64,000 nucleotides of DNA from Acidobacteriota bacterium (GTDB lineage: Bacteria; Acidobacteriota; Blastocatellia; Pyrinomonadales; Pyrinomonadaceae): assembly GCA_019242475.1 (NCBI GenBank), contig JAFAVK010000102.1:45005-109004 (forward strand), written 5' to 3'. Position numbers and translations under genes: made by a program. Positions 1 to 64,000 of the stretch are shown here, piece after piece. The notes under the pieces are model-generated. The model did not search any database. It saw only the letters and a list, made by a program, of their open reading frames with translations, and had not been told where the DNA came from. The first letter of the stretch is position 1, and each line of letters opens with the position of its first letter.

Positions 1-524
1 TTGGCGGCGGCCGTGCCCGCCGCGTTGACGCTGACGAGCGTCGTCTTTTGTAGGACGAGGTCGCGGACGTAGACCTGCGCGGCGAAGGAGCCGGGGGTCG
101 GGGGCGGGGTCGTCGTCAGGTCGGTGCAGTTGCTGACGAAGGAGACGAAGCGGCCGTCGGGCGTGATGGAGCCCGCGCCCGCGCCGCGGTCGCAACTGCC
201 CGTGCCCTGCCGGTTGACGCTGACGAGCGTGACCGCGCCGGTCTGGAGGTCGCGCACGAAGACGTCGTCCGCGTTGTTGTTGTCTCCGGGGACGAGGTCG
301 GAGGAGGTGCTCTGGAAGGAGACGAAGCGGCCGTCGGCGCTCAGGCGCGGGAAGTAGGAGGCGCCGTTGCCGGCGGCCGTGTTCGACGCGTTGGCCGTGA
401 TCATGTTGACGGCCTGCGCCGCCGCGCCGCGCGCCCCGAGCGTGAGCGCGGCGAGGGCCGCGAGCCACAGCGCGAGGCCGCGCGCGCGGGTCTGAATCGT
501 TGCGGTGTTTGAAATCTGACGCAT
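1..524 (-). CDS. Secreted TolB/PD40-type beta-propeller repeat protein, 3' end truncated by window edge
   Basis: Minus-strand reading from ATG at 524: MRQISNTATIQTRARGLALWLAALAALTLGARGAAAQAVNMITAN...FPRLSADGRFVSFQSTSSDLVPGDNNNADDVFVRDLQTGAVTLVSVN; signal peptide plus 'SADGRFVSF..DVFVRDL' propeller repeats. Not in ORF track because it is open at the edge. Confidence 0.75.
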   Translation of the reverse strand, partial: MRQISNTATIQTRARGLALWLAALAALTLGARGAAAQAVNMITANASNTAAGNGASYFPRLSADGRFVSFQSTSSDLVPGDNNNADDVFVRDLQTGAVTLVSVNRQGTGSCDRGAGAGSITPDGRFVSFVSNCTDLTTTPPPTPGSFAAQVYVRDLVLQKTTLVSVNAAGTAAA

Positions 525-562
525 GAGTGTTTCGGGTAAAGAATCAATTTACGCCCGCCGGC

Positions 563-3500
563 TCAAGGCTGGCCGAAGCGCTGGCGGTACTCGATGGAAG
601 AAAGGAACGCCTTGACCATCTCGGCCGCGTGCCAGTCGCCGTTGAATTCGTCCAGCTTGCCGAGCCAGAAGTTGTAGCCCGAGAAGTCCGCGTCGGGCGC
701 GGCGTCCGGGTCTCTTCTGAGGTAGCCGAAGTATTGCATCAGCACGAAGGCGCGGTTGAACTCCTGCCGCTGCATGTCGGCGTCCTCGGCCACGGCGCGC
801 AGGACTTGCGCGCGCGTCAGGGTGCCGTCGGTCAGGCCGCCCACGAGCGCGGCACGTTCGTCGGCCGAAAGCACCTGCCCGGCGTTCGCGTTCAGCGTGT
901 CCACGAACTGCGCCGGCGTCAACGACAGGGGGTAGGCCGCGGCGAAGCGCGGGTCGCCGACGAAGCCGTCGAAGTAGCTCCGCTTGTTCGACTCAAGCAG
1001 CTCGGCCCAGCCGGGCGCGTTGACGACGACGCCCTGCCCGATGCGCTGCGAGTCGGCCGTGAACGCCGAGAGCCGCAGAGGGACGGGCTTGCCCGGCAGG
1101 TTGCCGTAGGCCGCTTTGTAAGTTCGGTAGACGAGGTAGCCCGTCTCCTTAAACTCAATCGAAAGGAAGAAGGCCGCCGACGTGTCGATGCGCTTCACCT
1201 CGCGGCAGACGGCGTCTGAGCCGCACGAGTCGATGCCCTGCACCCAGAAGTTGAGACCCGCCGTGTCGGGCTCGCGCCCGAGGAAGTCTCGGTAGTGCTG
1301 CGCGACGAAGAAGCCCGAGCCGTCGATGAGGCTCGGCGAAGGGCGCCAGGATGCGCCGCCCAGGGCGTAGCCGGCGACGAGCTTCGCTTGGTTCGAGCCG
1401 TCGGCGTTCATCGAGTAGAGCGCGGCCGGCCCCTCGCGCAACGAGGTGAAGATGATCTTCGAGCCGTCGGGCGACCACGAAGGCGACAGGTCGTAGGCGA
1501 CGTTGTTCGTCAGGCGCGTCTGGTTCGAGCCGTCGGCGTTCATGACGTAAATCTCGGGCTGCCCGTCGCGCGTGCTCTGGAAGACGATCTTCGAGCCGTC
1601 GGGTGAGTAGCGCGGGGACGAATCGCCCGGCCCCTGCGTGAGCTGCCGGTAGTCGTAGACGCCGACGCGCGAGACCCAGATTGAGTTGTTGTAGCTGACC
1701 GCGATGCGCTGGCCGTCGGGCGCCCAGTCGGGCTGGGTCGCGCCCTGCATGTCAACGTTGAGCGGGCGGCGGTTCGAGCCGTCGGCGTTCACGAGCTGGA
1801 CGGTCGGCAGGAAGGCGCCGTTGTAGCCGGTGAAGGCGAGCTGCCGGCCGTCGCGCGACCAGGCGGGCTGCGCGCCCTCGACCTCGCCCGAGGGCACCGT
1901 GAGATTCGTCCCATCGGGGTTGGTCACGCAGACCCTCCGGAGGTTGATGAGGCTCCCGTCCGGGTTGCGGTGGCAGGTGTATGCGAGCCGCGTCCCGTCG
2001 GGCGACCAGGCCGGGTCCATGTCCTCGCCGTCCGAGTTGGAGAGGTTGACGGCCGCCGTGCCGTCGAGGTTGACGAGGAAGATGTCGGCGCCGACGTTGC
2101 CGGGCGCGGCCACCTGCCGCACGAGGGCAATCGGCTGGTCGGCGGCGCCGGGGACGGGCGTCGGCGTCGGCCGCGCGGTGAAGTTGAAGACGGAGGTCTT
2201 GACGGGGCTCGCCGGCCAGCCCGGCTTGAAGGCGCGCGCCTTCAAGGTGGTCGTCGTGCTGATGGCAATCGTGTCGCTGAACGCGAGGGCGGGGTCGGAC
2301 TCGGTCGGGTCGGCGCCGTTCCTGGTGTAGCGGACGGTCGCGCCGTTCGTGTTGGTGTGGATGGTCACGTACGTCGTGGACTGGAACGTGCCGCCGTCGG
2401 GCGTGACGACGGGCGTGATGACGGGGAACGGGCCGCTCACCTGCACGGGCGCGCCGCGGTTGACCTGCGTGCGGTCGCCGAGCTGGCCCGCGGAGTTGGA
2501 GCCCCAAGTCCTGACGGTGCCGTCGGCGAGCACGGCGCCGCTGTGCTGGACGCCCGCGGCGACGGCCGTCGCGGAAGCCCCGAGCGCGACCTGCACGGGC
2601 GCGTTGCGGTTGGCCGTCGTCCCGTCGCCGAGCTGGCCCGATTGGTTGCGGCCCCAGGCCCAGACCGTCCCGTCGGATTTTAAGGCTACTGTGTGTTCGA
2701 CCCCGGCCGCGACGGCCGCGACGTTCGAGAGTCCGGCGACCGCGCGCGGCGTCGAACTCGACGCGCCGCCGTTGTCGCCGAGCTGGCCGAACTGGTTGTC
2801 GCCCCAAGAGACGAGCGTGCCGTCGGCCTTGAGCGCGACGGCGTGGTAGCCGCCGGCCGCGACCGCGTTGACGTTCGAGAGGCCCGCGAGCTGGACGGGC
2901 GTGCTCGTGCTCGAAGCGTTCTGCAAGCCCAGCACGCTCGCCAACGGCGGCGAGCCCGAGGCGTTCGAGCCCCAGCCCCAGACCGTGCCGTCGGTCTTGA
3001 CCGCGAGCGAGTAATTCGGGCCGGCGGCGATGGCCTTGACGTTCGACAGACCCGAGACCTGCACCGGCGCGTAGACGGCCTGCGTGAAGGTGCCGTTGCC
3101 GACCTGCCCGCTCGTGTTCGAGCCCCAGGCCCAGACCGTCCCGTCCGACTTCAAGGCCAGACTGTGTGCGCCGCCCGCCGCGACGGCGACGAAGCCCGCG
3201 AGCCCGGGCAGTTGAACGGGGCGCGTGCGGAAGGTGTTGAACTGCTCCTGCACGCCGACCTGGCCCGACTGGTTGCTGCCCCAGGCCCAGACGGTGCCGT
3301 CCGCCTTGAGCGCGAGCGTGTGCGTGCCGCCGGCGCTGACGGCCGAGACGTTCGTGACGTCCGGGGCGAGGACGGGGACGGTCGCGGCGCCGGTGGTGAC
3401 GCCGTCGCCGAGCTGACCGAAGAGGCCGACGCCCCACGCCCAGACCGTGCCGTCGTTCTTGAGCGCGACGGTGTGTGCGTCGCTGCCGCCGAGCGTGCCG

Positions 3501-6394
3501 CCCGCCGAGAGCGCGCGCACGCCGTTGAAGGCCGGCGTCTCGACGACCGGCGTCGAGGTCGTCGCCGTGTTGTTCGAGGGGTTCGAGTCCTGCCAGAAGC
3601 TCTGGACGGTCGCCGTGTTCGTCACGGTCGAGCCCGGCGCCGCGTCCACGCGCACGGTGACGGTGGCGTTGCCGCCGAGCGTGCCGAAGAAGAGCGTGCC
3701 GAAGTCGATGGTGATCGCCCCCGAGGTCGCGCCCGCGGGCGGCGCCGAGACGGTCGCGCCCGGCGTGGCCGTGACCGAGACGAGCGACGTGCCGGCCGGC
3801 ACCTGCGTCGTCACGCGCGTCTGCTCGGCCCAGAGGTCAACGCTCTGGTTGTGGGCTTCGATCTGGTAGGTCAGAAGCTGACCCGAGGTGGCCGGGTTCG
3901 GGGTGGCGAGCATGCCGACCGACACGTCGGGCGTCGGGTCGGGCGTCGGTTTGCGAGGGGTGTAGACGACGGTCTGCGCGTTGGCAAGATTGAGCGGAGA
4001 GAACTCCGAAGTGTGCGACGCGGCGACGTAGGTGTCCGGGTCGCCGCCCGAGATGCCGACGACGGGGAAGACGAAGTTATTGCCCGCACCGTAGCGCTTC
4101 ACAATCGTGCCGTCGCGCCGCAGCTCGACCTCGAAGTTGACCGGGTTCTCGTCCTGGCCGCCCACGCCGTTCGGCGTGAAGTAGGTCACGGCCTGCCAGC
4201 GGAAGATGACGCGCGTCGGGTCGGGCTTGACGACGTACACGTCGCCGCCCGTGCGCAAGTCCGTGCGCAGGTCGTCCCACAGCGCCGCGATCATGCGGTA
4301 GCCCGCGAGCCTCGGCACCGAAGAGACGGCGTCGTCGGGCACGGGGGTGCCGAAGGCGTTGTTGGTGCGCGGCGGGTCGCCGAGGTAGAGCGCGCCGTTG
4401 GTCGAGACGTAGACGCCGCGCGAAGTCTGCCCGAAGAAGTTGAAGTCGAACGGGAGTTGATACGGGTTCGCGGAGTAGAGGTCGTCGCCGACGAGGTTCA
4501 GCTTCTCGCCGCCGGTCGAGAGCGGCTCGGCCGCCGTCGTGCTCAACGTGTAAGGGTCGGACGTGTCCTGGTCAACGCTGACGGCGACGGCCGCGACAGG
4601 GCTCGCGTTGCCGACGTTATCGAGGGCGCGGATGCCGACGAAGCCCGAGGCGTGACGGAAGGGGACGCTGACCCGCGCCGTCTGCGCCGCGCCCGGGTTG
4701 GCCGGGAGCGGCGCGAACAGGACGTACGAGCGCTGGTACTGGGCCGAGTCCAAAGCGCGCGGGTCTGTGTCGGTGAAGCGAATCTCGTAGAGCGAGGCGG
4801 GCGCGCCGCCCGCGCCGTCGTCGCCGGGCGCCGTCCAGGCGAGGTTGAGCGTGCGCCCCTGCTGCGAGGTGACACGGAAGTTGTCGGGCTGCGCGGGCGG
4901 CGCCGAGTCGGCCTCGGCCGCCGCGGCGAGCGCGCCCGCCGCGTTGAGCCGCCGCCCCGTGACGTAGCCCGTCGAGCTGAAGAAGTCTGCCTGCGGCGCG
5001 AGACTTTGCAACTGGTCGCCGCCAAAGAGCAGCGCCGCGCGCAGGCGCGCGAGCGAAATGTCGGGGTCGGCCGCGCAGACGAGCGCCGCCGCGCCCGAGA
5101 CGTGCGGCGCGGCCATCGACGTGCCGTCGGCCAGGGCGTAGGTGCCGCCCGGCGTCGTCGAGAGAATCTCCTCGCCCGGCGCGACCATCTGCACCGTGCG
5201 CGGGCCGTAGTTCGAGAAGACCGCGGGGTTGTCGTAGCGCGTCGAGGCGCCGACCGTGATGACGTTCGGCTCGTTGTAGCCGGCGGGGAAGACGGGCGTG
5301 CGGTCGTTGCTGCGCCCGTCGTTGCCGGAGGAGGCGACGAAGAGGACGCCCGCATCGCCCAACGCGCGGATGGCGTCGCGCTCGGCCTGCGACTCGCCGT
5401 AGCCGCCGTAGGAGTTGTTGAGCACCCGCAGGTTCGCGCCCTTCGCGCCGCCCGAAGAGTTGTAGAGGTCGCGCAAGGTCTTCGCGTAGCCGTAGGCGCG
5501 CACCGTCAGGAGCACGGACGAGGGCGCCGCCGCCTCGCCCTCCTGCCCGAGAATCTTGATCGGCAAGAGCTTGACGTTCCAGTTGACGCCCGCGACGCCC
5601 TGCCCGTTGTTACCCGAGGCGCCGATGATGCCGGCGACGTGCGTGCCGTGCGCGTCCGTCTCGTCGGAGGGGAAGGCGCCGTGCCCGTCGTAGACGGTCG
5701 CGTCGTTGTGGAAGAAGTCCCAGCCATGCACGTCGTCAACGAAGCCGTCGCCGTCGTCGTCCACGCCGTTGCCGGGGACTTCGGCCGGGTTCGTCCAGAC
5801 GTTGGCCTGCAAGTCCGGGTGGCTGATGTCTATGCCCTCGTCCACGACGCCGACGACGACTTGAGAGCTTCCCGTCGTCGTGTTCCAGGCGGGCTCGGCG
5901 TCGATGTCTGCTCCCGCGGAGCCCTGCGGCTGGCCCGTGTTCTTGAGCGCCCACTGGGACGAGAAGGAGGGGTCGTTCGGCGTGTTGAACTTGCGGCGGA
6001 CGTAGTTCGGCTCGGCGTAGAGAACTTCGGGGAGCGCGCGCAGAGACTCGACCGCTTCGAGCGTGTCCGCGGGGCTCACGCGCGCGAGGCTCAGGCCGCG
6101 CACGACCTGAAGCCCGGGCGGCGTCTCCAACGCGACGGGGATCGCGCGCCCGTCGGAGGCGCGCAGCGCGGTCAACTCCTGCCTGGCCGCGGAGGCGAAC
6201 TTCGACCCGGCGCGGAAGCGGACGAGAATCTCGCCGGGGACGAAGGCGCGCGCCTTCGTCTCGGAAGAGGCGACCTGCGGAGCGCGCGCGGCCGAGGCGA
6301 CGCGCTGTGCGAAGACGTAGGCGAAGGCGGCGCAGGCCGCGACCGACAGAAAGAGCGCGAGGGCGCGCGAGGAGGTACGCCGAGAGGGGTACAT
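563..6394 (-). CDS. Mosaic secreted subtilisin-like (S8) protease with FN3, DUF11-like, RCC1 repeats, chitobiase-C-like, PD40/TolB repeats and C-terminal DUF4214
   Basis: 1943 aa. S8 triad motifs VVDEGIDISHPDL, DAHGTHVAGIIGA, GTSMAAPHVSGAAAL; repeated VWAWGSNxxGQLG (RCC1); PDGTRLAYTC/PDGSKIVFQS (PD40); FVAQHYRDFLGREPDTAGLNFW...EYRQRFG (DUF4214). Confidence 0.9.
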   Translation of the reverse strand: MYPSRRTSSRALALFLSVAACAAFAYVFAQRVASAARAPQVASSETKARAFVPGEILVRFRAGSKFASAARQELTALRASDGRAIPVALETPPGLQVVRGLSLARVSPADTLEAVESLRALPEVLYAEPNYVRRKFNTPNDPSFSSQWALKNTGQPQGSAGADIDAEPAWNTTTGSSQVVVGVVDEGIDISHPDLQANVWTNPAEVPGNGVDDDGDGFVDDVHGWDFFHNDATVYDGHGAFPSDETDAHGTHVAGIIGASGNNGQGVAGVNWNVKLLPIKILGQEGEAAAPSSVLLTVRAYGYAKTLRDLYNSSGGAKGANLRVLNNSYGGYGESQAERDAIRALGDAGVLFVASSGNDGRSNDRTPVFPAGYNEPNVITVGASTRYDNPAVFSNYGPRTVQMVAPGEEILSTTPGGTYALADGTSMAAPHVSGAAALVCAADPDISLARLRAALLFGGDQLQSLAPQADFFSSTGYVTGRRLNAAGALAAAAEADSAPPAQPDNFRVTSQQGRTLNLAWTAPGDDGAGGAPASLYEIRFTDTDPRALDSAQYQRSYVLFAPLPANPGAAQTARVSVPFRHASGFVGIRALDNVGNASPVAAVAVSVDQDTSDPYTLSTTAAEPLSTGGEKLNLVGDDLYSANPYQLPFDFNFFGQTSRGVYVSTNGALYLGDPPRTNNAFGTPVPDDAVSSVPRLAGYRMIAALWDDLRTDLRTGGDVYVVKPDPTRVIFRWQAVTYFTPNGVGGQDENPVNFEVELRRDGTIVKRYGAGNNFVFPVVGISGGDPDTYVAASHTSEFSPLNLANAQTVVYTPRKPTPDPTPDVSVGMLATPNPATSGQLLTYQIEAHNQSVDLWAEQTRVTTQVPAGTSLVSVTATPGATVSAPPAGATSGAITIDFGTLFFGTLGGNATVTVRVDAAPGSTVTNTATVQSFWQDSNPSNNTATTSTPVVETPAFNGVRALSAGGTLGGSDAHTVALKNDGTVWAWGVGLFGQLGDGVTTGAATVPVLAPDVTNVSAVSAGGTHTLALKADGTVWAWGSNQSGQVGVQEQFNTFRTRPVQLPGLAGFVAVAAGGAHSLALKSDGTVWAWGSNTSGQVGNGTFTQAVYAPVQVSGLSNVKAIAAGPNYSLAVKTDGTVWGWGSNASGSPPLASVLGLQNASSTSTPVQLAGLSNVNAVAAGGYHAVALKADGTLVSWGDNQFGQLGDNGGASSSTPRAVAGLSNVAAVAAGVEHTVALKSDGTVWAWGRNQSGQLGDGTTANRNAPVQVALGASATAVAAGVQHSGAVLADGTVRTWGSNSAGQLGDRTQVNRGAPVQVSGPFPVITPVVTPDGGTFQSTTYVTIHTNTNGATVRYTRNGADPTESDPALAFSDTIAISTTTTLKARAFKPGWPASPVKTSVFNFTARPTPTPVPGAADQPIALVRQVAAPGNVGADIFLVNLDGTAAVNLSNSDGEDMDPAWSPDGTRLAYTCHRNPDGSLINLRRVCVTNPDGTNLTVPSGEVEGAQPAWSRDGRQLAFTGYNGAFLPTVQLVNADGSNRRPLNVDMQGATQPDWAPDGQRIAVSYNNSIWVSRVGVYDYRQLTQGPGDSSPRYSPDGSKIVFQSTRDGQPEIYVMNADGSNQTRLTNNVAYDLSPSWSPDGSKIIFTSLREGPAALYSMNADGSNQAKLVAGYALGGASWRPSPSLIDGSGFFVAQHYRDFLGREPDTAGLNFWVQGIDSCGSDAVCREVKRIDTSAAFFLSIEFKETGYLVYRTYKAAYGNLPGKPVPLRLSAFTADSQRIGQGVVVNAPGWAELLESNKRSYFDGFVGDPRFAAAYPLSLTPAQFVDTLNANAGQVLSADERAALVGGLTDGTLTRAQVLRAVAEDADMQRQEFNRAFVLMQYFGYLRRDPDAAPDADFSGYNFWLGKLDEFNGDWHAAEMVKAFLSSIEYRQRFGQP

Positions 6395-6672
6395 GGGCTA
6401 TTTAATTCCTTCGATAAAGAGTGCTCCGGGCGCCGGCTATGAGTGGCGGCCGGGTGTTTATAACTTCTTCGACCGTTGCAAAACGCGCACGGGGGCGCGC
6501 ACAACGGCTCCCCGTCTGACGACGAGGGACTTGGCAATTCTCAGGCCGCTCCGGCGCCTCAAATTAGAGCTTTAAAGAGACGGGTGGCTGATTGGGGAGG
6601 GTCTTTGATGCGGGAAAGGCTTCCGCGGATTGCTGCGGACAACTGTCGGGTGAAATTTGCGCGCGGCGACTG

Positions 6673-7479
6673 TTACTGCTTCTTGGCCTCGGCCTTCGGC
6701 TCGTCCTTGCACTGCTCGACGGCGCCCTGCTCGGTGATGCCGAGCCGCTCGCGGACGAAGCGCTCCACGTCCTTCTCGATCAGCTCGCCGCCGACGACCC
6801 AGGCCTTCTCCGTCAAAAGCTCGCCCGACGCGTTGAGCTTCGCCGGCTCGAGGAAGACGTTGAAGGGCGAGCCCCAGTTGCGCGGGTCGCCGATGGACTT
6901 GCGGTAGGCGTAGTGCGTCGTCTTCTCCTTCTGGTCGCCGGCCTCGGACTCGACGACGACGGGGAAGGGCGCGCCGCCCTGCGACTCGAAATATTTGCGC
7001 GAGTCCTCGGCCGAGCCGTACTCGCTGACGCCGACGACCTCGAACCCCTGCGACTTGTACTTGTCATAGAGCCGCCAGACCGTGGGCGCCTCAGCCTTCC
7101 AGTTCCCGCACCACGGCGCGAAGTAGACGACCATCACGAGCTTCTTGCCCTTCGCCAACTCGCGCAGGGAGACGGGCGTGCCGTCCTTCAGCGTCTTGAA
7201 CGTCCAGTCCTTGTAATCGATCTTCTGCTCAAGCAGGGGCGCCCACTCGTGCCCCGCGTCACGCACCAACTGCGTCCCGCCCTGCGGCTGCGGCGCGGCC
7301 GGCGTCGGCGTCGGCTGCTGCGTCACGGCCGGCGTCTTGAAGACCGATGCGGCGCCGCCCGCCGGGTTCGGAGTCTGCGCGGGCTGCGGGCTGACTTGCG
7401 CGCCCGCCCCACGCGCGGACGCGAGCGCGGCGGCGGCGAAGACGAGTGCGGCGGCGGTGCGGCTGTGATGCTTGAACAT
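6673..7479 (-). CDS. Secreted thioredoxin-fold (TlpA/redoxin-like) protein with incomplete CxxC
   Basis: 268 aa; signal peptide; MVVYFAPWCGNWKAEAPTVWRLYDKY resembles the TlpA active-site region but has WCGNWK instead of WCxxC. Confidence 0.75.
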   Translation of the reverse strand: MFKHHSRTAAALVFAAAALASARGAGAQVSPQPAQTPNPAGGAASVFKTPAVTQQPTPTPAAPQPQGGTQLVRDAGHEWAPLLEQKIDYKDWTFKTLKDGTPVSLRELAKGKKLVMVVYFAPWCGNWKAEAPTVWRLYDKYKSQGFEVVGVSEYGSAEDSRKYFESQGGAPFPVVVESEAGDQKEKTTHYAYRKSIGDPRNWGSPFNVFLEPAKLNASGELLTEKAWVVGGELIEKDVERFVRERLGITEQGAVEQCKDEPKAEAKKQ

Positions 7480-7509
7480 GGTTCTTTCTCTCGTTCGTGC
7501 GGGCAGGGC

Positions 7510-8760
7510 TTATTCACTCTTGAGCGCGGCGGTCGTCGGCGGCTCGTCGAGCAAGGGGTTGATGAGCGCTTCGAACTGGGCGCGGGAGCGTTCGCCGATG
7601 ATCTTCTGGCGGATGCGCCCCTGGCGGTCGATGATGAAGGTCGTGGGGAGCGTGCCGACGGCGTACCTGTTGGCGACGGAGTCGTCGCCGAGGGCGACGG
7701 TGTAGTCCTGCTTCACGTCCTTCTGGTAGTCGCGGACGAGGTCGGCCGAGTCGTAGGTCGTGACGCCGAGGACTTTGAAGCCGCGGCCGCCGAGGTCGCG
7801 CTGCATGGCGCTGAGGCTCGGTATCTCCGAGCGGCAGGGCACGCACCACGTCGCCCAGAAGTTGAGGAGCACGACCTGGCCGCGCAGGTCTGAGACCTTG
7901 ACGGGCTTGCCGTCAAGCGTCTTCAGCTCGACGTCGGGCGCGGGCTCGGCTTCGGCCTGCGCGCCGGTCGCGCTCTGCACCGTCGGCTTCGGCACGGGGG
8001 CGGGCGGCGCGTCCTGCTTCACCCAGCCCTCGGCGTTGGGCAGGTAGCGCGAGGCGACCGAGGCGACCCACGTCAGGCTGTTCGAGGCGACCATCAGGCC
8101 GATGACGATGAGCAGGAGGCCGGAGGCGATCTCGACCTTGTGCAGGTGGCGGCGGAACTTCGCGTAGAAGCCGAGGAAGGCGTTCATCAACAGCCCGACG
8201 ACGAGGAAGGGGATGGCGAGCCCCGCGGCGTAGAAGGCCGAAAGGATGAGCCCGCTCTTCCAGCCGCCGCTCGTCGCGGCGAGCCCGATGATGCCGCCGA
8301 GGATGGGGCCGATGCACGGCGTCCACCCGGCCGCGAACGCGACGCCGAGCAGCGCCGCGCCCAGAGGCCCGGCCGGCTTGTCTTCGGAGAACTTGCGCGT
8401 GTCGCGGTAGAGCGCGCCGATCTTGAGCACGCCCATCATCTGCAACCCGAAGCCGACGATGACGAGGCCGCCGACGATCCTCACCCACGGCGTCGAGAAG
8501 AGCACGTTGCCGACCCAGCCGGCGGTCGCGCCCAGCAGCACGAAGATGAGCGAGACGCCCGCGTTGAAGGCGAGCGAGTTGACGATGACGGCGCGCCGCG
8601 CCGACGCGCGCGAGCCCCCGCCCTCGCCCTTCAAATGCTCGACGCTCACGCCCGAGATGAGCGAGATGTAGCCGGGCACGAGCGGCAGCACGCACGGCGT
8701 CAGAAACGACAGGAGCCCCGCGGCGAACGCAATCGCGATGGTTATGTTCGAGCCTTCCAT
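7510..8760 (-). CDS. CcdA-type thiol-disulfide transmembrane transporter fused to a TlpA/thioredoxin domain
   Basis: N-term multi-TM with LSFLTPCVLPLVPGYISLISG and AAGWTPCIGPILGG (CcdA cysteines); C-term FWATWCVPCRSEIPSLSAMQRDLGGRGFKVLGV. Start taken at MEGSN (ORF track opens at 8778). Confidence 0.9.
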   Translation of the reverse strand: MEGSNITIAIAFAAGLLSFLTPCVLPLVPGYISLISGVSVEHLKGEGGGSRASARRAVIVNSLAFNAGVSLIFVLLGATAGWVGNVLFSTPWVRIVGGLVIVGFGLQMMGVLKIGALYRDTRKFSEDKPAGPLGAALLGVAFAAGWTPCIGPILGGIIGLAATSGGWKSGLILSAFYAAGLAIPFLVVGLLMNAFLGFYAKFRRHLHKVEIASGLLLIVIGLMVASNSLTWVASVASRYLPNAEGWVKQDAPPAPVPKPTVQSATGAQAEAEPAPDVELKTLDGKPVKVSDLRGQVVLLNFWATWCVPCRSEIPSLSAMQRDLGGRGFKVLGVTTYDSADLVRDYQKDVKQDYTVALGDDSVANRYAVGTLPTTFIIDRQGRIRQKIIGERSRAQFEALINPLLDEPPTTAALKSE

Positions 8761-8786
8761 AGCGGTGCAAGAGTACAACAGAAAAC

Positions 8787-8865
8787 CCGTGAACCGTGAA
8801 CCGTAAACCGTGACAAGAAGGAGACGGTTTTTAACTTGTCACGGTTTACAGTTCACGGTTCACGG
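8787..8865. repeat. 31-bp heptad-repeat arms in inverted orientation (copy A)
   Basis: CCGTGAA|CCGTGAA|CCGTAAA|CCGTGAC|AAG (8787-8817) and its reverse complement with one mismatch (8835-8865). Confidence 0.9.
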
Positions 8866-10206
8866 CTGTTCGTCGAGTAGCTTCAAGACCATCGTCTTCA
8901 ACAGCTCGGCCTCCTCGTCGCTGGCGCCGATGGTGAGGAAGCGGACGCGGCCGCGGCGGTCTACGAGGACGGCCGTCGGGAGTCCCGCGACGCCGAAGGG
9001 GACGGCGTTGCGCGCGTCGGCCGCGACGGCGAAGTCGTAGGAGACGTTCATCCGGCGCTTGAACTGGCGGAAGTATTCCAGCTCCTGCGCGCGCGTCGCG
9101 GGCTCGCCCTTGATCTGCCCCTCGAACTCGTTGAGGCCGATGACGACGAGGCCGCGCTCCCTGTACTTCTCTTGCAAAGCGTTCAGGCGCGGCATCGTCT
9201 TGACGCAGAAGGTGCACCACGTCGCCCAGAAGTCGATGAGCACGACCTTGCCGCGCAGCTCGGAGAGCCTGACGGGGCCGCGGCCGATCAGCTCGGCCAC
9301 GTTGATCTCGGGCGAGGCGGGCGGCTCCAGCCCCGCGACCTCGGGCGGCGGGCCGAAGGGCACGCCCTGGTCGAGGACGAGCTGAGTCGCCTCCCCGTAG
9401 AGGCGCGCCGAGGGGATGGCGAAGGCGCGCGCGCGCATCTCCTGCGAGACGCGGACGCCCTCCTCGCGGCGGCCGGCCTTGACGAGCACGTTCGAGTAGA
9501 AGGAGCCGGCGTTGTAGATGACCGCGTCGCGCTGGTCGGGGTCTTTGATCGCGCGCGCGTATTCGAGCGCGGCCTTGTACGACTCGCCCGCGGGCGCGGC
9601 GGCGTGCGCGTAGTCCTTCTTCTTGGCGTAGGCCGAGGCGACCAGCAGGTTCATGCGGTGGAGGTCGGCGACGCTGCGCGGCTCCGCCTTGTAGTAGCCG
9701 GCCAGCGCGCTCTCGGCCTCTTCGGTGCGCCCGAGCTGCGCGGCCTGCTGCGTGACGACGGAGCGTGCGCGCTGCTTGAGTTCGGGGTGTTCGGCGTCCG
9801 TCTCGGCGAGGAACTTCTGCATCGAGTCGAGCGCGCCCTCGCCCTTGCCCGCGAGCGAGTAGAGCAGGCCCGCGTAGTAGAGGTCTGTCCCGCGCAGCGG
9901 CGCGCGCGCGGCGAGTCGCGCGGCGTTTTGGAGCGCGAGGTCTTTCTGCTCCTGCAAGGTCTTCTGTTCGAGCAGCGGGTCGTAGGGGACGTTGTTCTGC
10001 CGGAACTGGTCGAACTTGCGCTGCGCGTACTGCGACGCCTCTTCGTAGAGCGTCTGCGCCTCGGACGGTTTGGGGGCGCCCTTGTCGTCCTTCTCCGCCC
10101 CTTCGGCGGTGCGCGGCCGGACGCCCGCCTGCCCGCGCGCCGTGGCGGCGGCGCACAACGCGAGCGAGAGGGCGAGCGGGAGGGCGAAGGTTGAAACTCT
10201 CTTCAT
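8860..10206 (-). CDS. TlpA-family thioredoxin-like protein with helical/TPR-like N-terminal region
   Basis: 448 aa; LRGKVVLIDFWATWCTFCVKTMPRLNALQEKYRERGLVVIGLN. Confidence 0.85.
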   Translation of the reverse strand: MKRVSTFALPLALSLALCAAATARGQAGVRPRTAEGAEKDDKGAPKPSEAQTLYEEASQYAQRKFDQFRQNNVPYDPLLEQKTLQEQKDLALQNAARLAARAPLRGTDLYYAGLLYSLAGKGEGALDSMQKFLAETDAEHPELKQRARSVVTQQAAQLGRTEEAESALAGYYKAEPRSVADLHRMNLLVASAYAKKKDYAHAAAPAGESYKAALEYARAIKDPDQRDAVIYNAGSFYSNVLVKAGRREEGVRVSQEMRARAFAIPSARLYGEATQLVLDQGVPFGPPPEVAGLEPPASPEINVAELIGRGPVRLSELRGKVVLIDFWATWCTFCVKTMPRLNALQEKYRERGLVVIGLNEFEGQIKGEPATRAQELEYFRQFKRRMNVSYDFAVAADARNAVPFGVAGLPTAVLVDRRGRVRFLTIGASDEEAELLKTMVLKLLDEQP

Positions 10207-10235
10207 CTGTCGGAAACTACTCCTTGAATTTCAAG

Positions 10236-11432
10236 TCAGCGCGGCGCGACCAACTGCGGCGGGGCGGAGACTCTTTGGAAGCGCGCGGGGGAGAAGGTTT
10301 CGAGGACGGCGGGGCTCAAACGGGTTGCCCCGCCCGTCAGGAGGTCTGCGACGATCTCGCCCGCGGCGGGCGCGAGCAGGATGCCGTTGCGGTAGAACCC
10401 CGTGGCGTAGAAGAGACCTTTCACGTCGGCCGACTCGCCCAGCACGGGCAGGCCGTCGGCCGCGCGCGGCCTCAAGCCCGCCCAGGAGTCTTCCACTTCG
10501 AGCGACGCGACGGCGGGCGCCAACTCCGCGACGCGCGCGGCAATCGAGCGCGCGCCCTCTTCGGTCACGCGGCATTCGTAAAGGCCGGGCTCGGTCGTCG
10601 AGCCGGCGAGCAGGCGCCCCCCGCGGCGCGGGACGACGTAGCCGCGCGGGCCGTAGACGACGTGTCGGAAGAGCGGCGGCTGACCGGCGGGCTGCCGGTA
10701 ACAGAGAATCTGACCGCGCACGGGCTCGACCCGCGGGTCGTCGTTCAAATAAGGATTGCCGTCGTCGGGGAATTTATGAAGCGATGAGTTCCACGCGCCC
10801 GCGGCGAACAGAACCGCGCCCGCCTCAAGCTCGCCTTCGGAAGTCACGACGCCCGCGGCGCGGCCGCTCCGGACGCGGACGCCGCGCGCCTCGACCCCGC
10901 GGTTGACGCGCACGCCCAGGCGCTCGGCCGCGGCGTCGAGTGCGACGAGCAGCCGGCGGCTTTCGACCTGCCAGTCGCGCGGGAACCTGAGCGCCATGCG
11001 CACGCCCGCCGAGACGTTCGGCTCTAACGCGCGCGCCTCGCGGGCCGTCAGCCGCTCGACTTCGAGCCCCGCGCGCTTCTGCCACGTGAAGCGGCGCTCG
11101 ACCTCCTCCTCCTCTTCCTCGTCGAGCGCGAGGTAGAGCGTGCCCGTGCTTTCAATCTCGAAAGGGAGGCCCGACTCCTCGCCCAAAGCGGCGGCGAAGT
11201 CGGGGTACATGTCGCGGCTCGCGCAGAGCAGTCGGAACAGCTCGTCCGGCGAGTCGGCCTCGGCCTGCGGCGCGAGCATCCCGGCGGCCGCGCGCGAGGC
11301 CGAGCCCGCGCGCCCGTCCTCTAAAACGGCGACGCTCAACCCCCGCCGCGCAAGCTCTCTGGCCGCCGCCAGCCCCGCGACGCCGCCGCCGACGACGGCC
11401 ACGTCCGCCCTCTCGCCCAAACTCTTTCGCAT
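10236..11432 (-). CDS. thiO: Glycine oxidase ThiO / FAD-dependent oxidoreductase
   Basis: 398 aa; DVAVVGGGVAGLAAARELARRG FAD motif; WAGLRPRAADGLPVLGES and FYATGFYRNGILLAPAAGEIVADLL typical of ThiO. Confidence 0.85.
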   Translation of the reverse strand: MRKSLGERADVAVVGGGVAGLAAARELARRGLSVAVLEDGRAGSASRAAAGMLAPQAEADSPDELFRLLCASRDMYPDFAAALGEESGLPFEIESTGTLYLALDEEEEEEVERRFTWQKRAGLEVERLTAREARALEPNVSAGVRMALRFPRDWQVESRRLLVALDAAAERLGVRVNRGVEARGVRVRSGRAAGVVTSEGELEAGAVLFAAGAWNSSLHKFPDDGNPYLNDDPRVEPVRGQILCYRQPAGQPPLFRHVVYGPRGYVVPRRGGRLLAGSTTEPGLYECRVTEEGARSIAARVAELAPAVASLEVEDSWAGLRPRAADGLPVLGESADVKGLFYATGFYRNGILLAPAAGEIVADLLTGGATRLSPAVLETFSPARFQRVSAPPQLVAPR

Positions 11433-11468
11433 TTTGAAGGACTGCTGGTATGATTCGGGAAAAATAAA

Positions 11469-11567
11469 CAGTTTTCAGTTCTCGGTTTTCAGGGGCCGGA
11501 GGGTCTCAGGAAAAGACTGCCTTGCCTCGGCTAAAAACTGAAAACCAAAGACTGAAAACTGAAAACC
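11469..11567. repeat. CTGAAAA heptad inverted repeat
   Basis: CAGTTTTCAGTTCTCGGTTTTCAG ... CTAAAAA|CTGAAAA|CCAAAGA|CTGAAAA|CTGAAAA|CCG. Confidence 0.8.
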
Positions 11568-11570
11568 GAC

Positions 11571-12572
11571 ATGCCACATACTATCACACTCATTCCGGGC
11601 GACGGCATCGGGCCGGAGGTCTCTTCGGCGGTCGTGCGCATCATCGAGGCGACGGGCGTTGACATCCGTTGGGAGACGCACTACGCGGGCGCGCAGGCGC
11701 TCGAAAAGTTCGGCTCGACGCTGCCCGAAGAGCTTTTGGAGTCGATCAAGCGCAACCGGGTCGCGCTCAAAGGCCCCATCACGACGCCGGTCGGGAAGGG
11801 CTTCACGTCGGTCAACGTCGGGCTGCGGAAGGCGCTCGACCTCTACGCCAACCTGCGCCCCGTCCGCGCGCTGCCCGGCGTGCCCGCGCGCTACCCCGAA
11901 CTCGACCTCGTCGTCGTGCGCGAGAACACCGAAGACCTCTACGCGGGGATCGAGCACGTCGTCGTCCCCGGCGTCGTCGAGTCGATTAAGGTCATCACCG
12001 AGAAGGCTTCGACGCGCATCGCCCGCTACGCCTTCGAGTTCGCGCGGCGCGAGGGCCGGAAGAAAGTGACGGCCGTCCACAAGGCCAACATCATGAAACT
12101 CTCCGACGGCCTCTTCCTCGAATGCTTCCGCAAGGTGGCGGCCGACTACCCCGAGATCGCGGCCGAGGACAAGATCGTGGACAACGCCTGCATGCAGCTC
12201 GTCATGCGCCCCGAGCAGTTCGACGTGATGCTTCTGGAGAACCTCTACGGCGACATCGTCTCCGACCTGTGCGCCGGGCTCATCGGCGGACTCGGCCTCG
12301 TCCCCGGCGCGAACATCGGCGAGCTGGGCGCGGTCTTCGAGGCCGTCCACGGCTCCGCCCCAGACATCGCCGGCCAGGGGATCGCCAACCCGACCGCGCT
12401 CCTCCAGTCCGGCATCCTCATGCTCCGCCACCTCGGCGAGCGCGACGCCGCCGAGCGCATCGAGAAGGCCATGCTCAAGGTCTACACCGACGGCCAGGTG
12501 CGCACGCGCGACGTGGGCGGCAACTCCCACACCGACGAGTTCGCGCAGGCCGTCATCCAGGGGATGGGGTGA
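11571..12572 (+). CDS. NAD-dependent isocitrate/isopropylmalate dehydrogenase family protein
   Basis: 333 aa; ITLIPGDGIGPEV, VVRENTEDLYAGIEH, VFEAVHGSAPDIAGQGIANPTA. Confidence 0.9.
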   Translation: MPHTITLIPGDGIGPEVSSAVVRIIEATGVDIRWETHYAGAQALEKFGSTLPEELLESIKRNRVALKGPITTPVGKGFTSVNVGLRKALDLYANLRPVRALPGVPARYPELDLVVVRENTEDLYAGIEHVVVPGVVESIKVITEKASTRIARYAFEFARREGRKKVTAVHKANIMKLSDGLFLECFRKVAADYPEIAAEDKIVDNACMQLVMRPEQFDVMLLENLYGDIVSDLCAGLIGGLGLVPGANIGELGAVFEAVHGSAPDIAGQGIANPTALLQSGILMLRHLGERDAAERIEKAMLKVYTDGQVRTRDVGGNSHTDEFAQAVIQGMG

Positions 12573-12606
12573 GACGGGAAAGAGAGGGCGCGGCCTTAGC
12601 GCGCGG

Positions 12607-13227
12607 TCAGGCGTCGAAGGCGACGCCGTCGTAGATGTCTCGGAGCTTGAGCGCGCAGCCGATTGATTCAAGCTCAAGCGAGGCGTCGAGGCCGGTCACG
12701 TCGCGCCGCTGCCACGAGTCGCCTTCGAGCCGCGTGTAGTGCGTTACGCGCGGCCCGTCCTGCGAGACGAGCAGGTAGTCTCGCAGGCTCGGGACGGCCT
12801 GGTAGGCGATGAACTTCGGCCCCTCGTCCAGCGCGGCCGTGCTCGGCGACATTACCTCGACAACCACGACAGGGTTGACGAGCGCGTCGTGCCCTTTTTT
12901 GTTCTTGAACTCCGGCTCGCCACACACGACGCTCGCGTCCGGATACCGGTAAGGCGGGAGCGTCGGCGTCCAGATGGGCGCGTCGCCGGTGAAGGGCTTA
13001 CAACGCCCGCCGCGTAAGGCCACGGCGAGCGAGGCGAGGACGTTGCTGGAAATTAAATGGTGTGAGCGGCTGCCGCCGCTCATGCAGACGATCTCGCCGT
13101 CCCAGTACTCGAAGCGCGCGTCGCTCGCGTCTTCGAGCGCGAAGTATTCTTCGAGTGAGTAGTAGTGTTGCGGCACGTCTTTCGGGTTGGACGCCATCTC
13201 AAGTCTCCTCCTGTTGCTGGATAACAT
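12607..13227 (-). CDS. Uma2 family endonuclease-like protein (DUF820)
   Basis: YSLEEYFALEDASDARFEYWDGEIVCMSGGSRSHHLISSNV...YPDASVVCGEPEF...VVVEVMSPSTAALDEGPKF. The internal start MASNPKDVP is more likely than the first M. Confidence 0.85.
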   Translation of the reverse strand: MLSSNRRRLEMASNPKDVPQHYYSLEEYFALEDASDARFEYWDGEIVCMSGGSRSHHLISSNVLASLAVALRGGRCKPFTGDAPIWTPTLPPYRYPDASVVCGEPEFKNKKGHDALVNPVVVVEVMSPSTAALDEGPKFIAYQAVPSLRDYLLVSQDGPRVTHYTRLEGDSWQRRDVTGLDASLELESIGCALKLRDIYDGVAFDA

Positions 13228-13583
13228 CTCCGAGACTTGGCGGCGCCGCGGGCGTTCTGGATTTTATCCCATCCCGTCGCGCGGCGGAACGGCGACGACG
13301 TCCGCCCGCGCCGTTGGCGCTCGGAAAAATCTTGACAGCGGGGGCGCGCCGGACATAGAGTTTCGGCGCGCCTTTCCATTTACAGTTCTCTATAGAAGAA
13401 AAGTAGGGACGCGGAGTCCGCGCGGCCGTCTCCGGACGGCCTTGCGCTCCGATGATAAGAGAATCTCCCCGTGCCGGCGGCCGGCAACTTCGTGGCCGCC
13501 CCCTCGACCCGCGCGGCGCACGCGGCAAACGTGCTACGCGAAGGTCGTTTCCACCTCTGCCACGAGGCCCAAGGAGTTCCACC

Positions 13584-16376
13584 ATGTTTCGTTCACCCGC
13601 GCGCAAGCGCCGCCTGAGAAGATCGCTGAGCTTAGCCCTGACCCTCATCTTTATGGTCGCCTTCATACCGCCGCCGCCCGCCGCGCGGTACTTCGCGGGC
13701 GCGGCCCGCGCGCAGGAGCCGAACGTCCCGTCCATCGCGCCGGGCTCGGCCTACCGGCAGACGAATCTCATCTCGGACGTGCCGGGCCTCTCGCCCGTGC
13801 TCGACCCGCTGCTCGTCAACCCGTGGGGCCTCACGGTCAGGGGCACCAGCCCCTTCTGGGCCGTCAACAACGGGACGAGCACGACGCAGCTCATCCGCGG
13901 CGACGTGTCGGGCGCGCCCGTCGTGCTCAACCCGAACCCGCAGACGATTAACATCCCGGGCGGCCTCCCGACGGGCACCGTGGGGAACTCGACCACCGAC
14001 TTCCAGATCACCCCGCCCGGCGGCGGCACGCCCGCCGCGGCCAACTTCATCTTCGACTCGATCACCGGCAACATCACCGCGTGGAACGGGGCGAGCGGCG
14101 CCGCCGCGCAGAACGTCGTCTCGATGCCGGGCCACGTCTGGACGGGCCTCGCCATCGGCTCGAACTCCGGCGGCAACCGGCTCTACGCCGCCGACTTCGC
14201 CAACAACCACATCGACGTGTTCACCGGCACGTTCACGGCGACGACCGTCACGGGCGGCTTCATCGACGCGACCATCCCGGCCGGCTTCGCGCCCTTCAAC
14301 ATCCAGAACCTCGGCGGCTCGCTCTACGTCGCCTACGCGAAGGTCGGCACGGGCGGGCACGACCAGGCGGGCGTCGGCAACGGCTACGTCCGCAAGTTCA
14401 ACACCGACGGCGTGCGCGACCTGACGTTCGCCATCAACAACGGCGCGCTCAACTCGCCGTGGGGCCTGACCATCGCGCCCGCCAGCTTCGGCGTCTACGG
14501 CAACGCGCTCCTCGTCGGCAACTTCGGCGAGGGCAACGGCTCGATCCACGCCTACAACCCGACGACGGGCGCCCCCTCGGCCACCGACAACGCGCTCAAG
14601 GACGAGTCGAACCACGACATCGTGATCGACGAGCTGTGGGCGCTCGCGTTCGGCAACGGCGGCAACGGCGGCGACGTGAACACGCTCTACTTCACCTCCG
14701 GCCTCGGCGAGGAGGAGCACGGCCTCTTCGGCAAGCTCAACCCGACGACCTCGCAGGCCACCTCGCTCATCCAGTTCGCCACCGACAACTTCGCCGTGGA
14801 CGAGGCGGGCGGCCACGTCGATTTCACCGTCATCCGCACCGGCGACACGTCGGGCGCGGCCACCGTCAACTACAACACCTTCGACGAGTCGTCGGCCGGC
14901 CACGCCTCGCAGAAGAGTGACTACGAGATTTCGCTCGGCACGCTCAGCTTCGCCGCGGGCGAGACCTCGAAGACCTTCCGCATCCTGATCGTGGACGACA
15001 AGTTCGTCGAGGGCGACGAGACCATCGACCTCATGCTCTCGAACCCGACGGGCACAGGCGTCGGGCTCGGCAACCCGAACAAGGCCGAGGTGACCATCCT
15101 CGACAACGACTCGACGCCGCCCGCGACCAACCCCATCGACGACCCGTCCTTCTTCGTCCGCCAGCACTACCTCGACTTCCTGAACCGCGAGCCGGACGCC
15201 GCGGGGCAGGCGTTCTGGACGAATGAGATTACGTCGTGCGCCGGCAACGCCGCCTGCATCGAGAACAAGCGCGTCAACGTCTCGGCCGCCTTCTTCCTGT
15301 CGATTGAGTTCCAGCGCACAGGGTATCTGGCCTACCTGACGCACCGCACGGCCTTCGGCGCGAACGCTTCGGGGTCGCCCGCGCCCGTCCTCTACGGCAA
15401 CTTCATGCGCGACGTGCAGACGCTCCAGCGCGGCTTCGTCTTCGGCGCGCCCGGCGCCGACGCCGTGCTCGAAGCGAACAAGGTCGCCTACTTCAACGAG
15501 TTCGTCACGCGCCCCGAGTTCGTCGCGAAGTACCCCTCGACGCTGACGAACGACCAGTACGTCGATAACCTGCTCGCCTCGGCCGGGCTCTCGCCGTCGC
15601 AGGTGCGGCTCTTCGTCGTGAGCCTGACGAACTCGCAGGAGGTGCCGCCGACGGTGCCGACGACGACGACGGGCGCGGCGCGGCCCGCCTCTTCCGGCAC
15701 GGCGCGCTTCCAGTTCAACGACGCGCAGACGGCGATGACCTTCACCGCCACGATCAGCAACATCGACGTGGGCGGGCAGACCGCCGACACGAACGACGAC
15801 CTCGTCGCGGCGCACATCCACGCCGGGGCCTCGGTCGCGCCGGGCGTCAACGGCCCCGTCGTCTGGGGCTTCTTCGGCGCGCCGTTCAACGACAACAACC
15901 CGAACGACCAGTCCTTCTTCCCGACGCCGGGCGGCGTCGGCGGCACGTTCAGCGGCAAGTGGGACGCGCCCGAGGGCAACGGGACGACGCTCGCCGCGCA
16001 GCTCGACAACCTGCGCAACGGGCGCGCCTACATCAACTTCCACACGAAACAGTTCGGGGGCGGCGAGATCCGCGGCAACTTCCCCGCGGCCGACGCCTTC
16101 CGCAACTCGCTCGTGGCGGGCCTGAACGGCTCGACCATGACGCGCGCGCAGGTGCTCCGCGCCATCGCCGAGTCCGAGGAGTTGAACTCGCGCGAGTTCA
16201 ACTCGGCCTTCGTCACGATGGAGTACTTCGGCTACCTGCGCCGCGACCCCGACACCGCCGGCTTCAACTTCTGGCTCAACAAGCTGAACGCCTTCAACGG
16301 CAACTTCCAGAACGCCGAGATGGTCAAAGCCTTCATCTCGTCGTCCGAGTACCGCCAGCGCTTCGGCCCGAGTTAG
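13584..16376 (+). CDS. Secreted TIGR03118-like protein with Calx-beta domain and a DUF4214 module interrupted by a CHRD domain
   Basis: AAGGAG ribosome site 10 bp before ATG 13584. YRQTNLISDVPGLSPVLDPLLVNPWGL (TIGR03118-like); VDEAGGHVDFTVIRTGDTSGAATVNYNT (Calx-beta); FFVRQHYLDFLNREPDAAGQAFW (DUF4214); VVSLTNSQEVPP...VAAHIHAGASVAPGVNGPVVW..GGEIRGNF (CHRD). Confidence 0.85.
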   Translation: MFRSPARKRRLRRSLSLALTLIFMVAFIPPPPAARYFAGAARAQEPNVPSIAPGSAYRQTNLISDVPGLSPVLDPLLVNPWGLTVRGTSPFWAVNNGTSTTQLIRGDVSGAPVVLNPNPQTINIPGGLPTGTVGNSTTDFQITPPGGGTPAAANFIFDSITGNITAWNGASGAAAQNVVSMPGHVWTGLAIGSNSGGNRLYAADFANNHIDVFTGTFTATTVTGGFIDATIPAGFAPFNIQNLGGSLYVAYAKVGTGGHDQAGVGNGYVRKFNTDGVRDLTFAINNGALNSPWGLTIAPASFGVYGNALLVGNFGEGNGSIHAYNPTTGAPSATDNALKDESNHDIVIDELWALAFGNGGNGGDVNTLYFTSGLGEEEHGLFGKLNPTTSQATSLIQFATDNFAVDEAGGHVDFTVIRTGDTSGAATVNYNTFDESSAGHASQKSDYEISLGTLSFAAGETSKTFRILIVDDKFVEGDETIDLMLSNPTGTGVGLGNPNKAEVTILDNDSTPPATNPIDDPSFFVRQHYLDFLNREPDAAGQAFWTNEITSCAGNAACIENKRVNVSAAFFLSIEFQRTGYLAYLTHRTAFGANASGSPAPVLYGNFMRDVQTLQRGFVFGAPGADAVLEANKVAYFNEFVTRPEFVAKYPSTLTNDQYVDNLLASAGLSPSQVRLFVVSLTNSQEVPPTVPTTTTGAARPASSGTARFQFNDAQTAMTFTATISNIDVGGQTADTNDDLVAAHIHAGASVAPGVNGPVVWGFFGAPFNDNNPNDQSFFPTPGGVGGTFSGKWDAPEGNGTTLAAQLDNLRNGRAYINFHTKQFGGGEIRGNFPAADAFRNSLVAGLNGSTMTRAQVLRAIAESEELNSREFNSAFVTMEYFGYLRRDPDTAGFNFWLNKLNAFNGNFQNAEMVKAFISSSEYRQRFGPS

Positions 16377-16380
16377 AAAG

Positions 16381-16533
16381 CAGTAGGCAGTAGGCAGTTA
16401 GCCGTCTGCGAAAGTAGTCAAGCGAATCGGGGGCGGCGAGTCTTAACAAGCTCGCCGCCCCCGATTCGTTGAGTCGTCTTCGTTAAGACGCTTCCTGCCT
16501 TCAACTGCCTACTGCCATCTGCCTACTGCCTAC
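16381..16533. repeat. CAGTAGG heptad inverted repeat around the terminator hairpin
   Basis: CAGTAGG|CAGTAGG|CAGTTAG and reverse-complement array AACTGCCTACTGCCATCTGCCTACTGCCTACT. Confidence 0.85.
16423..16468. terminator. Perfect 18-bp stem hairpin between convergent genes
   Basis: CGAATCGGGGGCGGCGAG-tcttaacaag-CTCGCCGCCCCCGATTCG, nested inside 7-bp-period inverted repeats (16381-16400 / 16501-16533). Confidence 0.75.
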
Positions 16534-17837
16534 TATTCGACGGGCTCGCCGCCCGCCGGGTCGATGTCGCCGGCGACGACGACGGTGAGGCGCTCGGGGC
16601 GGAAGTATTTGCGGATTGCCGCGTTGGCCTCCTCGACCGTGACGCGGCCGACCAGCTCCGGGTAGCGCTCGACGTAGTCGAGCCCCAGCCGGTAGAACTC
16701 CGCGTTCCACAGCGCCGCCGCCAGCCCCGCGTTCGTCGAGAGCGAGACCTTGAACGACCCGACGGCCGAAGACTTCTCGTCCTCCAACTCCTCCGGGCGT
16801 ATGCCGTGTTCGACAAACTCTTGCAGCACGCCGAGCGCGGACTCGATGGCGCGCTCGACGTTGCCGGGGTTGACCGAGACGGCGATGTACCACGGCCCGG
16901 CCGCCAAACTGGGCGCGCGGAAGCGCGACGCGATGCCGTAGGTCAGCCCCTCCGCGTCGCGCACGCGCAGGCCGAGGCGCGAGGAGAGCGTGGACTCGCC
17001 GAGCGCGCGGTTGGCGAGCATCGCCGCGTAGTAGTCCGAAGCGTCGCGCCTGAGCGCCGCCGCCGTCCCCAGCATCACGTCCACGTTCGCCTTGTCGCGC
17101 ACGAGCACCAACTCGCGCCGCGCCGAGGCGGGCGGCTCCGGGTCTGTCACTTCGACCTCGGCGTCCCCGGGGCCGCCGAAGCCCTCGAACGCCTCGCGCA
17201 GCACGCGCGCCGCCGCGCCCGACTCGACGCCGCCCGCGGCCGAGAGGATCAGCGTGCGCCCGCCGTAGAATTTCTCGTAGAAGCCGCGCACGTCCTCGAC
17301 CGTGACGGACGAAATGCTCTCGATGAGGCGCTCGCCCGCGTGCGTGTAGAAGGGATGCCGCTCGTCAAAGAGCGTCTGCGTCAGGCGCTCGTAGGCGCGC
17401 CACCCCGTGTCCGACTGCTTCTCGCGGACGGCCGCGATGGTCTGCTGCTTGAGCTTCTCCAGCTCTTCGGCGGGGAAGGAGGGCTCGCGCAGCATCTCGG
17501 CGAGCGTCGCGGCGAGGGCGGGGAAGTCTCCCGCGAGCGACCGCGCGCTGATCTGCACGGCGAAGACGTCCGCGTCGAAGTCGATGTCCGCGCCGACCGT
17601 TTCGAGCGCGCCCGCGAGTTCGAGCTTGCCCCTCCTGCGGGTGCCGCGCTTCAGCATCTCGGCCGTGAGGCGCGCGAGCCCCGGCTTCTCCTTCGGCTCG
17701 AAGTGCGAGCCGGCGCGCAGGCTCCCGCGCAGCGCGACCGTCGGCGAGGCCGGATTCTCGACGAGCAGCACGACCGCGCCCGTCTCCAACTCCTCGCGCA
17801 CGACACGTGAAGAGAGTCCCGTCCCGACCTCTCTCAT
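16533..17837 (-). CDS. M16 family peptidase, probably non-catalytic partner
   Basis: 434 aa; M16 fold features (GSHFEPKEKPGLARLTAEMLKRGT) but no HxxEH; partner gene immediately upstream with 4-bp overlap. Confidence 0.85.
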   Translation of the reverse strand: MREVGTGLSSRVVREELETGAVVLLVENPASPTVALRGSLRAGSHFEPKEKPGLARLTAEMLKRGTRRRGKLELAGALETVGADIDFDADVFAVQISARSLAGDFPALAATLAEMLREPSFPAEELEKLKQQTIAAVREKQSDTGWRAYERLTQTLFDERHPFYTHAGERLIESISSVTVEDVRGFYEKFYGGRTLILSAAGGVESGAAARVLREAFEGFGGPGDAEVEVTDPEPPASARRELVLVRDKANVDVMLGTAAALRRDASDYYAAMLANRALGESTLSSRLGLRVRDAEGLTYGIASRFRAPSLAAGPWYIAVSVNPGNVERAIESALGVLQEFVEHGIRPEELEDEKSSAVGSFKVSLSTNAGLAAALWNAEFYRLGLDYVERYPELVGRVTVEEANAAIRKYFRPERLTVVVAGDIDPAGGEPVE

Positions 17838-19282
17838 CGAACCCCTCCCCGCCCCGCGTTCGAACTTCCGTTGCCGTTCGCGCCGCCGCCGTTCTTCGGG
17901 ATGAAGTGGCCGACCGTGCGCGCCTCCTCCCCGAAGTAAGCGGCCGCCACCCGCTTCACGTCCTCGGCCGTGACGCGCGCGACGTTGCGCGGGTAGTCCT
18001 TGTAGAAGCGCCAGTCGGCGACCGCCTCGGCCTCCGACATCTGCATCGCCACGTTGTGCGTGCCGTCGCGCTCGTACGCGACGCGCGCCCCGATCTGCCG
18101 CTTCGCCTTCTCGACCTCCGCTTCGCCGAGGTCTTCGGCCGCGCGCTCAAGCTCGCGGCGGATGGTCTCTTCAACCCTCGCCGCCTCGACGCCGGGCGCG
18201 GCCGTCGCGTAGACGTTGAAGAGGCCGGGGTCGCGGAACTGGTCAACGCGCGCGTCCACCGAGACGGCCAGCTCCGCCTCGACGAGCGCCTGATACAGGC
18301 GGCTCGTCACGCCGTTCGACAGCGCGCAGGCCAGCACGGCGAGTGGGTAGATGTCGTTCACCTCGGGGGGCTGTGCGGCGCGCGCGGCCAGTTCGGCGTT
18401 CGACAGAACCTTCTCCTGACCCAACGCGGCCGGCGTGCGGAAGGCCACCTGCACGAGCGGCAGCTCGCCCGCGCGCCGCACGACCAGGCGCCGCTCGCCC
18501 TCCTGCCGCGGCTCGTCCGTGTAGACCTCCGGGATGGGCTCGCCCGAGGCGGGGAAGGCGCCGAAGTATTGCGCGACGAGCGCGAGCGCGCGCGACTCCT
18601 CGAAGTCGCCGACGACGATTGCCGTCGCGTTGTTCGGGTGGTAGAAGGTGTCGTAGAACTCTTTGAGCCGCGCGGTCGGCACGTTCTCCACGTCGGCGCG
18701 CCAGCCGATGGTCGGGTGGTGGTAAGGGTGCTCGCGGAAGGCCGCGGCGTAGACGGCCTCGTCGAGCACAAGCATCGGCTCGTTCTGCCCGCGCTCCAAC
18801 TCGTTGCGCACGACCGTCATCTCCGAGCGCCGGTCTTCGTCGGCGATGAAGGAGTTGCGCATGCGGTCTGCTTCGAGGTGGACGGCCAACTCCAAAGCGT
18901 CCGACGGCACGGTCTCGAAGTAGTTGGTGCGGTCGTACCAGGTGGTCGCGTTGAAGTCCGCGCCGACCCTTTGGAGCGTGGCGGCGACCTGCGTGCCCCG
19001 GGCCTTGTTGAAGGTCGGCGTGCCCTTAAAGAGCATGTGCTCAAGCAGGTGCGTCGCGCCCGTGTGGCCGACGGCCTCGTTGCGCGACCCGACGCGGTAG
19101 ACGACCAGGAACGTCGCCACCGGCGCGACGCGGTTCCCCGCCAGCAGCAGCTTCAGGCCGTTCGCGAGCCTGAACTCGCGCACCCCCTCCCCTTCCGCCA
19201 CGAACTCGACCCCGTCGGGCGGGGCCACATTCCGCTCACTCAAAATCTTTCTCCTTAAACGCCCGTCGTTGGTTCGATTCAT
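17834..19282 (-). CDS. M16 family zinc peptidase, catalytic partner
   Basis: VGSRNEAVGHTGATHLLEHMLFKGT contains HLLEH (HxxEH). Start MNRTNDG chosen over upstream M at 19402. Confidence 0.85.
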   Translation of the reverse strand: MNRTNDGRLRRKILSERNVAPPDGVEFVAEGEGVREFRLANGLKLLLAGNRVAPVATFLVVYRVGSRNEAVGHTGATHLLEHMLFKGTPTFNKARGTQVAATLQRVGADFNATTWYDRTNYFETVPSDALELAVHLEADRMRNSFIADEDRRSEMTVVRNELERGQNEPMLVLDEAVYAAAFREHPYHHPTIGWRADVENVPTARLKEFYDTFYHPNNATAIVVGDFEESRALALVAQYFGAFPASGEPIPEVYTDEPRQEGERRLVVRRAGELPLVQVAFRTPAALGQEKVLSNAELAARAAQPPEVNDIYPLAVLACALSNGVTSRLYQALVEAELAVSVDARVDQFRDPGLFNVYATAAPGVEAARVEETIRRELERAAEDLGEAEVEKAKRQIGARVAYERDGTHNVAMQMSEAEAVADWRFYKDYPRNVARVTAEDVKRVAAAYFGEEARTVGHFIPKNGGGANGNGSSNAGRGGVR

Positions 19283-19324
19283 GCTAACAAATCGACGCGG
19301 GCGAGGGGAAAGGCCGGCCTGTCT

Positions 19325-19341
19325 GCTTTGCCTCGTAAAGC
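19325..19341. promoter_or_regulatory. Operator-like 17-mer overlapping a candidate promoter upstream of the 19384 operon
   Basis: GCTTTGCCTCGTAAAGC; exact reverse complement at 20465-20481. Followed by TTGACA (19344-19349), 18-bp spacer, TACTTT (19368-19373). Confidence 0.6.
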
Positions 19342-19383
19342 ACTTGACAGTGGCCGGCTCGAGGGTGTACTTTCTCCGGCGGC

Positions 19384-20004
19384 ATGGCAGTCGTCCACAC
19401 ATTCCCCGAAAGGCCGCAGGCCGAGGAGCCGCCGGCGCTCCACGACCGCGCGATGGACAACCTGCGCTTCATCCGCGAGACGATGGAGCGCGCCTCGGCG
19501 TTCACGGCCGTGCCCGGCTGGGGCCAGGTCGCCATCGGGTTGACCGCGCTCTTCGCGGCGCTCGTCGCCTCGCAGCAGAAGACGTTCGGCGCGTGGTTCG
19601 CCGTCTGGATGACCGAGGCCGCCGTCTCCGCCGGCATCGCCGGGTGGACGATGTACCGCAAGGCCCACGCCTCCGACACCTCTCTGCTCTCACGACCGGG
19701 AAGAAAACTTATTATCAACCTCTCCCCGCCGATGTTGGTGGGCGCGCTGCTGACGGTCGTCTTCTACCGCGCGGGGATGGAGGCGCAACTGCCCGGGCTG
19801 TGGCTCCTGCTCTACGGCACGGGCGTCGTCACGGGGGGCGCCTTCTCCGTGCGCCCGGTTCCCTTCATGGGGCTCTGCTTCATGTTCCTGGGGGCGGGCG
19901 CCCTTTTTCTGCCCGCCGCGTGGGGCGACGCCCTGATGGCCGCGGGCTTCGGGCTGCTCCACCTCATCTTCGGGCTGCACATAGCGAGGAATTACGGTGG
20001 CTAG
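19384..20004 (+). CDS. Multi-pass membrane protein of unknown function
   Basis: 206 aa with several hydrophobic segments; overlaps downstream regulator gene by 8 bp. Confidence 0.7.
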   Translation: MAVVHTFPERPQAEEPPALHDRAMDNLRFIRETMERASAFTAVPGWGQVAIGLTALFAALVASQQKTFGAWFAVWMTEAAVSAGIAGWTMYRKAHASDTSLLSRPGRKLIINLSPPMLVGALLTVVFYRAGMEAQLPGLWLLLYGTGVVTGGAFSVRPVPFMGLCFMFLGAGALFLPAAWGDALMAAGFGLLHLIFGLHIARNYGG

Positions 20005-20413
20005 ACAAAGCGCTTTAGCGAAGGATCGTGCGAAGAAGGCGGGCGCGCAGGCGGCGCCCGAGGGTTTAGGCGAGCAGCCGCAGCCGCGGCGCAACAAGCC
20101 GACCGACGGGCCGGCCGCCGCCGCCGAGCTTGATCGACTGATACACGAGCGCATCCGCCTCGCCATCGTCAGCGCCCTCGCCGTCAACGAATCGCTCACC
20201 TTCAACGACCTCAAACAACTCCTGAACACCACGGACGGCAACCTGAGCGTGCACGCGCGCAAGCTCGAAGAGGCGCAGTACGTCGTCTGTAATAAATACT
20301 TCGACGGGCGCACGCCGAAGACCGAATATCGTCTGACGACCGCCGGCCGGCGCGCACTCGAAAGGTATCTCGGGCACATGGAGAGCGTCATCCGCGCCGC
20401 GCGCGGCGGGTGA
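19997..20413 (+). CDS. Winged-helix transcriptional regulator (ArsR/MarR-like)
   Basis: RIRLAIVSALAVNESLTFNDLKQLLNTTDGNLSVHARKLEEAQYVVCNKYFDGRTPKTEYRLTTAGRRALERY. Confidence 0.85.
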   Translation: MARQSALAKDRAKKAGAQAAPEGLGEQPQPRRNKPTDGPAAAAELDRLIHERIRLAIVSALAVNESLTFNDLKQLLNTTDGNLSVHARKLEEAQYVVCNKYFDGRTPKTEYRLTTAGRRALERYLGHMESVIRAARGG

Positions 20414-20464
20414 GAGAGGGAAGGGAAGTCGGGCCGCGGTCGCCCGATATTTTTTTGCCTTCTG

Positions 20465-20481
20465 GCTTTACGAGGCAAAGC
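20465..20481. promoter_or_regulatory. Operator-like 17-mer upstream of the 20546-23791 gene cluster
   Basis: GCTTTACGAGGCAAAGC, exact reverse complement of 19325-19341; continues into CAAAGCGCTTTG. Confidence 0.6.
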
Positions 20482-20545
20482 GCTTTGCTTTGGGCGCGCG
20501 GGCGCGGCGTCTGAGATTCGCGGGAACAGAAGGAGGAGGAGGGTC

Positions 20546-21232
20546 GTGAACACTAACGTTAACCTGCCGGCGGCGGTCGGCGTGCTGGGCCTGCTGGGCG
20601 CGTGTGCGGTGCTCGGGCTGCTCGGGCTCGTGGCGCTGCACGCGCTGGCGCGCGGGCGTTACGGGAGGATGAGGGTGTCGCTCGTCGGGCTCGCGCTGTG
20701 CGCGGCCGCGTACGGGGCGCTCGTCCTCGCCTTCTCGGTCAAAAGCGAGGGGCGCGTGCTCGCGCGCGGCGAGGAGAAATACTTCTGCGAGATCGACTGC
20801 CACCTCGCCTACTCGGTGGTTGACGTGCGTCGCGCCAAGGCGCTGGGCGCGGGGGGCGCGCGGGCCGAGGCGCGGGGCGAGTTTCTCGTCGTGACCCTGC
20901 GGACGCGCTTCGACCCGAACACCATCTCGTCCGTGCGCGGCGACGCGCTCCTGACGCCGAACCCACGCGAGGTATCCGTGTGCGACGCCGGGGGGCGCGC
21001 TTACGCGGTGTCGGAGGAGGGGCGGCGCGCGCTGTCCACAGAGGGCGGTGTGGGGATGCCGCTCGACACCCCGCTGCGCCCCGGCGAGTCTTACACGACG
21101 GGGCTGGTCTTCGACCTGCCCGAGGGCGCGCCGGGGGCCGTGCTGCTCGTCAGAGAGTCTTCGCCGGAGACGCACTTCATCATCGGCCACGAGAACAGCC
21201 CGCTCCACGGGAAGACCGAGTTCGGGCTCTAA
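20546..21232 (+). CDS. Membrane-anchored hypothetical protein
   Basis: 228 aa; two N-terminal hydrophobic segments; extracytoplasmic beta-rich region; preceded by AGGAGGAGGAG. Confidence 0.65.
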   Translation: MNTNVNLPAAVGVLGLLGACAVLGLLGLVALHALARGRYGRMRVSLVGLALCAAAYGALVLAFSVKSEGRVLARGEEKYFCEIDCHLAYSVVDVRRAKALGAGGARAEARGEFLVVTLRTRFDPNTISSVRGDALLTPNPREVSVCDAGGRAYAVSEEGRRALSTEGGVGMPLDTPLRPGESYTTGLVFDLPEGAPGAVLLVRESSPETHFIIGHENSPLHGKTEFGL

Positions 21233-21251
21233 GACGCTGAGGAGGACTGAG

Positions 21252-22460
21252 GTGGAGAGTTTCGACGTGGTGGTCGTGGGGGCCGGGCTGGCCGGACTTC
21301 AGTTGACGAGGCTGCTCGCGCGGGGCGGCGCGCGCGTGCTGCTGGCCGACAGGAAGAACTCGCTCGAAGACTCCGTGCACACGACGGGCATCTTCGTCCG
21401 CCGCACGCTCGAAGATTTTGATTTGCCGCGCGACTGTCTGGGGCCGGCCGTGAGGCGCGTGAGGCTCTACTCGCCGGCGCGGCGCGCGCAGGAGCTTGAG
21501 AGCGAGCACGAGGAGTTTCGCGTCGGCCGCATGGGACGGCTCTACGCGCGGATGCTCGAAGAGTGCATCGACGCGCGCGCCGTGTGGTCGCCGGCGACGC
21601 GCTACGCCGGGTCGGAGTTTAAGGGCGATGACTCCGGCGACACGGAGGTGCTGCTCGAACGCGCGGGCGTGACGAGAAGAGTCAAGGCGCGGTTCGTGGT
21701 CGGGGCCGACGGGGCGCGCTCGCGCGTGGCGCGAGACCTCGGGCTCGACGAGAACCGCGAGTGGATCGTCGGCGTCGAGGACGTGCTGCGCGGCGTGGCG
21801 ACGGCGAGCGAGCCCTGCTTCCACTGCTTCCTCGACCCGCGGCTCGCGCCGGGCTACCTCGCGTGGGTCGTGTGCGACGGCGAGGAGACGCACGTCGGCG
21901 TGGGCGGCTACGCCGACCGCTTCGACCCGGCGCGCGCGCTCGAAGAGTTCCGCGCAGAGATGTCGCGCACGTTCGACTTCACGCGCGCCCGCCGCGTCGA
22001 GCGCCGCGGGGGGCGCATCCCCGTGGGCGGCGTGCTGAAGAGGATTGCGTGCGGCCGCGGCCTCCTGGTCGGGGACGCGGCGGGCGCGGTGTCGCCTTTG
22101 ACGGCGGGCGGACTCGACCCGTGCATGCGCCTGTCGGGGCTGGCGGCCGAAGTCATTGCCGACTATCTCAAGACCGGGGACGCGGCGGCGCTCGCGCGCT
22201 ACTCGGGCGCGCGTTTCCGCGCGCGCTTCGTCTCGCGTCTGTGGATGAGAAGGACGCTCTCTTCCGTCAACAGCTCTCTGCTCGTCGAGGCGGGCTGCGC
22301 GGTGATGAGGCGCGCGCCCTTCCGTAATCTGGCGCGCCACGTCTTCTTCGGGCGGGGTTCGTTCCCCGACGTGGCGACCCACAGGCGCGCGGCGTGGCTC
22401 GGTCTGCTGTCGCGCGCGGGGCGGTCGGGGTTTAATTCGCGGCCGGGTACTAACGTCTGA
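21252..22460 (+). CDS. FAD-dependent oxidoreductase, geranylgeranyl reductase-like
   Basis: GTG start at 21252; VESFDVVVVGAGLAGLQLTRLLARGG; VGADGARSRVARDLGL; GRGLLVGDAAGAVSPLTAGGLDPCMRLSG. Confidence 0.85.
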   Translation: MESFDVVVVGAGLAGLQLTRLLARGGARVLLADRKNSLEDSVHTTGIFVRRTLEDFDLPRDCLGPAVRRVRLYSPARRAQELESEHEEFRVGRMGRLYARMLEECIDARAVWSPATRYAGSEFKGDDSGDTEVLLERAGVTRRVKARFVVGADGARSRVARDLGLDENREWIVGVEDVLRGVATASEPCFHCFLDPRLAPGYLAWVVCDGEETHVGVGGYADRFDPARALEEFRAEMSRTFDFTRARRVERRGGRIPVGGVLKRIACGRGLLVGDAAGAVSPLTAGGLDPCMRLSGLAAEVIADYLKTGDAAALARYSGARFRARFVSRLWMRRTLSSVNSSLLVEAGCAVMRRAPFRNLARHVFFGRGSFPDVATHRRAAWLGLLSRAGRSGFNSRPGTNV

Positions 22461-22480
22461 ACTGAGGAGTCTTGAAAAGT

Positions 22481-23791
22481 ATGTTGAAGCGCATCGTAGC
22501 CATCGCGTTCATCTTCTTGTGTGCGTCCGCGGCCTGGATGGTCTTGGGCGCGACCGTCTTCTCGCGCACGTACGACTCGGATCAGGTGCTCGAAGGCCAG
22601 GTCACTTCGCTGTGGGGCGCGCCGCAGATGCAGTCGCCGCCCGCGGCCGCGGCCGAGCACGAGGTGGCGAAGACGACCGACACGGTCGAGAACGGGAAGC
22701 TCAAGACGGTGACGCAGATGGTTCCCGTGACCGAGACGCTGCCGCTTGAGTCGAGCCGCGTGGACGTGTCGCTCGGGCTCGAACACAGGCAGAAGGGGCT
22801 GCTCTGGTACAGCACCTACAAGGTCGGCTTCGACGGAACCTACGTCTTCCGCAATTCGACGCAGCAGGAGCGCGTGACCTTCACCCTGAAGTTCCCGGCC
22901 GAGCGCGCCATCTACGACGACCTCGTCTTCACGGTCAACGGCGCGCCGGTCGCGCTCACGAACGAGAACAACTCGGCGACGGGGACGGCCGCGGTCAAGC
23001 CGGGCGAGGCGGCGACGCTGCGCGTGGCCTACAGGTCGCAGGGGTTGAACGACTGGCGCTACAACTTCGGCGGCGGCGACGCGAAGACCGGCGTGACCGT
23101 GGCGCAGGTGCGCGACTTCCGCATGAGGATGACGACCGACTTCAAGGAGATCGACTTCCCCGAGAACACGCTCTCGCCTTCGGAGAAGCGCGAGACGGAC
23201 GGCGGCTGGGAGCTTGAGTGGAACTTCAAGAACCTCGTCTCGGGCTTCCAGATCGGGATGGCGATGCCCGAGAAGTTGCAGCCCGGGCCGCTCGCCGGGC
23301 GCATCAGCTTCTTCGCGCCGGTCTCGCTCTTCTTCTTCTTCTTCCTGATGTTCATCATCACGACGATGCGCGGCATCGAGCTGCACCCGATGAACTACTT
23401 CTTCCTCGCGGCGTCCTTCTTCTCGTTCCACCTGCTGCTGGCGTACCTGGTTGACCACGTCTCGATCCACACGGCGTTCGCCATTTCGTCGGTCGTCTCG
23501 ATCTTCCTGGTCATCAGCTACCTGCGCCTCGTGGTCGGGACGCGCTTCGCGGCGCGCGAGGCGGGGCTCGCGCAGTTCATCTACCTCGTGATGTTCTCCT
23601 ACGCCTTCTTCTTCAAGGGCTTCACCGGGCTCGCCGTCACCGTCGGCTCCGTCCTCACGCTCTTCGTCGTCATGCAGATCACGGGGCGCGTGCGCTGGGC
23701 GGAGAAGTTCTCCGCGAAGCCCGAAGGCGGGGGCGACAAGGATTCGCCTTCCGACTTCTCCGGCAAGGTCGCGCCGTCGGTCAGCGCGTGA
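22481..23791 (+). CDS. creD: CreD-like inner membrane protein
   Basis: Large periplasmic domain then TMs: GIELHPMNYFFLAASFFSFHLLLAYLVDHVSIHTAFAISSVVSIFLVISYLRLV...QITGRVRW, matching CreD topology and motif order. TTG start at 22472 also possible. Confidence 0.75.
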   Translation: MLKRIVAIAFIFLCASAAWMVLGATVFSRTYDSDQVLEGQVTSLWGAPQMQSPPAAAAEHEVAKTTDTVENGKLKTVTQMVPVTETLPLESSRVDVSLGLEHRQKGLLWYSTYKVGFDGTYVFRNSTQQERVTFTLKFPAERAIYDDLVFTVNGAPVALTNENNSATGTAAVKPGEAATLRVAYRSQGLNDWRYNFGGGDAKTGVTVAQVRDFRMRMTTDFKEIDFPENTLSPSEKRETDGGWELEWNFKNLVSGFQIGMAMPEKLQPGPLAGRISFFAPVSLFFFFFLMFIITTMRGIELHPMNYFFLAASFFSFHLLLAYLVDHVSIHTAFAISSVVSIFLVISYLRLVVGTRFAAREAGLAQFIYLVMFSYAFFFKGFTGLAVTVGSVLTLFVVMQITGRVRWAEKFSAKPEGGGDKDSPSDFSGKVAPSVSA

Positions 23792-23825
23792 GGAAAGAAG
23801 TAGACAGTAGGCAGTAGAAGAACAG

Positions 23826-23866
23826 GCGGCGCGGCTCTCTTTATCAACCGATGAGAGCCGCGCCGC
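23826..23866. terminator. 14-bp stem hairpin between convergent genes, nested in heptad repeats
   Basis: GCGGCGCGGCTCTC-N13-GAGAGCCGCGCCGC, flanked by AGTAGACAGTAGGCAGTAG and CTACTGACTACTGTCCACTT. Confidence 0.7.
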
Positions 23867-23901
23867 TTCTTATTCCTGAACTACTGACTACTGTCCACTT
23901 T

Positions 23902-24459
23902 TTAAGGGTACGGGCGATAGACCTTCACGCGGTTGGCGAACTTCTCGGCGACCTTGTTGGGAATCTTTTTGCCGAAGAGGACGGAGCGGGTCTTGCCGCT
24001 GGCGACGACCTCCGACGTGCGCGGGTCGATGACGGAGAAGGTGAAGCGGCGCGTGAGGGGCTTGCGCGTGATCTCGATGACGAGGTCGGCCTGCGCCTCG
24101 TTGCGCGTGACGACCATGCCCCACGCCTTGAACTCCTTCCGCTTGAGGAGCGAGGCTTCGACCTCGTGCCCGCTGACGAACGCCGTGTCCGAGTGGACGA
24201 AGACGAAGCGCGCCTTGCGCAGGACGGTCGCCGGGTCTGACGCGGTCGGCCGCGCGTCCGCCTCGTCCGCTTCATCCTCGTCGTCCGAGTCCTGGGCGGC
24301 GCGTGCGGCCTGCCGCTGCGGCCCCGCGCCCTGCTTTTTCAAAACGGGCGGGCTTCCCTGCGCGCGCGCCGAAGACGCGAACGCCGAGGGGAAGAGCAGC
24401 GCGAGCATGAAGCACGTGAGGTTAACGTTCAAGAGTCTCTTTGAAAATTGCTTGTTCAT
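23902..24459 (-). CDS. Secreted hypothetical protein
   Basis: ATG at 24459 with AGGAG upstream; signal peptide MNKQFSKRLLNVNLTCFMLALLFPSAFASSARAQ; NVYRPYP C-terminus. Confidence 0.7.
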   Translation of the reverse strand: MNKQFSKRLLNVNLTCFMLALLFPSAFASSARAQGSPPVLKKQGAGPQRQAARAAQDSDDEDEADEADARPTASDPATVLRKARFVFVHSDTAFVSGHEVEASLLKRKEFKAWGMVVTRNEAQADLVIEITRKPLTRRFTFSVIDPRTSEVVASGKTRSVLFGKKIPNKVAEKFANRVKVYRPYP

Positions 24460-24847
24460 ACGTATCTCCTGCCCTGAAGTATGCGCGCCAGCGGGCGCGA
24501 GCGTCGGCAGGATAAGGCGGCGCGGCGTGCGCCGCCTTCGCCCCTGTGTCACTTGAATGATTGCCACATGATTGCGGTTCGGTTGTCGGCAAGTTGTAGC
24601 TTCGTGTGGCCTCTCCGCCGCGCCCTCAGTCCGGCCGAGTCACGTACTATTTCGATATTTGACGCGCCGGACGTTTCTGTCTGACTACAAGACGCGCGGG
24701 CGCGCGGCCTGACTGCGCGCGCCGTAAAAGCCTGTGCGTCGTTGCGCTTACGCGGGCTCCGGCCGGCGCGGCCCGGCGTTTGCAAAGTTCCGGGTAACGC
24801 GCGCGGCGCGCGAAAGAGTCGGGAGCAAGTGGAGGCTTAAGAGGGCG

Positions 24848-25702
24848 ATGCGGGCGGGCAAGGTTAAGGGGTGGTTGTTGTTAACCCTGCTGGCGTTGCA
24901 GACGGCGTGCGGCGGCGCGCTGTCGGGCGGCGGCAACCAGGCCGCCATGCCGCACGCCTCCGCGGGCTTCAACCTCTTCAGCCCCGAGCAGGACATCCAA
25001 CTCGGCGAAGCCTCGGCCGAAGAGATCATGCGGCAGGTGGTCGTCGTCCGCGACGAGCGCACGGAGGCTTACGTGCAGCGCCTCGGCGAGCGCGTCGCGG
25101 CGGCCGCGCCCGGCTACAGGTTCCCTTACAAGTTCGTCGTCGTCGCCTCGCCCGAGGTCAACGCCTTCGCGCTGCCGGGCGGCTACGTCTTCGTCAACGA
25201 GGGCGCGATCAAAGCCGCGCGCACGGAGGGCGAACTGGCGGGCGTGCTCGCGCACGAGATCGCGCACGTCTCGCTGCGTCACGGCACGACGCAGGCTTCG
25301 CGCGCCTACCTCGCGCGGACGGCGATGGGCGTCGTCAACACGGTCGCGGGCGTCGGCCAGGGCGACTTCTGGCGCGTGGCGGCCGCGGCGTTCGGCGCCC
25401 GCGTGAACGGATTCTTTCTGAGGTCGAACCGCGCGGCCGAGCTACAGGCCGACGCGGAGGGCGCGCACCTCCTGGCCGAGGCCGGCTTCGACCCGCGCGA
25501 CATGGCAAACTTCTTCGAGCGCCTCAACGAGCGCGAGGGCGGCCGCGAGAGCGAGGACGCCGCCGCGAGCGACCACCCCGACCCCGCGAGCCGCGTCGAG
25601 GTCATCGGCCAGGTCGTCGCCGCGCTCGGCCGGACGCCCGCGCACCCGCGCGACTCCGAAGAGTTCCGCCGTATCAAGTCGCGCCTGTCGGGGCTACGTT
25701 AA
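24848..25702 (+). CDS. M48 family metalloprotease, lipoprotein-like
   Basis: LLLTLLALQTACGG lipobox-like; GVLAHEIAHVSLRHGTTQ (HExxH). Confidence 0.9.
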   Translation: MRAGKVKGWLLLTLLALQTACGGALSGGGNQAAMPHASAGFNLFSPEQDIQLGEASAEEIMRQVVVVRDERTEAYVQRLGERVAAAAPGYRFPYKFVVVASPEVNAFALPGGYVFVNEGAIKAARTEGELAGVLAHEIAHVSLRHGTTQASRAYLARTAMGVVNTVAGVGQGDFWRVAAAAFGARVNGFFLRSNRAAELQADAEGAHLLAEAGFDPRDMANFFERLNEREGGRESEDAAASDHPDPASRVEVIGQVVAALGRTPAHPRDSEEFRRIKSRLSGLR

Positions 25703-25745
25703 GTAGGAACGGTTTTTATAACTCTCTTGGAAGTATAGTTTCCTA

Positions 25746-25807
25746 ATTCACCACGGAGACACGGCTCCGAAGTTATATAACTTCGGAGCCGTGTCTCCGT
25801 GGTGAAT
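25746..25807. repeat. Perfect 62-bp palindrome between convergent genes
   Basis: ATTCACCACGGAGACACGGCTCCGAAGTTAT|ATAACTTCGGAGCCGTGTCTCCGTGGTGAAT. Confidence 0.9.
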
Positions 25808-25822
25808 AGCGTCCGTCGGGGC

Positions 25823-27379
25823 TCACCCTTTTTTGCCGGCGTGTTGGGCCTGGCGGTGCGGGCGGCGGATGAGGCTGCGGCGGCGCGGGATGACGGGGCG
25901 GCGCTCGCCGAGCAGCCCCTTGTGGCGGTTGTTGAGGAGCGCGACGAAGGTCTGGTGGTGCCTGAAGCCGAGCAGCTTCGCCGCGCGCGAGACCACGCCG
26001 TCGGCGTCGCGCAGCGCGCGCGAGATCAGCTCCGCCTCGTAACGCAGCACCTCCGCCTTCAGCGAGAACCCCTCCCACCTCTCCTCGGACGGGGCGGCCT
26101 CGACCCCTTCGCCGTCACCGCGCGAAGAGATGAACGACTCCAACGCGCGGCGGGCGCAGGCGGTCAGGCGCGAGAGCGTGTCGAGGTCGCGCGTGCCCGC
26201 GAGCGGGCCGTGCGCGCGCTCGAACGCGTCGCACAGCTCGGCGTGGTCGAGGTCTGCGCCCAACTCCTCGGTGAGCGTGAGCGCGGCCAGACCCGCGCCC
26301 GTCCGGTCGCCCGCGACCTCCGCGACTTCGACGGCACGCGCGAGGCTTTGGTGGGCCTCCGGGTGCCGGCCGCCGCGCGCCTGCGCGACGCCGAGCGTCG
26401 TCAGCGCCTCGGCCAGGAGCGCCTGGCGGTCGCAGTCTTCGAAGACGCGCACGGCGGAGAGCGCGACGCGCTCGGCCTCCTCGTGCCGGCCCTCGGCGAC
26501 GAGCACGCGCGCCAGCGTCTCGTCGCACTGCGCGACGATGACCGCGTCCTTCAGGGAGGCGTGGAGCTTGCGCGCCCGCGCGAGGTGCTCGCGCGCCTCC
26601 TCGTGGCGGCCGATGCGGTTGAAGAGGATGGCGAGGTTGTTCTCGTTGTTAGCGAGGTAGCGCGTGTGGCCGGCCTGCTCAAGGTGGAAGCTGGCGGCCG
26701 CGTGTTCGACGAGCGCGCGGTCGAGCATCTCGGCGTCGCCCGCGTCGGCCAGCGCGACGAAGGCGTTGGCGCGCTCCGAATGGAAGTTGCCCTGGATGAC
26801 GTCGCTCCCGCTCGCCTCGACGTGCGGGGCGGCCTCGGCGAGCACCTCGACGGCCGCGCGGTTGCACCCGGCCGACAGCTCGACGATGGCGAGTCGCGTG
26901 AGCGCGAGCGCCCTCTGCTCGGCGTCCTCGCGCGCGAGCCCTTCGAGCGCCGCGCGCAGGACGACGCGCGCCTCCTCGAACGCGCCCTCGCGCCAGTAGC
27001 AGACGCCGAGGTCGGTGCGCGCCTCGGCGACCTTGCGTGCGTCGCCGAGCCGCTCGAAGAGGCCGGCGCCTTCGCTCAGGAGATTCTTGGCGGCCTCCTG
27101 CGCGCCCTCGATGCGGCGCGCGCCGCCGAGCGCGCTCGTCAGGCGCCCGGCCTGCAACAGCACCTCGGCCGCCGCGCGCGCGCCTAATCCGTCGGCCGCG
27201 GGGCGCCCACAAGTGCCGCGCCAGAGTCCTTCGAGCGCCTCGACGGCGCCTTCATAATCGCCGGCTTTTAAGAATGAGTTGGAAAGGGTGCAACGTCGGA
27301 GCGCGTCCTCGTCGCGGGAAGCGGGTGCGCCGGCCGCGGCCGGTGCGTGCGTGACACGGGGGCTGTTCGAGAAGTCCAT
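25823..27379 (-). CDS. TPR-repeat protein with C-terminal Fis-like helix-turn-helix
   Basis: Repeated TPR-like helices (ARTDLGVCYWREGAFEEARVVLRAAL...); C-term YEAELISRALRDADGVVSRAAKLLGFRHHQTFVALLNNRHK. Confidence 0.75.
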   Translation of the reverse strand: MDFSNSPRVTHAPAAAGAPASRDEDALRRCTLSNSFLKAGDYEGAVEALEGLWRGTCGRPAADGLGARAAAEVLLQAGRLTSALGGARRIEGAQEAAKNLLSEGAGLFERLGDARKVAEARTDLGVCYWREGAFEEARVVLRAALEGLAREDAEQRALALTRLAIVELSAGCNRAAVEVLAEAAPHVEASGSDVIQGNFHSERANAFVALADAGDAEMLDRALVEHAAASFHLEQAGHTRYLANNENNLAILFNRIGRHEEAREHLARARKLHASLKDAVIVAQCDETLARVLVAEGRHEEAERVALSAVRVFEDCDRQALLAEALTTLGVAQARGGRHPEAHQSLARAVEVAEVAGDRTGAGLAALTLTEELGADLDHAELCDAFERAHGPLAGTRDLDTLSRLTACARRALESFISSRGDGEGVEAAPSEERWEGFSLKAEVLRYEAELISRALRDADGVVSRAAKLLGFRHHQTFVALLNNRHKGLLGERRPVIPRRRSLIRRPHRQAQHAGKKG

Positions 27380-27803
27380 GTGAGGACTATCCCTCCTCTC
27401 TTTTGATTCCGGTGTTCTCGCGCCGCGCGTCAGCAAATGAGTAGTTTGGGGCAAGTGCGGCGCGCGAGTCCGGTTAAAGGGTTAAGGTCGATGCCGCGCC
27501 GCTGCGCGACACTGGCACGGCGACGACGCCGCGCCTCGGGGGTCGTCGGGCGCTTGCGCGTCCGAACCCTTCGCCGTCGTTGATACTGCGGCCGGCCGGG
27601 CCGGCATTCTCGGGAGAGAGCTGGAGACTGTCTGAGACGTTAAAGACCCCGTCACGTGCGGCGCGCCTGGGCAGACGCTACGGCCGACCGGGGCCGGTCG
27701 TGCTGTACGGTGTGCAAGCCCTTGAAGCACCTTACTTGCGGCCGAGGCGCCACACGGGTTATGGCAGCTTAAACCCGACCCGTGGGGAAAGCAAGATGTA
27801 AAA

Positions 27804-27944
27804 AAGTAGGCAGGCGGCAGAGGCAGCAGTCGGCAGGTGGTAGACGTTGGTCAACAGGCGGGTTAACGGTTGCTACCGAAATTTTTGGACTGACCTTGCA
27901 ACGTTCCAAACGCGGGGCGGCTGCCGACTGCCTGCTGCCTACTT
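27804..27944. repeat. AGTAGGC heptad-like inverted repeat abutting the AAA+ gene stop codon
   Basis: AAGTAGGCAGGCGGCAGAGGCAGCAGTCGGCAG ... CTGCCGACTGCCTGCTGCCTACTT. Confidence 0.8.
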
Positions 27945-30900
27945 CATCCCATGAGGTCGAAGTCGCCGTCGAGGACGCGCTCCAGCCGGCCGGTACGCCA
28001 GCCGCGCGCGGAGTCGCGGACGAGCGGCGAGGGCTCTTCGCGGTAGCGGCGGACGACCTGCGGCTGCGGCGCCTGCGCTTCGGTCGAGAGAGCGCGCTCG
28101 GCCTGCTCGCGCAACGCTTCGCGTCCGCCGCGCCCGGGCGGCTCTTCGGGCTGGCCGACGACGCGGACGGAGGCCGCCACGCGGCGGAAGGATGACTTCT
28201 CGTCCTGCGGCGTTTCGAGGACGTGCAGGCCCGCCTCGTGCCGGAGAATCGTGTAGGCCGCGTAGCCGGAGACGGCGAAGAGCGCGCGGTACTCCTCCGC
28301 GCCCGCGCCGTTCGAGCGCGCGCCGTCGTGCTCTTCCAACAGCTCGATTCTCATCCGGCGGCGCTCGGCCCAGCGGCGGTACATGCGCGCGAGCGTGCGC
28401 GCGAAGTCGTCGCTGCGGGCGCGGTCGGCCCCGGGCTCGCGCCCCGCCGTGACGAGCAGGAAGGCGTCGCGCGCCTCCCCTTCGGCCATGCCGCGGCAGG
28501 CCGAGTCGAGCAGGTAGAGCTGTTCGGCGAGGCGCGCGACGAGGCCGGAAGGGAGCCGCTTGCGGTCGCCGCGCAGGCGCGCGAGGAGAGAGCCGGCGGT
28601 GTCGAGTCCGGCCTCGATGCGATCCATGTACTCGACGGCGCCGAGCACCGAGAAGCGCTCGTTCGAAGACCAGAAGTCGGCCGACTGCATCTCGCCGAGC
28701 GCTCTCTCTTTACGCTCGCGCCAGGCATCGTCCTCGACGCGGGACGCGACCTCGTCGTACTGCTCTTGCAGGAAGCGCAGCTCCTCGGGCGTCCCCTTCG
28801 GGTCGAGCGCGATTGATTCGAGGCGCAGCTCGCGCGCGGCCTCTTCGTCGAAGGGGAGTTCGTCAAACTCTTCGGCCGCCGCCTTTCCTTCGGCGGGCGC
28901 GTCGGGGTCTACGAACTGCACGTCGAGCGAGCCGCCGTCCGCGGAGGAGCGGACGAAGAGGAACTGGTCGCCTTCGGGGAACTGGTGGTTGACGATGGTC
29001 AGCGCGAGCGGCGAGAGCAGGTAGCGCTCGACGGCGCGCTTCAAAGGGCGCGCGCCGAGGTCGGCCGTGAAGCCTTTCTCTAAAAGAAACTCGACGGCCG
29101 ACTCATCCCACTCGACCGCCCACTGGCGCGTGCGCAGGCCGCGCCGCGTGAGCACGTCGTTCAGCTCCTTGCGCAAAAGGTCGCGCATCACGCCGCGCCC
29201 GAGCGGGCGGAAGACGACGACGCGGTCGATGCGGTTGACGAACTCGCGCCGGAAGGCGCGGCCCACGGCGCGCTCGACCGAGCCCGCGGCGAACTGCGCC
29301 TGCTCCTGCGAGAAGCCGACACTCGCGCCGTGCGGGAGCGTCGCGCCGAGGTTCGAGGTCATGATGATGACCGAGTGGCGGAAGTCGGCCGTGTTGCCGC
29401 GGCGGTCGGTCAGGCGGCCGTCGTCGAAGACTTGCAGGAACAAGTCCCAGACGGACGGGTGCGCCTTCTCGAACTCGTCGAGGAGGACGACGGAGAAGGG
29501 TTGCTTGCGGATCTGGTTGACGAGGGCCGCGCTCTCGCTCGTCTCGTCCGTCTCGCCGAGGATGCGCCCCTGCGACTCCCAGGTCTGTAGCTCGCTCATG
29601 TCGAGGCGGATCATCCGCTCGGGCGAGCCGAAGAGGAAGTCGGCGAGCGTCTTGGCGATCTCGGTCTTGCCCGTGCCCGTCGGGCCGACGAAGAGGAAGA
29701 CGCCCTGAGGGCGCGTCGGGTCTGTGAGGCCGGCCTTAATCATCGCGACGCGCTCGACCAGACAGTCCACGGCCTCGGGCTGGCCGAGCACGCGCTTTTC
29801 AAAGAAGGCGCGCAGCTCCGAGAGGTCGAGCCCCTCGCGCTCGTCGAGCATTTGCACGGGCAGGCCCGTCAACTGCGAGAGCGTGACGAGCAGGTCGTCG
29901 AGTTTGACTTCATCCACGGCCCGACCTTCGGCGAGCAGGCGGCGGTCGGTCGCTTCGAGCAGCAGCAGGAGGTTGCCGGGGGCGGCCTTGTCGTCGAGGT
30001 ACTGCTTGGCGAGCTGCAAAGCCTCGCGCAGCGTCCGCCCCGACGCGCGCGGCGCGACGACTTGAGCCTCACTCTCAACACTCTTCGTTCCACGTTCGGC
30101 CCAGCGTCGTCCGAGTTCCAGCGTCTCGTCGTCCGAGAGCGGCACGAGGCGGCACGTCTGCATCGCGGTGCGCAGCCGCGGGCGCAGGCGCACGAGCTGT
30201 TCGTAGGCGCGCGCCGGCACCTCGCCGACGAGGCGGACGGCGCCGCTCTCGATGTGCGGCAGCAGAAGGTCGAGCACGCCCGTCGGGCTGTAGCGGTGGC
30301 GGCCGGCCCACAGCGCCTCGTGGAAGTTCGGCATGACCCAGAGGACGCGCTTACCCGCGAGCTGTTGGACGATAACGCGCACGCGCTCCTCGATCTGGCC
30401 GATGTAGATTTGGCCGGCCAAAACCTCCGCGGGCGCGGCCTCGAAGACGAGCCAGTCGTCCCCGCGCAGGCGCGCGGCGAGCGCGCGCACGAGCGCCGTC
30501 TTCCCCGCGCCCGACTCGCCGACCAGCAGCACCGACCGCGCGGGCTCGCGTTTGACCGCCGCCTCCAACTCCGCGACGTGCGCGGCCACCGAGTCGAGCA
30601 TGAAGACCTCGCGCCCGTCCTCCTCCCACACGCGCCCGATGGACTTAACAAACTCGGCCGTCTGGCGCGAGCCTCGCCACCGCGCAAGCTCCCCGCGCGC
30701 CGTTACCGGGAGCTGCACGTCTATCGCGTCGAGCGTGGCGCAGACCTCGTTCCAATGCTCCGGGCCGAGCTTGAGCGCGTCGGCCTCGTCGGTGAGGTCG
30801 CGCGGGCTGATGGTGTCGCCGGCCGCGACTCGCTCGGCGATGAACTCGCGCAGCGCCTGCAAAGGCATCGGCTCGCGCCACGTCGAGTTGAGCCGGACGA

Positions 30901-31558
30901 GCAGGGGGGCGAGCACGTCGCGGCCTCCCGCGTGCGCGGCCAGCGCGCGCAGCGCGTAGAAGCGCGGCCAGTAGAAGTAGGCGTTGATGTCGCGCAGGAT
31001 GACTTCGACGACCTCCTCGTCGTCGCCCTCGCGCCGCGCCAGCGCTTCGAGCGAGACGCAGGCGACGAGCGCGTTGCCCTCGGCCGCCCGCGCGAGCAGG
31101 CTGCGGGTCGTCGTCTCCGGGCCGAGCGAGAGTTCGACGCCGCGCCGGAACCCCTCGTGCCCGAGCAGCTCGCGCGGGTGCGTCGTGTCGTTGAAGAAGT
31201 CGTCCATCGCGCGCGCGACCGCGTACACGTCGGAAGGCTCCTCGCTCTTCTCCGCCGCGTCCGTCTCGGCCGGCGCAGAGTCTGCGCCCGTGTTCTCGGA
31301 GGTTGACTGCGCCGCACTCTCGTTGACGACGGCCTCGCTCTTTCGACTCGACTCCTCCTGCGCCGCCGCCAGCGCGTCGAGCCGCGTTTCGTTGCGCCCG
31401 ATTCTCTGCCGCTCCGACTCCAAGCCTTCGCGCAGGGACGACAGCTCACGCCCGAGCCACGCACGCAGCTCGCCCGACTCGCGCGCGCGCACGAGCGCCG
31501 CCCACAACGCGGCGCCGCCCAGAAGGATTGAGGCGATGATAAGGACGGTGGTCAGCAA
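27944..31558 (-). CDS. Membrane-anchored Clp-type (ClpA/B-like) AAA+ ATPase with C-terminal release-factor-2-like (PCRF) domain
   Basis: 1204 aa. N-term TM (MLTTVLIIASILLGGAALWAALV); NBD1 VLLVGESGAGKTALVRAL; NBD2 GVFLFVGPTGTGKTEIAKTLADFLFG..SVVLLDEFEKAHPSVWDLFLQVFDDGRLTDRRG; C-term FLLVTAGREPGADRARSDDFARTLARMYRRWAERRRMRIELLEEHDG...YAAYTILRHEAGLHVLETP...RTGRLERVLDGDFDLMG. Confidence 0.85.
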   Translation of the reverse strand: MLTTVLIIASILLGGAALWAALVRARESGELRAWLGRELSSLREGLESERQRIGRNETRLDALAAAQEESSRKSEAVVNESAAQSTSENTGADSAPAETDAAEKSEEPSDVYAVARAMDDFFNDTTHPRELLGHEGFRRGVELSLGPETTTRSLLARAAEGNALVACVSLEALARREGDDEEVVEVILRDINAYFYWPRFYALRALAAHAGGRDVLAPLLVRLNSTWREPMPLQALREFIAERVAAGDTISPRDLTDEADALKLGPEHWNEVCATLDAIDVQLPVTARGELARWRGSRQTAEFVKSIGRVWEEDGREVFMLDSVAAHVAELEAAVKREPARSVLLVGESGAGKTALVRALAARLRGDDWLVFEAAPAEVLAGQIYIGQIEERVRVIVQQLAGKRVLWVMPNFHEALWAGRHRYSPTGVLDLLLPHIESGAVRLVGEVPARAYEQLVRLRPRLRTAMQTCRLVPLSDDETLELGRRWAERGTKSVESEAQVVAPRASGRTLREALQLAKQYLDDKAAPGNLLLLLEATDRRLLAEGRAVDEVKLDDLLVTLSQLTGLPVQMLDEREGLDLSELRAFFEKRVLGQPEAVDCLVERVAMIKAGLTDPTRPQGVFLFVGPTGTGKTEIAKTLADFLFGSPERMIRLDMSELQTWESQGRILGETDETSESAALVNQIRKQPFSVVLLDEFEKAHPSVWDLFLQVFDDGRLTDRRGNTADFRHSVIIMTSNLGATLPHGASVGFSQEQAQFAAGSVERAVGRAFRREFVNRIDRVVVFRPLGRGVMRDLLRKELNDVLTRRGLRTRQWAVEWDESAVEFLLEKGFTADLGARPLKRAVERYLLSPLALTIVNHQFPEGDQFLFVRSSADGGSLDVQFVDPDAPAEGKAAAEEFDELPFDEEAARELRLESIALDPKGTPEELRFLQEQYDEVASRVEDDAWRERKERALGEMQSADFWSSNERFSVLGAVEYMDRIEAGLDTAGSLLARLRGDRKRLPSGLVARLAEQLYLLDSACRGMAEGEARDAFLLVTAGREPGADRARSDDFARTLARMYRRWAERRRMRIELLEEHDGARSNGAGAEEYRALFAVSGYAAYTILRHEAGLHVLETPQDEKSSFRRVAASVRVVGQPEEPPGRGGREALREQAERALSTEAQAPQPQVVRRYREEPSPLVRDSARGWRTGRLERVLDGDFDLMG

Positions 31559-31579
31559 CTCTCTTCCCGAACGTCTGCC

Positions 31580-32818
31580 CTAAGCTTTTGCCTCGCGCCC
31601 GGCGGCCTCGTTGACCGCGCGGGCGGCGCGGTTGCCGGATTCGAGCGCGCCGTTCATCCAGGAGGCGTAGACGGAGGCGTGCTCGCCCGCGAAGTGTATG
31701 CGCCCCTCGGGCGCGTTGACGGCGACGAGCTGCTGCCCCGAAGGGTGCGTCCAGGCGCAGCCCGCCCAAGGGTCTTCGCCCCAGCACTTCACCGCGCCGC
31801 GCTCGTATGAGGCGCGGACGCCGGGCACCGCCTGCTCCGTGAGCGCGAGCGCCGCGTCCATGCGTCCCGCCTCGTCCTTCTTCGCCCACTCGGTCGCGGT
31901 TCGGTGGCGCACGTAAGCCTGTAGCACGCCGCGGCGGCCGGGCTGTCCGAAGGTCGAGGGCCAGAACTCGGCGGGCAAGTCCATCGCCGCGAACCCGTTC
32001 AGGCGCGAACGCTCCCAGAAGCGCTCGCGCGTCTGCATGAAGGCGCGCGCGGCCAGCTCGTAGGTCAGCTCGTCCCTCACCTTGAGCTTCTGCTCGGAGA
32101 GGCGCGGCGAGAACTCCACGCGGCCGAGCACGGCGAAAGGGATCGCGCAGACGACGTAGTCCGCCGGCAAAGTCTCGTTCGAGCCCGCGCGTTTGAAGGT
32201 GACGCGCGCGCCCGTGCTCTCCTGCTCCACCTTCGAGACGACCGCGCCGTAGACGACTTTGCCCGCGAGCCTCTCGGCGAAGGCGTGCGGCAGGAGGTCG
32301 TTGCCGCCCTCGATCTTGTGCCAGCGCCCGGTCTCGTCCAGCTCGATGCCGACGTAGTCCTCGACCGCCTCGGCGAACTGCTCCCACCCGACCTCCTCGC
32401 GGCGCCCGCGCCTGACCTTCGCGAACACGCCCGCGTCGGGGTAGAAGGGCAGGAGCTTCAAATTGAACTCTTTGACGTAGCGCAGCGTCCACTCGTGGTT
32501 GTCGGGGATGCGCGCCGCGCCCGCGTCGCCGTACAGCCCCTCGTCGAAAGCGCGTAAAGTCAGCACGCGCCCGCCCGGCCGCTCCTGCGCTTCGAGCACC
32601 TTCACGTCGTGCCCGGCCCTCGTCAACTCGTACCCCGCCGAAAGCCCCGCCAGCCCGCCGCCCAGGATCACAACTTTGCGCGGCGCACTCGTCTTGCCGA
32701 GCCCCGCCTGCGCGCCGAGAACTACCGCGCCCGCCCGCGCCGGCAAGACGATCGCCGCCGCGGCCGCCAGCGCGCTCTGTTTGAGGAAATCTCTGCGGGT
32801 GAATTTATTTCGCTTCAT
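31580..32818 (-). CDS. Flavin monoamine oxidase-family protein, Tat-exported
   Basis: MKRNKFTRRDFLKQSALAAAAAIVLPARAG Tat-like signal; VVILGGGLAGLSAGYELTRAGHDVKVLEAQERPGGRVLT; IHFAGEHASVYASWMNGALESGNRAA. Confidence 0.9.
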   Translation of the reverse strand: MKRNKFTRRDFLKQSALAAAAAIVLPARAGAVVLGAQAGLGKTSAPRKVVILGGGLAGLSAGYELTRAGHDVKVLEAQERPGGRVLTLRAFDEGLYGDAGAARIPDNHEWTLRYVKEFNLKLLPFYPDAGVFAKVRRGRREEVGWEQFAEAVEDYVGIELDETGRWHKIEGGNDLLPHAFAERLAGKVVYGAVVSKVEQESTGARVTFKRAGSNETLPADYVVCAIPFAVLGRVEFSPRLSEQKLKVRDELTYELAARAFMQTRERFWERSRLNGFAAMDLPAEFWPSTFGQPGRRGVLQAYVRHRTATEWAKKDEAGRMDAALALTEQAVPGVRASYERGAVKCWGEDPWAGCAWTHPSGQQLVAVNAPEGRIHFAGEHASVYASWMNGALESGNRAARAVNEAAGREAKA

Positions 32819-32985
32819 GGTCAAGGCGCGCGGAGGGGTTGGAAGGTTTCGGGAGACATGACCGAGAGCGTTAATAGAGAACGCCCCGCTTCGCCGAACG
32901 CATAATAAACTTATCCGGGCGGTGCGAACAGGAATTTTCGGGAGTCTTAAGAGCGGGGCGGTGGCGGGCCGATGAAGGGCGGCGC

Positions 32986-33023
32986 AAAAAGAAACCGGGC
33001 TGCTACCCGAAGGCAGCAGCCCG
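32986..33023 (-). terminator. Rho-independent terminator of the ncRNA candidate
   Basis: Minus strand: CGGGCTGCT-GCCTTCGGGT-AGCAGCCCG-GTTTCTTTTT. Confidence 0.8.
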
Positions 33024-33498
33024 ATCCCGGTATCCCTTTGAACCGCCGAAGCGATTCTGGGGGACGGCAACCCTTGCTTGTACACGCGACAGGCTGCCTG
33101 ATTTATATTCCGAAGCGTGTGCCTGCGGCGGCTCACCCCCGGTCGGCACGGGCTAACTTCCGTCAACCTCTCAGGCCCGAGGGCCTGGTGCCTCTTGGTT
33201 TTTGTTCTGGTGGCTTTACCTCCACCTCCAGTCTACGTTCTGGACAACGAGGCTCAACCGAAGTTGAGCGGCGTTCGCTACTCCGTCGGTTAATTACTCC
33301 GTCGAAGCGCCGTCGCGTTTTTATCCGCGCGGCTCGGGAAGCACCCGTCGGTATCCTCCCTGCGCAGGCCTTTCGGCCTCGGCCGGGGCGTCAGTGGCAG
33401 CGACGTTTGCCGCTTGTCGCTGTCCTCAGACTGAAACGTTTCCGCCTCAATCTGCCGATCCCCTCGCCGGCCGCGGCTGCCGTAACAACCGCGACGGG
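32986..33498 (-). ncRNA. Structured RNA candidate of unidentified class (about 510 nt)
   Basis: Minus-strand promoter TTGACA-17bp-TATAGT (33533-33505), many stems with GAAA/UUCG/CUCG loops (e.g. CAGAUUGAGGCG-GAAA-CGUUUCAGUCUG, GCUCAAC-UUCG-GUUGAGC, CAGGCC-CUCG-GGCCUG), ends in intrinsic terminator. No good ORF on the minus strand. Confidence 0.65.
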
Positions 33499-33504
33499 AG
33501 CCGG

Positions 33505-33533
33505 ACTATACGCACACGTCCCGAGGCTGTCAA
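33505..33533 (-). promoter_or_regulatory. Sigma70-type promoter for the ncRNA candidate
   Basis: Minus strand TTGACA gcctcgggacgtgtgcg TATAGT: consensus -35, 17-bp spacer, near-consensus -10. Confidence 0.75.
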
Positions 33534-33663
33534 GACTTTTTTTCAAAAAAAATTTAGAGCGAAATTGCCCCATTTTTCTGCTTTTCAAGACATCTGAAAA
33601 GTTCATCAACAGGCAATTTCCACAGGTGGAAATCTCATGGCCGTTTTGTGGAAAACTTTAAGA

Positions 33664-33741
33664 GCGTAAACCGTGAATCGTAAACCGTGACAAGTAAGAG
33701 CAGGTTTTATCTTGTCACGGTTTACGGTTCACGGTTCACGC
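33664..33741. repeat. 31-bp heptad-repeat arms in inverted orientation (copy B)
   Basis: GCGTAAACCGTGAATCGTAAACCGTGACAAG (33664-33694) and reverse complement with two mismatches (33711-33741); same unit as 8787-8865. Confidence 0.9.
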
Positions 33742-34341
33742 TCCTTTTGCAAACTGCGCGGCGACCTCGGCGACGCGGCGCCCCTGGAAGCGCGCGGCGT
33801 TGAGGGCCGTCTCGTCGGGGCGCGTCTGCCCGTTGTCGCTCTTGAAGGAGACGCCGTAGGGGTTGCCGGACTGGAACTGGATCGGGTCTGCGTAGCCGGG
33901 GCCGACGATGAGCGCGCCCCAGTGGTAGAAGGTGTTGTTGAGGGCGAGGATGGTTGACTCCTGCCCGCCGTGCATCGTCGCCGCGCTCGTGAAGGAGGAG
34001 CAGACCTTGTTGACGAGCTTGCCTGTCGCCCAGAGCGGCCCCGTGGTGTCGATGAACTGCTTGAGCTGCGCGGTGGGCAGGCCGTAGCGCGTCGGCGTGC
34101 CGAAGATGACGGCGTCGGCCCAGGTCAGGTCGTCGAGCGTCGCCTCCTGCACGTCCTGCGTCTCCTGCACGTGCTGCGACCAGCCCTCGTTCGACGCGAT
34201 GGCCTGCTCGGGCGCCAGCTCCCTGACCTTGCGCAGGCGCACCTCCGCGCCCGCCCCCTCGGCGCCCTCGGCGACGGCCTGCGCCAGCCTGTAGGTCGTC
34301 CCCGTCGCGCTGTAGTAGATGACCGCTAACTTGACCCCCAC
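33736..34341 (-). CDS. wrbA: NAD(P)H:quinone oxidoreductase, WrbA family
   Basis: GTG start; VKLAVIYYSATGTTYRLAQAVAEGA; ADAVIFGTPTRYGLPTAQLKQFIDTTGPLW; FTSAATMHGGQESTILALNNTFYHWGALIV. Confidence 0.9.
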   Translation of the reverse strand: MGVKLAVIYYSATGTTYRLAQAVAEGAEGAGAEVRLRKVRELAPEQAIASNEGWSQHVQETQDVQEATLDDLTWADAVIFGTPTRYGLPTAQLKQFIDTTGPLWATGKLVNKVCSSFTSAATMHGGQESTILALNNTFYHWGALIVGPGYADPIQFQSGNPYGVSFKSDNGQTRPDETALNAARFQGRRVAEVAAQFAKGA

Positions 34342-34590
34342 GGTTTCCCTCCTTGTGTCTACATCTGACGGAGGAGACGGCAAGGCGAAGACTCCCGCCC
34401 ACGTCCCGCGTCAACGTCCTTAATGTTCGAGGTTCGGTGCCACGATTTATACCGCGGCGCGGCGGCCCGGCGCAACAGGCGGCCGGGCATAGGTTCACGG
34501 GCGTACGTTGACCGGGTGCGAGTTTCGGCGGGCGTCGTTTATAATCGTCCTTTCGGGGATTCATCAGATAATCCATATTGAATAAGGGGA

Positions 34591-36597
34591 ATGACGATGA
34601 CGCTTGAGAAGACGGCGAAGCGGCCCGGGCGTTTGAAGTTCGAGGGGCGCGTGCTCTATCTGACGGAGGACGTGTCGCTCGTCAGGCGGCAGTTGGAGGC
34701 GGGCGAGAATTTTGAATACGAGCCGGGGCGGGCGTTGATGAACAACATCTCGACGGACGAGATCACGCCGGGGTGGGTCTGCTTTTATTACGACGAGACG
34801 TTGGGCGAGTACGTGTATGTGGGGATGAGGGAGGGGGCGGTTAAGAAGGACGAGGTGAAGAACGGCGGGTTCGCGGTCGTGGTGTCGGGGCTGTCGAAGG
34901 GGTGCGGCAGCTCGCGCGAGACGGCGCCGTTCGCGGAGAAGGCGGCGGGGCTTCAGCTCGTCATCGCCAAGACCATCGAGAAGATTTACGGGCAGAACTG
35001 TCAGAACATCGGGCTCTTGACTTCGACCGACTTCGGGCTGATTGAAAGGATCAAGAGCGGCGAGGAGATTCCGCTGGAAGAGTTCACGCGCGGGCTCGAC
35101 CCCATCTCCAAACAGATAGTCGAGTACGGCGGGCTCTTCAACTACAACAAGGCGCGGCTCGCGGGCGAGGTCACGCCGCCCGCGGTCGAGACTAAAGGGC
35201 GGCCGATGAACATCGTCGAGAAGATCGTCGCGCGCCACGCCTTCGTGCGCGCGGGGCGCGTCGGCGTCGAGGCGGTCAAGCCCGGCGATGCGCTCTTCGC
35301 CGTCGCGGACGTGCGCTTCTCGCACGAGTACGTGACGCCGATGGCCGAGAGCCTTTTCAAACAGGCTTTGGGCATGGACGCGCGCGTGACCGAGGCCGAG
35401 TCGGTCTACGCCTTCCGCGACCATCTGACCTTCATCGGGCGCGTGATGCCGGAGGAGAAGAAGCGGATGGGGCTGCTCGACCGCGCCAACGGCCTCGCCA
35501 CCACGCAGCAGAGTTTCACCGAGCAGCAGGGCATCCGCCTCTACGGCGGGACGGAGGAGCGCGGGTCGGAGGCCATCTGCCACAACGCGGTCGTCGAAGA
35601 CATCGCGCTGCCCGGCCAACTCGTCATCGGCACGGACTCGCACACCTGCATGGCCGGCGTGCTCGGCTGCTTCGCCTTCGGCGTCGGCTCGACCGACATG
35701 GCGAACGCCTGGTACACGAAGGACATCCGCGTCAAAGTCCCCGAGGTCGTCCGCTTTGTTTTGAAAGGTGAGAAGCGCCCGGACGTTTCGGCGAAGGACG
35801 TGATGCTCGTCATCCTCGCCACCGACTACATGAAGCAGGGCAAAGGCATCGGGCAGGTGCTTGAGTTCGCGGGCGAGGGCTTGCGCGGCTGGAACATCGA
35901 CGAGCGCGCGACGCTCACCAACATGGCGGTCGAGGCCGGCGGCTTCACCGGCATCATCGAGCCCGACGAGGTCACGCTCGAATACCTGAAGAGGACGCGC
36001 GGGCTCTCCGAGGAGGAGATACGCGGCGGCTTCCTCAAGAGCGACCCTGATGCGGAGTACGCCGCGAGCTTCGAGATTGATTTGAGCGAAGTCCGCCCGA
36101 TGGTGGCGACGCCGGGCGACCCGCGCAACGGTCTGCCGATTTCTGACTTGAACGAGCCGGTCAAGATAGACATCGCCTACGGCGGCTCTTGCACGGGCGG
36201 CAAGATGGCCGACATGGACATGTACGCGGCGGTCTTGCGGCGCGCCGTCGAGCGGGGCCAGCGCGTCGCGCCCGGCGTCCACCTCTACTTACAGTTCGGC
36301 TCGCAGAAGATTAAGGAGTACGCACGCGCGCGCGGCTACATCGAAATCTTCGAGCGCGCGGGCGCGGAGCTGATCGACCCCTCGTGCGGCGCCTGCATCA
36401 ACGCCGGGCCGGGCGCGTCGAAGTCGCCGGATCAGGTCACCGTCAGCGCGCAGAACCGCAACTTCCCAGGGCGCTCCGGCCCCGGCAAAGTTTACCTGGC
36501 GAGTCCTTACGTGGTCGCGGCCTCGGCCATCGCCGGCCACATCGTCGAGCCCGACGAGTTTTTGCAAGCGCGCGAGGAGGAGCTGGCCTTCGCATGA
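34591..36597 (+). CDS. Aconitase-superfamily hydro-lyase with LeuD-like swivel domain N-terminal to LeuC-like domain
   Basis: NNISTDEITPG..SKGCGSSRETAPFAEKAAGLQLVIAKTIEKIYGQNCQNIGLL (LeuD-like) then QLVIGTDSHTCMAGVLGCFAFGVGSTDMA, GGSCTGGKMADMD, SCGACINAGPGA (LeuC-like, 4Fe-4S). Confidence 0.9.
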   Translation: MTMTLEKTAKRPGRLKFEGRVLYLTEDVSLVRRQLEAGENFEYEPGRALMNNISTDEITPGWVCFYYDETLGEYVYVGMREGAVKKDEVKNGGFAVVVSGLSKGCGSSRETAPFAEKAAGLQLVIAKTIEKIYGQNCQNIGLLTSTDFGLIERIKSGEEIPLEEFTRGLDPISKQIVEYGGLFNYNKARLAGEVTPPAVETKGRPMNIVEKIVARHAFVRAGRVGVEAVKPGDALFAVADVRFSHEYVTPMAESLFKQALGMDARVTEAESVYAFRDHLTFIGRVMPEEKKRMGLLDRANGLATTQQSFTEQQGIRLYGGTEERGSEAICHNAVVEDIALPGQLVIGTDSHTCMAGVLGCFAFGVGSTDMANAWYTKDIRVKVPEVVRFVLKGEKRPDVSAKDVMLVILATDYMKQGKGIGQVLEFAGEGLRGWNIDERATLTNMAVEAGGFTGIIEPDEVTLEYLKRTRGLSEEEIRGGFLKSDPDAEYAASFEIDLSEVRPMVATPGDPRNGLPISDLNEPVKIDIAYGGSCTGGKMADMDMYAAVLRRAVERGQRVAPGVHLYLQFGSQKIKEYARARGYIEIFERAGAELIDPSCGACINAGPGASKSPDQVTVSAQNRNFPGRSGPGKVYLASPYVVAASAIAGHIVEPDEFLQAREEELAFA

Positions 36598-37163
36598 AGG
36601 GCGTCGGGCCGGGCCGCGTCCGTGACATCCTCGACCACGAGCCGAGGTACGTGCGCGTCGAGCGCCAGCGCCGCTACCTTCTGGGCGGGCTGCCCGAAGG
36701 CGTCTCTTTGCGCGACGAGCACGCGCAGATCACGGACAACTACATCACGAACACGCGCCTGCGCCTGCGCAAGTCGCGCTGGGTGCCGACGGGCGAGTGG
36801 AGCCTCAAGCTCTCGCAGAAGCAGACGCCCGCCCCGCCGGACTTCGGGCGCGCCCTGCTCACGACGCTCTACCTCAACCGGGCCGAGTACGAGGCGCTCT
36901 CGATCTTCGAGGCCAACGAGCTGCGGAAGAACCGCTACTACCTCCGGCACGAGGGGCGGCTCGTCTCCGTCAACGTCTACCTCGGGGAGCTGCGCGGCCT
37001 CCTCCTCGCCGAGATCGATTTTGAAGACGACGCGGAGATGGACGCCTTCCCCAAGCCTCCTTTCGCACACCTCGACGTGACGCGCGACGAGCTGTTCAGC
37101 GGCGGGCGCCTCGTCCAACTGACGGCCGAAGAGCTGCGCGCCGAAATCTCCCGCCGCGGCTGA
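36594..37163 (+). CDS. CYTH-like domain protein
   Basis: ATG overlaps the upstream stop (ATGA). YVRVERQRRYLLGGLPEG..TRLRLRKSR..WSLKLSQK..SVNVYLGELRGLLLAEIDFEDD matches CYTH-type motif order. Confidence 0.65.
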   Translation: MKGVGPGRVRDILDHEPRYVRVERQRRYLLGGLPEGVSLRDEHAQITDNYITNTRLRLRKSRWVPTGEWSLKLSQKQTPAPPDFGRALLTTLYLNRAEYEALSIFEANELRKNRYYLRHEGRLVSVNVYLGELRGLLLAEIDFEDDAEMDAFPKPPFAHLDVTRDELFSGGRLVQLTAEELRAEISRRG

Positions 37164-37199
37164 ATGGCGCGGCCCAATCCATCGGAAAAAATTAAAGAG

Positions 37200-38285
37200 A
37201 TGAACACACGACCCCTCGCCATCCTTTGCTTCTTGACGTTAATGATCCTGCTCGCGCCCGCCCCCCGTGCAAACGCGCAGGCCGGCGAACAGAAACTCTT
37301 CCGCGGCAACGTCGGCGACTACCCGGTGCGCATGACGCTGCGCCGCGGGGCCGGCGGCGAGGTCTCGGGCTCTTACTCGTACGAGGGGCGCGGCGGCGAG
37401 CTGACGCTCAAGGGCTCCGTCAACGCGAAGGGCGAACTCGCGCTCGAAGAGTTCGACGGCGCGAAGCAGACCGGCGCGTTCAAGGGGCAGTGGGAGGAGA
37501 AGGACTACGAGCCCGAGGCGAGCCTCACCGGCAACTGGACGAAGCCGGCCGGCGGCGGCGAGCAGTGGTTCTACCTGGTCGAGCAGCCCCGGCAGACGGG
37601 CGGCGCCGCCGTCACGACGAAGAAGCTTAAAGAAGGCGGCAAGAAGATCGGGTACTCCGTCCGCGCGGAGTACCCGCAGGTCGAGGGCGCGGAGAAGTTC
37701 AACCAACTGGCCGAGGGTTTCGTGACGAAGGAGGTCGCGGACTTCAAGAAGGACGCGGGGCCGAAGCGGGGCGAGAAGGACTACATGCCCGAGGCGGCCG
37801 AGGACTCGCTCGACATCCGTTACACGATGCGCCTCCTGACCGACGACCTCATCAGCGTCGAGTTTCCCATCGACTACTACGAGCACGGCGCGGCGCACGG
37901 CTCGCACGCCTTCCACGTCATCAACTACGACGTGAAGTCCGGCCGCGTGCTTTCGCTCGCCGACCTCTTCAGGCCGGGCTCGAACTACCTCGGCAAGATT
38001 TCCGAGGTCGCCATCCGACAACTGCACCGGTGGAACAGGGACTCGGCCGACTACCCCGGCGGCGGCGGCCAGCCCTACCTCGACGACGAGGGCATCGCGG
38101 CGGGCGCGAAGCCTTCGGCCGAGAACTACCAGAACTGGACGGTCACGCCGCGCGGGCTCGCCTTCACGTTCGACTACTACCAGCTCGGCGCCTACGCCGC
38201 GGGCGCGCCGGCCGTCGTCGTGCCGTACGCGGACTTGAAAGGGATCATCAGGCCGGGCGGGCCGCTCGACTCGCTCTCGAAGTGA
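37200..38285 (+). CDS. Secreted DUF3298/DUF4163-like (RsiV-like) protein
   Basis: Signal peptide MNTRPLAILCFLTLMILLAPAPRANAQA; HAFHVINYDVKSGRVLSLADLFRPGSNYLGKISEVAIRQL; AFTFDYYQLGAYAAGAPAVVVPY. Confidence 0.75.
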   Translation: MNTRPLAILCFLTLMILLAPAPRANAQAGEQKLFRGNVGDYPVRMTLRRGAGGEVSGSYSYEGRGGELTLKGSVNAKGELALEEFDGAKQTGAFKGQWEEKDYEPEASLTGNWTKPAGGGEQWFYLVEQPRQTGGAAVTTKKLKEGGKKIGYSVRAEYPQVEGAEKFNQLAEGFVTKEVADFKKDAGPKRGEKDYMPEAAEDSLDIRYTMRLLTDDLISVEFPIDYYEHGAAHGSHAFHVINYDVKSGRVLSLADLFRPGSNYLGKISEVAIRQLHRWNRDSADYPGGGGQPYLDDEGIAAGAKPSAENYQNWTVTPRGLAFTFDYYQLGAYAAGAPAVVVPYADLKGIIRPGGPLDSLSK

Positions 38286-38323
38286 AAGAGGTATCCTTCG
38301 CCGCGCCCGAGGCTCAGGTTCAT

Positions 38324-38800
38324 ATGACTGAAGCGACGACGAACCCGACGGCCGTCATCTACACCATCGGCCACGGCCGGCACGCTTGGGCCGATTTCCT
38401 CGCGCTGTTGAGACAGTACGAGATCGAAGTCCTGTGCGACGTGCGCAGCGCGGCGCGCTCGCGGTGGCCGCAGTTCAACGGGCAGGTCTTGGCGGCGAGC
38501 CTGAAGCGGGCGGGCATCGGCTACGAGTGGCTGCCCGAGTGCGGCGGGAAGGTCGTCGCGCCGACCGAGGAGCTGAACCGCGGGCTCGAACGGATCATGG
38601 AGCTGGCCGCCGACTCGCGCGTCACGCTGATGTGCTCGGAGTCGCGGCCGCTCACCGCGCACAGGGAGCCGCGCGCCAACTGCCACCGCGTCGGCCTGCT
38701 CGGGCCGCCCCTGCGCGCACGCGGCGCGCGCCTCATCCACATCCTCCCCGACGGCGACGCGCTCGAATTCGACGAGTCGTCCGTCCCCTCCATCTGGTGA
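38324..38800 (+). CDS. DUF488 family protein
   Basis: IYTIGHGRHAWADFLALLRQYEIEVLCDVRSAARSRWPQFN; VTLMCSESRPLTAHREPRANCHR. Confidence 0.85.
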   Translation: MTEATTNPTAVIYTIGHGRHAWADFLALLRQYEIEVLCDVRSAARSRWPQFNGQVLAASLKRAGIGYEWLPECGGKVVAPTEELNRGLERIMELAADSRVTLMCSESRPLTAHREPRANCHRVGLLGPPLRARGARLIHILPDGDALEFDESSVPSIW

Positions 38801-38972
38801 CCGTCTAAAAAAACTTAGACTCCGGGCCGCGCCCCCGCGTCTTTACCCCGGGCGCTCTCCCCTCGATGCGAGGCTCTTGTTGCGCGCGGCCGGGGTGTGA
38901 TAGCTTCCCGCCGCTTTTCAAAGGAGACCCTCGCGCTTTTCCCGACACCGAGACAAGGAGAGAACGTTTGCC

Positions 38973-39395
38973 ATGAAGAGCACGAAGAGCATCCTGTGCG
39001 CCGCCGTCGTCCTGATGGCCTCCGCCGCGGCCTCCGCCTTGGCCCCCGACCAGCCGCGGATGCAGGCCGCGCGCGCCGACTTGCAGGCCGCCCGCGCGCA
39101 ACTGCGCAGCGCCACCGCCGACAAGGGCGGCCACCGCAAACGCGCCATCGAACAGGTGGACGCGGCCCTCGCGGAGGTCGCCGCCGGCATCCGCTTCGAC
39201 CGCCAACACGACGACGAGGCGTTCGCCCCCGACCAGCCGCACATGCAGGCGGCGCTCGACAAGTTGCAGAGCGCCCGCTCCAACCTCGAAGCGGCCAGCG
39301 AGGACAAGGGCGGCCACCGCGTCAAAGCCCTCGAACACGTCAACCAGGCGATTGACGAGGTGAAGGCGGGCATCGAGTACGACCGCACGCACTAA
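38973..39395 (+). CDS. Small secreted helical protein with internal duplication
   Basis: Signal peptide; two copies of APDQPxMQAAxxxLQxAR..L..A..DKGGHRxxAxExVxxAxxEVxAGIxxDR. Confidence 0.75.
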   Translation: MKSTKSILCAAVVLMASAAASALAPDQPRMQAARADLQAARAQLRSATADKGGHRKRAIEQVDAALAEVAAGIRFDRQHDDEAFAPDQPHMQAALDKLQSARSNLEAASEDKGGHRVKALEHVNQAIDEVKAGIEYDRTH

Positions 39396-39426
39396 GAGAG
39401 AAGTAGACAGTAGACAGTAGAACAAC

Positions 39427-39474
39427 CGCGGAGACACAGCCAATTTCAAATTTGAAATTGGCTGTGTCTCCGCG
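39427..39474. repeat. Perfect 48-bp palindrome, same core as the 25746 palindrome
   Basis: CGCGGAGACACAGCCAATTTCAAA|TTTGAAATTGGCTGTGTCTCCGCG; shares CGGAGACAC(G/A)GC. Confidence 0.9.
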
Positions 39475-39522
39475 TCTCTGTGGTTTAATTAACCCCCGAA
39501 GAAATCTCGGGGGGGTTGAAGG

Positions 39523-40617
39523 ATGGCGAGCAAAGAGAAGGCCGAGGCCGAGCGGCTCAAGCGGCAGGACGAGGACGTGAAGCGCGCGCTCGAACAGACG
39601 GGCGGCAAGGCGCTCAAGCCCGCCGAGGCCGCGCGCGAGGAGGCCGCGCGCCCGCCGCACACGAAGCGGCGGCACAAGCTCTGGATCGGGACGTACCTCC
39701 TCGCGCTCGCCGCGCTCGCCGCGCTGCACTACGCCGTGCGCCTGAAGTTCTTCGACTTCGCGGACGCGTACCGGCCGACCGCGCTGCGCGCCGCCGAGGC
39801 CGCGATGGCGGTCGTCCTCGTGCTGGCCGCGGCGAGGCTCGTGGACGCCCTCCTCATCGACCCGCTCTCGGACGCCGCCTCGCGCTACAACCTCCACCGC
39901 GTGCTGCGCTTCGCCGCCGGCACGACCATCATGCTCATCGCCGTCTCGGTCATCTTCGCCAACTGGTACACGGCGGCCGTCTCGTTCGGCGTGCTCTCGC
40001 TCGTCGTCGGGCTCGCCGTGCAGACGCCGTTCACGAGCCTGCTCGGCTGGGTCTACATCCTCGTCCGCGCGCCCTACCGCGTCGGCGACCGCATCCGCAT
40101 CGACGACGCGACGGGCGACGTGATCGACGTGGGCTACCTCGACACGACGCTCTGGGAGTTCGGCGGGCAGTACCTTTCGACCGACCACCCTTCGGGGCGC
40201 GTCATCCGCTTCCCGAACTCGCACGTGCTGTCGAACGCCGTCTACAACTACTCCTGGCCGCTCTTCCCTTACATCTGGAACGAGATCACCTTCCAGGTCG
40301 CCTACAACAGCGACCTCGAGTTCGTCGCCGAGACGATGCGCGAGGTGGCCGAGGCCGAGATCGGCGAGACGATGCGCGAGCGCATCCGCACCTACCGCGA
40401 GCTGCTCGCGCAGACGCCCGTGGACGAGCTCCAGGTGCGCGAGCACCCGTCGGTCGTCTTCCGCGTCAACCAGAACACATGGATCGACGCGACGGTGCGC
40501 TACCTCGTCGAGCCGCGCGAGGCCGGCCGCGTCAAGACCCGTCTCATCCAGCAGATGCTCCGCCGCCTCAACGCCGAGCCCGACCGCGTCGGCTTCCCGA
40601 AGGACAACATGCGCTGA
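39523..40617 (+). CDS. Mechanosensitive ion channel family protein (MscS-like)
   Basis: NWYTAAVSFGVLSLVVGLAVQTPFTSLLGWVYILVRAPYRVGDRIRIDDATGDVIDVGYLDTTLWEFG; VIRFPNSHVLSNAVYNYS. Confidence 0.9.
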   Translation: MASKEKAEAERLKRQDEDVKRALEQTGGKALKPAEAAREEAARPPHTKRRHKLWIGTYLLALAALAALHYAVRLKFFDFADAYRPTALRAAEAAMAVVLVLAAARLVDALLIDPLSDAASRYNLHRVLRFAAGTTIMLIAVSVIFANWYTAAVSFGVLSLVVGLAVQTPFTSLLGWVYILVRAPYRVGDRIRIDDATGDVIDVGYLDTTLWEFGGQYLSTDHPSGRVIRFPNSHVLSNAVYNYSWPLFPYIWNEITFQVAYNSDLEFVAETMREVAEAEIGETMRERIRTYRELLAQTPVDELQVREHPSVVFRVNQNTWIDATVRYLVEPREAGRVKTRLIQQMLRRLNAEPDRVGFPKDNMR

Positions 40618-40624
40618 GCGGCGT

Positions 40625-41893
40625 TCACGCGGCGTCGGCGGGGACGGCGGCGCCGCGGCGGTAGTCTTTGGCGTAGGCGCGCGCGAAGTAGGCGGCGAGC
40701 AGGAAGGCGACGAACATGATGCCGGCGGCGGCCCAGAAGGTGTGCGCGACCGAGGCGTCGCTCATGTTGTGCGGCTTGCCGTCCTGCCCCAACGTGGCGA
40801 CGGCGCTGTAGATGAGCGCGGAGGAGAGGAGCGGCCCCGCGACCCTTGAGAGGCTCGCCACCGACTGCGTCACGCCGAGCACGCCGCCCTGCTCGCCCGC
40901 CCCCGCGCTCTTCGACGCGAGCGACGTGAGCGAGGGCGTCGCCAGCCCGTTCCCCAGCGCGAAGAGCGCGCCCAGCGCGAGCAGCGCCAACGTCCCCGTG
41001 TGCGGCCCCGTGAAGGGGATGAGCACGAGGCTCAACGCGAACAGCAGAGCCCCGACGATGACCAGCGGCGGCTCGCCGAACGTCTTCACCAGCCGCCCGA
41101 TTAGTCCGCCCTGAATCACCGCGCCGACGACGCCGACGAAAGCAAAGATCCAGCCCGTGTCGTGCGCGTCGAAGCCGAAGCGGTAGAGCGTAAACAACCC
41201 GAACGAGGCCGTCATCACCGAGAAGGCCGTCACGAACAGGAAGTAGACGGCGAGCACGAACGCGAGGCGTGACTGCTTGAGCGCGCGGACGAGCTGCGAC
41301 CAGCGGCCCGTCGCCGCCGACGTGCGCGCCGGGTGGTCGGGCGTCACCGTCTCGGGCAGCACGAAGTAGAGCAGCGTCGCGTTCGCCAGACTGAGGGCGC
41401 CCGCGAAGAGGAAGGGGACGTGCGCGCCCCAGCGGCTCAGGATGCCGCCGATGGCCGGCCCGAAGATGAACCCGAGCCCGAAGGCCGCGCCGATGAGCCC
41501 CATCCCCTTCGCGCGGTTCTCCTCGGTCGTCACGTCGGCGATGTAAGCCTGCGCGGTCGAGATGTTCCCGCCCGTGATGCCGTCGATGATGCGCCCGGCG
41601 AAGAGCATCCACAGCGTCGTCGCGAAGCCCAGCACGAAGAACCCGAGGCTCGTCCCCAGAAGTGAGAAGAAGAGGACGGGCCGCCGCCCGTGCCGGTCGG
41701 AGAGCCGCCCCAGGATCGGCGTGAAGACGAGCTGCATGACCGAGTAGGAGGCGAAGAGCAGCCCGACGACGCGCGGGCTCGCGTCGAACTTCGTCCCCTC
41801 GACGTAGAACGGCAGCACGGGGATGACGATGCCGAAGCCCACCAGGTCGATGAAGACCGTGACGAAGATGACGAGCAGCGGAGAGCGCTTCAT
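40625..41893 (-). CDS. MFS transporter (TetA-like)
   Basis: MKRSPLLVIFVTVFIDLVGFGIVIPVLPFY; PILGRLSDRHGRRPVLFFSLLGTSLGFFVLG. Confidence 0.9.
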   Translation of the reverse strand: MKRSPLLVIFVTVFIDLVGFGIVIPVLPFYVEGTKFDASPRVVGLLFASYSVMQLVFTPILGRLSDRHGRRPVLFFSLLGTSLGFFVLGFATTLWMLFAGRIIDGITGGNISTAQAYIADVTTEENRAKGMGLIGAAFGLGFIFGPAIGGILSRWGAHVPFLFAGALSLANATLLYFVLPETVTPDHPARTSAATGRWSQLVRALKQSRLAFVLAVYFLFVTAFSVMTASFGLFTLYRFGFDAHDTGWIFAFVGVVGAVIQGGLIGRLVKTFGEPPLVIVGALLFALSLVLIPFTGPHTGTLALLALGALFALGNGLATPSLTSLASKSAGAGEQGGVLGVTQSVASLSRVAGPLLSSALIYSAVATLGQDGKPHNMSDASVAHTFWAAAGIMFVAFLLAAYFARAYAKDYRRGAAVPADAA

Positions 41894-42011
41894 TGGACGA
41901 TAAATTTTAGGATGATGGCGACGCCGAATGTTTTAGCACAGGCTTCGCGCGCCGCGCCAACTTGCGCTACACTTCGGGGCGTTCGGAAGAGAACGGGGGA
42001 GGCGGTTCAAG

Positions 42012-42728
42012 ATGGCTGCTCCGACGGAAGAGAAGGGGAGTCGCGTCCTCGTCATCAGGCGCGTGCACGAGGAGGCGCAGGGCATCCGCGCGTTCGACGC
42101 GCTGCCGGAGGGGGCTTCGGACAGCCACGACCTGTCGTTCGTGCCGGGGCAGGTCGCGGTGCTCGAAGTCGAGGGGGCGGGGCGCGCCTACTTCGCCATC
42201 GCCAGCGCGCCGGAGGACGACGAACTGGAGTTTTTGGTCAAGCTCTCGAATGACCCGGCCAGCCGCGCGCTCTACGAGACCGGGCCGGGCGGGCGCGTGC
42301 GGCTGGCCGAGGTCGCGGGGCACGGGTTCGACCTCAAGGCGCAGGAGGGGCGCGACCTCGTCTTCGTGGCGATGGGGACGGGCGTGGCGCCTCTGCGCTC
42401 GGCCTTAAGGTCGGCGCTGCCGCGCGCGGAGAAGTACGGGCAGATCTTCGTGCTCTACGGCGCGCGCACGCCGGACGATTTCTGCTACCAGGACGAGACG
42501 GAGGCGTGGCGCGCGGCCGGCGTCGAGCTGCGGCAGGTCATCTCCAGGCCGGACGGCTACGAGTGGTCGGGGCAGACCGGCTACGTCCAGTCGCTCCTCG
42601 ACAACGTTCTGCCCACGCTCTCCGACCCGGTCGCACTGGTCTGCGGCTCGCGCGAGATGATCGCGCAGACGCGCGACCGCCTCCACGAGATGGGCTTCGC
42701 GCCCGAGCGGATTCTGACCAACTACTAA
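42012..42728 (+). CDS. FAD/NAD(P)-binding ferredoxin-reductase-like oxidoreductase
   Basis: GQVAVLEVEGAGRAYFAIASAPEDDELEFLVK; LVFVAMGTGVAPLRSALRSAL; VLYGARTPDDFCYQDE; VALVCGSREMI. Confidence 0.85.
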   Translation: MAAPTEEKGSRVLVIRRVHEEAQGIRAFDALPEGASDSHDLSFVPGQVAVLEVEGAGRAYFAIASAPEDDELEFLVKLSNDPASRALYETGPGGRVRLAEVAGHGFDLKAQEGRDLVFVAMGTGVAPLRSALRSALPRAEKYGQIFVLYGARTPDDFCYQDETEAWRAAGVELRQVISRPDGYEWSGQTGYVQSLLDNVLPTLSDPVALVCGSREMIAQTRDRLHEMGFAPERILTNY

Positions 42729-42731
42729 CCT

Positions 42732-43559
42732 CTACCTCCGCCTGGATTTCGGCCTCGGCTTCGGCGCCTCCTGGTTCGCCGCGTCGTCGTCGTACTCGTT
42801 CTCGAAGGAGAAGACGGCGTTGGGGAAGCGCGCGCGCAGGCTGCGCTGCGCGGCGAGCGTGAGCCGGTTGTTCCCCATGTAGATTTTAAGCCCCTTCAGT
42901 TTCGCCAGCGACGGGGGCAGCGCGACCCCGCCGTTCGCGTTCACCGACAACTCTTGCAGGTCGGGCAGGTCGCCGACGAAGGCGGGGATGGCGCGCAGGT
43001 CGTTGTAGTCGAGCGCGAGCTTCTTCAGGCCGCGGAGCGAGGCGACCTGCGGCGGCACCGTGCTCAGCCCGTTCCGGCCCAGGTCAAGCTCTTCCAATTT
43101 CTGAAGCTCGCCGAGCGTGTCCGGCAAAGCCTTATTCTTACCCGGCCGCTTCTGTTCCAGGTCACGCGGGTCGAGCGCGCCGTAGAGTCTCAGCACCCGC
43201 AGGCTCGACAGCCGGCCGATGGAGCGCGGGAGCGAGACGTTCATCGTGCACCCGTTCCCGTTGTCGATGACCAGCTCCTCCAACTTCTGCAACTGCCCAA
43301 GCTCCTCGGGCAGGTCTACGAGCTTCTCCAGGCACGAAATCTCCAGCGCCTCCAGGTTGACCAGCCTCCCCAGCCCGGGCGGCAGGTGTTTCATCTCCGG
43401 GTCTTCGCCGCCCGAGAGGGCGAGTCGCTTCGCCCTCTCGGGCTCGCGCAGTGCCTTCCCCAGACTGTCGAACGCCCCCTCGTCCTGGCCCACACAGACC
43501 AGTGCGAACAGAAGGCACAACAGGCCGACCGCCGAACGAGACAGAAAACTCCCTCTCAA
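42732..43559 (-). CDS. Leucine-rich repeat protein
   Basis: TTG start preceded by GGAGGAAAC; LRR pattern LGELQKLEELDLGRNGLSTVPPQVASLRGLKKLALDYNDLRAIP. Confidence 0.8.
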   Translation of the reverse strand: MRGSFLSRSAVGLLCLLFALVCVGQDEGAFDSLGKALREPERAKRLALSGGEDPEMKHLPPGLGRLVNLEALEISCLEKLVDLPEELGQLQKLEELVIDNGNGCTMNVSLPRSIGRLSSLRVLRLYGALDPRDLEQKRPGKNKALPDTLGELQKLEELDLGRNGLSTVPPQVASLRGLKKLALDYNDLRAIPAFVGDLPDLQELSVNANGGVALPPSLAKLKGLKIYMGNNRLTLAAQRSLRARFPNAVFSFENEYDDDAANQEAPKPRPKSRRR

Positions 43560-43828
43560 AATGTTTCCTCCGTCAAGGTTGAAAGAATGAAAGACATCAG
43601 GGCCGGCTAACCATACCGCCCGGCCGGCGGGCGCGGCAACCGTCGGTTCCGGTGTAAAGTGAGAAACCCACCCACCGGCCGGCAACAACCTACAGAGCCG
43701 ATTCGCTCACAAAGCGAGAAATCGGTCGTGCATAAAGCGCGAAAAACCACTATCCTTCGCGCAAATAATGGGAATTTCCCAGACGCGGGCGACGGAAGTT
43801 CCCCGACTCGCGTGATGGTGATAGCTGC

Positions 43829-44677
43829 ATGGCTGAAGAGAAATTGCCACGTCTGACCGAGGCGCACGTCCGCGAGCTGGCGAGCGAGAAGAGCTTCGAC
43901 CGCGGCGAAGCTTACTACCACGACGGCTCCGTCCTGGAGCCCGTCCGTCAGGAGAGGGAGCTACGAGCCCAGTGCCAGGGCTCGGACTACGAGCCCTATC
44001 AAGTCAGCGCGACGCTCGGCAAAAGCGGTATCGCCGACACCTCCTGCACATGCCCATACGACTACGGCGGCATCTGCAAGCACATCGTCGCCCTGCTCCT
44101 TACCTACGTCCACGAGCCGCAGTCGTTCCGCCCCATCCCGCCCCTCTCGGAACTGCTCGCCGGACGCAGTCGGGAGGAACTGCTCACCCTCGTCGGCGAG
44201 CTAATCAGGCGAGAGCCGGAGTTGCTCTCGCTGGTCGAACTCTTTGGAGATACGGGGCGGGCAGGACAGGGCATGCCGCCGGACGTGGCAACTTACCGCC
44301 GACAGACGCGGCGGGCACTCCGTCACGAGAGCGAGCGCAAAGTAGAGAAAGAGTTACGTGCGCTGCGGGAACTGGCCGCCGCCTCGGCCCGGGCCGGCGA
44401 CTGGCTGAACGCCGGCGCGATCTATCACGCCGTCCTGGACGAGGCCGTTCGCGGGTACGATGACATGCTGCGCGAAATAGACGAGGACGGCCGTGTCGCC
44501 GTCGTCATAGACGAGTTCGCATTGGGGCTGAGCCAATGCCTCAAGAGAAGTACTGCCGACGCCGAGACCCGCCGGGCGTGGTTGGAGGCGCTCTTAGAGG
44601 CCGAGCTGACCGACATCAAGATGGGCGGGCTCGACCTCGCGCCCAGCGCCCGCGAGGCGGCCGCAGCCACATCCTGA
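43829..44677 (+). CDS. SWIM zinc-finger protein, probably 3'-truncated by rearrangement
   Basis: SCTCPYDYGGICKHIVALLL (SWIM CxCx..CxH); last codons AREAAAATS lie antisense to an ornithine cyclodeaminase remnant. Confidence 0.75.
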   Translation: MAEEKLPRLTEAHVRELASEKSFDRGEAYYHDGSVLEPVRQERELRAQCQGSDYEPYQVSATLGKSGIADTSCTCPYDYGGICKHIVALLLTYVHEPQSFRPIPPLSELLAGRSREELLTLVGELIRREPELLSLVELFGDTGRAGQGMPPDVATYRRQTRRALRHESERKVEKELRALRELAAASARAGDWLNAGAIYHAVLDEAVRGYDDMLREIDEDGRVAVVIDEFALGLSQCLKRSTADAETRRAWLEALLEAELTDIKMGGLDLAPSAREAAAATS

Positions 44678-44862
44678 AGCGCCGTGCCCGTCGAGTCAAA
44701 GATGACGATCTCTTCATTCGACGTGCGCGCGGGCTTCCTGCCCACGATGATCTCGCCCAGCTCGGCGTACACGTTGTCCCGGGTGACGACGCCCGCTTCG
44801 AGAGCGTGATGGAGATCCCCGATGGCGGCGCACTGCTCAAGAATGTCAATTCTGTGACCTGA
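44648..44862 (-). pseudogene. Ornithine cyclodeaminase-family C-terminal fragment
   Basis: Minus strand: GHRIDILEQCAAIGDLHHALEAGVVTRDNVYAELGEIIVGRKPARTSNEEIVIFDSTGTALQDVAAAAS, the conserved OCD C-terminal segment, with no remaining N-terminal part. Confidence 0.75.
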
Positions 44863-45047
44863 CCTCGAAGGACTGTAGAGAGAGAATCGAAGCGCAGAGT
44901 GAAGAGATGCTGACGACGGCAGAGTTTTAGCTCCCGACACTTGGCCGCCGGCGTGGCGGTCGTTCTCACTACACAACGCTCGATGACTACCCCGCCGCGC
45001 GAAGACGTGCCCGGGGATGGAACTCGTCTGCCTACAAGCACCGCCAC

Positions 45048-45147
45048 GTGATACGTAAGACGTTCAAGTACAGGCTCTACCCGACGAAGCGGCAGGCCGA
45101 CATCCTCGACGGCCAACTGGCAGAGGCGTGCCGGCTCTACAACAGGG
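45048..45147 (+). mobile_element. TnpB (IS200/IS605-type) N-terminal remnant
   Basis: MIRKTFKYRLYPTKRQADILDGQLAEACRLYNRV resembles TnpB N-termini (YKYRLYPTKEQ..L...YN); homology lost at 45147. Confidence 0.7.
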
Positions 45148-47730
45148 TTAAAAGATTATGTCGAACCCGCCGGAGAAGAACCTATGATAGGGTGCGAAGA
45201 ACTGGCCGAAGTGCGGGTCTGCGGTGTTGAGGCGTACGTCTCGCGGGTTAAAGTGATCGGTCAAGTTAAAGCCGCGCAGTGACAAGCGGACGCCGTACTT
45301 CTTCGTGACCTGAAACTCTTTGGCAACCTCCACGTCGAGCGAGACGAACGCGGGGAAGCGTGTCGCGTCCGAATTGCGCACGCCGACGAAGTTCTGCTCC
45401 GCGTCGCGCACCGAGTAGGGAAAGCCTGTGCGAGCCTCGAAGATGGGCGCGAGCGTGACGCGGTGCGGCAGGTTGAATGTGCCCCATGCGAGCAAGCGGT
45501 TGGGCACGTCGAACGGCAGGTTGCCGTACTGGCTCGCGCGAATGACGGGCGCGCCGAAGTCGCCGAAGTAGCTGTTGAAGTCGTTGAGGTCGCCGCGCGC
45601 ACGCGAGCGCACGTAGGAGACGAAGAACTGATCCTTGTTCGGCAACTTGAGGCGGGCCGTTAATTCCAGCGCGCGGTAGGCGGCCTCGCCCGCCGAGCGC
45701 AGCACGATGCCGCTGCGCCCTCTGAAGTCGAGTTCGGGGTTGACGATGTAGATGTGCTCGGTGCGGCTGACGGTCAGGTTCGCGCGCAGGAAGAGCGAGG
45801 GCGTGACGGTCTGATCCAGTTGAATGTTCCAGCGCAGGTTTTCGGGGACGAAGCCGGCGTCCGTGTTGGCCCCGCGGCGGAAGTCGAGCGGTTCGACGGG
45901 CTTCGTGTCCACGAGCACGTTGGCGAAGTGCCGGCGGTCTAACACTGTCATGCCGTCAACATCAAATCGCGTGACGGTGCGCGAAGGGTAGCGGGCGAAG
46001 CTGCGGACGTTGAGCGGCACTTTGTCGTAGAAGAAGCCGATGCCGCCGCGCAAGACCGTCCGGTCGCCCTTGAACGGAGACCACGCGAAGCCGGCGCGCG
46101 GCGCGAGGTTGTGTTCGTCCGCGATCTGCAGGTTCTCAAAACGAAGACCCACGTCGAAGCTCAGATTGGGTCGCGCGAGCAGGCGATCTTGGGCGAAGCC
46201 GACGTACTCGCGGTTTCCGGTTTCAATCAGTCGCACACTGTGAAAGACGATGCGCTCGGCGAGCGTGCCGTCGGCGCGCGTGATGTTGACGGGGCGTGCG
46301 GCGTAGTTCAGGTGGTTGCGGACGCTGTTGAAATCGAAGCCTAATTTGATCTCGTGCCCGGCGCGGAGGAGGCGTTCTGCGGGGAACGTGTAAACCTCGA
46401 ACAGTTCCAAGCGGCGCGAGCGGCGCGCTTGCGTGGCGAAGTAGTTGCCCAGCTCAAACGTCGGCGTCAACGTCTGCTCGTCAGTGCCTTGTCCCCACAC
46501 ATCCGCGTCGAAGCGTTTGAACGAGAAGGCGGATTGCAGCAGCCCGCCGCCGAGTTCGTAGTGGTCGCGCGCGGCGAGGACGTAATCTTTCTGCCTGTAG
46601 TTCGGCGTGACGGGTTGCGGGCGGAAGAAGTCGAGGTTGACGAACTGGTCGCGCTCTGGGAAATAGCCGAAAGTGAAGCCCTGCGTGTGCCGGTGATTGA
46701 GGATCAGATCGAACTGTGTGAACGAGCTGTAGCCCTCGGTCTTCGTCTCGTTGGACGGAAATGAGAGGCCGCGCACGGGCTGCTTGGCGATGCTGTAAGC
46801 GAGCGACTGCGACAGGAACAGACGGTCTTTCAGCAGGGGGCCGTTGAAGTTCAGCCGCGGCGCGTCTTCGGCGATGCCGACCGGATGGCCGCCGACGAAG
46901 CGCACGTCGGGCAAGAAGTCGTTGACCTCGAAGTGCCATGCCTCGCTGCCGCGCCGCGTCTCGACGGCGGTGACGCCGCCGGTGAACTGCCCGTACTCGG
47001 CCGTGTAAGGGTGCTGGAAGACCTGCACCGACTCGACCGAGTCAATCGGCAGGTTCAGGCGGAAGTTGCCGCTCGCCGGGTCGGCCGCGTTGAGGCCGTT
47101 GATTAGCAGCGCGCTCTGCGGCTCGCCGGCGCCCTCGATGCTGATCTCGCCGGTGGCGGAGCGGACGACGCCGGGGATGAGCGGCAACGCCTCTTCGACG
47201 CGCGCGGCGGCGAGCGGCAGACGTTGGAGCGACTGGCGCTTGAGATTGCCGGCCGGCGTTGACGCGCCGGTCTCGACGCCCGTCGCTTCGTCCACCGCGG
47301 CGGCGACGGTGACGCTCTCCGCCACCGCCGCGACCTTCAACGTGACGACAATCTCGTGCGGCGCGTCCGCCTTGACGACGACGTCGCTCAGGTTGAGCGT
47401 CTCAAAGCCCTGAAGCTCTACGCGGAGCGTGTAGGTCGCGGGCGCGAGTGTGGCGGGGAAAGTCGCCACGCCTTGCTCGTCCGTGGTCGCGCGGGCGGCG
47501 GGCGCTGCACGCTCGTCGCCGCGAAACAGCAGACAGGTCGCGCCCGGCACCGCGCGTTGTTGCGCGTCCTCGACCGTCAAGCGCAAACCCGCCGGCGTCG
47601 GCGCAAGTTGTTGCGCGGGCGTGCGCGGGCCGATGAATGAGAGCGCCAGCAGGAGGCAAGCGAGCGTCGTGAGCGGGCGCGGCGCGGACGCATACGGCGG
47701 GCGGGGGAGCTGTTCGACGGGGCATTGCAT
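45148..47730 (-). CDS. TonB-dependent receptor-like outer membrane protein with CarboxypepD-reg domain
   Basis: ATTDEQGVATFPATLAPATYTLRVELQGF; plug region LPLIPGVVRSATGEISIEGAGEPQSALLINGLNAADP; barrel ending FFSGGFDIIF. Confidence 0.85.
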   Translation of the reverse strand: MQCPVEQLPRPPYASAPRPLTTLACLLLALSFIGPRTPAQQLAPTPAGLRLTVEDAQQRAVPGATCLLFRGDERAAPAARATTDEQGVATFPATLAPATYTLRVELQGFETLNLSDVVVKADAPHEIVVTLKVAAVAESVTVAAAVDEATGVETGASTPAGNLKRQSLQRLPLAAARVEEALPLIPGVVRSATGEISIEGAGEPQSALLINGLNAADPASGNFRLNLPIDSVESVQVFQHPYTAEYGQFTGGVTAVETRRGSEAWHFEVNDFLPDVRFVGGHPVGIAEDAPRLNFNGPLLKDRLFLSQSLAYSIAKQPVRGLSFPSNETKTEGYSSFTQFDLILNHRHTQGFTFGYFPERDQFVNLDFFRPQPVTPNYRQKDYVLAARDHYELGGGLLQSAFSFKRFDADVWGQGTDEQTLTPTFELGNYFATQARRSRRLELFEVYTFPAERLLRAGHEIKLGFDFNSVRNHLNYAARPVNITRADGTLAERIVFHSVRLIETGNREYVGFAQDRLLARPNLSFDVGLRFENLQIADEHNLAPRAGFAWSPFKGDRTVLRGGIGFFYDKVPLNVRSFARYPSRTVTRFDVDGMTVLDRRHFANVLVDTKPVEPLDFRRGANTDAGFVPENLRWNIQLDQTVTPSLFLRANLTVSRTEHIYIVNPELDFRGRSGIVLRSAGEAAYRALELTARLKLPNKDQFFVSYVRSRARGDLNDFNSYFGDFGAPVIRASQYGNLPFDVPNRLLAWGTFNLPHRVTLAPIFEARTGFPYSVRDAEQNFVGVRNSDATRFPAFVSLDVEVAKEFQVTKKYGVRLSLRGFNLTDHFNPRDVRLNTADPHFGQFFAPYHRFFSGGFDIIF

Positions 47731-48208
47731 AGCAGCGGGGTACGAGGGTTAGCGATCCGTTCTTCGTTGCTGTCCGTCCGGCGGGCGTGTTTCGGCGTCT
47801 GAACGCGCCACATAATGAATGACACGCTTAGCTCTTGTCCAGCCCCGATTGCGGTTAGAATGCGCGCGTCCGACTACCGCTTTGCCCGGTAGCGAGCGTC
47901 ATAGAGGAGTGAGGCTTTAGGTCTGAGCTAACAAGGGCCACTCGCCGATGTCTTACATCTTAAAGTTAACGACATTCTCATGAAGGCAGTCATCTATCAT
48001 GCGTGGCCTTGAACAATCGTGAAGATGCAATGAATCTTATTTGAATAAATGTGCAAAGATATCCTGCGTTCACCAAAGATGACTGTTTGCCCGTGCCTTC
48101 TCACTCGCCGAGCGCGTTACATGCATGAAGGCCGGGCGGCCCTGACGCGAGTACATCATAGTGGGCTTAGTCCCACTCTAATCGTGTGGCGTAAGCCGCG
48201 CGGCATGC

Positions 48209-49888
48209 CTACCATTTGACTCGTTTGAGGTCAGGCCCGACGATGTGCCCGAAGGAGCCGGGGGGCTCGTGGGCCACGTCGTGCGTGACGTGGCCCGCGT
48301 ACCAGATGACCACGTCCTGGTTGTTGACCGACTCGCCGTTGACGAACTTGTCTATGTCGGCCTCGGTCGTGCAGCCGAAGCCCCAGGTGCAGTTGACGCC
48401 GTCGTCCAGCTCCGTCGCGCGGTAGCGCAGAATCCACACGTCGCCGCGCGGGTAGGGCGCGTCGGGCGAGGTCGCCGCCTGGCCGTCTTCGGGGCCGGGG
48501 ACGATGTCGTAAGCCTCGCCCGTCTGGCTGTTCTCCACACGCCACTTGCGGTTGTGCGAGGGGTCGCGCGGACGCCTGATCTCGAACTGCTTCGTATGCC
48601 AATTCGAGTTGCCGATGATGGGCGGGTCGTTGAACTCGCGCACGATGTTGTTGCCGGGCGTGCGGATGTCGAAGTCGAAGCGCCAGTAGACGTGGTGGTG
48701 GTGGACGTTGCAGACGCACGACGAGGTGTCCACCGCCGAGAAGCCGAAGCGCGGGCGGATGGTGCCGTCCGTGTGCAGCCGCCACATGCTGACGTAGCGG
48801 TACCAGCCCGCCTCCATCTCGCTGACGAGCACGACCTCCTGCCCCTGCACGTAGATGCCCACGCCGAGGAAGTTCCCCGCGTCGGAGCCGGTGTCGAGGA
48901 TGGTCGTCGCGGGCGTGGGGCACAGGCGGAAGCCGGGCGCTACGTCCGTGCCCGTCGCCTGGATCATGCCCTCCTCGTACTGCCAGTCGCGGAAGGGGCC
49001 GCAGGCGTCGTTGTCGTACTTGACGTTGAGGATGGGGACGTGCGCGCGGTAGAGCACACGCTTGCCCTTGTAGTCCACGAAGCGCAGCTCGACGCCCGAG
49101 CCGCGCGTCCCCGAGGAGGATGAGGGGCGCACGACGAGGAATTTCCAGACGACCTTGCCCCCCTGCGTGACCGTGACCCAGACCTGCCCGGCCGTGCCGC
49201 GCGTCGCCGTCTGCTGCCCGGCGTAGGGCTGGCCGCACGTCGTAGGCCCGGCCATCGAAGAGTCGGGCGCGCCGCGCTCGAAGCGGCCGACGGCGCGCTC
49301 GCGAAGGCTGACGCCGACGATCTCGTGTCGCGTATCCTCGCCGACCGACGAGAGCCCGACGGCCACGGCCCTTTCGACGCGGCCGTCCGGTTGCGTCGTG
49401 CCGACGAGCGGCGGCATCGGGCGGTACGGGCGAAGGCGCTGCTCGCGCAAAGAAGTCCCGAAGGTTTCACCCCCGGTGATGACCCTGACCGCCTCCTCGA
49501 ACTCCTCGTTCGTCGGCAGCGGCTGATCGCCCGAGACTTCGACGGCGAGACGCTTCGGGCTGTCGAGACGCCCCTCGGCGCGGACGGTGCGGTTGTTGGT
49601 GTAGTCGTAGATCGTCGCGCGGAAGCGCTCCGGCGCTTGGGGCGGGCGGGCGCTTTTCGTCTCCGGATCGTCGTCCACGACCTCAAGAGACAATAGTCTG
49701 GTACGAGCCCGCCCGAGTTGCTCGCGCACCGCCGGTGCTTGAAGCACGGCGCGTCCTAACTCTTCGAGCGCGGGCTGCTCGGGGCCGCGCGGCTCGAACT
49801 TCAGCTTCAACTCGTCGTCACGCAAGGATGACGACGCCCGCTTGGTAGCTGCACGCGACGTTCGACCTTTCTTACTGGTGGTAGCCAT
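48209..49888 (-). CDS. Copper amine oxidase-like protein
   Basis: HHHHVYWRFDFDI (Cu ligands HxH), DVVIWYAGHVTHDVAHEP (third His), RVLYRAHVPILNVKYDNDACGPF, WYRYVSMWRLHTDGTI at the TPQ position. Confidence 0.75.
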   Translation of the reverse strand: MATTSKKGRTSRAATKRASSSLRDDELKLKFEPRGPEQPALEELGRAVLQAPAVREQLGRARTRLLSLEVVDDDPETKSARPPQAPERFRATIYDYTNNRTVRAEGRLDSPKRLAVEVSGDQPLPTNEEFEEAVRVITGGETFGTSLREQRLRPYRPMPPLVGTTQPDGRVERAVAVGLSSVGEDTRHEIVGVSLRERAVGRFERGAPDSSMAGPTTCGQPYAGQQTATRGTAGQVWVTVTQGGKVVWKFLVVRPSSSSGTRGSGVELRFVDYKGKRVLYRAHVPILNVKYDNDACGPFRDWQYEEGMIQATGTDVAPGFRLCPTPATTILDTGSDAGNFLGVGIYVQGQEVVLVSEMEAGWYRYVSMWRLHTDGTIRPRFGFSAVDTSSCVCNVHHHHVYWRFDFDIRTPGNNIVREFNDPPIIGNSNWHTKQFEIRRPRDPSHNRKWRVENSQTGEAYDIVPGPEDGQAATSPDAPYPRGDVWILRYRATELDDGVNCTWGFGCTTEADIDKFVNGESVNNQDVVIWYAGHVTHDVAHEPPGSFGHIVGPDLKRVKW

Positions 49889-50249
49889 ACTCTCCGCTCC
49901 TCTCCGGGTCGGTGTGAAAAGGCGGGCGCACCGCGGCGCGCGCTGCTAACGACCTGACAGTGCTGATTCGCAAGACTGCGTGACGGGTGAGCGTTAGAAG
50001 TCAGCCGTCGGGTGATGTGTGGCTGACGAATGCTCGGCGTTCGCAGTGGGCCAATAAGATCGGGGACGTTGACGCTCGCGAGCCTCCGTGTAAAACGCGA
50101 GGTGAGGCTCAGCCGGGGTTGATACTCTCGCCGGTTCCTGAAGCGGGCGAAGCCTATTTCAACGCCGGTTGAATGTCAAGGATTAACTTGTCCTACACGG
50201 CCCGGTGTTGGAGGCAGGATGGCTAAAGTTGCTGGAACGCCTTACTCAC

Positions 50250-50312
50250 GGCGACAGGCGCGCCGGGAGCGTGGTGACGATTAGCTCCCGTGCCTTCCGC
50301 GCGCCTGTCGCC
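50250..50312. repeat. Long imperfect stem-loop (14-bp outer plus 6-bp inner perfect arms)
   Basis: GGCGACAGGCGCGC-c-GGGAGC-N13-GCTCCC-N9-GCGCGCCTGTCGCC downstream of the lysyl oxidase gene. Confidence 0.7.
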
Positions 50313-50373
50313 TCTGTCTTAACACCGCCGAACGACGGGCATACTTCCATGAACCCGTCATGCGCCTTGCCGC

Positions 50374-51264
50374 TCAGTCAATCGGCTCGGAGGTGATCTG
50401 CGGCTGGTTCTTGAGCGGGCCGACGCCCTGCTTGCCGGGGTGGTCGGGGATGTTGATGGAAATCTCCGAGACGTTGTTCTCGTAGTTCGACTCCGGCAAC
50501 TGGTGGCAGACGCCCGGGTGGTTCGGGTCGGCGTAGCGGCATATCTCGCCGGGGCCGGGGACGAAGCCGGGGTTGACCGTGATGCGTATCGTGTAGTTGC
50601 CCGGCGGCACGACGGGTTGACCGTCGCCGCCGTCGAGAACGAAATACTGCCCGCCGAGCTTCCAGACGTAGGTGTCGGCCCAGCCTTTGCTGATGCCCTG
50701 GTTGCCGACGATCATCGGGCTCGTGGCGGTGGCCGGCGCGCCGCAGCTCAGGTAGTTGCGGTCGTTGTTCGCCGGGCCGGGGTAGGGCTGGTACTTCTCG
50801 ACGTCGATCATGCAGAAGCCGCGCTTGGCCGCCCGCCAGACGTGGCCCGTGCGCGGGTCGATCAACTCGTAGAGCGTGTAGTGCTTGAAGTGGTAGTGCT
50901 GGTGGCACGTGGCGAACTCGTAGAGGCCGTCGCCCGCGGCGACGTGCGCGTTCGGGTCGCCGAGGACGAGGTCTGCGTCGCCGATGTTCGGGGTCGAAAC
51001 CGTGAAGCGGATGAGCGTGTGGTCACCGGGGGTGATGCCGCCCTCCTCGACACTGCAAAAGCCTGCCTTGAGGTTTTCGACTCGCACGACCCAGTTCTGC
51101 AAAAGCCTCTTCTGGTCAACGATGAGGTCGGGCAGCCCCGCCTGCGCGGTCGGGGCCTTTGCCGTGATGGCCGCCGATGAGTTACGCGGGACTGCTTGGG
51201 AGAACAGCGCCAGCCCGGCGGCCAGCAGGGTTAAAGCGAAACAGATCGTGGCTCTCTTTATCAT
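50374..51264 (-). CDS. Lysyl oxidase family protein
   Basis: Signal peptide MIKRATICFALTLLAAGL; FATCHQHYHFKHYTLYELIDPRTGHV (Cu-binding His cluster); KRGFCMIDVEKY; ESNYENNVSEISINIP. Confidence 0.85.
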   Translation of the reverse strand: MIKRATICFALTLLAAGLALFSQAVPRNSSAAITAKAPTAQAGLPDLIVDQKRLLQNWVVRVENLKAGFCSVEEGGITPGDHTLIRFTVSTPNIGDADLVLGDPNAHVAAGDGLYEFATCHQHYHFKHYTLYELIDPRTGHVWRAAKRGFCMIDVEKYQPYPGPANNDRNYLSCGAPATATSPMIVGNQGISKGWADTYVWKLGGQYFVLDGGDGQPVVPPGNYTIRITVNPGFVPGPGEICRYADPNHPGVCHQLPESNYENNVSEISINIPDHPGKQGVGPLKNQPQITSEPID

Positions 51265-51568
51265 CTTAGGTGGGTTTCGATGAGCCGGCTGGAGCGCGGC
51301 CCATCCGGGACGCCTTTCACATCCCGCTGGAAATGTTTTTGCCCCTTGGATAGAGCGCGTCGCGATACCAGATGGGTGAGAAGGCAGAGAACCGAGTCCG
51401 GGCCTCGGTGTCGCACGGGACAAGCAGCGGTCTTGTATCTTAAATCCGCGGGCGGGTCAATGGATAATCCGGGCAGTCGCGCGGCCCACGGCGGCAGCGG
51501 AGATGCCTCTCGTATATAATCCCGCCGCTCTTTTAAGCCCGTCAGACAGCTTACGCGGCCGGCTGGTG

Positions 51569-53622
51569 ATGAAGATACGCATGAAGGGTTGGGCCGCCCT
51601 CGCGGTCATTCTCCTCCCCGTCGCAATCGTCTCCCGCGCTTCGGGCGAGGGAAGCCTGCCCGTGCGTGGCGGGAGCGTCGTCGTCGCGATCTCCTCCGAC
51701 CCCGGCGGCCTGAACCCGGCCGTCACGACGCAGGGCGGCGTGCATCTCATCTGCGGTTCGATCTTCAGCGGTCTCGTCGCACACGACTTCCAACTCAACC
51801 CCGTGCCCGACCTCGCAGAGAGTTGGGACGTGTCCCCCGACGCGCGTGTCTACACGTTCCGCCTCGCGCCGGGTGCCGTGTTCCACGACGGCGAGCCTGT
51901 CACCTCGGAGGACGTGCGCTTCACGTTTGAAGAGCTGCTTCTGAAGTTCCACTCGCGGACGCGCGCCTCCATCGGCGACAACCTGCGCCGCGTGCTGACG
52001 CCCGACCCGCACACCGTCGTCTTCGAGTTCGAGAGGCCGTACGCGGCCTTCCTCTAACTTGTGGATGTGACGAACGCCCCCGTCATGCCGAAGCACCTCT
52101 ACGAAGGCACAGACCCGCTCACCAACCCGCACAACACGCGACCCGTCGGCAGCGGCCCCTTCAAGTTTCAGGAGTGGCTCAAGGGCGACCACATCACGCT
52201 CACGAGGAACGATCAATACTTCAAGGCGGGTAAGCCTTACCTCGACCGAGTCGTCTACCGCGTCATGCCGAGCGCGTCGGCCGCGGCCATCGCCTTCGAG
52301 AAGGGCGAGGTGGACTACTTCCTCAACCCCACCCCGCTCGACGTGTCGCGCCTGAAGAACCTGCCCTGCGTCGTCATCTCCGACAAGGGGCGCGAGGGCT
52401 ACGCGACGGTCGAGACGCTGATCCCCAATCTCACGCACGCACCGCTCAATGACCTACGCGTCCGCCGCGCGATGGCGCACGCGATAGACAAAGATTTCCT
52501 GGTCGATAAGGTTCTGTTCGGGATGGGTGCGCCCGCGACCGCGCCTGCTCGCGCCTGCTCGCGTGGGCTTACAACCCGAACGTGGAGACGTACGCTAAAG
52601 ACATCAATCTCGCCAACAGACTGCTCGACGAAGCCGGGCAGCCGCGGGACGCTGACGGAGGGCGTTTCAAACTGAAGTTCGTCGTCGCGTCCACTTACGT
52701 CAAGGTGGCCGAGGCCGTCCGCGACCAACTGCGGGAGGTAGGCATCGCCGTAGATTTACAGCAGATGGAGTTCAGCGCGGCGGTCGAAGCCGTCTACGTC
52801 AAAAAGGACTTCGACCTTGCCTACGTCTCCTTCGAGAACGGCCCCGACCCCGACATCGGCGTCAAGCGCACGGTCGTCTCCACAAACATCGGCCCCATCC
52901 CTTTCTCCAACGGGGCGGGCTACCGCAACCCGAAGGTTGACGACCTCTTCGCGCGCGCGGCCTCTGAACTCGACAGGCATAAGCGGGCCGCACTCTACTT
53001 CGAGGCGCAGGACATCCTCGCCAGAGACATCCAGTGTTGCCAGTCTTCGGCGGCGATGACTTCGGAAGGGCCGATAGCGGCTTACCGCGACCGCTCTGAG
53101 GAAGAGGTCCGCGACATCCACTACGTGCGGAAGCAGTCGGCCGGATGGAGCGCGCCTGCGCCCGTGCACGCCGACAACTGGAAGATCAACGCCTGCCCGG
53201 TCAACGGCCCCTCGGTCGCGGCCGACGGCCGCCGCGTCGCGCTCGCGTGGTACACGGAAGAAGGCGACAAGCCGCGCGTGCAGGTCGCATTATCAACGGA
53301 CGCGGGCGCTACCTTCGGCCCGGCCGCGCGCGTTGACGACGGCGGGGCGATGGGCAGGGTGGGCGTGGTGTTGCTGGCCGACGGCTCGGCGCTCGTGAGC
53401 TGGATGTCGGGCGGCACCGACGGCGGGGCCAACAAGATCAGGCGCGTCGCGCCCGACGGCACGCTCGGGCCTGTGGCCGTCATCGCCCGAACGGACCCGT
53501 CACGCTCAAGCGGCTTCCCGCGCATGGCGCAGCTCGGCGACACCGTCTACGTCGCCTGGACGCAGTTCGGTAAGCCGTCGCAGGTGCGCGTAGCCACCGC
53601 CGACGTGAGCGCATTCAGGTGA
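51569..53622 (+). pseudogene. Chimeric pseudogene: peptide ABC-transporter solute-binding protein (in-frame stop and frameshift) joined to a sialidase/BNR-like C-terminal fragment
   Basis: GSVVVAISSDPGGLNPAVTTQ...PYAAFL* stop at 52055; LVDVTNAPVMPKHLYEGTDPLTNPHNTRPVGSGPFKFQEW; frame change near 52547; LLAWAYNPNVETYAKDINLANRLLDEAG; from about 53031 CCQSSAAMTSEGPIAAYRDRSEEEVRDIHYVRKQSAGWSAPAPVHADNWKINACPVNGPSVAADG. Confidence 0.8.
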
Positions 53623-53631
53623 ATTGGAAGG

Positions 53632-54549
53632 TCAGTTCACGCGCAACGTCACGGCGTTGCTCTCGACGCCGCGGACGTTGACGGTGACGCTGAGGTCGCC
53701 GGCGCCGGAGAGTTCCGGAGGGAGGCGCACCGTCACCTGCGCGAGCCAGCTCAAATCCTTCGCGCCTCCGACGCCTTCGACCGGCAGGTCGAAGACGCGC
53801 TGCTGAGAGTCCACGGCGCGCGCCGTGACGAAAGCCTGCTCGCCGGTCGCGGCGAGCCGGACGCCGACGACGAGGAGCGTGACGCGCGTGCGCCCGTCCG
53901 AGCTGAGGTTGCGCTCCTTCGTGGTGTTCACGTCGAAGGGCTCGGCCGTCAGCGCCACGGAGTCGAAGGCGGCGGCGCGACTCGTCGTGCTGTTGGTGAG
54001 CAGGAGAGGTTTGGGCGGCTCGTTGCCCGCGCGTCTCTGCCCGTAGGTGAGATTGTCTACGACGGCGGGCGGAACCGGCTCGGGCGCGTCAAGCGTGACG
54101 AGCATCCAGGCTATGGGGGCGTCGGAGACGAAGCCGACGAAGTCCGAGCCGTCCCCCTGGGTCATTAACACCTTCTCCCCCGCGGAAGTCTCGACCTCCA
54201 TCGGGCGCGCGAACTGGTCGAGGCCCACGGCCGTCGTCCCCGGCGGGAGGTCGATGCGTAAGAGCGTGATCTCGGGCACGCTGTTGGAGACCAGCACCTT
54301 GCCCGGCATACCCGGCCGCGTGCCGATGTGAGCCCCTAAACCCACGACGCCGAAGTGCAGCCCGTCGATGGTGTCGCGCCACCAATCGAAGCTCTCGACC
54401 GAGTCGAAGTCGAGCGTGTGCAGGTTCTGCGAGGCGGCCGCGAAGGCCGCGCGGTCGCGGAAGACCGTCGCGCCGGCGTTAGCAGCCGAGAAGAGGCAGA
54501 GTAGGGAGAGGGTGACGAGAGACAGAACGCGTTTAGCAGCGAGGGGCAT
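53632..54549 (-). CDS. Secreted protein with TIGR03437-like C-terminal domain
   Basis: Signal peptide; C-term LSWLAQVTVRLPPELSGAGDLSVTVNVRGVESNAVTLRVN. Confidence 0.7.
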   Translation of the reverse strand: MPLAAKRVLSLVTLSLLCLFSAANAGATVFRDRAAFAAASQNLHTLDFDSVESFDWWRDTIDGLHFGVVGLGAHIGTRPGMPGKVLVSNSVPEITLLRIDLPPGTTAVGLDQFARPMEVETSAGEKVLMTQGDGSDFVGFVSDAPIAWMLVTLDAPEPVPPAVVDNLTYGQRRAGNEPPKPLLLTNSTTSRAAAFDSVALTAEPFDVNTTKERNLSSDGRTRVTLLVVGVRLAATGEQAFVTARAVDSQQRVFDLPVEGVGGAKDLSWLAQVTVRLPPELSGAGDLSVTVNVRGVESNAVTLRVN

Positions 54550-54725
54550 AGCCGCTGTCCTCCTATGCGCCGAGAAGTTTACGCGGCCACCCGCGCGCCC
54601 GCAAACGTTTTTCCGTCCGCACCCGCTACCTCTTCCACAAGACAGTTAGCCTCGCGGGACGACTGCTTAATGAACTCGCCACAGCCCCGCCCTGAAATAT
54701 TTTTTCGGAATCCGAGCTTTTCATG

Positions 54726-54757
54726 TTGACTCTGTAGTCGAATACAGACTCTATACT
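54726..54757 (+). promoter_or_regulatory. MerR-type promoter/operator
   Basis: TTGACT-20bp-TATACT (or 19 bp to CTATAC) with dyad CTGTA-GTCGAA-TACAG in the spacer, upstream of the merR-like gene. Confidence 0.75.
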
Positions 54758-54840
54758 GGAAGTATCTTGGGGCGGGGGCCGAATTGATGCGTGAAATGAA
54801 GCGGGTAAAGACGGTGGTGGGCGAGGACGAGGGGCGGCGG

Positions 54841-55305
54841 ATGCTGAAGATAGGTGAGGTCTCGAAGCGTAGCGGGATCGGTATCGAGGCGCTTCGATTC
54901 TACGAGAAGTCGGGGCTGCTCGACCGGCCGTCGCGCACCTACGGCGGCTACCGCGTCTACGGCGAGGACGTGCTCGAACGCCTCGCCTTCATCAAGCAGG
55001 CTCAGGCGCTCGGCTTCTCGCTCGAAGAGATACGGAAAATCATAGACGACGCGCGTAAAGGCGAGAGCCCCTGCGAGGAGGTGCGCGAGATCGTCCGCCG
55101 CCGCATGGCGGAACTCGACGAGCGCCTGCGCGAGCTGCAACGCCACCGCAGGGAGCTGAAGGCCACGCTCAAAGAGTGGGACGAGGTCGGCCGCGCGCCC
55201 GGCCACATCTGCGGTCTGATAGAGGGCTCGCACGTCGAACACGTGGGTCATCGCCACGGGGCGGACGAGCTGAAGAGGAAGAAGCGTGGCCCGCGGAGCG
55301 TGTGA
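54841..55305 (+). CDS. MerR family heavy-metal-responsive transcriptional regulator
   Basis: [68 protein letters not shown]. Track ORF opens at 54784; start uncertain. Confidence 0.85.
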
Positions 55306-55324
55306 CGGGGCAAAGGAGTTGGAT

Positions 55325-57766
55325 ATGGAAGCGACGGCGGTGAGGAAAGAGGAGTTCGTAGACCCGGTATGCGGGATGACTGTTGACCCGGCGAAGGCGG
55401 CGGGCGTGAGCGAGCGCGACGGCGTGCGCTACTACTTCTGTTCCGCCGGGTGCAAGGCGAAGTTCGACGCGGGCGCTCCGGCGCGTGAAGCGGAAGGAGG
55501 GGCGAGCTGCTGCGCGCCTTCGTCCTCTGCCGGGGCGCAGGAGGCGAGCTGCTGCGGCGGGGGTGCCGCGGCCGCTCCCGTGCAACTGGGTTCGCTGCGA
55601 CGCGGCCCGGCCGCCTACGGCGCCGCCGCGCACGTCCACGCTGCTTCCGCGCACGCCTATTACGCTGCGCCGCCACAGTCGCAGGGCCGCGCCGCGGCGA
55701 GGGACACGGGTGCCGAAGAGGCGCAGGCGGAGAGCTACCGCACGATGATGCGCAAGTTCTGGTTCGCGGCGGCCGTCGGCGTCCCGCTCCTCCTGATGAT
55801 GTTCGCGGAGTTCGTGCCCTCCTTGCGAGAGTCGATGATGCACTACCACCGGCTCATAGGCTTCGCCTCGGCCGTCGTGACGCTGCCCGTGCTCGCCTGG
55901 TCTGGCCGGCAATTCTTCGAGAGCGCGTGGAACGGGCTACGCAACCACAACACGAATATGGACACGCTGGTCGCGCTCGGCACGGGCTCGGCCTGGCTCT
56001 ACTCCGTCGTCGCACTCGTCGCGCCGGGGCTCTTCCCGGCGGGCACGGCGGGGATGTACTTCGAGGTGGCCGTCATCGTCATCGCGCTCATCCTGCTGGG
56101 GCAGGCGCTTGAGGTGAGGGCCAAGAGCCGTTCGAGCGCGGCCATCAGGAAGCTGCTGGAGCTTCAGGCTAAGACCGCGCGCGTCATCCGCGACGGCCGC
56201 GAGTTGGACGTACCGGTCGAGGAGGTCGTCGTCGGAGACACGGTGCTCGTGCGCCCCGGTGAGAAGGTGCCCGTAGACGGCATGATTTTAGAAGGCGAGT
56301 CGGCGATAGACGAGTCGGTCGTCACGGGCGAGTCCGTGCCTGTGGACAAGCGCGCGGGAGATCAGGTGATAGGTTCGAGCGTCAACAAGACGGGCGCGTT
56401 CACCTTCCGCGCGACGAAGGTGGGCGCGGACACGGCGCTCGCGCGCATCGTCGAGATGGTCGAGCGCGCGCAGAGTTCAAAGCCTCCAATCGGACGGCTC
56501 GTTGATAAGGTCAGCTCCTACTTCGTCCCCTCGGTCATGATTATCGCGATCCTGACATTTCTCGCGTGGATCAACTTCGGGCCGGAGCCCGCGGTCAACC
56601 ACGCGGTCGTGACGATGGTCGCCGTGCTCGTCATCGCGTGTCCATGCGCGCTGGGGCTCGCGACGCCCATCAGCCTGATGGTCGGGGTCGGGAAGGCCGC
56701 GGAGCACGGCGTGCTCATCCGCAACGGCGAAGCTTTGGAGACCGCCTCGCGCCTGACCACGGTCGTTCTCGACAAGACCGGCACGATCACGAAGGGGAGG
56801 CCGGAGCTAACGGACGTGCTGCCGCTCGAAGGCTTCACCGAAGAGGAAATGCTGCGCTTGGCGGCCGTAGCCGACCGTCGGAGTGAGCACCCGCTCGCGG
56901 CGGCCATCGTCGAAGGCGCACGCGCACGCGGGATAGAGCTGGGCGAGCCCGAGCAGTTCGAGGCCGTGCCCGGTCATGGCGTAGAGGCGACTGTCGAAGG
57001 CAGGCGCGTCGCGGTCGGCAACAGGAAGCTGATGACGCGGGAGAAAGTCTCGCTGGCCGAGTTCGAGGAGAACGCGGCGCGGCTCGCCGACGAGGGCAAG
57101 ACCCCGATGTTCGTCGCCGTGGACGGCCGTGCCGCCGGGATCATAGGCGTCGCCGACACCATCAAGGAAGACTCGATCGAGGCCATCCGCGCGCTGGAGG
57201 GAATGGGCGTCGAGGTCGTAATGATTACCGGCGACAACGAGCGCACTGCACGGGCCATCGCCCGACAAGTAGGCATCGGGCGCGTGCTCGCGGATGTACT
57301 CCCAGAAGAGAAGGCGCGGCAGGTGGAGATGCTTCAGGTCGAGGGGCGCTCGGACAAGGAGCGAGGCGGCCGCGGCGCTCGTCTCATCGGCATGGTCGGC
57401 GACGGCATCAATGACGCGCCGGCGCTCGCGCAGGCCGATGTGGGCTTCGCCATTGGAACGGGTACAGACGTTGCGATTGAGGCGGCGGACGTGACGCTCG
57501 TCGGCGGGTCATTGCGCGGCGTCGTCACCGCGATAGAGGTGTCACGCGCGACTCTTCGGAACATCAAGCAGAACCTGTTCGGGGCGTTCGTCTACAACGT
57601 GCTCGGTATACCCGTCGCGGCCGGCGTGCTCTACCCGGTGCTGGGGCTGCTGCTCTCGCCCATCATCGCGGGCGCGGCGATGGCCGCTTCGAGCATCACG
57701 GTCGTGACGAACGCGAACCGGCTGCGGTTCTTCGAGCCGCGGCGAGTCAAGGGGGTGAAGGCATGA
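55325..57766 (+). CDS. copA: Copper-translocating P-type ATPase with N-terminal YHS domain
   Basis: [35 protein letters not shown] (YHS); [40 protein letters not shown]. Confidence 0.9.
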
Positions 57767-58140
57767 GTGCGACGCAGATAATTATCACGCTCGTAGGCGT
57801 AGGACTTATCGGCTGGATCGTCTGGTACTTCTGGCTCTGGAAGGGGGAGGCGGTGGCGGCACAGGCTGGGGCCGGGGGCGTTCAGATAGTTAACGTGACG
57901 GTGAAGGGTGGCTACCAGCCCGCCGCAATCGTCGTCGAGGCGGGCCGTCCTGTGCGCCTCAACTTTACGCGCCGCGAGGCTTCGCTCTGCGGCGAGGAGG
58001 TGGTGCTGCCGGAGTTCGGGAGGCGCGCGCACCTGCCCGAAGATAAGACTGTCCCCGTCGAGGTCACGCCGGAGAAGCCCGGCGAGTACGAGTTCACCTG
58101 CGGGATGAACATGTACAAGGGCCGGCTCATCGTCCGTTGA
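57763..58140 (+). CDS. Membrane-anchored cupredoxin-domain protein
   Basis: N-term [40 protein letters not shown]...[23 protein letters not shown] overlap with copA. Confidence 0.85.
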
Positions 58141-58189
58141 CGGGCGTAACAGGCGGCGCTGTAGTATTATCGTCGGAAGTTAATCAACC

Positions 58190-58666
58190 ATGCGACGGCT
58201 TCCCATCATCGTCCTGACCTGCCTGCTCTCCGCGAGCGGGTGGAGCCCCGTGCTCGCGGCGGCCTTCTGCCCGCGCGGGAAAGGGCACGACTGCTGCGCG
58301 TCGGAGTCGGCGAAAGACAAGCACGACCACGCCGCTCACCACGAGGGCATGGAGATGGGCGGCGCGGAAGCTCCGCGGCCGGCGCACACGAACGAAAGCC
58401 ACGAAGGCACTTCCGCCGCGGCGCTCGACCACCCCGTTAAAGACTGCTCCCACTGCGCAGCCCACTCGGGCGGCCCGAAGACTCCCGCCATCACCTTCGG
58501 CGTGACGATGAGTTCGGGGAGTGATGCGGCCTCAGCGCCGCCGCAGGTAGGACAGCTTCTCTTCCGCGCGTCGCCTTCGCCGAACCTGCTCGTTTCGTCG
58601 AGGCCCCACGCACCCCCAACGGGCGCGTCCCCGCGTCACGTCCTCCTCAGCGTCTTCCTGATCTAG
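58190..58666 (+). CDS. Small secreted His/Cys-rich protein
   Basis: Signal peptide; HDCCASESAKDKHDHAAHHEGMEMGG...DCSHCAAHSGG. Confidence 0.65.
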   Translation: MRRLPIIVLTCLLSASGWSPVLAAAFCPRGKGHDCCASESAKDKHDHAAHHEGMEMGGAEAPRPAHTNESHEGTSAAALDHPVKDCSHCAAHSGGPKTPAITFGVTMSSGSDAASAPPQVGQLLFRASPSPNLLVSSRPHAPPTGASPRHVLLSVFLI

Positions 58667-58803
58667 CTCCCTCCGTAGGGCACTCCGGCCGCTTCTCGCG
58701 CCCCGGTGCCGCCCGTCCCTGTCGCCTATCACAGAATCAACCAGGCGTTTGACCCGCCGGACATACTGCGTCCCGCGGGCCGGGAATTATTGAGAGGGGA
58801 GTC

Positions 58804-60825
58804 ATGAGCAGTATCAGGTTTTCAGAGTTCACAAAGATGATAGCGGCGTGGGGCGTCGTCGCCGCGCTGTTACTGGCCGGCGCGGTCGCGCCCGTCAGGG
58901 CGCAGCACGAGGGGCACGACATGTCCAACATGCAGGGCATGAAGATGTCGAAGCCCAAGCCCAAAGCCAGGAAGAAACCTAGGCCGAAGGCCCGAACGGC
59001 CGCGCGCCGGAAGAAAGCCGCGCGACCCGCGCAGCATAAACATGACATGGGCGGGATGAATATGAACGGCGCGCACACGCCGGCAGGCGCTCCCGCGTCA
59101 ACGCCCTCGCCCACGCACGGCCAGATGGAGCACATGCCGGGGATGCAGATGCCCGCCGCTTCCGGCACGCCCGCGCCGTCGGCGTCGCCTCGGCAGACGG
59201 ACATGAACAGCATGCCGGGGATGCAGATGCCTGCCTCCTCTCCCACGCCAGCCTCTACGGCGACGCCACAGCAGCAGCCGCACACGCACGACATGCCTGG
59301 GATGCAGATGCCCGCGGGCCAGCCGTCGCCGCAGGCCAAGCCCTCGCCCGAGCAGAAGATGGACATGAACATGCCCATGAACCACCCGATGCCGCAGGCC
59401 GGGCCGTCGCCGACGCCCGCCGAGGGCGGTATGGGGAACATGCCCGGCATGCAGCACGGCGAGCATGGTCAGGGCGCGATGAGCGGGATGGACATGTCCG
59501 GCGCCGGCTCGATGAAGATGGGGCCGCTGATGGTGATGTCGGAAGACGGGATGGGCGTCCGCGTCGGTTCGAGCGAGCACAACGTCCTTTCGATGGGCGC
59601 GATGGGCTCGGGCACCTCCTGGCAGCCGTCCTCGGGGCCGATGAACATGCACCACAAGGTCGCGGGCGACTGGCTGCTCATGTTCCACTACAACCTCGTC
59701 GGCGCGGTCAACCGACAGGGCGGGCCGCGCGGGGTGACGCAGGTCGAGTCGGCGAACTGGTTCATGCCGATGGCGTATCACAAGCTCGGTAAGGGCACTC
59801 TGCAACTGCGCGGCATGTTCAGCTTTGAGCCCTTCACCTTCCCGCCGGGAGGGTCGCCGCTCCTGTTCCAGACCGGCGAGACTTACAAGGGTCGGCCGCT
59901 GATTGACAGGCAACATCCGCACGACCTCTTCATGGAACTGTCGGCGCAGTACACGCACCCGCTCGGCGAGCGCGCGACGTGGTTTACCTACTTCGGCTAC
60001 CCCGGCGAGCCGGCGCTCGGCCCCGTCGCTTTCATGCACAGGATGTCGGCCTCGGAGAATCCCTCGGCCACGCTCGCGCACCACTTGCAGGACTCGACGC
60101 ACATCGCCTTCGGCGTGCTGACGACCGGCTTCACCTACCGCTGGTTCAAACTCGAAGGCTCGGTCTTCAACGGGCGCGAGCCGGACGAGAACCGCTACGA
60201 CTTCGACGCGCACAAGTGGAACTCGCGCTCGGCGCGTCTGTCGTTTATGCCGAACAAGAACTGGGCCTTCCAGATCAGTCACGGCTTCCTCAGAAGTCCC
60301 GAAGCGCAGGAGCCTGACGCCGACGTGCGGCGCACTACCGCGTCGGTGCAGTACAACCGCGCGTTCGACCGCGGCTACTGGGCCTCGGCCTTCGTCTGGG
60401 GGCGTAACCATATCAGCGAGCACGGCGAGGCGCGCAACCTCAACGGCTACACGTTCGAGTCCACGGTCAACTTCCTGACGCGCAACTACCTCTACACGCG
60501 GCTGGAGCTGGTGGACAAGGACGAGTTGCTGCGGGACGAAGACCGCGCGCTTCTGGGCATCACGGAAGACCACCCCTCGTTCCGCATCGGCGCGTACACC
60601 TTCGGCGGCTCGCGCGAAGTCTGGAACACGGACAAGGTCTCTTTCGCGCTGGGCAGCGACGTGACGTTCTACTCCAAGCCTTCGACACTCGACGCGATCT
60701 ACGGCCAGCGCCCGGTCTCCTGGAAACTCTTCTTTCGCATCCGACCGGGCAGGATGAAGATGGAATCCATGACCGGGACTCACGACGCGGGCGGCAATCA
60801 GCAGACGCCGCACGATCATCACTGA
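58804..60825 (+). CDS. Met/His-rich N-terminus followed by a predicted outer-membrane barrel-like domain; copper-associated
   Basis: Repeated MPGMQMP and MDM/HDM motifs (residues about 35-240) then a region rich in aromatic alternating strands (GDWLLMFHYNLVGAVN...). Confidence 0.75.
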   Translation: MSSIRFSEFTKMIAAWGVVAALLLAGAVAPVRAQHEGHDMSNMQGMKMSKPKPKARKKPRPKARTAARRKKAARPAQHKHDMGGMNMNGAHTPAGAPASTPSPTHGQMEHMPGMQMPAASGTPAPSASPRQTDMNSMPGMQMPASSPTPASTATPQQQPHTHDMPGMQMPAGQPSPQAKPSPEQKMDMNMPMNHPMPQAGPSPTPAEGGMGNMPGMQHGEHGQGAMSGMDMSGAGSMKMGPLMVMSEDGMGVRVGSSEHNVLSMGAMGSGTSWQPSSGPMNMHHKVAGDWLLMFHYNLVGAVNRQGGPRGVTQVESANWFMPMAYHKLGKGTLQLRGMFSFEPFTFPPGGSPLLFQTGETYKGRPLIDRQHPHDLFMELSAQYTHPLGERATWFTYFGYPGEPALGPVAFMHRMSASENPSATLAHHLQDSTHIAFGVLTTGFTYRWFKLEGSVFNGREPDENRYDFDAHKWNSRSARLSFMPNKNWAFQISHGFLRSPEAQEPDADVRRTTASVQYNRAFDRGYWASAFVWGRNHISEHGEARNLNGYTFESTVNFLTRNYLYTRLELVDKDELLRDEDRALLGITEDHPSFRIGAYTFGGSREVWNTDKVSFALGSDVTFYSKPSTLDAIYGQRPVSWKLFFRIRPGRMKMESMTGTHDAGGNQQTPHDHH

Positions 60826-60856
60826 CCGGCGAACGACATGGGCCGGAGGAAACACG

Positions 60857-62404
60857 ATGACCACATACGGAAGAGGCGGCTTCAGAGTCATGGCCGGCGC
60901 GCTGGTGGTGTTGCTCGCGCTCGTCTTCTTACCCTCGTCGGCGGGCGCGCACGCCAGGCTGCTCCGCTCACAGCCGGCGGCCGGCTCGACCGCGGGGCAG
61001 CCGCCGAAGCTCGTCGAGCTGTGGTTCAACGAAGAGCTGGAGCCGAACCTCAACACCGTCGAGGTTAAAGACGCGCGGGGCGGTCGCGTCGATCGGGGCG
61101 AAGTCACGCTCGGCGAAGGCGGTAAGAAGGTCGAGGCCGCTCTGGACGAACTCGCGTCCGGGACCTACGCCGTGGAATGGAAGGCGGTCTCGGCCGACGG
61201 GCACACGATACGCGGCCGGTTCAACTTCACCGTCGCGGGCGACGCCGCTGCCGCCGCCGCCAGTCAGTCGCCGTCGCCGAGACCGAAGGAGCCCGCGAGA
61301 GAGGCCGGCACCGCGGCCACACCTGTCCCGCAGGCGCAAGTAGCTAATACGGCCGACGAGTCACCCATCACCTGGGCCGACAGCCTCGACCGCTGGCTCG
61401 GCTACCTGGCGATGATGACGCTGTTCGGGGGCTTCGCCGTGAGACTGTTTGTTCTGGGGCCTGCTCTCGGACATGAAGGCGCGGGCGAAGGCGACGCGGC
61501 GTCCGCCACCGCCGTGAGGCGCACCCTAGTGCTGTTGCGCGCGGGCGTCATCGTCCTGCTCGCGGCGCTGCTCGTGTCGCTCGTCATGCAGTCGTCGGAA
61601 GTCTTCGGCGGCGGCCTCGCGGAAGCGGCCTCCGTCTATCACCTCCGCGGCCTAATCGGCGGGACGGGCTTCGGGAGGTCGTGGCTTTTACAGGCCGCGG
61701 CGGCGACGGCACTGCTTGTCGTCACCGTCCTCTTAGGCCGTACCTTCAGGGCCGGGACGGCGATGGGAGGCGCGGGGCTCTGGTGGGCGGGGTTGCTCGC
61801 GGCGGCCGTGCTCCTCTACGGGCCGGTGATGACGGGGCACGCGGCGGCGGCCGCCAAGGAGTACGCCCTCTCTTCGGCCTCCGACTGGCTACACTTAATG
61901 GCGGCCGGCTTTTGGGTCGGCGGCCTCTTCCACCTGGCGCTCGCGCTGCCTCCCGCGCTCTCACGTCTGAACGGCGTAAGGCGCACGCGCGCACTCGCCC
62001 GCGTGATCACACTCTTCACACGCCTGGCGGTGCCGTGCGTCGCCGTCCTCCTGCTGGCGGGCCTCTACAACTCCTGGACCCACGTGGGGAGCCTGAGTGA
62101 GCTGTGGGATACGCCTTACGGCCGGACGCTCCTCGTCAAAGTCTTACTTGTCTTGCTCATGCTCGCGCTCGGGGCGCTCAACGGATTCCGCCTCGGGCCG
62201 CGCGCGGACCAGCTAGCGGCGGCGGGAGACGGTTCGCAGGACGCGGGAGTCGAGCGAGGCTTTGTCCGCTCGGTGAAGGCTGAAGCCTTACTCGGCGTCC
62301 TCGTCCTGCTCGCCACCGCCGCCCTCGTCTTCATCACACCGGCCCGCGGTCACGCGGCCGGCGACATGAGAGTAAACCCTGCCGAGATACACGAAGGAAG
62401 ATAG
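60857..62404 (+). CDS. CopC-CopD fusion copper-resistance protein
   Basis: Signal peptide then HARLLRSQPAAGSTAGQPPKLVELWFNEELEPNLNTVEV..YAVEWKAVSADGHTIRGRFNFTV (CopC); C-terminal multi-TM CopD domain. Confidence 0.9.
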   Translation: MTTYGRGGFRVMAGALVVLLALVFLPSSAGAHARLLRSQPAAGSTAGQPPKLVELWFNEELEPNLNTVEVKDARGGRVDRGEVTLGEGGKKVEAALDELASGTYAVEWKAVSADGHTIRGRFNFTVAGDAAAAAASQSPSPRPKEPAREAGTAATPVPQAQVANTADESPITWADSLDRWLGYLAMMTLFGGFAVRLFVLGPALGHEGAGEGDAASATAVRRTLVLLRAGVIVLLAALLVSLVMQSSEVFGGGLAEAASVYHLRGLIGGTGFGRSWLLQAAAATALLVVTVLLGRTFRAGTAMGGAGLWWAGLLAAAVLLYGPVMTGHAAAAAKEYALSSASDWLHLMAAGFWVGGLFHLALALPPALSRLNGVRRTRALARVITLFTRLAVPCVAVLLLAGLYNSWTHVGSLSELWDTPYGRTLLVKVLLVLLMLALGALNGFRLGPRADQLAAAGDGSQDAGVERGFVRSVKAEALLGVLVLLATAALVFITPARGHAAGDMRVNPAEIHEGR

Positions 62405-62411
62405 CAACCGT

Positions 62412-62888
62412 ATGACAAAGAAGATTGTGATCGCACTTATAGTAGTCGCCGTTGCCGTCGCGGCCGCGCTCGCGCTGCGTCAGAGGCCCGCGCCTGAGAG
62501 AGCGGCCGTCAGCACGGCGGAAGCGCCGCACCGTCACACGCCGGCTGCGCGCCCGACGGCCGAAGCGGCGAGCGTGCCGGCGCACTACGAGACCGGGCCC
62601 GCCGCATCCAGCCTGTTGCCGACGCTGCCGCCGGAGAAGTTCCAGGGGGTCACGCGTGACGCCTACAAGGCGGTGGGGGAGATTCCTCGGCTCATCGCGC
62701 AGCTCCCGTGCTACTGCCACTGCGACCGCGGCTTCGGGCACAAGAGCCTCCAGAGCTGCTTCGTTGACGAGCACGCCGCCCACTGCGCCGTCTGCGTCGA
62801 GGAGGCGCTCACGGCTTACAAACTCCAAAAGCAGGGGCTCGGCGCGGCGCAGATACGCGAGCGCATCATCGCCCAATACGCGAATTAG
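62412..62888 (+). CDS. PCYCGC-motif-type protein
   Basis: IAQLPCYCHCDRGFGHKSLQSCFVDEHAAHCAVCVEEALTAYKLQKQG. Confidence 0.8.
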   Translation: MTKKIVIALIVVAVAVAAALALRQRPAPERAAVSTAEAPHRHTPAARPTAEAASVPAHYETGPAASSLLPTLPPEKFQGVTRDAYKAVGEIPRLIAQLPCYCHCDRGFGHKSLQSCFVDEHAAHCAVCVEEALTAYKLQKQGLGAAQIRERIIAQYAN

Positions 62889-63105
62889 TAGAGACTTGAT
62901 GGATGGCTCGCCCGGGTTCGAGGCTGTCGGCCGGGATGGCATGATACAGGTGTAGATATTTGATTTTGGCGCATAAGGAAGTGTTTACGTGTCATAAGGC
63001 TGAACGGTTACATAAGCAGTAGCTCCAACTGATGTCCTTACCTTAGAATAGAGCTGCTCGAAATTATCTCCCACCTTATACTGACGCAGGAGCGGATTCA
63101 TTAAA

Positions 63106-64000
63106 GTGTTCGTCAGGAACTTTCTGTTCATAGTCTTAGTGTGCGCGGTTTCAGGGTACGCGCAAACTTCGGCCTCGTCAGCCGCGATCAGCGGCTCAGT
63201 CCATGACGCGGCGGGGCAGGTCGTCCCCGGCGTCGTCGTCACCCTGCGGGAACTTACAACGAATCAAACGAGACGGGCGACGAGCGACGCCGAAGGCACG
63301 TACCGCATCAGCGTCCTCCCCGTCGGCACGTACGAGGTGCGCGCCGAAGGCGCGGGCTTCGCGCCTTACGTCAACCCGCAGGTGACGCTCGCGGTCGGCA
63401 TCACCACCACTCTTGATATTACGCTTAGACCCGCGGGGGTGAGCGCAGAGGTTACCGTCACAGACCGCCCGCCGGCGATAGACCCGACGCAGACGGCTTC
63501 CACCACTTCGATTGACCCGGAGCGCATCGAGGAGCTGCCCGTCAACAGCCGCAACTATCTTGAATTTACATTGCTCGCCCCGGGCGTCGCGCCTTCCAAC
63601 AGGCAGGCGAGCGGCGGCGGTGGCGGCGCGACGTCGGGAGCGCCGCTCGCCGATAGCGGCTTCACCTTCGGCGGCCTGCGCCCGCGCAGCAACACGATCT
63701 CGATTGACGGCCTCGACAACACGGACGAGACGACGGGGGCGGCGCGCGTCGCGCTCTCGCCGGAGATCGTGCGCGAGTTCCAGATCGTCAACAACGGGCT
63801 GTCGGCGGAGTTCGGCGGCGCGGCCGGCGGCGCGATCAACGTCGTCACCAAGGCCGGCGAGAACGAGTGGCACGGCGACCTCTTCACCTTCTTCCAGAAC
63901 GAGAGATTCAACGCGCGCGAGCCTTACAGCGACCCTCCGCCCGCGAGCCGCCTGCGCTTCCGCAGGTACCAGCCGGGCGGCGCGCTCGGCGGCCCCATCA
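63106..64000 (+). CDS. TonB-dependent receptor-like protein with CarboxypepD-reg domain, truncated by window edge
   Basis: Open frame from GTG 63106: VFVRNFLFIVLVCAVSGYAQTSASSAAISGSVHDAAGQVVPGVVVTLRELTTNQTRRATSDAEGTYRISVLPVGTYEVRAEGAGF...ELPVNSRNYLEFTLLAPGV...SIDGLDNTDETTGAARVALSPEIVREFQIV. Not in ORF track. Confidence 0.85.
   Translation, partial: MFVRNFLFIVLVCAVSGYAQTSASSAAISGSVHDAAGQVVPGVVVTLRELTTNQTRRATSDAEGTYRISVLPVGTYEVRAEGAGFAPYVNPQVTLAVGITTTLDITLRPAGVSAEVTVTDRPPAIDPTQTASTTSIDPERIEELPVNSRNYLEFTLLAPGVAPSNRQASGGGGGATSGAPLADSGFTFGGLRPRSNTISIDGLDNTDETTGAARVALSPEIVREFQIVNNGLSAEFGGAAGGAINVVTKAGENEWHGDLFTFFQNERFNAREPYSDPPPASRLRFRRYQPGGALGGPI

Follow-up and report, generated by a model that had tools for sequence, protein, structure and literature searches.

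FtsH is a membrane-anchored, cytoplasm-facing AAA+ machine which carries its own metalloprotease domain next to a single AAA module. For Clp ATPases, the IGF loop is known as the contact with ClpP (PMC9035409). Release-factor-type domains are known to work with AAA+ unfoldases in eukaryotic ribosome quality control, where Vms1/ANKZF1 acts together with Cdc48 (PMC6514570, PMC5989216). These are separate proteins joined by a VIM motif, and the RF-type domain has an aeRF-1 fold unrelated to RF2, so that they offer an analogy only. A relative of RF2 proper that has left termination is the plant chloroplast protein PrfB3, which has lost SPF and GGQ, stabilises petB RNA, whose 3' end it binds, and is not described as an ATPase fusion (PMC5897788).

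Here we describe a gene in a 64,000-nucleotide stretch of DNA from an Acidobacteriota bacterium (contig JAFAVK010000102.1; "the window"). Its product is a membrane-anchored Clp-type motor fused to a release factor without the catalytic part and without the residues that read stop codons. The gene is a member of an apparently undescribed, widespread bacterial family, and its product is probably coupled to the ClpP protease. To our knowledge no release factor has been found before as a permanent part of a Clp motor. The initial annotation named no characterised protein of this architecture, and no description of one was found in the literature searched.

Compared with ClpA/ClpC, the family shares the two AAA+ modules, the intact Walker A/B, Arg finger and sensor 2 of NBD2, an aromatic pore loop in NBD1 and, placed between sensor 1 and the Arg finger, an [LIVM]GF loop (the general docking pattern being [LIVMP]G[FL]). 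It differs in having a transmembrane segment and a HEAT-like domain in place of Clp_N, in lacking both the Walker B acid of NBD1 and the GYVG loop of NBD2, and in its C-terminal RF2 module; the ClpA NCBIfam score of the window protein is 291 bits against a cut-off of 993. ClpB gives the top NCBIfam AAA score (306 bits), far below the ClpB cut-off of 1232; the window protein has a ClpP loop that ClpB lacks, no GYVG pore loop and a fused RF2 module, and does not classify as a ClpB disaggregase. With RF2 (prfB) the family shares the fold and order of domain 1, PCRF domain 2 and domain 4, whereas the GGQ hydrolase domain, SPF, the GGxE tip and HTS are missing and a Clp ATPase is attached. FtsH is similar in its membrane anchoring; in the system described here, ClpP would be a separate protein.

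Results

The gene reads from a TTG start at 31558, with a GGGAAGAG stretch close upstream, to a stop at 27944-27946 on the minus strand (Table 1). Pfam AAA_2 and PCRF are matched within this one open reading frame, in agreement with the fusion that had been proposed from the sequence alone. A survey returned 88 genome loci from more than a dozen phyla. Two C-terminal peptide patterns served to find them, which biases some of the conservation seen at the C-terminus; pattern-free searches, however, also yield members with the same C-terminal motif. Of the 80 loci kept, 78 have the Clp half and the RF half in a single reading frame, and complete members have the same domain order as the window protein. 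In one member (L025) the PCRF core seems partly lost, but the gap there consists of masked sequence (N) and is no deletion. Among the Acidobacteriota genomes sampled no Clp half was found without an RF half: the unit of N-terminal domain and NBD1 occurs at E<=2e-64 only in genomes that also encode the RF module. Below the family, the best match is a generic Clp NBD1 (8e-22).

Table 1. Features of the Clp-RF2 fusion gene, in window coordinates.
Feature	Residues	Position	Strand	Basis and remarks
Whole gene (TM anchor, HEAT-like domain, NBD1, NBD2, RF2-derived module)	1204 aa	27944..31558	minus	single ORF
Predicted transmembrane segment, followed by Arg residues	~4-26	31481..31549	minus	hydropathy; remainder predicted cytoplasmic
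All-helical HEAT-like domain replacing the Clp N-domain	~110-310	30629..31231	minus	profile match, AlphaFold
NBD1 Walker A, GESGAGKT	347-354	30497..30520	minus	K353 in 68/71 members
NBD1 pore loop 1, AGQIYIGQIEERV	381-393	30380..30418	minus	family column counts
NBD2, AAA_2 domain	616-779	29222..29713	minus	Pfam, motif counts, alignment with own-genome ClpA/B/C
Putative ClpP-docking tripeptide, SVGF	746-749	29312..29323	minus	conservation inside variable loop; own-genome Clp alignment
ClpB_D2-small C-terminal subdomain, includes sensor-2 GARPL	786-865	28964..29203	minus	Pfam 1.2e-13
RF2 domain-1-like helical part, FW..xxERF motif	~915-1025	28484..28816	minus	phmmer/HMM alignment to RF2
PCRF core (RF2 domain 2); GGxE, SPF, HTS lost	~1026-1135	28154..28483	minus	Pfam; comparison with 15 RF2s
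Short variable linker at the site of excised GGQ domain 3	~1136-1166	28061..28153	minus	spacing compared with RF2
Domain-4 C-terminus, Arg-rich	1168-1204	27947..28057	minus	alignment with RF2, column counts

The proposed membrane anchor is borne out by a strongly hydrophobic segment (hydropathy above 1.6) in 51 of the 62 members that have an N-terminus. Clp_N is not among the best Pfam matches of the window protein. The domain that follows the segment matches HEAT-like alphaRep proteins at profile level (3e-8), and its AlphaFold model (pLDDT 89.9) is helical throughout; a fold search against the PDB gave no confident match for it, and we call it "HEAT-like" because of the alphaRep match and the all-helical topology. 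In NBD1 the Walker B acid is replaced (WVMPNF), with Pro at position 410 in 63 of 71 members. Pore loop 1 of the same ring is kept, with an aromatic residue (Y/F/W) at 385 in 69/70 members and G387 in 70/70.

NBD2 is matched by AAA_2 at 1.6e-44. Its Walker A/B motifs, Arg finger and sensor 2 are near-invariant across the family (the sensor-2 GARPL in 78/78 members), and a variable acidic loop stands in the place of the GYVG pore loop, according to both family counts and the alignment with own-genome Clp proteins. Inside an otherwise variable loop, a tripeptide [LIV]GF is conserved: F749 in 77/77 members, G748 in 76/77 and L, I or V at 747 in 65/77, with PGF in some Xanthomonadales members and PAF in one. 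At the same site the window genome's own ClpC has MGF and its ClpA has IGF, and its ClpB has a deletion. Given the tripeptide, a protease-coupled machine appears more likely than a free-standing unfoldase. Each of the 20 family-positive genomes examined for it has a ClpP gene, which is a weak test as ClpP is near-universal. In the NBD2 tree a long supported branch separates the family from the own-genome Clp paralogues, and branching within the family mostly follows phylum lines. The label "ClpB-type" that the initial annotation gave to NBD2 is not supported as it stands: NBD2 is 40% identical to that of own-genome ClpB, but it carries the [LIV]GF loop, which ClpB lacks. With the GYVG loop missing, the term "unfoldase" describes a presumed activity. 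The docking tripeptide had not been part of the earlier description.

Sequence, profile and fold searches agree on the homology of the C-terminal ~290 residues to RF2, which had been suggested by eye. Pfam places PCRF at 1026-1114 (2.8e-11; 44 bits, the cut-off being 24). In phmmer searches with the C-terminal 309 aa, domains 1-2 of E. coli RF2 chains are matched at 3e-13. Profile-profile comparison with 15 Acidobacteriota RF2s yields 99.4% (E=3.8e-20), globally over domains 1, 2 and 4. The NCBIfam match to prfB (8e-14, compared with 8e-6 to 1e-6 for RF1) indicates derivation from RF2 rather than RF1. All 50 PDB matches listed for the AlphaFold model of the module (mean pLDDT 86.8, pTM 0.81) are RF1 or RF2, the best at E=8e-14; whole-model TM-scores are only 0.3-0.5, in our view because domain 1 is oriented differently and the GGQ domain is missing. 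In the domain-1-like part F962 (78/79 members) and W963 (79/79) stand out.

The predicted loss of GGQ and SPF is confirmed and extends further: compared with the 15 RF2s, in which SPF and GGxE are conserved, the family has lost GGxE, SPF, HTS and the HRxxR arginines, all of which RF2 uses in the decoding centre, and core positions are kept. The excision of the inserted GGQ domain is clean: the module is ~70 aa shorter than RF2, and the spacing from the GLH to the VRRYR strand is 49-63 aa in 51 of the 52 members measurable by pattern, compared with 126 aa in RF2. PCRF was matched in 14/14 members tested and the GGQ-domain family in 0/14. Consequently, "GRGGRE" is no remnant of GGQ; these letters lie in the variable linker. 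The letters GGQ elsewhere in five members are a chance occurrence and no GGQ domain. The C-terminus has the near-invariant consensus VRRYRExPSPLVRDxxRGWRTGRLDxVLxGDFDL, including its Arg positions, and aligns with IRSYxLxPYxLVKDxRT...VLDGDxDxFI of RF2.

Discussion

In our reading, the fusion family forms a new subfamily among the two-ring Hsp100/Clp ATPases, sited at the membrane, feeding ClpP and using its RF2-derived module as a built-in targeting domain; judged from sequence, this joint reading stands about evenly between right and wrong. The machine would sit on the cytoplasmic membrane through its N-terminal anchor, with NBD2 hydrolysing ATP and docking ClpP via the GF loops and a passive NBD1 ring gripping the polypeptide chain. 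With a sole gripping ring it may be suited to weakly folded clients. The RF2 scaffold, past stop-codon reading and peptidyl-tRNA hydrolysis, would be retained as a recruitment domain, and the Arg-rich C-terminal strand is probably the recruitment surface since its Arg positions are near-invariant. The most natural candidates for its ligand are membrane-located clients derived from translation, be it the ribosome, tRNA/RNA or some partner of RF.

The ClpP-coupled targeting scenario draws on RF2 homology at three levels (sequence, profile and fold), on the family-wide excision of the GGQ domain, on the membrane segment in most members and on the strict co-occurrence of Clp half and RF module within the Acidobacteriota sampled. 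Coupling to ClpP as such is argued for by the tripeptide, conserved in a variable loop, present in own-genome ClpA/ClpC and deleted in ClpB, and subfamily status by the long NBD2 branch. The PGF and PAF variants count against ClpP coupling. The missing GYVG loop and NBD1 Walker B together question protein threading at all, and a C-terminal module of 300 aa near the ClpP-facing ring might impede docking. Family gene neighbourhoods hold no conserved neighbour beyond close relatives that would lend support to a pathway.

The initial annotation saw in the dead RF2 module a ribosome adaptor. On ribosomes that have stalled, perhaps at the membrane, it would bind in or near the A site or the stalk base, and nascent chain or ribosomal proteins would be pulled by the Clp ring, making the protein a fused bacterial analogue of Vms1-Cdc48. 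The Vms1/Cdc48 precedent, the RF2 rather than RF1 ancestry, the retention of domains 1, 2 and 4 and the near-invariant Arg-rich C-terminus speak for such an adaptor. However, the decoding-centre motifs of RF2 are all lost, so that RF-like docking in the A site cannot be assumed; the PTC-facing domain 3 is gone as well, and family loci lack a conserved neighbour with a role in translation or rescue. Ribosome binding by the module is possible, the adaptor role as described is rather doubtful, and a membrane-anchored, ClpP-coupled quality control, in which the unfoldase reaches stalled or membrane-bound ribosomes by way of its decommissioned RF2 as a single-polypeptide functional counterpart of Vms1-Cdc48, appears unlikely.

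The loss of every known RF2 functional motif from a module that keeps its core positions would also fit a pure exaptation, with the RF2 fold serving the membrane-anchored Hsp100 as a structural or oligomerisation element or as a protein-binding domain unrelated to translation. PrfB3 sets an example for such a departure from termination, and the lack of translation genes near family loci agrees with it. Yet a mere scaffold would not require a C-terminal strand of such uniformity, and no Acidobacteriota genome sampled has the Clp half minus the module, which together suggest a specific function; we consider exaptation a serious candidate that falls short of even. A ClpV-like ATPase remodelling a T6SS or similar sheath is highly improbable. 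At locus L043 of one genome (G227), tssK-tssL-tssM-tssA directly follow the family gene, but tssK occurs in only 3 of 15 family-positive genomes, adjacent in just one of these, and the TssH/ClpV profile scores 222 bits against a cut-off of 885; the genome survey thus largely refutes a ClpV role. Two further links were discarded: an RNA-repair (Pnkp) gene upstream of one member (L036) is absent from the window genome and its nearest family-positive relatives, and PADLOC matches to anti-phage defence are confined to AAA regions.

If the RF2 module still touches ribosomes, it would link membrane-stalled translation directly and physically to ClpP proteolysis; if not, a translation factor would have undergone a striking conversion into a degradation adaptor. 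A passive gripping ring combined with a hydrolysing ring that has no usual paddle also puts current ideas on Clp threading to the test. This apparently undescribed Hsp100 subfamily spans many phyla and includes the culturable genera Tahibacter, Rudaea and Inquilinus. In the window genome, PCRF is matched over its full length by two further proteins.

The RF2-derived module

The gene for ClpRF encodes a second nucleotide-binding domain (NBD2) of Clp/Hsp100 type (Pfam AAA_2, 1.6e-44), with the D2-small subdomain also present. Residues 1026-1114 form a PCRF domain (Pfam, E=2.8e-11, far above the curated cut-off). Against NCBIfam the protein matches RF2 at 8e-14 and RF1 at just 1e-6 to 8e-6. In sequence searches its C-terminal part finds E. 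coli RF2 chains of known structure at 3e-13, aligning with them from domain 1 on; a profile built from 14 family members improves this to 1e-15. Compared profile to profile with 15 Acidobacteriota RF2s, this part reaches 99.4% (E=3.8e-20), and the alignment takes in the C-terminal strand (VRRYRE.PSPLVRD...VLDGDFD in the family, IRSY..HPYRLVKD...VLDGDID in RF2). The AlphaFold model of the RF-like part is confident (pLDDT 86.8, pTM 0.81), and all 50 PDB fold matches listed are RF1 or RF2. The RF2-like domain on a Clp-type ATPase proposed in the initial annotation therefore stands, by domain, profile and predicted-structure evidence alike. Two further PCRF proteins in the same genome each match that domain at full length.

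Release factors carry the GGQ domain as an insertion within the codon-recognition domain (PMC6514570), and exactly this insertion is missing from the family. The flanking motifs GLH and VRRYR lie 49-63 aa apart in 51 of the 52 pattern-measurable members, as against 126 aa in RF2; GRGGRE of ClpRF sits within the variable linker. The RF2 decoding elements GGT(D/E), HRLVRxSPF and (R/H)xTSF are missing in the family. The earlier claims of a lost GGQ domain and a lost SPF stop-codon motif both hold. Retained RF2 core positions are FW, MY..WA..R, G..A..L..E.G.H, Y..P..LV.D and VL.G..D. The module retains the RF2 fold; judged from established RF2 function, stop-codon reading and peptidyl-tRNA hydrolysis should both be beyond it. 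Its most uniform part is the Arg-rich C-terminal strand (R1170 79/79, R1188 78/79, R1171 72/79, R1181 70/79), where conservation of the pattern columns is inflated because the 88 loci were gathered with two peptide patterns from the C-terminus. Pattern-free searches recovered the same architecture.

Family and distribution

Of 396 genomes sampled from the window's phylum, 11 encode a ClpRF orthologue. A scan of GTDB species genomes yielded 88 loci (80 kept) in Acidobacteriota, Pseudomonadota, Planctomycetota, Calditrichota, Verrucomicrobiota, Krumholzibacteriota, Myxococcota, Gemmatimonadota and others. Members come mostly from metagenome-assembled genomes, whose bin taxon labels may be wrong; isolates include Tahibacter aquaticus, Rudaea sp. 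and Inquilinus limosus. In the Tahibacter family a pattern-free profile search found ClpRF in 8 of 118 genomes. Clp and RF parts share one ORF in 78/80 kept loci, the other two having been missed by the simple ORF caller; several family ORFs are truncated at contig ends.

Within the phylum sample, every genome matched at E<=2e-64 by the N-terminal half (HEAT-like domain and NBD1) also had the RF module, and generic Clp NBD1 follows after a wide gap, at 8e-22; the module is therefore integral within the phylum sampled. A quick NBD2 tree, with outgroup paralogues on long branches, sets the family apart from own-genome ClpA, ClpB and ClpC (97% support), branching mostly along phyla.

Motor, probable docking loop and predicted membrane anchor

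Nearly every member has an NBD2 whose Walker A, Walker B (DEFEK), Arg finger and sensor 2 are all intact. In place of the GYVG pore loop NBD2 carries a variable acidic loop. NBD1 retains its Walker A motif and has a pore loop with an aromatic residue (Y/F/W in 69/70); its Walker-B acids are absent. The stretch between sensor 1 and Arg finger of NBD2 is a variable loop in which GF is almost invariant and follows L/I/V; some Xanthomonadales members carry PGF and one PAF. Own-genome ClpC (MGF) and ClpA (IGF) share this loop, whereas ClpB has a deletion there, these paralogues being named by us from sequence features. The corresponding loop contacts ClpP in ClpX/ClpA (PMC9035409). ClpP was found in 20/20 family-positive genomes checked, as expected in any case.

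The window's genome also encodes an additional ~800-aa Clp-type ATPase near ClpB (contig C15; L133, L131), with an FGF loop and without the GYVG pore loop, and an AAA protein of ~435 aa (L135) whose loop reads IGF. Both are possibly further ClpP partners.

A strongly hydrophobic N-terminal segment, typically followed by Arg/Lys, is present in 51 of 62 members with intact N-terminus, and the body of the protein is thus predicted to be cytoplasmic. The following domain is all-helical in the predicted structure (pLDDT 89.9). HEAT-like alphaRep proteins match it at 3e-8; a fold search with it gave no confident match.

Interpretation

Read most cautiously, the protein represents a previously undescribed Hsp100 subfamily that is anchored in the membrane and carries a ClpP-docking signature; its C-terminal module derives from RF2 and would neither decode nor hydrolyse. 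No description of this architecture was found in the literature searched, subscription journals lying mostly outside its coverage. The module would recruit substrates, presumably through its Arg-rich C-terminal strand. The ribosome is a possible ligand, given the conserved basic residues still present, but the contacts that RF2 makes with the decoding centre are gone. Precedents exist for either outcome: PrfB3 moved from termination to RNA binding (PMC5897788), and in ribosome quality control Vms1 connects an RF-type domain with Cdc48 (PMC6514570, PMC5989216). Since coupling of the motor to ClpP is one question and what the RF2 module binds is another, the probabilities of the favoured reading and its rivals overlap.

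Gene neighbourhood

Among the family loci compared, no neighbours are conserved beyond close relatives. The T6SS and Pnkp neighbours are isolated cases, one genome each. Kinase-like genes lie near the ClpRF gene in several further loci.

Coordinates of the ClpRF gene and of genes adjoining it in the window and at other family loci
Feature	Locus	Coordinates	Strand	Remarks
ClpRF gene	window	27944-31558	-	single ORF, 1204 aa
Flavin amine oxidase	window	31580-33166	-	ends 21 bp upstream of ClpRF, same strand; pairing retained in one close relative (L021), not in others
TPR-repeat protein	window	25823-27454	-	C-terminus resembles Fis-type helix-turn-helix; conserved beside ClpRF solely among close relatives (L050, L055, L125)
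T6SS cluster tssK-tssL-tssM-(TagF-like)-tssA	L043 (G227)	10659-19001		immediately downstream of ClpRF
Bacterial Pnkp (RNA end-healing/ligase)	L036 (G199)	3235-6300		immediately upstream of ClpRF ORF, overlapping
Three consecutive ~900-aa proteins	L035 (G287)	188-8317		protein-kinase-like N-termini; adjoining ClpRF
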